25,004 nt of DNA from a virus. Made by a program: the position numbers and the translations under genes. Numbering within the stretch: position 1 is the first letter of the stretch; the number at the start of each line of letters is the position of its first letter. The DNA is taken from positions 1 through 25,004 of the IMG/VR virus record IMGVR_UViG_3300027754_000410; one strand, given 5' to 3'. Below the pieces are notes generated by a model. The model searched no databases. It had not been told where the DNA came from and was given only the letters and a program-made list of their open reading frames with translations. Shown here piece by piece: positions 1-25,004 of this stretch.

Positions 1-61
1 TCCCCGCGAGGGACCCCCAGGGGGGGGGGGATGCGACGCCCGGAGGGTATGCGTAACCCAT

Positions 62-129
62 TCACATTTTTGGGTCAAAATTCTCACCCCCAATTTCCCA
101 CACTCCCCCTCACATTTTTGGGCCAAAAT
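62..129. repeat. Two copies of a 20-bp near-palindromic repeat
   Basis: The 20-base unit beginning TCACATTTTTGGG occurs at 62-81 and 110-129 with one difference (T versus C at unit position 14). Its core in the second copy, TTTTGG-G-CCAAAA, is a perfect inverted repeat around one central base; the first copy has one mismatch. Start-to-start spacing is 48 bp. Paired dyads like this usually bind a dimeric protein, but no binding protein can be named. Confidence 0.6.
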
Positions 130-136
130 AGTCACT

Positions 137-173
137 CCCAGCTCACCCCCACCCCACCCCCAGCTCACCCCCA
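137..173. repeat. C-rich direct repeats with G-quadruplex motif on minus strand
   Basis: The 15-mer CCCAGCTCACCCCCA is repeated exactly at 137-151 and 159-173, and its 10-base core CTCACCCCCA also occurs at 83-92. C-tracts at 146-150, 152-155, 157-161 and 168-172 give the minus strand four G-tracts of 4-5 with loops of 6, 1 and 1 bases, which fits the standard G-quadruplex rule. Function is not known from sequence. Confidence 0.6.
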
Positions 174-290
174 TTCCCCTCTCTCCACCTACGACGCACA
201 CCTGGTTAATAGAGGTACCCAGAGGTTGCGCAAAGGTGTCCATAGGGTGGCTGGCTGTTGGTCTTTAGGTGCCGGCGTCAGCCGTCCAAA

Positions 291-310
291 ACCCATAGGG
301 GACTATGGGT
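291..310. repeat. 8-bp stem hairpin built from inverted CCATAG units
   Basis: ACCCATAG at 291-298 and CTATGGGT at 303-310 are exact reverse complements around the loop GGGA, which fits the GNRA tetraloop pattern if transcribed. It is the only place where the CCATAG unit of the downstream array is seen inverted. An overlapping palindrome GGGTACCC follows at 307-314. Confidence 0.6.
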
Positions 311-348
311 ACCCATGGATTCTTATTCTTATACACATAAGACCTAAT

Positions 349-491
349 CCATAGTATCCATAGGTATCCATAGTCTAACTAGATGGTTGTATCACCATAG
401 GTAACCATAGGGTCCTGTACCGCTCTCCTTCGGAGAGCTATTGACCATAGGTGACTATAGGTATCCATAGGGCAACTATAGGTAACCATAG
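349..491 (+). repeat. Phased CCATAG short-repeat array
   Basis: The unit approximates GTAWCCATAG. CCATAG hexamers start at 349, 358, 368, 395, 405, 445, 465 and 486, with the variant CTATAG at 455 and 476. Within clusters the spacing is 9-11 bp, about one helical turn, so sites would lie on one DNA face. In the last cluster CCATAG and the palindromic CTATAG alternate strictly. Isolated copies lie at 240 and 293. T7 has arrays of the heptamer CCTAAAG next to its terminal repeats; this array resembles those and lies just upstream of the small terminase gene. A role in packaging or end formation is inferred; replication iterons or operator sites are alternatives. Confidence 0.7.
422..438. other. 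Perfect 7-bp hairpin inside the repeat array
   Basis: GCTCTCC (422-428) and GGAGAGC (432-438) pair perfectly around TTC. It sits between the second and third clusters of the CCATAG array. There is no T-run after it, so it is a poor intrinsic terminator; it may be a structural or processing signal. Confidence 0.5.
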
Positions 492-516
492 GGGGGGTGG
501 TTATTCCCCCTTCTTT
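491..516 (+). terminator. Possible intrinsic terminator
   Basis: Five G (493-497, within a run of seven) can pair with five C (506-510) across an 8-base loop, followed by TTCTTT. The layout fits a rho-independent terminator on the plus strand that would stop upstream transcripts before the terminase genes. The U-tract is short and interrupted, so this is tentative. Confidence 0.35.
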
Positions 517-615
517 AGCTACACACACATATGTACTACTGCTCCCTGTCGTCAGCCCCATGGGGGCCCATGGCGGCCTTAGCCTGCCTGCACCTGCTTC
601 TGCGTCCCCCCCCCC

Positions 616-849
616 ATGGCCGACACCTCTCGGGTCCTTTCCGACCTTCATGCCGACCTGGCCTACCACCTGAAATCCAAGCTGGACGATGGCTCCATCA
701 GCACCGCTGAGCTCAACATCTTGCGCCAGTTCCTCAAGGACAACGGCATCTCGGCCCAACCCGTCGCTGGCACCGGTTTTGGGGACCTGGTGGCTTCTTT
801 GCCGGATATGGATAAGATTGTGCAGATGCCACGGCGGAAGGCCGCCTAA
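616..849 (+). CDS. terS: Terminase small subunit (T7 gp18-type DNA packaging protein A)
   Basis: This 77-residue protein is probably the small terminase subunit, which recognises phage DNA and delivers it to the large subunit at the portal. The phrase around residues 35-45 (NILRQFLKDNGIS) matches what I know of the T7 gp18 / DNA_Packaging_2 family, where an 'LRQFLKDN' helix is characteristic. It is shorter than T7 gp18 (89 aa) but within range for related podoviruses. The ATG lies directly after ten C residues with no Shine-Dalgarno sequence, so translation initiation must be unusual or leaderless-like. It opens the plus-strand arm, 6 bases upstream of the next gene, but is separated from the large terminase by four structural-type genes. 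Family assignment is from motif memory and rests mainly on one short helix. Confidence 0.75.
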   Translation: MADTSRVLSDLHADLAYHLKSKLDDGSISTAELNILRQFLKDNGISAQPVAGTGFGDLVASLPDMDKIVQMPRRKAA

Positions 850-855
850 CCCCCC

Positions 856-1269
856 ATGCCCGACCCCGCTGACATCCCGTCTGGGTTCTTCATCTCCACC
901 GACACCAACAACCGGATTGCTGCTGCCTCAGCCATCGGCTTTGGCCCCGGCAGCTACGGCACGGTCACCCAGCTCACTAGCAAGACCACGACCGTCGTCG
1001 TCAACGCCAAAGCCGGCGTGGTGACCATGCACAACGCTTCGTTGGCGTCTGGCACCAGCGTCAATTTCACGATGACCAACAGCGCCATCAGCGCCACTGA
1101 CGTCGTTTTTGCAAATTGCGGCGTTGGTGGCACAGCTGGTTCGTACCAGCTCAACATCCTTTCCGTAGGCGCTGGCACTGCAATTTTTCGGGTGAGCAAC
1201 ATCACTGGTGGTGCGCTGGCTGAAGCAGTCGCCATCAACTTTGCCGTCATCGACACCTACGCCGCCTGA
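856..1269 (+). CDS. Small beta-rich phage structural protein (decoration/fibre-type)
   Basis: The 137-residue product has no charged core and is rich in Gly, Thr, Ser, Val and Ala, as expected of a beta-sandwich virion protein. The sequence from about residue 28 (GFGPGSYGTVTQLTSK) through 'VTMHNASL', 'TMTNSAISATDVV' and a C-terminal 'ALAEAVAINFAVI' resembles a small domain I know from many tailed-phage proteins, often at the ends of fibre or decoration proteins. No catalytic residues are visible. It begins 6 bases after the small terminase gene and is followed 6 bases later by another small structural-type gene, so all are likely co-transcribed. The exact virion location cannot be told from sequence; a head decoration or fibre accessory role is inferred. 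Confidence 0.6.
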   Translation: MPDPADIPSGFFISTDTNNRIAAASAIGFGPGSYGTVTQLTSKTTTVVVNAKAGVVTMHNASLASGTSVNFTMTNSAISATDVVFANCGVGGTAGSYQLNILSVGAGTAIFRVSNITGGALAEAVAINFAVIDTYAA

Positions 1270-1275
1270 TCTCCC

Positions 1276-1605
1276 GTGAGCACCCCCCTTGTTTCGACGT
1301 TGGGCACACTGACCGCTGCTGGTGTCACCGACTACGCCAGCAGCTCCAGGTCCGACAACGCCGCGTTCCAGGTCACCGTGGCCACCATCGGCACCAACGT
1401 CGTCATCCGGCTTGAAGGATCCCTGGACGCCACCAGCTGGTTCAATTTGGACTCCAATAACGTCGACACCACCATCACGGCCAACGGCACCACCGGGTAC
1501 ACCATGATGCAAGCGCCGGTCATGTTTGTGCGTGGCAGGTTGGTGTCGCTCTCGGGGGGCACCCCTAGCGTCGTGTTCAAGGTCGCCATTTCACGTCAAG
1601 GCTGA
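1276..1605 (+). CDS. Small beta-rich phage structural protein
   Basis: This 109-residue protein starts with GTG, since no ATG fits and the preceding gene ends 6 bases upstream. Residues from about 30 to the end (AAFQVTVATIGTNVVIRLEGSLDATSWFNLD, then a conserved-looking VRGRLVSLSGGTPSVVFKVAI) resemble a recurrent phage module made of alternating beta strands and often found in capsid-decoration or baseplate accessory proteins. There is no signal peptide, membrane segment or enzyme motif. It lies between another small structural protein and a large lectin-like fibre protein, in one tight operon. I recognise the type of protein but cannot name a specific homologue; a structural role is the most that can be claimed. 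Confidence 0.55.
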   Translation: MSTPLVSTLGTLTAAGVTDYASSSRSDNAAFQVTVATIGTNVVIRLEGSLDATSWFNLDSNNVDTTITANGTTGYTMMQAPVMFVRGRLVSLSGGTPSVVFKVAISRQG

Positions 1606-1608
1606 ACC

Positions 1609-2898
1609 ATGCAGATCCTGGGTCCGAAGCGCCTTAACAGAGCTCTGGAGCGCAACCTGGCGGACAAAGGCGGGGCCACTGACTTGTTCAGCTCCGCCCC
1701 CCTAGACCTGCGCTTTGCCCTGCAGAAGACCCTAGACTCCAGGATCACCTTCACCCGCGCCAGCACCGGCACTTACGTCGGGGCCGATGGTTTGGTTAAG
1801 ACAGCCACCACCAACGAGGCACGCTTCGACCACAACCCGACCACGGGTGAAAGCCTTGGGTTGTTGGTGGAGGAGGCTAGGACGAACCTGGCGCTACAAA
1901 GCAATCAATTCAATACAACTTGGACTAATGCCGATACTAGCGAAACTTCAGCCGCAGGCATTGCGCCTGATGGAACCAATACTGCGTGGGAACTTAAAGA
2001 TTCACTCGATATTACCCCAACAATACACGGTTTACTTCAAACAGTTAGTTTTGTTTCAGGAACTTCATATACATTTACTTGTTGGATGAAAGCAGGCACT
2101 CTTACGCAAGGTGGCTTTGCTTTTCCTGCGGCAGCATTTACAACTGGACTTTCTTGCAGAGTAGATCTTTCAACAGGTAGTATAATAGCTTCGTCATCAG
2201 GTCTTTCTACATCAACAACAGTATACGCAAATGGATGGGTTCGAGTAATATCAGTTGCTACAGCTACGGCAAGTGTAGCAAGTAGCATTACTATCCGAAT
2301 CCTAAACAATGCAAACAGTTACATCGGCACTGGTACTGGCACCATTTTAATTTGGGGCGCCCAACTCGAAGCCGGAGCCTTCGCCACCTCTTACATCCCC
2401 ACCACGACCGCAACCGTCACTCGCGCTGCTGATGTGGCGAGTATTACGGGGACAAACTTTAGCTCCTGGTACAACCAGACGGAGGGGACTGTGTTTGGTC
2501 AATTTTTGCGAACTGCTTCAACAAACACTCAGCAAGGGCGTGTTTTTAGTTTTAACGATGGAACTAATACTAATCTACTTGAAATTTATCAAACAGCTGG
2601 TTCCAACCCTTCTGCTCAAATAACTGCAACAACATCGCAAGCAATTTGGACGCCTTCAGGCTTCACCGTTGGCACAAGTATCAAAGAGGTTCTTGGTTAT
2701 CAGTTAAATAATTCAAACGCATCTTTTAACGGAAGTGCTGAAACTTTAGACACGGTTTGTAATATGCCCACCCTAACTCAAGCAAGAATAGGAGATCGCC
2801 AAGATGGAGTGCGAGCTCTTAACGGCACTATCCAACGCCTTACCTACTGGCCCGTCCGCCTTGCCAACCCCACTCTCCAAGCCATCACGCAACCATGA
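1609..2898 (+). CDS. Lectin-like tail fibre / receptor-binding protein
   Basis: The 429-residue protein begins with an approximately 45-residue N-terminal segment (a possible virion anchor), followed by the phage motif 'RITFTRASTGTYV...GLLVEEARTNL' at about 46-96. Around 97-275 there is a carbohydrate-binding-like beta domain ending in 'QLEAGAFATSYIPTTTATVTRAAD', and about 280-429 looks like a concanavalin A/LamG-type fold ('NFSSWYNQTEGTVFGQF' to 'RLTYWPVRL'). These elements are typical of phage proteins binding cell-surface glycans. The gene body from about 1900 to 2330 and 2490 to 2800 is strikingly AT-rich, while both ends match the GC-rich neighbours, suggesting an acquired binding module. 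Its stop overlaps the next start by four bases. A decoration lectin on the capsid is an alternative to a tail location. Confidence 0.65.
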   Translation: MQILGPKRLNRALERNLADKGGATDLFSSAPLDLRFALQKTLDSRITFTRASTGTYVGADGLVKTATTNEARFDHNPTTGESLGLLVEEARTNLALQSNQFNTTWTNADTSETSAAGIAPDGTNTAWELKDSLDITPTIHGLLQTVSFVSGTSYTFTCWMKAGTLTQGGFAFPAAAFTTGLSCRVDLSTGSIIASSSGLSTSTTVYANGWVRVISVATATASVASSITIRILNNANSYIGTGTGTILIWGAQLEAGAFATSYIPTTTATVTRAADVASITGTNFSSWYNQTEGTVFGQFLRTASTNTQQGRVFSFNDGTNTNLLEIYQTAGSNPSAQITATTSQAIWTPSGFTVGTSIKEVLGYQLNNSNASFNGSAETLDTVCNMPTLTQARIGDRQDGVRALNGTIQRLTYWPVRLANPTLQAITQP

Positions 2899-3125
2899 CG
2901 CAGTTCCTACGATTCCCCGACGCTGACACCTGGACCGCTGCTGCGTCCGAGGCTGGGTTTATCAGCGACGGTGCCCTGGTTGCCTACACGCATGACCGTG
3001 CAATCGACGTGGTTGGTGAGATCGCTGGCATGGCTGGGTTCCATGTGAACTTCATCGGTGAGCTGCCGACCGGGTGGAGCGAGTTTGTGGTGACCCCAGT
3101 TTCGCCGTATCGGGTGTTTGCGTGA
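2895..3125 (+). CDS. Small phage protein, fibre-associated type
   Basis: The 76-residue product ends in '...GWSEFVVTPVSPYRVFA', a C-terminal pattern (FVVTP-x-x-P-x-R-V-[FW]-A) that I know from small hypothetical proteins encoded just after phage fibre genes. It has no transmembrane helix or enzyme motif. The start ATG overlaps the preceding fibre gene by four bases and its stop overlaps the GTG start of the large terminase, so translation is probably coupled on both sides. A fibre accessory or assembly role is inferred purely from position. Confidence 0.55.
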   Translation: MTQFLRFPDADTWTAAASEAGFISDGALVAYTHDRAIDVVGEIAGMAGFHVNFIGELPTGWSEFVVTPVSPYRVFA

Positions 3126-4846
3126 CCACTGGCTGGGTCCAGCTGCCGGAGCCCCTGGCGTCTGACTTCCGGTACTTCTTGGTCATCGTCTGGCGACACC
3201 TGAACCTGCCAGACCCCACTCCAATCCAACTCGACATTGCTGCGTACATGCAGCACGGGTCCAAGCGCAGGATTGTCGAGGCGTTTCGGGGCGTTGGCAA
3301 ATCCTGGATGGCCGCGGCCTATGTGCTGTGGTTGCTTCGGGGGAACCCCCAGCTCAAGATCATGGTCGTGTCAGCCTCCAAGACCCGGGCCGACGACTTC
3401 ACCATGTTCTGCTTGCGGTTGATCCGTGAGATCCCGATGCTTCAGTGCTTGGAGCCGGACCGGGATGAACAACGGTCGTCCGTGAACCGGTTCGACGTCA
3501 GGCCCGCCATCCCAGATCAGAGCCCATCGGTCAAAGCCGTGGGGATCTTTGGGCAGTTGACGGGGTCCCGGGCCGACTTGATCCTTCCAGACGACGTCGA
3601 AACCCCCACCACCGCCTGGTCCGTTGGGATGCGGGAGAAACTGCTGGCAGCCGTCGGTGAGTTCAACGCGATCCTGAAGCCTGGCGGCGAGATCATGTTT
3701 CTCGGGACCCCTCAGACCGAGGAGTCCGTCTACAACAAGTTGGCCCAACGCGGGTATCAGGTGTGCATTTGGCCCGCCCGGTACCCCGAAAAACCAGCCC
3801 GGTACAACGACTGCTTGGCCCCAGTCATCATGGATGGTTGCCCGGAGTTCACGGGCCAGCCCACGGACCCAGGTCGGTTCAACGAGATGGACCTGCTCGA
3901 ACGCGAGACGTCGTACGGCCGGTCGGCGTTTGCGTTGCAATTCCAGCTGGACACCAGCCTGAGCGATTCCGAACGGTTCCCCCTGAAGTTGGCGGACCTG
4001 ATGGTGCTTGAGGTGTCCGACCACGGGCCCGAGAAGGTCGTGTGGAGCTCTGGCGCCGAGTACCGCATCAGCGACCTGCCGACCGTCGGGTTTAGCGGGG
4101 ACTACTACTACCGGCCGGCGTACATCCACGGCACTTGGTTGCCGTTTGACGGCTGCGTCATGTTCATTGACCCGTCTGGCCGCGGCCTGGACGAAACGGC
4201 GTACGCGATCGTCGCCCATTTGAACGGCAATTTGTTTTTGCTGGAGTCCGGTGCGTTCCGTGAAGGCTACACAGAACCCGTTCTGCAGGGCCTAGCAGCC
4301 GCTGCAAAGCGCCAGAAGGTCAACCTGATACTCCTGGAGGACCAGTTTGGCCAAGGCATGCTGGAGAGCCTCCTGAAGCCGTACCTGCAGGTGCAGCATC
4401 CGTGCAGCATCGAGACCGTCAGGTCAAACGTGCAGAAAGAACGGCGGATCATTGCGGCCCTGGAGCCTGTGCTGAACCAGCACCGCCTGATCGTGAGCCG
4501 ATCCGTGATCGAGGGAGACGCCAAGGGCCGTGACGATGAAGCAATCGAGAAACGCCTGGCGTACCAGCTGTTCCACCAGCTCACCCACCTCACCGTCGAC
4601 CGCGGGTGCCTGGCCCACGACGACCGTCTCGACGCTTTGGCCGGCGCCGTTCAATACTGGAACGAGTCATTGGCGATCGATGAAGACCGAGCGATCAAGG
4701 AACGGCAGTCAGAGCTCTGGGACCTTGAGCTTCAGGCGTACATGGGAGACCTTGAAGGGGCTCTTGACCGAAACCTTCTTGGGGGCAGCATTACGGATCT
4801 TGCTGCGGCACCGGCGGCCGGCGGCTGGATACGGACTCGTCGCTAA
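3122..4846 (+). CDS. terL: Terminase large subunit (T7 gp19-type)
   Basis: This is the packaging motor: an ATPase that pumps DNA into the prohead and a nuclease that cuts the concatemer. Starting at GTG 3122 (574 aa) the start overlaps the previous stop as GTGA; an ATG at 3074 in the same frame would give 590 aa but overlaps the upstream gene by 52 bases. Walker A is R-G-V-G-K-S at residues 56-61 (Lys60). Walker B is LILPDDVE with Asp157, Asp158 and Glu160. The RNase H-like nuclease has Asp350 (FIDPSGRG), Glu406/Asp407 (LLEDQFGQG) and Asp501/Asp504 (HDDRLDAL). T7 gp19 is 586 aa, so length is normal. All key residues are present. Confidence 0.95.
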   Translation: MTTGWVQLPEPLASDFRYFLVIVWRHLNLPDPTPIQLDIAAYMQHGSKRRIVEAFRGVGKSWMAAAYVLWLLRGNPQLKIMVVSASKTRADDFTMFCLRLIREIPMLQCLEPDRDEQRSSVNRFDVRPAIPDQSPSVKAVGIFGQLTGSRADLILPDDVETPTTAWSVGMREKLLAAVGEFNAILKPGGEIMFLGTPQTEESVYNKLAQRGYQVCIWPARYPEKPARYNDCLAPVIMDGCPEFTGQPTDPGRFNEMDLLERETSYGRSAFALQFQLDTSLSDSERFPLKLADLMVLEVSDHGPEKVVWSSGAEYRISDLPTVGFSGDYYYRPAYIHGTWLPFDGCVMFIDPSGRGLDETAYAIVAHLNGNLFLLESGAFREGYTEPVLQGLAAAAKRQKVNLILLEDQFGQGMLESLLKPYLQVQHPCSIETVRSNVQKERRIIAALEPVLNQHRLIVSRSVIEGDAKGRDDEAIEKRLAYQLFHQLTHLTVDRGCLAHDDRLDALAGAVQYWNESLAIDEDRAIKERQSELWDLELQAYMGDLEGALDRNLLGGSITDLAAAPAAGGWIRTRR

Positions 4847-5078
4847 AAAACCAGTCGTCAAGGCCTGGGTCATTCGGCTCCCAAGCGAGTTTGTGCTATA
4901 CAAAGGGGCCAAAGCCCAGTGCTCGTTTCAAACCGTCGTGATGGCCACCACGGCCCAGATGGCTTGGGAAGCTGCGCTTTCGTCCGACGTCTGGGAGCAA
5001 ATGCCTTGGGACATCGATAGGGTTCAAGTGTTTCCCAAAACCCCTGTGACCGCAGATGGCCACCATTCGCCTCGCTGA
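4800..5078 (+). CDS. Small protein overlapping the terminase end; start uncertain
   Basis: Downstream of the terminase stop (4844-4846) the +1 frame encodes about 77 protein-like residues (KAWVIRLPSEFVLYKGAKAQ... to ...WDIDRVQVFPKTP), resembling short phage proteins of unknown function. Coding character appears to begin near 4848, before the first in-frame GTG (4893). The nearest upstream standard start is TTG at 4800, used here (92 aa); GTG 4893 would give 61 aa. Far-upstream ATGs at 4680 and 4530 would lie inside the terminase gene and read as its shadow. Its end overlaps the M15 peptidase start by 23 bases, as expected in this compact operon. A terminase-ORF frameshift fusion is another possibility. 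Function unknown. Confidence 0.45.
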   Translation: MLRHRRPAAGYGLVAKKPVVKAWVIRLPSEFVLYKGAKAQCSFQTVVMATTAQMAWEAALSSDVWEQMPWDIDRVQVFPKTPVTADGHHSPR

Positions 5079-5625
5079 CGCCGCCAAGCACGATGAAGGT
5101 CTGTCGCATCAGCTGGCAGCTTGGAACGCGCTGCAGGAGACGCTGACCCCCAAGCAGCTGGATGACTTTGCAACCCTGTACCGGGCCGCCCCAGAGTCCA
5201 AGGCGGGCCTGTTCCAGCCCGGTTCCCCGTTCTCGTACAAGCTGACCCCTAACGTCACCTACGGGGAGTTCACGCAGCAGTCAGAAGCCCGCAGGTTTAC
5301 GGCGCAGCACCAGTGCGACACGGCCCTGCTGCTGGCCCAGTTTGTGCAAAAGGCCCGGGACCACTTTGGTGGCCCTGCGATTATTACCAGCGGCCACCGT
5401 CCACCCAGGATCAACGCTCAAGTCGGTGGTGCCAGCCAGTCCGAGCACCTTTACAACGCGCCTAACACCGGTGCCGTCGACTTCTACATCGATGGGGCCT
5501 CGGTTTACGCGCTGCAGGCTTGGGCCGACAAGGAGTGGCCGTATTCCTTGGGCTACGGGGCCGCCAAGGGCTTCATCCACGTTGGGATGCGCCCCGGGCG
5601 ACCCCGCATTCGCTGGGACTACTGA
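5056..5625 (+). CDS. M15-family D-Ala-D-Ala-type peptidase, probable endolysin
   Basis: The 189-residue protein matches the Peptidase_M15 (VanY/ D,D-carboxypeptidase-like) fold in its C-terminal half: 'ITSGHRPPRIN' (~113-123), 'SQSEHLYNA' with His131, 'GAVDF' with Asp142, and 'GFIHVGMR' with His175, the probable zinc ligands. The N-terminal ~70 residues are helical and the middle 'VTYGEFT' is typical of phage M15 enzymes. It would cut peptide crosslinks in host peptidoglycan at lysis. Between His131 and Asp142 there are ten residues, where many members have six, implying a short insertion in the metal-site loop. No signal peptide is seen, so a holin would be needed for release. It is the last plus-strand gene and its end overlaps the convergent gene by seven bases. 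Confidence 0.8.
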   Translation: MATIRLADAAKHDEGLSHQLAAWNALQETLTPKQLDDFATLYRAAPESKAGLFQPGSPFSYKLTPNVTYGEFTQQSEARRFTAQHQCDTALLLAQFVQKARDHFGGPAIITSGHRPPRINAQVGGASQSEHLYNAPNTGAVDFYIDGASVYALQAWADKEWPYSLGYGAAKGFIHVGMRPGRPRIRWDY

Positions 5626-5780
5626 CCGCGACGCTTGACGCCAGCTTGAGACAGCGCGATCGCCAGGGCCTGACGGGGATTCTTCACCACCGGGCCCCCT
5701 TTTCCGCTGTGCAAGCCACCGGACTTGTACTCGCGCATGACCTTGCCGATTTTTGCCTCGGCCTTGCTCTTGCCTTTCAT
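5619..5780 (-). CDS. DUF6496-type small basic protein
   Basis: The 53-residue protein is too short for usual ORF cut-offs but convincing: it contains 'KAEAKIGKVMREYKSGGLH', 'GKGGPVVKNPRQALAIALSQAG' and ends VKRRGQ. This matches the small phage family I know as DUF6496 (pattern IGKVM-x-E-[YF]-K-x-G-x-L-x-S-G... PV-K-x-x-x-QA-x-AIALS-x-AG). Function is unknown. The ATG (5780-5778) overlaps the TGA of the upstream gene as ATGA, supporting translational coupling. Its 3' end overlaps the M15 peptidase gene on the other strand by seven bases, making this the convergence point of the two arms. Confidence 0.8.
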   Translation of the reverse strand: MKGKSKAEAKIGKVMREYKSGGLHSGKGGPVVKNPRQALAIALSQAGVKRRGQ

Positions 5781-5965
5781 CGTTTTACGAGCGGGGTGAC
5801 GACGCCAGCCAGGATTTCAATGGCCCTGTACAGCTTCACGGCCATTCTGCTGTACTTGCCCAGTACCTCGTCGTCCTTGGGGGTGGGCGTCAGGTTCACA
5901 ATGGCCACTGCAGCGCCATGGATGGCAATGGCAACGGCAACGTACTCAGCGATGCGGGGAGTCAT
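5777..5965 (-). CDS. Small membrane protein, holin candidate
   Basis: From the ATG at 5965 the product has 62 residues: an N-terminal hydrophobic helix (about 5-21, 'AEYVAVAIAIHGAAVAIVNL'), then 'TPTPKDDEVLGKY', and a second amphipathic or hydrophobic stretch ('LYRAIEILAGVVTPL') with a KR end. A start at 6007 would give 76 aa but overlaps the upstream gene by 62 bases instead of 20. The 'NLTPTPKDDE...ILAG...TPL-KR' pattern recurs in small phage proteins of unknown function. Size, two hydrophobic stretches and position between lysis-type genes fit a holin, as T7 gene 17.5 follows the tail fibre gene. That role is inferred; no experimental family can be named. Confidence 0.6.
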   Translation of the reverse strand: MTPRIAEYVAVAIAIHGAAVAIVNLTPTPKDDEVLGKYSRMAVKLYRAIEILAGVVTPLVKR

Positions 5966-6191
5966 GGGTAATCGGTGGTTTCGCCCCAGTTTGGCAGCTC
6001 CGTGCAAGGTTGCTGGCGGCTTCCTTGGCCAACCATCGGACCCTGGTCGTTTCGTTGTGCCACGCCACGTTTAGTTTTTCCGCCATGGCCAGCAAGCTGG
6101 CGTAGTCCTTGGCGCTGTGAAGTTGCAACAGGGTGCGTTGCACTCGTTCCTGGCGCAAGGCCAGCTCTAAATCCTGCTCGATTGGGTTCAC
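5946..6191 (-). CDS. Small helical phage protein of unknown function
   Basis: The 81-residue product begins MNPIEQDLELALRQERVQRT and is almost entirely predicted helical with many charged residues, then 'VRWLAKEAASNLA', ending in a basic tail. It resembles short hypothetical proteins from podoviruses of cyanobacteria that start 'x-EQ-x-LEL-x-x-R-x-x-R', but I cannot name a function. Its ATG overlaps the stop of the upstream gene by four bases (ATGA) and its end overlaps the next gene by 20 bases, indicating a tight cluster. No signal peptide or membrane helix is present. Confidence 0.6.
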   Translation of the reverse strand: MNPIEQDLELALRQERVQRTLLQLHSAKDYASLLAMAEKLNVAWHNETTRVRWLAKEAASNLARSCQTGAKPPITHDSPHR

Positions 6192-6442
6192 GCGTGGTGC
6201 TGTGTCGTCGCTTCGAGCCTAGAGACCCGTTGCTCCACGGAGTTCAAGCGCCCAAAGGTCTCTTTGCGGTCAGCCCGGATGTCGACGTGAAGTTCTTCAA
6301 GCCTGGTGGCCACGTTTTCGACCGCGACCGTGAGCCGGGTGACTACCTCCCGGTTGGTGGCGCTGCCCCGAATGGCCCCATTGGTGGCCATGACCAGAGC
6401 TGTAAACGCTGAGCCGACCAAGGCGGCGATGATTTCGATCAC
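6188..6442 (-). CDS. Membrane-anchored coiled-coil protein (holin/spanin-like candidate)
   Basis: The 84-residue protein starts with one hydrophobic helix (about residues 2-19, 'IEIIAALVGSAFTALVMA'), followed by 'NGAIRGSATNREVVTRL' and a long heptad-like coiled coil ('VAVENVATRLEELHVDIRADRKETFGRLNSVEQRVSRLEA'). N-in membrane anchor plus coiled coil is a topology seen in phage lysis accessory proteins such as Rz-type spanins, and in some small holin-like or hemolysin XhlA-like proteins. It lies in the small-gene cluster near the endolysin. No cysteine or lipobox is present, so a two-component spanin lipoprotein is not supported. Function inferred only. Confidence 0.6.
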   Translation of the reverse strand: MIEIIAALVGSAFTALVMATNGAIRGSATNREVVTRLTVAVENVATRLEELHVDIRADRKETFGRLNSVEQRVSRLEATTQHHA

Positions 6443-6487
6443 TGCCCCTAGGTCGGTTGGCCTGCGCTTGATTCTACCGACAAGCCG

Positions 6488-7633
6488 TCAGTCGGTAAGG
6501 ACCGGAGCGGAAATGGTGAACCCACGATCCCTGTCGATGCACCTCAGCAGCTGCTGGGGGCGCTCCGGGGGGAAACCCAGCTTCAACCCGTACGCCGTTG
6601 GGCCAATCAAGGACCCATTGACGGACCAGTTCTGGCCCATGGTCAACGTGTGAAAGTGACCAAAGAAGCTGTGGTCTGCCCTGATGCCGACGTCTTGGCG
6701 GTACACCCATTTCTGTAGGGGCACGGTGATGCCGCCGACCCCGCCGCCGTACTTGATGGCGTCGCCATGATGGAACCGGAGCTTTTGCCCCAGCACGTCC
6801 AGGTACAAAATGTTGCCGTCACTGACATGGAACTGGACCCTGTCGTTGCCTTTGTAGTGGCGCCGCAAGTTTTGATACATCAACCATTCGTAGCTGGTCG
6901 CATGGGCGTTGTCGGCCTGCATTTTGATCGTCGTGCGGCCATGGTTGCCGTAGCTGCAAGGAACGATGACCTGCTCAAAGCCTTTGTCCTCCAACAAATA
7001 ATTCAAGCCTGCAATGATCGCTCGCTCACATTCAATCAACTGTTGTGTTGGGCTCAGCTCTTGGGTCTGTATTTGTTCTGGGTGTATTTGGTTGTCGATC
7101 ATGTCGCCGCCAAGCCAAACCACAATCCGACTTAGGTCACTGGTGGACCGAACCATGCGCACCACCTTGGCCGTGTTGCGAAACAGGGCTGCGACCCGGT
7201 CGTGGAAGATGTCGACGTCGTACCGGTTGAGCCCGTTCACGGTGTCCGGCTTGACGACAGCGCCACAGTGCCAGTCGGAACACAGCAGCACCGGGATCGC
7301 TTCGCTGCGGCTGGTGCCGGGCTTTGACTCAATGGTCGGAATGTCGCCTGCATCCTGAATGTCGAGGGCCACCTGCAGGCGTTCCTGCAGGCTGTGGACC
7401 TGGTCAAGCAGGCTCTCCTTGGCGTTGTTGGCTTCCTTCACGGCGTTGCGTTGACGCCTGAGTTGGAGCTGCAGGTCAAGCGCAGTCTGGCGATTCAGGT
7501 TTTTGCCGTTTGGGCACATGCCCGGCTTGCACACCATGACGCCTGTGTCGTCACGGTACAGGTCGGACGCTGGAAGTTTTTGGCGGCAGTGGCGGTAGCG
7601 CCGGCACGAAAACAACAGGTCATCCGTGGTCAT
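6488..7633 (-). CDS. Calcineurin-like metallophosphoesterase with N-terminal Cys4 motif
   Basis: The 381-residue protein has four cysteines near the N terminus (C10, C16, C35, C40), suggesting a small zinc-binding module, followed by a coiled-coil region (about 48-90). From about residue 113 it shows the full metallophosphoesterase signature: D-W-H (Asp120, His122), G-G-D (Asp177), G-N-H (Asn230, His231), H-H-G-D (His288-Asp291) and G-H-F-H (His326, His328). Such enzymes hydrolyse phosphodiesters or phosphomonoesters using two metals; the substrate cannot be told. It sits between tail-fibre and lysis-type genes in the late arm. It could be a DNA nuclease or cyclic-nucleotide phosphodiesterase. 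It is flanked by gaps of about 40 bases on both sides, so it might be an accessory insertion. Confidence 0.85.
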   Translation of the reverse strand: MTTDDLLFSCRRYRHCRQKLPASDLYRDDTGVMVCKPGMCPNGKNLNRQTALDLQLQLRRQRNAVKEANNAKESLLDQVHSLQERLQVALDIQDAGDIPTIESKPGTSRSEAIPVLLCSDWHCGAVVKPDTVNGLNRYDVDIFHDRVAALFRNTAKVVRMVRSTSDLSRIVVWLGGDMIDNQIHPEQIQTQELSPTQQLIECERAIIAGLNYLLEDKGFEQVIVPCSYGNHGRTTIKMQADNAHATSYEWLMYQNLRRHYKGNDRVQFHVSDGNILYLDVLGQKLRFHHGDAIKYGGGVGGITVPLQKWVYRQDVGIRADHSFFGHFHTLTMGQNWSVNGSLIGPTAYGLKLGFPPERPQQLLRCIDRDRGFTISAPVLTD

Positions 7634-7673
7634 AGGAAAACCCGGGCTGTGCCGACGCTTTTACCGCTTAACC

Positions 7674-7811
7674 TTACCGGCCCTGTCCACGCATCGGCTT
7701 GCGACCACGACGACGGGGCCGTGATCGCTGGCCTTGACCTTGGCTGGTGGTCTTGGGTGGGCCAGGCTTGTGCTCGATCCGGGCGGTGCCGGACTTGGAT
7801 TTAACGGCCAT
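7674..7811 (-). CDS. Small basic phage protein ending RGQGR
   Basis: The 45-residue product (start MAVKSKSGTARIEHKPGPPK, then TSQGQGQRS...RRRGRKPMRGQGR) is extremely basic. It matches a short phage protein type I know, with 'x-x-G-T-x-R-[IV]-[ED]-H-K-P-x-x-P-K-x-T-x-Q-G' and a terminal 'RGQGR', of unknown function and possibly nucleic-acid or virion associated. The ATG overlaps the previous gene's stop by one base (TGATG), which supports coupling and the start choice. Confidence 0.7.
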   Translation of the reverse strand: MAVKSKSGTARIEHKPGPPKTTSQGQGQRSRPRRRGRKPMRGQGR

Positions 7812-8038
7812 CAAAGCCCCAGCAGCGCCTTCAGTTCGGGCACCGTGAGCCCAGATGCCGCCAGGCGCTCAGCAGGCGTCAGGGGCTCGGGGGCCGGGGG
7901 CTCGGGGGCAGGCTCGGGGGTGTTGCCAGCTTCGAGCCAGGCCAGGTAGGCGGCGTAGTCGGTGTTGGCGGGGTCGGGTGGGATGAAAGCGTTGTCCGCA
8001 AGGCGGAGGATGGTGGCAGAGGCAGTGAGTTGGTACAT
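7811..8038 (-). CDS. Small fibre-associated protein (tail fibre assembly-like)
   Basis: From the ATG at 8038 the protein has 75 residues: 'MYQLTASATILRLADNAFIPPDPANTDYAAYLAWLEAGNTPEP', a Pro/Glu/Ala-rich linker, and a C-terminal 'LTPAERLAASGLTVPELKALLGL'. Both parts are typical of small phage proteins encoded directly after tail fibre genes, which are thought to assist fibre assembly or cap it. An ATG at 8092 in frame would overlap the fibre gene by 19 bases and add a non-conserved leader; the 8038 start has a weak GAGAAG upstream and is preferred. Role is inferred from position and known neighbours. Confidence 0.65.
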   Translation of the reverse strand: MYQLTASATILRLADNAFIPPDPANTDYAAYLAWLEAGNTPEPAPEPPAPEPLTPAERLAASGLTVPELKALLGL

Positions 8039-8073
8039 GTGTCTTCTCAGGTTAGGTTTTGGTAGGTCATGGG

Positions 8074-9693
8074 TTACAGCTCGGCTGTCCAAGAAAGATA
8101 ACCAGTAGACAGGATAAAATACGCATCAAGGTTGGGAGTATTAGAAAGCCCTAAAATCGAAAGATGCCTCCTATATGTAGTACTATTTGAATTAACACTA
8201 AGGTTTGCAATAGAAAAAGTTGCGCTTGCACCGCTGTAGGTAGGCGCTACTCTCATAATTACTGGAAACTCATGAATCAATGGTATGTATGTAGTTGCTG
8301 ATACCGTTGCAGACCTAGCGTAAAAATCGTACGAGCTACCTGTTTGATAGTAATACCTCTGACACAACGTCAACTCCGCCCCATGCGACCTACGCTCAAA
8401 AGGTGTCGCAACGGTGCCTGGTTCTAGCTGGACGTTACCAATGGTCCAAGTGCCGGAGGTTTGAGCGCCAACCGTGAACACAATCTCGATGCCGGTGGTG
8501 GCCGCTGCTGGAACGCTGATGTTGGTGCTGTAGCGGGTGACGGTACTGGTAACGGTGAACGTGCCAGTGGCGATCTGCGTCCGGGTTGGGCTGGCCAATG
8601 TGCCAAAGGTGTCGGCAGTGGTGGCGTAGTAAGCCGTCCAGGTGACAGTGGTGAGCAGTGAATTGGCAAGGTCAACGCTCAGGGTTGCGGTGGTGTTGGC
8701 AAGGTCGGTGCTGTTGAGTTGCTCGATGCGTTGGCCAAAGCCGATGGCCGTGACGCTGGCCGCACCTGTAAAGCGGTAGCGAAATTGTCCGGCTGTGGCA
8801 CCCGCTACTTGTTGGCCGGTGACGTTGGCGCCAGTGCAATAGCCGTACCAGCGGTCCACGCTGTAGGCCAAGGCGGCAGCTGCGGTAAAAGTTTGGGCAG
8901 CACCAGCATTGCGCTGGTCGATTGCGATTGCACCATTGATGATGCGGTTCCGGTTGCCTGCGATGGGGCCACCGTTGAGGCTTGGGAGAACAAGGTCGCC
9001 GGTCATTGTGTCACCGGTTTTGGCAACGGCCTGACTCACCACATAAGCCGTGGTGGCTAACTGCGTGGTGTTGGTGCCAGTGGCAGCCGTAGGGGCTACT
9101 GGGGTGCCCGTAAACGTCGGGCTAGCAATGGGTGCTTTCTCTGTGTCCAATTCCTGGACGGCGGCTTGGACCGTGGTCGCCGCAATGTTCCCGGCTGGGG
9201 TAAACGCAAGTTTGGTGGCGGCAATCGCTGCGGACGCATTTATGTTTCCATTGACGATGGTGTCGTTAGCAATCTTGGCGCTGGTAACAGCGCCTGTGTT
9301 GATTGCCCAAACCGTGCCGCCGACCGACGTCGTGATGTCTCCTTTGTTCCCGTTCGGAATCACATTTGGCAAGTTGTCCGCCTGAGCGTCATCAAGTTCC
9401 TGCTGAATGTAAATGGACTGCCGTGAGTTCGTGTCTAGGTCAGCAGCGACCAGTGTCGCTCCGTCCGCAAAGTCGACGAGCGGTGCATCGATCGGGGTTG
9501 TGCGATACACCCGCACCGCAGCAGCAACAGCTGGCGCTGCGTCCATCTGGATCAAGCTGTTGTTGACCCAGGTGAACGTGGCGGGGATTCCGGCCACCGT
9601 GACGGCAACATGCTCCCGGCGGATGTACGGGAACGCCACCGCGTACTGGGTGGTTGACCCGTTGCCAGTGAAGAGGGTGTAGGAATAAGCCAT
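8074..9693 (-). CDS. Tail fibre protein with T7 gp17-type N-terminus
   Basis: The 539-residue protein opens with the T7 gp17 N-terminal anchoring domain (about 1-110: 'SYTLFTGNGSTTQYAVAFPYI', 'TVAGIPATFTWVN', 'VRVYRTTPID', 'LDTNSRQSIYIQQELDD'), which binds the tail. A repeat-rich shaft follows (about 110-245; 'SPTFTGTPVAPTAATGTNTTQLATTAYV'). From about 249, 'NRIINGAIAIDQRNAG' begins a beta-rich region ending near 450 in 'QLEPGTVATPFERRSHG' and 'LCQRYYYQ', a common phage fibre module. The last ~100 residues (8077-8390) are AT-rich, unlike the rest, and probably are the receptor-binding tip. It is shorter than some gp17s but complete. It would bind the host surface. Confidence 0.85.
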   Translation of the reverse strand: MAYSYTLFTGNGSTTQYAVAFPYIRREHVAVTVAGIPATFTWVNNSLIQMDAAPAVAAAVRVYRTTPIDAPLVDFADGATLVAADLDTNSRQSIYIQQELDDAQADNLPNVIPNGNKGDITTSVGGTVWAINTGAVTSAKIANDTIVNGNINASAAIAATKLAFTPAGNIAATTVQAAVQELDTEKAPIASPTFTGTPVAPTAATGTNTTQLATTAYVVSQAVAKTGDTMTGDLVLPSLNGGPIAGNRNRIINGAIAIDQRNAGAAQTFTAAAALAYSVDRWYGYCTGANVTGQQVAGATAGQFRYRFTGAASVTAIGFGQRIEQLNSTDLANTTATLSVDLANSLLTTVTWTAYYATTADTFGTLASPTRTQIATGTFTVTSTVTRYSTNISVPAAATTGIEIVFTVGAQTSGTWTIGNVQLEPGTVATPFERRSHGAELTLCQRYYYQTGSSYDFYARSATVSATTYIPLIHEFPVIMRVAPTYSGASATFSIANLSVNSNSTTYRRHLSILGLSNTPNLDAYFILSTGYLSWTAEL

Positions 9694-9699
9694 CAGCGG

Positions 9700-12600
9700 T
9701 TAGCGGGGGGTGGGGGACCAGGGGGAGCCAGTGCCGTAGGTGGCTTCGTACTCGGCTTGGGTCTTGGCGTTCTTTTGTTCTGCCAGCATATTCGCAAGCT
9801 TCGGTTCAGTTGCCAAGAAGGCTTCCCGAATGAACGGTTTGTAGACGTCGATCTCTTTGTTGATGCGGATGACCCTGGCGCTGGAAGTGACCTTGCTGGG
9901 CTCAGGGGACGGCAGCTGCCAGTAGGTGGAGTTGGGGGCCACCATGGCCGCAAGGCTCTGGTGCAGCGTCGCGCTACGGCCAGGGGGCACGAGCTGGCTT
10001 GTGATGATCGCCAGCTTGTTGAGCTGGACTTGGTTCAGGCGGTAGTTGGCGACCTCGTTGAACTCCCTGGGGCTCCAAATCTGGAACTGTGCGCCGCGGC
10101 CAGATAGACGACCCAGCTCGACGTCGACGGGGTCGTCAGAGCCAGCTTTGCCGGTGGTGAAGCCAAGGGGGCTGGCGGCGTTAACCATGGCCCTGAGCCA
10201 GGGCTGGTCAGCTGGGATGAACTCCAAGCCCCAAGTGCCGGAGACCAGCATCGGCTCTGCTGTCATGGGGTGCAGGATCGGGGGCAAGGTGCCCGACAGG
10301 CCCGGGATCCTGTTGGCCAGCCGCTCGCCAAGCTCATGGACAAACGCAATCGGCTGCGGCAAGGTCGATTTTTCGATGGCCCGCTGATACGGGTCCCCGC
10401 CTTTGCGGGCGACGTTGAAGATCGACGGCATGAAGCCGCTGAGTCGTCGTTGGACGTAGGAGCTGTACGGGTCGATCTGGCCCTCAACCGGAATAAAGCT
10501 CCGGTTCTGCAGGTCCGAAATCAAATTGGCGATCTCGCCAAGGGACCTGTTCATGTCTTTGGAGAATTGGGCAAAACCAACTTGCCGCCCAAACTCCATG
10601 ACCCCCAAGATCGCGTTACTGGTGAGGGCCTCCAGGTCTTCCTTGGGCATACTGTTGCCTGTGTTCTGGATCAGGCCAATCACGGCAAACATGTTGCTGG
10701 TTGTGTCCAACGCCTGCAAGTTCCACCATTTTGTCTTCCAACCGGTGTACGGGTTCTTGAACCGAATGGAGTACGGCTCGATGCCGAGACGGTTCATCTT
10801 GTCCCGCACCTGGGAGTTGTACGTCCCAGGACCTGAAAACTCAACCCAGCCACTGGTTGCCAACGCGGTTCCAAAGGCCAGCGTGGCTTGCGCGATCGCC
10901 ACTTCCCCAATCACCCTGGACCTGGTCCCGCGGTCCTCGCTGTAGATGTCGCGCCAGAACGTGTCGACAAACGGTGCCGTGAAGCCGTAACCGCGCATCG
11001 ACGCTTTGCCGATGTTGACGGGCGACGTCGGGAACGAGTGCAAGATGCGCAGGACTGGCCAGTGGCCAACTGCGTCTTTAAGGAGCTTGGCGGGCAGGGT
11101 CACGGTTTGGCCCAGCTTCATTCCAAGTTGCGCAGCCGCTGGCGGCTCCTCCTCCACCCAAGCCATGGCTCGGTTGTTGATCTCTGCGACGTCGGTCAAG
11201 CCTTCTTCCTTGGCCTTGATGATGCCGTACTCAAACGATCTGGGTTGAAAGTCAACTTCCAGTGGGTCGGTGAAGTTGATCCAGTCCATGGCGTTTTTGG
11301 CATGAACGCCTGTGAACGCACCGTTCTGGATCATCTTGCCGTTGACTGCGACGTCGACCCATTGGCTTTCAATGCGGTCGTCAACAATTTTGCTGGCTGC
11401 ATCCCAAGCTTCTTGTCCGACCAATCCGCGGCCATAGGCCTTGTTTAGCTCCAGATCCATCATTCGGGACCATTCAGCGCTTGGGCCCATCATTGACGCA
11501 AACAAGGTGTCGATCGAACCAGCGACGCGGCTGGAGGTGTTCAGGAGCTGCCATGACCAGCGCACGGCTCGCGCCGGCGTGTTCTTGTTCTCAGGGTTCA
11601 GCCACCACGGGTTGTCCAGCGTGTTGGTCGGGTCTTCTGGATCCGTGAACATAGACATCTGCTTGTCGCCTGGCGCTAGCTTGCGCCTAACAAGTTCCTG
11701 GGAAGTAACCCCAAGGTTGCCAAAGGCTTCACCTTCCTTGAGTGAATGACCAACCAGCCTGAACGTATTGCTCAGGTTGGTCACCATCTTTCCGTACATC
11801 TGCATGTCCAGGCCGGCCTTCTGCAGGGCTTGGGCGGTTGCTGCCTTGTCCCGCATAGCGGCACTGACACCTGCTACCGCTAGCTCGCCCCAGGCCTGGC
11901 TCAGGGGCATGGTGGTGGCCCTGTACGCAGAGCCAAGCAGCATCTTGGCTGGGGTCCCAATCGACCAAAGCAGCGACGAAATGAACATTTGGCCGATCAT
12001 CTCTTGGTTCAGCCGGTTGGCGGGCACCCGCTTGACCATGCTGTTGAACTTGGCCCGCTGGCCTGGGTTGTCTTTGCCCTCAATGGCAAGCCTGGCAATC
12101 GTTTCCGTGACGCCAGTCGCTTCGGGGGTCAGGTTCCCCTCCTCGATGTCGGCCCGGATCTCGGGATCGAGCTTGCCCAAGAGCGTGTTGGCCGGATCCA
12201 GGATCTCGTCCTCGATGTCGGTACCGATGGACTCGTTGGACCGGGGAACCTCGGGTTCGACAGCGGCTTTGCTGCCGACGATCCGGTTTGCCACGTTGAC
12301 GTCGTAGATCACGGTCTCTGGGGCGGCACCTTCGCGCATCTCAAAGTCCGGGCTGAACCGGATGCCGGAATAGCCCTGGCCGGTGGCCCAGTCCCGAACC
12401 CCGACCTTCTGGGCTTCGGTCATGAACAGCTCACCACCTCGCTTCTCTAGGGGCCCAAGGTTGAGCTCTTGCACCAGGTCGGCGATGCGCTTGTCCATGG
12501 CCACCATGTCCAAGATCCGTATGTCAGACGGCACGTCGCCGGTAGCCGCCGATTCCCCGTAGGCCCCTGCGTAAGTCAAGTCCTCGACAAAGTAGACGCC

Positions 12601-15600
12601 AGTCCCGAGCAAGTTGCTCCTGGCGTCCGACGGCTGAAAGCCGGTGTCGACGATGGCTTGAGCCGCGTCCTGCGACGTGCCGTGGTACAGCACGGTGCCA
12701 GTTGGCAGCGTCCGGTGCGTGGGGTCGATCTGATGCTTGATCTGCATCACGCTCAAGCGTTGACCGTCCTTGCGGGTGGCTGTCATCAAAGAGGTGTCAA
12801 GCCGATGCTGGTCCTCAAGGCCGGCCCACAGGCGCTGCATAGCGGCAGCACGGTCGTTATCGTCCACGGCTGACTGCCACTCGATCGCGGTCATGCCGTT
12901 CTGGGCAGCAAGGCCATCCCGATGGATGACGTTGGCGGCCAGCGCAACCAGGTCCTCCTGGGACTTGGGGTCACCGCGGCGGGCAGCTTCAAGCCTGGTC
13001 ACCGTTGACTCAACGGCCCACCCGTCACGATCCAGCTGGTCCAATGCGGCCTTGACGATGGCTGGCCGGCTGTAGCTCTCGATGCCGGTTTGCTGGGCCC
13101 GGCTGGTCAGCATCTCGCCCAAGGCCCGGTTGCTGGCGATCAGCTCATTGGGGGCACCTGGTACGTACTGGGTGTTGCCGGACCGACTGGTAATTCGACG
13201 CACGTCGCTGGCCCCCATGCGGGCGATCTCCTCTGGTTCCAGCTGGCCCGACTCCAGGGCCTGCATGTTCTGGTCAATGCGCCGTGCGAACTCAGCGGGG
13301 TCCGGGGGATCAGCAGCGAACTGGACACCGTCGTCGGCACCGCCAACCGGGCCACGGTCCTTGATCTCGCCCAGGGCCGCTTTCTCGAACACGTCGTCCC
13401 AGGTCTTGAACTCGCCAAAGGTCAGCAGCCCGTTGATGGTCTGGTCCACCAGCTTTTTGAGTTTGGCGAAACCTTCGATCGGGACCTTGCCGAAGCCCTG
13501 CATGTACGCGGCAAAGCCTTCGGCTTGCGATTCCTTGAGGCTGATGGTTCCGTCCCTGAACCGGCTGGCGTAGCCGGGCCGTCCGTTGGCCTCAGCCTTT
13601 TGGGCTGCCAGTTCCCGAATTGCTTTTTCGCCACGGGCCAGGATGAACTGCTCCTTTTCGTTCAAAAACCAACGCTGCAACCGGTGGAACGATTCGTGGT
13701 ACGTGGTACTCAGCATTTGCGTGAACGACTTTGCTGCCCCGTACGCAGTCATGGCGACGCGGACCTGGTCCTCGGCCATGGACTTGCCGAAGACAGTGCC
13801 AGGCCCGTAGGAACCAGCAATTTCCGCCGCTTGGCCAACCCGACTCATGTCGCCATAGGCCCGAGCCTGCTTTTCGGTGTAAACAACCTTGATCCGATTG
13901 ACGATCTCGAAGTCCGTCACACCAGAAATGTTGTACGCAATGCGGGCCAGCTCGTTCGCTTGGGCATCCGTGATCTTGGTGGCACCTGTGTACCCTTCAC
14001 CAACGGTTCCGCCGACGCCGGTCTCGACGCTTTGCCAACCGGTCAAGTCAGGGAGCTCTGCGGAAAAGTCGGCTCCGCCAAAACCCTGGTTGCGAACTTG
14101 CAACATGCCTGGTTCTGCTGTGGCCGCCATCTCTTTGATGCTGGGCTTGACGACGCGGGCCCCATACGCGGCGACATCAGCGGGGTCTAAGCCTTTGGAT
14201 GCCAGCCAGTCTCTGTACTTTTGGTGAGCCGCTGACTTTTTGCCGGTGGCGTCGCCAGCCAGGGTGTAGGCGACACGATCTATGTCGGTCTCAAACGTCA
14301 ATTCAAATCGTTTCTGGCCGTAGCTGTACCGCGGCTTGAGACCAGCCAGCTCACGAGGCAAGGTCAGCGTCGGGGGTTCGGTGGCGGCAGCTGCCACGTT
14401 GCCCATAGGCTGGACCGCGATGCGTGGTTCCGCCGGCGGCTTCACCCCACGTCGCTCCACCCAAGCCCCAATGTCACCAGCGGCCTGCGTGTCACCGGTC
14501 TCGATGGCCCGATCGTGGGCTTCCAGCGCCGTAGCGATCGCCCGGTTCTCAGCGGGATCCGGTGCGGCCCTGAGGGCAGGGGTGGCTGGTGCCGCCTGGA
14601 TTGGTGCTGGGTTGCCGGCGTTCTCGGGGATGTCTGCGGCCATCTGCTCCAGCGCAGCAGCTCGTTCGTCCAGGCGCTGCATGGCAGCTCGTTGCTGCTC
14701 GTCGATCGTGCGGGTCAAGCTGCCCAGGCTTTGGCCCAAGTCATTCAGTTGTCCGCGAAGCTGATCCGACAGCCTTGTCTCGCCGGCGGTGGCCGCGGCC
14801 GAAGTTCCCGCACTCGGGACACTCGGGGCCATCGGCAGCTTGGGCCCGTGCATCTCCTCCGAGATCGCATCCCGCAACCGCTGGAGATTGAACTGCACCA
14901 GGGCCGCCGCGGCCTTCTCTTGGTTCTTGCCGCCGGGCAACTGGGCGGCCAGCTCATTCAGGACTGCGCGAACCGGCCCTTCGTACCCGGTGACCCGGTT
15001 AAACACGGCCACCGATTCAGCTGCCAGGCGACGTGCGGCCTGACTGCCTTCGACGTCAATGACGTTGCCGGCGGCCTCCAGGAACGGGGTGTTCTTTCCC
15101 TTGGACGCAGATGCCAGGGCCCGCATCTCAACCGACAACGCCTTGTACGCAGCGGTCCTGACGTCGATCAACGCCACGACGTCGGTGGACTTAAACATTT
15201 CCTCGAACCCGGGCAGCACCCCTTCGGCTGGGCCTGCGCCAGCACTGGCGAACTTGGCTTCCTGCATGGCCTGGACAACCTTTTCGGCCGCCCACTTGCC
15301 TTTGAGCGCCTGCTTGGCGACGTCGCTGATGATCGCTTCGTCAATGTCACCAGCAGAGCCAAGGGCTACAGCGACGCTGGTGGGCAAGTCACCGGTCGCT
15401 GCTTTGTCGAAGAGCCACTGGGGCAGGCGACCCAGGGCAATGCCTTCGCTGACCAGCTTGCCGCTCAGCGTGACGTTCTGCAGGCGCAGCTCCTCGATGG
15501 ACATGCCGGTATCCCGGAACAACTTGCCGGCGTCAATGGCGGTGCCTTTGTCGTCCTTGATGTTCTGCAGGGCCGCAATGACGCGGGCATCAGCTGCTGT

Positions 15601-17787
15601 CGGTGCATCGACAAACAAGACGTTCATGAACTGAGCGCCAGATCGCAGGGCCAGGTCGTACCGGTTATGGCCGTTGGCGATGTAGACCTGGCCAGCAGGG
15701 CCCAGCTCCCCCAGCTTGTCCCTCCAGACCGTGACGACGCCTGCGTACACAGGGTCGTAGACGTTTTCCTGGGCCAAGGAGCCGGACTGGCCCGTAGCCG
15801 AAAGCTGGCCCTCTGCTTTGTACTGGAAGACCTTGGGCGCAACAGCAAGATCCTTGGTCGCTATTGGGCCGGTCTGGTTGTAGGCCGGCTGGTTCATGCC
15901 AGGCAGCTGGCCCTGGGGCACTGCTGCTGCTTCTGATGCAGTCACCATCTCCCGGGCGGCCTCTGTCTGCAGGCGCTGGGTACTGGTGATTAGGTCAGCC
16001 TGAGCTTGCTTCAGGGCGGCTGCAGCCACCTCTGGCGTCAACGGTGCGCTGCGGGGCTGCTGGGGCCCACGATCCGGCAACAGGCCCAGCTCGATGCCGG
16101 CGTCTTCACGGGCCTTGCGGCCGATCTGTGTCAGCTGCCAGGACTTCCAACGCTTACCTTCCGCGTCGACGCCTTTGGTCAGCTCGAACCCAAGCATCCG
16201 GTCGACGATGTCGGACTGGACTTGGATGTTGTCAAGGGGGTTGCCCAGCACATACGGCTTGTTGCTTTTGGCTGGGTTGGCGTTCATGTATAGCTGCTTG
16301 CCGATGTCCCACATGGACCACGACTGGCTGCCGGCATTGGGGCCCAGCTCGATGCCGAGCTTTGCTGCTGCGTTGTTGAACGATGCCCGAAGCTTCTGCG
16401 ACGTCGCCTCGATCGCGACTTGATCCTGACCCGCCAAGGATTCTGCGTACCGCTTGCCGCTGGGGGTTGGGATAGGGCTGGCGCCTGGGTTGATGTCGCT
16501 GTAGTTCAGGCGTGGGTAGTAGGTGTCAGCCGGCAGTGTTTGTGGCGCTGGGGCCGCTGGGGCGCCTTGCCTGGCCTGGGGCTCCAAGACGTTCTGGGTC
16601 TCGACACCGGTCTTCTCCCACATCGGTTGACGACGCAGGCCCTGGTACACCTCTGACGAGAACACCCGCTTGCCGGACACGACGCGAGGGGTGGGGGCCG
16701 CAGTGGGGGCTGGGGCACCGGGGGCTGCTGCAGCTGCTGGGGTGCCCGTGGTTGCGGCTTCAACCGCTTCCTTCATGGCGACGTCAGCCTGGCCGACCTT
16801 GACGGTGTTGTGCAAAAGCTCAGCCAGGGCCCGTTTTGTGGCCCCCGCCATGGCGCCGATGCCGTGGAACCCGGTGCCCAAGGCTCCCCCAAGGGGCACA
16901 GACCAGACGGCGTCGTTGATGGATTGCTTGATGCGGGCCTGCTCGACTGTGTCGTTCGGGTCAATCAACAGGCCTTTGGCGACAATGCCTTCAAAGGGGG
17001 TGCCTTTGACGACGTCGTTCAGGCCATCGCTCAGGGTTTTGTCGGTGGGCTTCTGGGCGTAGTAAGTGGCGATCGCGCTTGGGATGGCCCCAGACACGGC
17101 TTCTTCAGCAAAGACGCCAGCGACTTTCTTGAGTCCACCAGCTGCCTTGAGTCCAGCAGTTGCAGCCTCAAAGCCAGTGGCGATCTTGCCCACGCCTGGC
17201 AACGTGCGCACCAATGCGTTTGCTGGGGCGCCGGCTTTGCTTGCGACAGCGAAATACGGCACGAACGCCAGGATGTTGGCCGCAACGTCTTCAACTGGGT
17301 TCTTGGCCTGCTCCTGGGGGCCGTCGTACCCCATCCACTGGGGCAGCCGCACACGCTGGGCGCTCGGAGCTCCGGGCCCGGTTGACGGAATCTTCACGTC
17401 CATGGGCGACGTGCCGGCCGCGATCTGTTCCCGGGCCAGGCGAGCTCGATCTACCTCGTACCTAGCTGCGTCAACAGCCCGCTGGGCGCCAATGGTGCCA
17501 ACACGCTCAACGGACCGGCCCAGGCCCGTCGTTGCCGCTGATTCCTTTTGTGCCGCTGCGATGCCTTTGTTCAGGTCTCCGGTCTGCAGGAACGTGGAGA
17601 CACCAGAGCCCAAGGCGCTGATCTGCTTGATGGGGTTCAAGTCGTTGATGGTTCCTAGGAACCCACCAGGCGCCTGTGGCTTGGGTTGGGGCTTGGGTGC
17701 CTCGGCGTCTGCCCCGATGCCAGTCGGCAACACGTAGACCTTGCGCTCTTCGCCGGTCTTGGGGTCACGGATTGTCTGGACGGGCAT
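9700..17787 (-). CDS. Giant internal virion protein (gp16 position) with polyvalent-type domains
   Basis: At 2695 residues this is about twice T7 gp16 (1318 aa) and takes its place between gp15-like and gp17-like genes. Visible parts: hydrophobic segments near 170-330, a Pro/Ala linker at about 346-371, a ParB-like box around GHNRYDLA (His707), a coiled coil (about 1003-1055), a TTYHESFH zinc-peptidase motif (His1364, Glu1365, His1368), and an ADP-ribosyltransferase-like module with YHGT (His1702), TGVYF (Tyr1732) and PETVIYD (Glu1824). From about 1920 to the end lies a long helical region with hydrophobic stretches that probably forms the core/ejection part. No N-terminal transglycosylase like that of T7 gp16 is seen. 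The protein is expected to be ejected with DNA; enzymatic activities are inferred from motifs. Confidence 0.75.
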   Translation of the reverse strand: MPVQTIRDPKTGEERKVYVLPTGIGADAEAPKPQPKPQAPGGFLGTINDLNPIKQISALGSGVSTFLQTGDLNKGIAAAQKESAATTGLGRSVERVGTIGAQRAVDAARYEVDRARLAREQIAAGTSPMDVKIPSTGPGAPSAQRVRLPQWMGYDGPQEQAKNPVEDVAANILAFVPYFAVASKAGAPANALVRTLPGVGKIATGFEAATAGLKAAGGLKKVAGVFAEEAVSGAIPSAIATYYAQKPTDKTLSDGLNDVVKGTPFEGIVAKGLLIDPNDTVEQARIKQSINDAVWSVPLGGALGTGFHGIGAMAGATKRALAELLHNTVKVGQADVAMKEAVEAATTGTPAAAAAPGAPAPTAAPTPRVVSGKRVFSSEVYQGLRRQPMWEKTGVETQNVLEPQARQGAPAAPAPQTLPADTYYPRLNYSDINPGASPIPTPSGKRYAESLAGQDQVAIEATSQKLRASFNNAAAKLGIELGPNAGSQSWSMWDIGKQLYMNANPAKSNKPYVLGNPLDNIQVQSDIVDRMLGFELTKGVDAEGKRWKSWQLTQIGRKAREDAGIELGLLPDRGPQQPRSAPLTPEVAAAALKQAQADLITSTQRLQTEAAREMVTASEAAAVPQGQLPGMNQPAYNQTGPIATKDLAVAPKVFQYKAEGQLSATGQSGSLAQENVYDPVYAGVVTVWRDKLGELGPAGQVYIANGHNRYDLALRSGAQFMNVLFVDAPTAADARVIAALQNIKDDKGTAIDAGKLFRDTGMSIEELRLQNVTLSGKLVSEGIALGRLPQWLFDKAATGDLPTSVAVALGSAGDIDEAIISDVAKQALKGKWAAEKVVQAMQEAKFASAGAGPAEGVLPGFEEMFKSTDVVALIDVRTAAYKALSVEMRALASASKGKNTPFLEAAGNVIDVEGSQAARRLAAESVAVFNRVTGYEGPVRAVLNELAAQLPGGKNQEKAAAALVQFNLQRLRDAISEEMHGPKLPMAPSVPSAGTSAAATAGETRLSDQLRGQLNDLGQSLGSLTRTIDEQQRAAMQRLDERAAALEQMAADIPENAGNPAPIQAAPATPALRAAPDPAENRAIATALEAHDRAIETGDTQAAGDIGAWVERRGVKPPAEPRIAVQPMGNVAAAATEPPTLTLPRELAGLKPRYSYGQKRFELTFETDIDRVAYTLAGDATGKKSAAHQKYRDWLASKGLDPADVAAYGARVVKPSIKEMAATAEPGMLQVRNQGFGGADFSAELPDLTGWQSVETGVGGTVGEGYTGATKITDAQANELARIAYNISGVTDFEIVNRIKVVYTEKQARAYGDMSRVGQAAEIAGSYGPGTVFGKSMAEDQVRVAMTAYGAAKSFTQMLSTTYHESFHRLQRWFLNEKEQFILARGEKAIRELAAQKAEANGRPGYASRFRDGTISLKESQAEGFAAYMQGFGKVPIEGFAKLKKLVDQTINGLLTFGEFKTWDDVFEKAALGEIKDRGPVGGADDGVQFAADPPDPAEFARRIDQNMQALESGQLEPEEIARMGASDVRRITSRSGNTQYVPGAPNELIASNRALGEMLTSRAQQTGIESYSRPAIVKAALDQLDRDGWAVESTVTRLEAARRGDPKSQEDLVALAANVIHRDGLAAQNGMTAIEWQSAVDDNDRAAAMQRLWAGLEDQHRLDTSLMTATRKDGQRLSVMQIKHQIDPTHRTLPTGTVLYHGTSQDAAQAIVDTGFQPSDARSNLLGTGVYFVEDLTYAGAYGESAATGDVPSDIRILDMVAMDKRIADLVQELNLGPLEKRGGELFMTEAQKVGVRDWATGQGYSGIRFSPDFEMREGAAPETVIYDVNVANRIVGSKAAVEPEVPRSNESIGTDIEDEILDPANTLLGKLDPEIRADIEEGNLTPEATGVTETIARLAIEGKDNPGQRAKFNSMVKRVPANRLNQEMIGQMFISSLLWSIGTPAKMLLGSAYRATTMPLSQAWGELAVAGVSAAMRDKAATAQALQKAGLDMQMYGKMVTNLSNTFRLVGHSLKEGEAFGNLGVTSQELVRRKLAPGDKQMSMFTDPEDPTNTLDNPWWLNPENKNTPARAVRWSWQLLNTSSRVAGSIDTLFASMMGPSAEWSRMMDLELNKAYGRGLVGQEAWDAASKIVDDRIESQWVDVAVNGKMIQNGAFTGVHAKNAMDWINFTDPLEVDFQPRSFEYGIIKAKEEGLTDVAEINNRAMAWVEEEPPAAAQLGMKLGQTVTLPAKLLKDAVGHWPVLRILHSFPTSPVNIGKASMRGYGFTAPFVDTFWRDIYSEDRGTRSRVIGEVAIAQATLAFGTALATSGWVEFSGPGTYNSQVRDKMNRLGIEPYSIRFKNPYTGWKTKWWNLQALDTTSNMFAVIGLIQNTGNSMPKEDLEALTSNAILGVMEFGRQVGFAQFSKDMNRSLGEIANLISDLQNRSFIPVEGQIDPYSSYVQRRLSGFMPSIFNVARKGGDPYQRAIEKSTLPQPIAFVHELGERLANRIPGLSGTLPPILHPMTAEPMLVSGTWGLEFIPADQPWLRAMVNAASPLGFTTGKAGSDDPVDVELGRLSGRGAQFQIWSPREFNEVANYRLNQVQLNKLAIITSQLVPPGRSATLHQSLAAMVAPNSTYWQLPSPEPSKVTSSARVIRINKEIDVYKPFIREAFLATEPKLANMLAEQKNAKTQAEYEATYGTGSPWSPTPR

Positions 17788-17839
17788 GGGTCAGTTGCGA
17801 TGGAGACAGTCTGGACTGCTGACGACAGTGCGCCAGGTG

Positions 17840-20593
17840 TTACCGGAGGTAAGTGCGGCCTTTCCTTTGGACGCTGTCCTCTTGGACTTGGGTGCCACCG
17901 GGCAGCGATGGCCATGTGCCACGCAGGAGTCGGTCAGCCTCGTCGTACCTGCCAGCGTTGATGGCCACCCATGCTTTTTTATTGTTGACGCGGATCCAGG
18001 CTGCCGTGGCATCAGAAGCATCTTTGAAGTTGGCACTCCGCGGCGATTTGCCACCAGACGCCTGAATCGCTTCCTTGTTGAATGCGTCCTGAGCCTGGAA
18101 GTATCCCGTCGCTCCAGAGCCCTCGGAGTTTGGAATGTTGCGCAGCCTGGTTTCGATGTACGACAGCCGCTTCAGGTATCCGTCGACCCTGGCCGACGGA
18201 CTTACGACTGACCTGGGTTTAGACGTAATGATGGCCGGTGGTGGCGTCGCCGGCCCACCCCTGAAACTTGGCAGCGGCGGCAACGCGGGCATCTCCATTG
18301 CTGACGCTGGTGGCACCAGCAAGTCGCCCAAGGCCCTGCTGGCGATCGAGATGCCCATCAGGGCTGGGTTCTGCTGGGGCGTCATGCGGGACTGGGGCGT
18401 GGCCATCGACAGCTTCTGGCCGTCCAGGGCTTTGATCGCTGGCAGGGCTGCAGGGTCAACCGGGATTCCATGCAGCCTGTACTGATTCAGGATCACGTCA
18501 GACGCCTTCTGCCCGCCACCCGTCAACGCTTTCATCAGGGTCTTGAAGCCTTCCGTTGGCTTGCCGGTGCGCAGCCATGTGTCCATCTCGTTTATGAACG
18601 CATCTTGCTTTAGGACCTGCTTGTTCTGAGCCGCACCCCGCAGGCCATTGGCTTTCAAGGGGTCGATGACGTTGCGCGATGCGGAGCCGGTGTTCTGTTG
18701 AATCAGTTGGGGCAAGGACTGATACGACGGGGCTGGGTCGATGCGACGGGTGAACCCGAAGTTGCTGTTGGCGAAGTATTTATTGATGGCGTCAGCAGGG
18801 TCTTTGCCAGCGGCGATGGCTTTTGCTACTTCGTCTTGGGCACCCTGGAATCCCTTAATGTTAAAATTGTTCATCATGCCCATCTCGTAGCTTGTGATGG
18901 TGCTATCGCCGTACGATCCGGGCGACGCAAAGTACGACATCTCCCTTTTGCGTATTATGTCTAATTGCTTGTTGATGGCTCCGTCGTAGGCGCGAACGTC
19001 TCTATTTCCTTGAGCGTTAATGGATCCTTGAAGGCTGATTGCGGCAGCGCCAGAGATCTGTTTGTTGTCAAGGGCGGCTTGAATCTGGGCTTGCAGTTGC
19101 TTGCGTGCCCCGTCGTCGCCTTGGGTCAAGGCCAACTGCTGAGTAAAGTAAAGGGCCTTTTGGGCCTGGGCTGGCGCTGTGTACGTGGCGTCGAACTGCG
19201 TCCGATCTGCGTTAATAGCAGACAAGCGAGCACCACGAATGTACGGATCCTGGATGGCCAGCGCAGCCTTTTCTTGTGCATCAAAGAACGCAGTGCCCAA
19301 GGTTCCATTCTTTTGAGCACTTGTGCGTACGTCGTTGTACTGCCGCTCCGCGTCAATTTTGGCAAGCTGAGACAACTGGGATTCGTTTTGGATTGATTTT
19401 TGCTGAAGGTCGGACCCTAGTCGATCCAAGTAGGGTTCACCGCCCAAGGTGTTGTAAAGGCGCAAGTCTTCATTTGGGTAGCCATCTTTGCCAATGCGTT
19501 GGTCGATTGGCCCGGTAAAAACGTTGCGCAATACGGGATTGATTAAAGTGCCAAGATTCGGAATAAACTGGCGATTTGCTTTTGCAGCTGTGATTACGTT
19601 GGTAGCCCAAGACTCCAGGATTCCATCTATTACTTTCTTTTTTGCTTCTGGCGTAAGTGTAGTCAGCATGGTTTGGTCAATTTGTCTTTGCAGCGTTTGC
19701 GATCCAGCGGCAATCGCAGCCCCCATGCCGCCGCGTCCGTAAAAATTGGTCACATATACGCCTGCCGCGTACTTCAAGTTGTCTGCAAGTTGTCCCTGAA
19801 ACTGAACTTCGCTGGCTACGTTGTAGCGTTTGCGTTGGGCATCGTCCGCTTGGAGCTGAGCGTTCAAGATGAGTTGCTGATTCTTGGCAGCAGTAGCCGC
19901 GCTTATCGGTCTGCCGCCAAACAGTTGCCCGTCCCGGTACTCTTTCCACCTGGGGTCAGTGGTTGGCAACGAGCTCAGTTCAATCTTTTGGCCACCGACG
20001 TCGATCGTGCTTGTGTTTTCTAGCCGGCCCGACAGCGACATCACCGACTCCGAGATCGCGTTCTGCTCCGACGACCGCTCCAGCCAAATTCGCCCGACCG
20101 AGCTGTTCTGCATCTCGCGCAGGAGTTGCAGATCCCTGGCCGCCTGCGGAGCATCGGCCCCGCCTAAGGCAACCTTCTTCTCAATGGCGCTTGTTATCTT
20201 CGCTAGGTCATAGGCGGGGCCGTATTTGGTGACGAGACCTGTGGCCCTCTGCTCTGCCTCCTTGGCGTCCGCTTGCTGCTTGGAGACATAGGACTCGCTG
20301 AACCCCTGCAACGCGGTGCTGAACCCCCCGAGGGACCGGGCCAGGTTCGCCATGTCTTGGCCTGGGTTCGGCAGGTCCGGTGGCGCAAAGAACTTCGGGG
20401 CCCCACCCAGGATCGGAGCCCCCACCTGCTGGAACGTGGACACCGGGGTCGCCCGTGGCTGGAGCGACGGCGCAGTGATCGCCCCTTGGGCAATGGCACC
20501 TGACGTCGCGTCAATGGGGATGCCGCCCAGGAGCTGAGCCGCTGTGGCGCGGTTGGTGTCGCCGTAGGTCTGGCCGGTGGAAATGCGTGCCAT
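17840..20593 (-). CDS. Internal virion protein (gp15-like) with C-terminal lysozyme-like domain
   Basis: The 917-residue protein sits between gp14-like and gp16-like genes and is longer than T7 gp15 (747 aa). Most of it is helical with Gln/Ala-rich segments, as in internal core proteins that form the trans-envelope channel on infection. Near the C terminus, residues ~805-905 contain 'RLSYIETRLRN', 'GSGATGYFQAQDAF' and 'LRGTWPSLPGG', which resembles a lysozyme/transglycosylase-like fold with Glu814 as the candidate catalytic acid and 'SGATGYFQ' as the substrate-site strand. In T7 the transglycosylase is at the N terminus of gp16. A 3-base gap to the upstream gene and a 52-base gap to the downstream gene are present. 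The enzymatic assignment is moderate. Confidence 0.75.
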   Translation of the reverse strand: MARISTGQTYGDTNRATAAQLLGGIPIDATSGAIAQGAITAPSLQPRATPVSTFQQVGAPILGGAPKFFAPPDLPNPGQDMANLARSLGGFSTALQGFSESYVSKQQADAKEAEQRATGLVTKYGPAYDLAKITSAIEKKVALGGADAPQAARDLQLLREMQNSSVGRIWLERSSEQNAISESVMSLSGRLENTSTIDVGGQKIELSSLPTTDPRWKEYRDGQLFGGRPISAATAAKNQQLILNAQLQADDAQRKRYNVASEVQFQGQLADNLKYAAGVYVTNFYGRGGMGAAIAAGSQTLQRQIDQTMLTTLTPEAKKKVIDGILESWATNVITAAKANRQFIPNLGTLINPVLRNVFTGPIDQRIGKDGYPNEDLRLYNTLGGEPYLDRLGSDLQQKSIQNESQLSQLAKIDAERQYNDVRTSAQKNGTLGTAFFDAQEKAALAIQDPYIRGARLSAINADRTQFDATYTAPAQAQKALYFTQQLALTQGDDGARKQLQAQIQAALDNKQISGAAAISLQGSINAQGNRDVRAYDGAINKQLDIIRKREMSYFASPGSYGDSTITSYEMGMMNNFNIKGFQGAQDEVAKAIAAGKDPADAINKYFANSNFGFTRRIDPAPSYQSLPQLIQQNTGSASRNVIDPLKANGLRGAAQNKQVLKQDAFINEMDTWLRTGKPTEGFKTLMKALTGGGQKASDVILNQYRLHGIPVDPAALPAIKALDGQKLSMATPQSRMTPQQNPALMGISIASRALGDLLVPPASAMEMPALPPLPSFRGGPATPPPAIITSKPRSVVSPSARVDGYLKRLSYIETRLRNIPNSEGSGATGYFQAQDAFNKEAIQASGGKSPRSANFKDASDATAAWIRVNNKKAWVAINAGRYDEADRLLRGTWPSLPGGTQVQEDSVQRKGRTYLR

Positions 20594-20596
20594 GGG

Positions 20597-21301
20597 TTAT
20601 GCGGGCTTGAATCCCCAGTAGTTCATTTTTAGTCCAGCCTGCTTCATCGACGCAGCAGTGCTCATGCCGGTTGTAACACCAGCCATGCCAGCACTAAGGC
20701 CCTGCAAGATGAACGGCGTCATGCTCGGCGCCTTCTGGTACAAGGGCTCCAAGGGATCCAGTACCGGCTGCTTGATGTACGTCTGCTGGCTGGCGATCCT
20801 TGATCCACGTTCGGCAGCTGCCCCGACCTTCTGCTGTTGCAGCTGGGTTCCCATGAACGCCAGGTTCTGGCTGGTCGCAAAGTCGTACTGCGCCTGCTGT
20901 CGGTAGAAGTCAGCGATCAAGTTGTCTGGTGTGTTGCCAAGGCGACCGGATGCAAGGACCTCACCCCGGGCCTTAAGCCCAGCAATCGCGCCCTTCTGCT
21001 GCTCCTGGCTGGATGCAGCTTGCTCCTGTATGAATCTTGTATTAAGTGCTGCGACGTCGTTGGCGAAAGCATTGTCGGCCATCAACCTAGTGATTCTTTT
21101 CACCTCTTCTTGCTGGTTTGCTTTGAGGTCTTCATAGCCACGGGCCACCATGGCCGAGTTCTGCTGAAACGCATACTGCTGTTGGGCCTGGGCGTTCGCA
21201 AAAAGAACCTGGTCCTGGGCCGCCTGGGCGCCAGCGATCGACTGACCGATGCCTAGGCCAGCGGTCACGACACCCATGATGATTGGGATTGGTCCACACA
21301 T
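20597..21301 (-). CDS. Internal virion protein B (gp14-like)
   Basis: The 234-residue protein begins MCGPIPIIMGVVTAGLGIG with an N-terminal hydrophobic segment (about 5-25), followed by a Gln/Ala-rich helical body ('AQAAQDQVLFANAQAQQQYAF' and later 'QTYIK'). T7 gp14 (196 aa) similarly starts with MC and a hydrophobic helix, and acts as the outer-membrane pore component of the ejectosome. Position between gp13-like and gp15-like genes supports the call. The ATG starts four bases after the upstream stop. A Gly/Met-rich hydrophobic segment near 195-220 could also insert into membrane. Confidence 0.8.
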   Translation of the reverse strand: MCGPIPIIMGVVTAGLGIGQSIAGAQAAQDQVLFANAQAQQQYAFQQNSAMVARGYEDLKANQQEEVKRITRLMADNAFANDVAALNTRFIQEQAASSQEQQKGAIAGLKARGEVLASGRLGNTPDNLIADFYRQQAQYDFATSQNLAFMGTQLQQQKVGAAAERGSRIASQQTYIKQPVLDPLEPLYQKAPSMTPFILQGLSAGMAGVTTGMSTAASMKQAGLKMNYWGFKPA

Positions 21302-21305
21302 GGCG

Positions 21306-21773
21306 TCAGATCCTCACGAACTCAAGGAACAGCCGACCCTCTGTCCCGAACTGTGGGTGCGACTTGATGAAGGTGAACCCCATCCAGCGCAACCACCTGA
21401 TATGCACCACATTACGAGCATCCGCAAGGTTGCACAGGACCCGGTACCGAGCCTGTATTGCGTCCAGATGGACCCTGGCTTCCCGCAGGAACCGCATGGC
21501 GTTCAGTCGGTCCCGGGCCAGGTCATCGGTACACAGCATCCAGATGCACCCGACGTCGGCCCGTTGCGGCACCACCCCCCACATGCCCATGGGTCGACCG
21601 TCTCGCCCGATCATCGTCATGCACGGGTCCCCTTTGAAGAAGCTGTGCAGCAGAGACAGCTGTGGCGTCTGGCCGGACTGGGCCCGCACCTCAGCGACGT
21701 CCTCCTCCCGCATGAACTCCGCCACGTACGGGATGTCAGAGACCCGTGTGGGCCTGGTGTACGGCGTGTTCAC
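21306..21773 (-). CDS. gp13-like internal protein, acetyltransferase fold (DUF2833)
   Basis: From the GTG at 21773 the protein has 155 residues; the GTG overlaps the TGA of the tail tubular B gene by four bases (GTGA), which fits better than an ATG at 21809 that would overlap by 40. The sequence ('TRPTRVSDIPYVAEFMREEDVAEVRA', 'MTMIGRDGRPMGMWGVVP', 'IWMLCTDDL', 'NVVHIRWLRWMGFTFI', 'FLEFVRI') matches the GNAT-like proteins in the T7 gp13/DUF2833 group that I know from podoviruses. In T7 gp13 is needed for virion assembly; whether this version has acetyltransferase activity is unknown, but the GNAT-like Trp-Met-Gly-Phe end is retained. Confidence 0.75.
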   Translation of the reverse strand: MNTPYTRPTRVSDIPYVAEFMREEDVAEVRAQSGQTPQLSLLHSFFKGDPCMTMIGRDGRPMGMWGVVPQRADVGCIWMLCTDDLARDRLNAMRFLREARVHLDAIQARYRVLCNLADARNVVHIRWLRWMGFTFIKSHPQFGTEGRLFLEFVRI

Positions 21774-24421
21774 AGGCGGGCGGAGCGGGTGTGGTACCAA
21801 CCCTCCCATTCTGCCGATTGGATGCGACAGGGCAGGGGACTTGAGCTGGTGATCTCGACCTTGGCCTCGATGTTCTGGGCCATGACGGGCACCCGGAACT
21901 TGGATGTCCGCAGCGCCAGTTCCCCCAAGGCGATCTCTTGGTCTCCGATCTCCAGGCCGGTGTACGGGTACGTCTGGGCGTCCCGGCCCCGTGGTGTCAC
22001 CCGCAGGTTGAAGGCCGACGTCTTGTCGAACACGACGGTCCAGGTGCGCAGCTGCAGCTTCGGTCCAGCCACCACAGCCATGCCGCCGCCTGGTGGTTGC
22101 TCCTTCAGGAACTGGGAGCTGAACTCGTACAGCATGTCGTAGGTTTCGCCCACGTAGAACTTGGCGGACGTCAGGTCTCCACGGACAGTCAGGGTTCCGT
22201 TGCCCCCAGTTCCACCGGCAGCCGTTGATGAAATGATCTGTGCCGACTGGCCGTGCATCAAGCTGTTGCCGGCATAGAACCGACCCACCACCGCCATGTG
22301 GGCGTTCGTTGTGTCGATCGGATACGGCAGGGTAATGGTGCTCTGGGTGTCGAGCCCGCTCGGTGTCGTCAACGCCACGGAGCAGCTGGCCTCAGTGGCT
22401 TTGCGGTCGAGCAGGAGTTCCACTGTGGTGCCAGCGTCCACGGATTCGGGCCGGGTCACCACTTTCTCCAGGTAGACCCCGTTGGAGTATTGGACCACCA
22501 GGTACAGGTCGCTGTCCACCATGTCGACCCCGATGATGCTCTTGCCCCCGTTGGTCTCCCAGTACCCCCAGGCGCTCTGCAGCTTCTTGTCGCCCTCGAA
22601 CAGGAACTTGTACCCATAGACCCGGGTCGGCTGGTCTTTGGACACGACGTACGCAGCCTCTTCAGCTGCTGTCGCCACCAGGTTGCAAAGGTTGCCTGGC
22701 AAGAACCGTGGCACCGACGACGTCACCTCTTCCGATGTGGGCACCGGGCCCGAAGCATCCGGCAAGAAGAACTCCCGCAGCCCACTAAAGTCCCCCCTGG
22801 GAATGGCGAAATACATGGTGCGACCCACGATCACGGGGTCCACGACGTCGCCCATCTCAAACGCTGTGACCTGGGTGACCGCTGCGGTCTTAGGGGTCAG
22901 CGACTGGCCAAGACTGGAGCCTGAGTCCAATCGAAACTGGCCATGCCGGCTGAACAGCAGCAGCACGTTCGAGAACGCAACGCTGGCCATGAGGAAGTTG
23001 ATCTTGCGGCTGCCGGCACTCAGGTCGATCGGGTCTGAATCGACGATGGTCTGTGCTGACTCAGGCCAGAACCGGTCGTACGAATCAGCGGCCGACGTGA
23101 TGACGTTCTCGTCAGCGAGCAGCACCAGCCGGTTGCGGAACAGGTTGACGTTCTGGATGGTGGACCCCACAAAGCTGGGGTTTGGAGCTGTGGTGGCATC
23201 ACCAGCGACCCGGCCGGTCCACGTGAACTTCTGGAACGTGAAGGTCCCGTCGTTGTTGCGGATCAACACATGCGGCATGGTCGTCGCATCAAACAGGTAT
23301 GCGATGCCAGGGGCCACTGTCTCCTGCCAAACACCATGGCCAAAGCCTGAGCCAACATTGGTGACGAACTTCACGTAGTAGTCGTCGGCCCCAGTGGCAG
23401 CAGCGCCCAGGATCTTGACGATGAACCCGTGCTCAGCGGTGACAGGCAGGTCACTGATGGAGTCGATGGTTCCTTTGATGGGCACAGTGGCCAGGCTGGT
23501 CTTGGTGTCGCTAGAACCCAGCGTGTAATCGGTGCCGTCGTTCTTGGCGATCCGCACGATGTATTCGCCGGTGCCGTTGGTAACGGTGAACGTGCCGCCC
23601 AGTGCTGTGGCCAGCGATGCTTTCAGGGCCCCAGCGATCTCAACCGTGCTCGGGCTGTAGTTCGGTTCATGGACGACGGTGCAATTTCCTGACGTCGTGC
23701 CACCCGCAGTATCTGTGTACGTGAATGTGTTGGCACCAGTCACCGTGATCGTAAAAGTGCCTGCAGTGCCAGAACCACTCTGGAAGCTCATGTCCACCTG
23801 GTCATTGGTGAACAAGCCGTGGGCCGTAGCGGTTACCGTGACCGTGTTGGAGCTCCTGCTGTACGTGGCTGACATTCGCTTGCCACCAGCCGGCAGCGTG
23901 GTGTAACTGACCGTGGTGGCGTTCACGGTGATGCTGTACGTGGTGGCGTACTCAGCAGACCTGATGAACACCATGGACTTGGTGCCCCAGCTGGGCGACG
24001 TCGTGCCTGACATGGCCACCGTCTTCTCACGGTTCACGATGAACGTGTAGTCAGCGACCGATGCGACCCGAAACGTGGAGCTGGGTTCACCCGTGATGTC
24101 GAGGTACGACGTGCCGTCTGGGGTGCTGACCGTCTTCACCGATCCATCCAACCCAAACACCTTGATGGCGTTGTCTTGGATCAACACCAGGTACTTGATG
24201 GTTCCGTCTCGGTCCACGATGGTCGTGAACGGCCGGCCGGCGCCAGCTGACCCATTGAACAACTTGGCGATGTGCTGGGCTGACGGTCGCTTCTTCAGGC
24301 CCTCCACTGGGCTGGCCATGCAGTTGACCATCTGCTCGCACTGAGACGCCAAGCGCAACGCTGCTGGCTGCTGGCTGACCCCATTGATGAGGTTCGGGAT
24401 GGAGCTGCTGATGAGTGGCAT
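21770..24421 (-). CDS. Tail tubular protein B (gp12-like)
   Basis: The 883-residue protein aligns by eye with T7 gp12 (794 aa) from end to end: 'NLINGVSQQPAALRLASQCEQMVN' and 'EGLKKRPS' at the N terminus, 'VADYTFIVNR' near residue 120, 'NPSFVGSTIQNVNLFRNRLVLL' in the middle and 'WEGWYHTRSARL' at the end. gp12 forms the tail nozzle that contacts the host. The extra length is mostly an insertion at about residues 181-253 carrying 'HGLFTNDQVDMSFQSGSG', a module common in other phage tail proteins. The gene is three bases downstream of the gp11-like gene and overlaps the gp13-like GTG start. Confidence 0.95.
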   Translation of the reverse strand: MPLISSSIPNLINGVSQQPAALRLASQCEQMVNCMASPVEGLKKRPSAQHIAKLFNGSAGAGRPFTTIVDRDGTIKYLVLIQDNAIKVFGLDGSVKTVSTPDGTSYLDITGEPSSTFRVASVADYTFIVNREKTVAMSGTTSPSWGTKSMVFIRSAEYATTYSITVNATTVSYTTLPAGGKRMSATYSRSSNTVTVTATAHGLFTNDQVDMSFQSGSGTAGTFTITVTGANTFTYTDTAGGTTSGNCTVVHEPNYSPSTVEIAGALKASLATALGGTFTVTNGTGEYIVRIAKNDGTDYTLGSSDTKTSLATVPIKGTIDSISDLPVTAEHGFIVKILGAAATGADDYYVKFVTNVGSGFGHGVWQETVAPGIAYLFDATTMPHVLIRNNDGTFTFQKFTWTGRVAGDATTAPNPSFVGSTIQNVNLFRNRLVLLADENVITSAADSYDRFWPESAQTIVDSDPIDLSAGSRKINFLMASVAFSNVLLLFSRHGQFRLDSGSSLGQSLTPKTAAVTQVTAFEMGDVVDPVIVGRTMYFAIPRGDFSGLREFFLPDASGPVPTSEEVTSSVPRFLPGNLCNLVATAAEEAAYVVSKDQPTRVYGYKFLFEGDKKLQSAWGYWETNGGKSIIGVDMVDSDLYLVVQYSNGVYLEKVVTRPESVDAGTTVELLLDRKATEASCSVALTTPSGLDTQSTITLPYPIDTTNAHMAVVGRFYAGNSLMHGQSAQIISSTAAGGTGGNGTLTVRGDLTSAKFYVGETYDMLYEFSSQFLKEQPPGGGMAVVAGPKLQLRTWTVVFDKTSAFNLRVTPRGRDAQTYPYTGLEIGDQEIALGELALRTSKFRVPVMAQNIEAKVEITSSSPLPCRIQSAEWEGWYHTRSARL

Positions 24422-24424
24422 GGC

Positions 24425-25004
24425 TTAGCGACGCAGGGCCCAGGCTGGCTTGAAGGACATGAAGACGTCCGTGTGGTTGGGGTTGCCTCGCAGCACGTTA
24501 TGGCCGGCACTGGCCGCCTCTTCCTCCAGGAACAGGGCATGGGCCTCAGCCTCTGCTGCTGCGTTGATGCGCGACAGGTCAGCTGAACCCAAGATCGCTT
24601 CCTGCAACTGGCGGCCAGCCTTGATCGTGAAGTATTGGTGGGCGTACTCAGGCACCTCGTCCCATTCAAGGATGTAGGTGACGTCGGCGTACAGGTCTTC
24701 GTCGAACTCGTAGCTGCCAGCTCGACGGTCGTAAAGCCTGGACCCACGCTGGACGACGTCGATGTCGGGGTAGCTGAATGGATCCACCCGCACCCGACTG
24801 ACGTTGGTGCCGACCGTGATCTCGTCGGTCACAGCATCACGCTGCAGCAGGCGCTCAAGGTCCGTGTTGAACGACCAACCCTCTGCTTGGATCTTGCGGG
24901 ACACGTCGTTGATCGCGTCTTCCGCTTGCTGGGCCAGACCAAACTGACCGTCAAGACTGTTGACTGGTGCTTCCCCGAGCATCTGCAGCACCCGGTTCAC
25001 GGCT
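24425..25004 (-). CDS. Tail tubular protein A (gp11-like), 5' end outside window
   Basis: About 192 residues are visible ('VNRVLQMLGEAPVNSLDG', 'INDVSRKIQAEGWSFNTDLE', 'RLYDRRAGSYEFDEDL', 'EVPEYAHQYFTIKAGRQLQEAILGS'), matching T7 gp11 ('VNDILASIGEPPVSTLEG', 'INRQIQSRGWTFN', 'YDRTSQSDRFD', 'EMPECFRYWIVTKASRQF'). It forms the gatekeeper ring below the portal. T7 gp11 has ~14 residues before VND, and the frame is open to the window edge (Ala before the GTG at 25000), so the GTG is not the real start and the gene is truncated by the window. It lies directly upstream of gp12-like. Confidence 0.92.
   Translation of the reverse strand, partial: AVNRVLQMLGEAPVNSLDGQFGLAQQAEDAINDVSRKIQAEGWSFNTDLERLLQRDAVTDEITVGTNVSRVRVDPFSYPDIDVVQRGSRLYDRRAGSYEFDEDLYADVTYILEWDEVPEYAHQYFTIKAGRQLQEAILGSADLSRINAAAEAEAHALFLEEEAASAGHNVLRGNPNHTDVFMSFKPAWALRR

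Follow-up and report, generated by a model that had tools for sequence, protein, structure and literature searches.

The locus examined here raised the question of what makes up a protein that stands where T7 encodes gp16 and is 2.04 times as long (2695 vs. 1318 aa), and whether its additional parts could act in the host cell. The roughly twofold size reported in the initial annotation was borne out. The window (the whole stretch of DNA analysed, a virus record of 25 kb) carries minus-strand late genes for gp11, the gp12 nozzle, a gp13-like protein, gp14, a 917-aa protein in the gp15 position, the 2695-aa protein, and a tail fibre. The main genes, in window coordinates, are as follows:

21770..24421, minus strand: gp12-like nozzle protein (PF25675, E 2.4e-240)
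20597..21301, minus strand: gp14-like internal virion protein (PF24072, E 2.6e-8)
17840..20593, minus strand: gp15-position internal virion protein (weak C-terminal lytic transglycosylase signal)
9700..17787, minus strand: giant gp16-type internal virion protein, 2695 aa, ATG start (open reading frame, synteny, relatives in IMG/VR and in P-SCSP1 phages)
8074..9693, minus strand: T7-type tail fibre (PF03906, E 3.6e-22)

Because the window TerL (74% identity) and nozzle (65%) are nearest to those of the Prochlorococcus phages P-SCSP1, these two proteins place the phage as a T7-like relative of the MPP-C cyanopodoviruses, in the P-SCSP1 lineage. The gene order gp12-13-14-15-X-tail fibre is common to the window, P-SCSP1u, P60, and S-CBP42.

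The gp16 position held and could be raised to homology with P-SSP7-type gp16, as both flanks of the giant protein matched cyanopodovirus gp16 in the same order. In this comparison, a family profile was aligned using HHalign to one built from 13 gp16 proteins of the cyanopodovirus type, and two backbone parts were recovered:

16723..17337, minus strand: N-terminal ejection-protein backbone, residues 151-355 (P-SSP7 gp16 119-269, probability 94-96%)
9757..12246, minus strand: C-terminal ejection-protein backbone, residues 1848-2677 (P-SSP7 gp16 505-1217, E 1.8e-37, probability 99.9%)

Between these flanks lie 235 residues in P-SSP7 vs. about 1,490 in the window protein. Given the homology of the flanks, the roughly 1,250 additional residues sit within an ejection-protein backbone and, as read from the alignment, account for the ParB, peptidase, and ADP-ribosyltransferase (ART) domains described below. 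P-SSP7 gp16 (1245 aa) occupies the same place in the genome and is homologous in its N- and C-terminal parts but, unlike in the window protein, no ParB, peptidase, or ART was seen in it, whereas in gp16 of P60 and S-CBP42 the same flanks enclose only an ART. PHROG_6651, named "internal virion protein", contains gp16 of P-SSP7, P60, and S-CBP42. T7 gp16 shares the position and presumed role of the window protein; no similarity to it was found with a single sequence or with HHalign against a three-sequence T7 profile, for which the divergence may be too great. No hydrophobic segment exceeded a mean KD of 1.6, and the best two, 169-187 and 2292-2310, both fall in the backbone parts and prove nothing on membrane insertion.

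The domains and motifs between the flanks are located as follows:

15256..15873, minus strand: predicted ParB module (N-domain and HTH domain), residues 639-844 (Foldseek, VIA, TIGR00180 in relatives)
15661..15672, minus strand: GHNR motif, residues 706-709 (invariant in the family and in a portal-fused copy)
13468..13965, minus strand: zincin-like metallopeptidase domain, approximately residues 1275-1440 (model and VIA matches)
13684..13698, minus strand: HESFH, residues 1364-1368 (HExxH kept without exception, 42 of 42 relatives)
13531..13533, minus strand: Glu1419, candidate third zinc ligand (invariant in the alignment, on the helix after the HExxH helix)
12253..12720, minus strand: predicted PARP-like ADP-ribosyltransferase domain, residues 1690-1845, with His1702, Tyr1732, and Glu1824 (PF00644, PDB profile matches)

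GHNR near residue 707, HESFH, and the H-Y-E residues of the ART were all found where the initial annotation had placed them. Residue shuffles of the protein produced GHNR in 0.36% of cases, HExxH in 0.64%, and GHxR in 9.4%; therefore the GHNR and HExxH matches are suggestive on their own and the H-Y-E pattern on its own is not. What goes beyond chance is the conservation of GHNR and HExxH, together with fold and family-model matches that are independent of the motifs. Every sequence covering the site, among 42 non-redundant relatives, retained GHNR and HExxH. Full-length IMG/VR relatives share 51-69% identity with the window protein, and the wider family, P-SCSP1 phages included, about 25-40%. 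All three domains are under purifying selection, with dN/dS values of 0-0.13 for the ParB module, 0.01-0.33 for the peptidase, and 0-0.18 for the ART (one pair at 0.45). In some relatives (e.g., L009 8458-9495), an additional conserved segment (GYDGIVFTGDFGLPGGKREIDLGALPEV) lies between ParB and peptidase, which is missing from the window and for which no family match was found.

The ParB-like region around GHNR proved to resemble a full ParB in the predicted structure, in which the match spans both the nucleotide-binding (N-) domain and the HTH domain. The model of residues 610-1490 had a mean pLDDT of 67, with much of the ParB core at 72-88. Foldseek with this model returned ParB (6t1f, E 2.2e-5, prob 1.00), and the structure matches of the region included ParB of Caulobacter, Noc, and KorB. 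In VIA, ParB aligned over 182 positions (Z 11.2, rmsd 4.3) to model positions 30-235, which correspond to residues 639-844; sulfiredoxins matched the first half of the region only (Z 7.5, rmsd 3.3, 91 aligned). TIGR00180 was matched by 5 of 23 relatives, the best (L053) at E 4.6e-5 and 23.3 bits vs. a cut-off of 58.45, and was not matched by the window protein itself. A search of PDB sequences with the profile of the region found no ParB; therefore the assignment rests on the fold and on TIGR00180. The window module thus shares the fold of N-domain and HTH domain with ParB, Noc, and KorB, and differs from them in its GHNR motif and in sitting in a virion gene. Chromosomal ParB partition proteins have a GERR-type motif, with a catalytic Glu where GHNR has His. 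A ParB of the DdrB family was considered and dropped: PF18763, which scores 5.9e-42 on P1, matched none of P-SCSP1u, S31C1, P60, and two relatives from IMG/VR, and did not match the window even when E values up to 10 were allowed; an HHalign comparison with P1 DdrB was likewise negative.

The same ParB module was also observed elsewhere. On a contig binned as Leptolyngbyaceae (L098 6354-8918), it lies behind a Mu-type portal (portal E 5.9e-31), and this fusion is a second, independent link of the module to the virion. The giant protein also matches PHROG_21 ("portal protein"), a match for which the portal-ParB fusion suggests a reason; identity as a portal was dropped, the match being confined to profile positions 1008-1287. 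In Nohivirus S31C1 (L025 8444-16338), the gp16 position seems split into a first open reading frame with ParB and HExxH and a second large protein. L100 has the ParB module in a 1666-aa frame with HESFH, and its gp16 position (6420 onward) is perhaps split likewise, into a ParB and HExxH protein and a second large protein. Ruegeria phage 45A6 (L103 3784-12411; record 24146-35884) encodes a hypothetical protein, about 3,900 aa long, that has the ParB module (with GHQR; E 5.7e-37) and, beyond it, HESIH. A rather unlikely extension of these observations is that the module acts as a nucleotide-switched DNA clamp, carried by the ejection apparatus (gp16 here, the portal in Mu-like phages) and placed on the genome during entry. 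The arriving DNA would then already hold a partition-type clamp driving or protecting its entry, and the ART on the same chain would modify the host at once.

The metallopeptidase call made initially also holds, given HExxH and an invariant downstream Glu1419, with a zincin fold match of moderate strength (Z ~6). His1364, Glu1365, His1368, and Glu1419 were invariant in the family alignment. The peptidase part of the 610-1490 model had pLDDT mostly of 70-88 and showed strands, followed by the HExxH helix and further helices. With model positions 650-860, VIA matched anthrax LF (1pwv, Z 6.3, rmsd 7.2, 152 aligned) and PPEP-3 (9g0j, Z 5.9, rmsd 4.4, 142 aligned), both below Z 8. From motifs and context, the HESFH region is likely a zincin-type peptidase. 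The position of Glu1419 on a helix after HExxH fits the MPTases of polyvalent proteins as described by Iyer 2017 (PMC5512222).

The ADP-ribosyltransferase call stands on matches to the Pfam PARP family and to PDB sequences. With residues 1495-1860, PF00644 gave E 4e-6 and 26.9 bits, which is borderline against the cut-off of 26.7, and the whole protein gave 23.7 bits; PF00644 was matched by 17 of 34 relatives (best E 1.3e-7) and ART-PolyVal, weakly, by nine. In the search of PDB sequences with the family profile, PARP chains (PARP10/3/14/15) were on top, the best at E 0.0018. The structure model of residues 1500-2695 (pLDDT 50.5) was too poor for the ART fold, and its Foldseek matches were noise; weak Pfam matches of the ART segment alignment to VbhA, VMAP-M15, and Lsr2 were likewise treated as noise. 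The window clade, the L061 clade, P60, and S-CBP42 all have the complete H-Y-E triad. In the P-SCSP1/marine clade (L022, L044, L048, L053, L042, and others), which forms one clade in the tree, the His is replaced by Lys (equivalent of window 12682-12684) and the Tyr and Glu are kept, while a basal clade has no ART domain. Because one clade lacks the domain and another replaces its His by Lys, the ART is, as judged from its distribution, modular and not essential to all members of the family. The change from His to Lys possibly alters the chemistry. The Lys form is probably in use and not decaying, because the domain is under purifying selection within clades. In one relative that lacks the usual ART (L070, within 5379-8594), the stretch from ParB to the peptidase contains a motif resembling that of an ART (YFHGT...GNGFYTTDD; low HHalign probability, 34%), a candidate domain relocation.

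Domains of these kinds are already known from the virion-linked polyvalent proteins, for which MPTase, ART, and ParB domains have been described (Iyer 2017, PMC5512222). Like these, the window protein combines a ParB-superfamily domain, a zincin, and an H-Y-acid ART on one late-gene polypeptide, and the likeness drawn in the initial annotation was apt, with at least two disparate domains on one polypeptide among late virion genes. The window protein differs in having a ParB/Noc-type HTH, rather than DdrB, and in its carrier; what is new is the building of such domains into a P-SSP7-type gp16. The word "cyanophage" is absent from Iyer 2017 (PMC5512222), and the passages available from a paper on a Klebsiella virion ART do not tie the ART to a gp16-type protein (PMC13119998). 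The giant hypothetical protein of P-SCSP1a-u (e.g., ULF50148.1) is an orthologue by position with the domain order of the window protein, at 34% identity, and has Lys where the window has His1702. It was published as not annotatable, with a role as internal virion protein only speculated from size and position (PMC9860041), and the matching passages of a cryo-EM paper on P-SCSP1u make no mention of it (PMC10575957).

Taken as a whole, we find it somewhat probable that the protein is a gp16-type ejection protein with a built-in cassette of ParB, zincin, and PARP-like ART that is packaged, ejected, and active in the host. By analogy, enzymes probably enter the host along with the viral genome. 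The giant protein would be packed into the head, as would gp14 and gp15, and would exit through the tail while the DNA enters, as T7 offers a precedent for packaging with the core and for ejection (PMC8954989). The flanking backbone parts may help form the conduit, and tomography of P-SSP7 has described a tube through the envelope (PMC5345008). Once the cassette had reached the host cell, the ParB module would hold or protect the incoming phage DNA, the peptidase would cut its own polypeptide (or a host protein) and free parts of it, and the ART would modify host proteins ahead of phage gene expression. For ART action on host proteins, the precedent is T4 Alt, and for peptidase processing it is P1 DdrB, which is cut before packaging (both PMC5512222). 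We infer packaging, ejection, cytoplasmic location, activities, and targets from T7, N4, P1, and T4; what was seen at this locus and in its relatives is the gene position, the order of the domains, the relatedness of both flanks to gp16 of P-SSP7, the fold and family matches, the conservation, and the purifying selection. The initial interpretation is partly supported: its three domain calls, its polyvalent likeness, and the gp16 position hold, whereas a target such as host RNA polymerase is conjectural. No sequence similarity to T7 gp16 itself was detectable.

The same domains could instead serve in assembly or inside the capsid, where ParB would order the packaged DNA near the portal vertex, the zincin would be a maturation protease, and the ART an accessory. 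The ParB module fused to the portal in L098, where DNA at the vertex would be the target, and the cutting of P1 DdrB before packaging (PMC5512222) are in line with such a role. We nevertheless consider it unlikely, as it is hard to see what an NAD-dependent ART would do inside a capsid, and polyvalent proteins that are thought to be injected carry ART, ParB, and peptidase together (PMC5512222). It is quite improbable that the domains have degenerated and now only add structural bulk to the core. The strong purifying selection on each of them, the invariance of GHNR, HExxH, and Glu1419, and the intact H-Y-E in the window clade, P60, and S-CBP42 argue against decay, although the P-SCSP1-clade ART has Lys for His, a basal clade has none, and GHNR has His at the position of the catalytic Glu of chromosomal ParB.

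That the gene encodes no virion protein at all, and is a large late-expressed cytoplasmic protein placed by chance between gp15 and the tail fibre, appears very improbable. We found no proteomic detection of the protein in virions in the literature, which would fit this explanation; however, both flanks are homologous to P-SSP7 gp16, an annotated internal virion protein, and the relatives read have the gene in the same place.

Under the ejected-cassette reading, the locus bears on how podovirus ejection proteins are viewed. These are usually regarded mainly as conduits, whereas here effector-type domains are built into the conduit protein across a whole lineage, which includes cultured Prochlorococcus phages that lack a DNA polymerase and are reported to be abundant. 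The orthologous P-SCSP1 gene now has a concrete function hypothesis with testable residues, and the delivery of host-modifying enzymes with the DNA by T7-like phages becomes a directly testable question. The presence of the ParB module in both gp16 and a portal protein suggests that virions contain a DNA-handling element not recognised before.

Further observations concern the neighbouring genes. T7 gp16 has an N-terminal SLT domain, whereas in the window phage the SLT signal lies on the gp15-position protein (SLT_4, weak at E 0.079, residues 816-874, window 17972-18148). The gp15 equivalent of P-SCSP1u (L022 1901-4759) has SLT_3 at its C-terminus (E 1.1e-13), and the transglycosylase thus appears to reside on the C-terminus of gp15 instead of the N-terminus of gp16 here. 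The late genes of the window are split by strand, with TerL, endolysin, and a tail protein on the plus strand (1609-5625) and the structural operon on the minus strand (8074-25000). Just past the tail fibre, among the late genes, lies an exonuclease/metallophosphoesterase-like gene (window 6488-7633; PHROG_284, E 1.9e-52).
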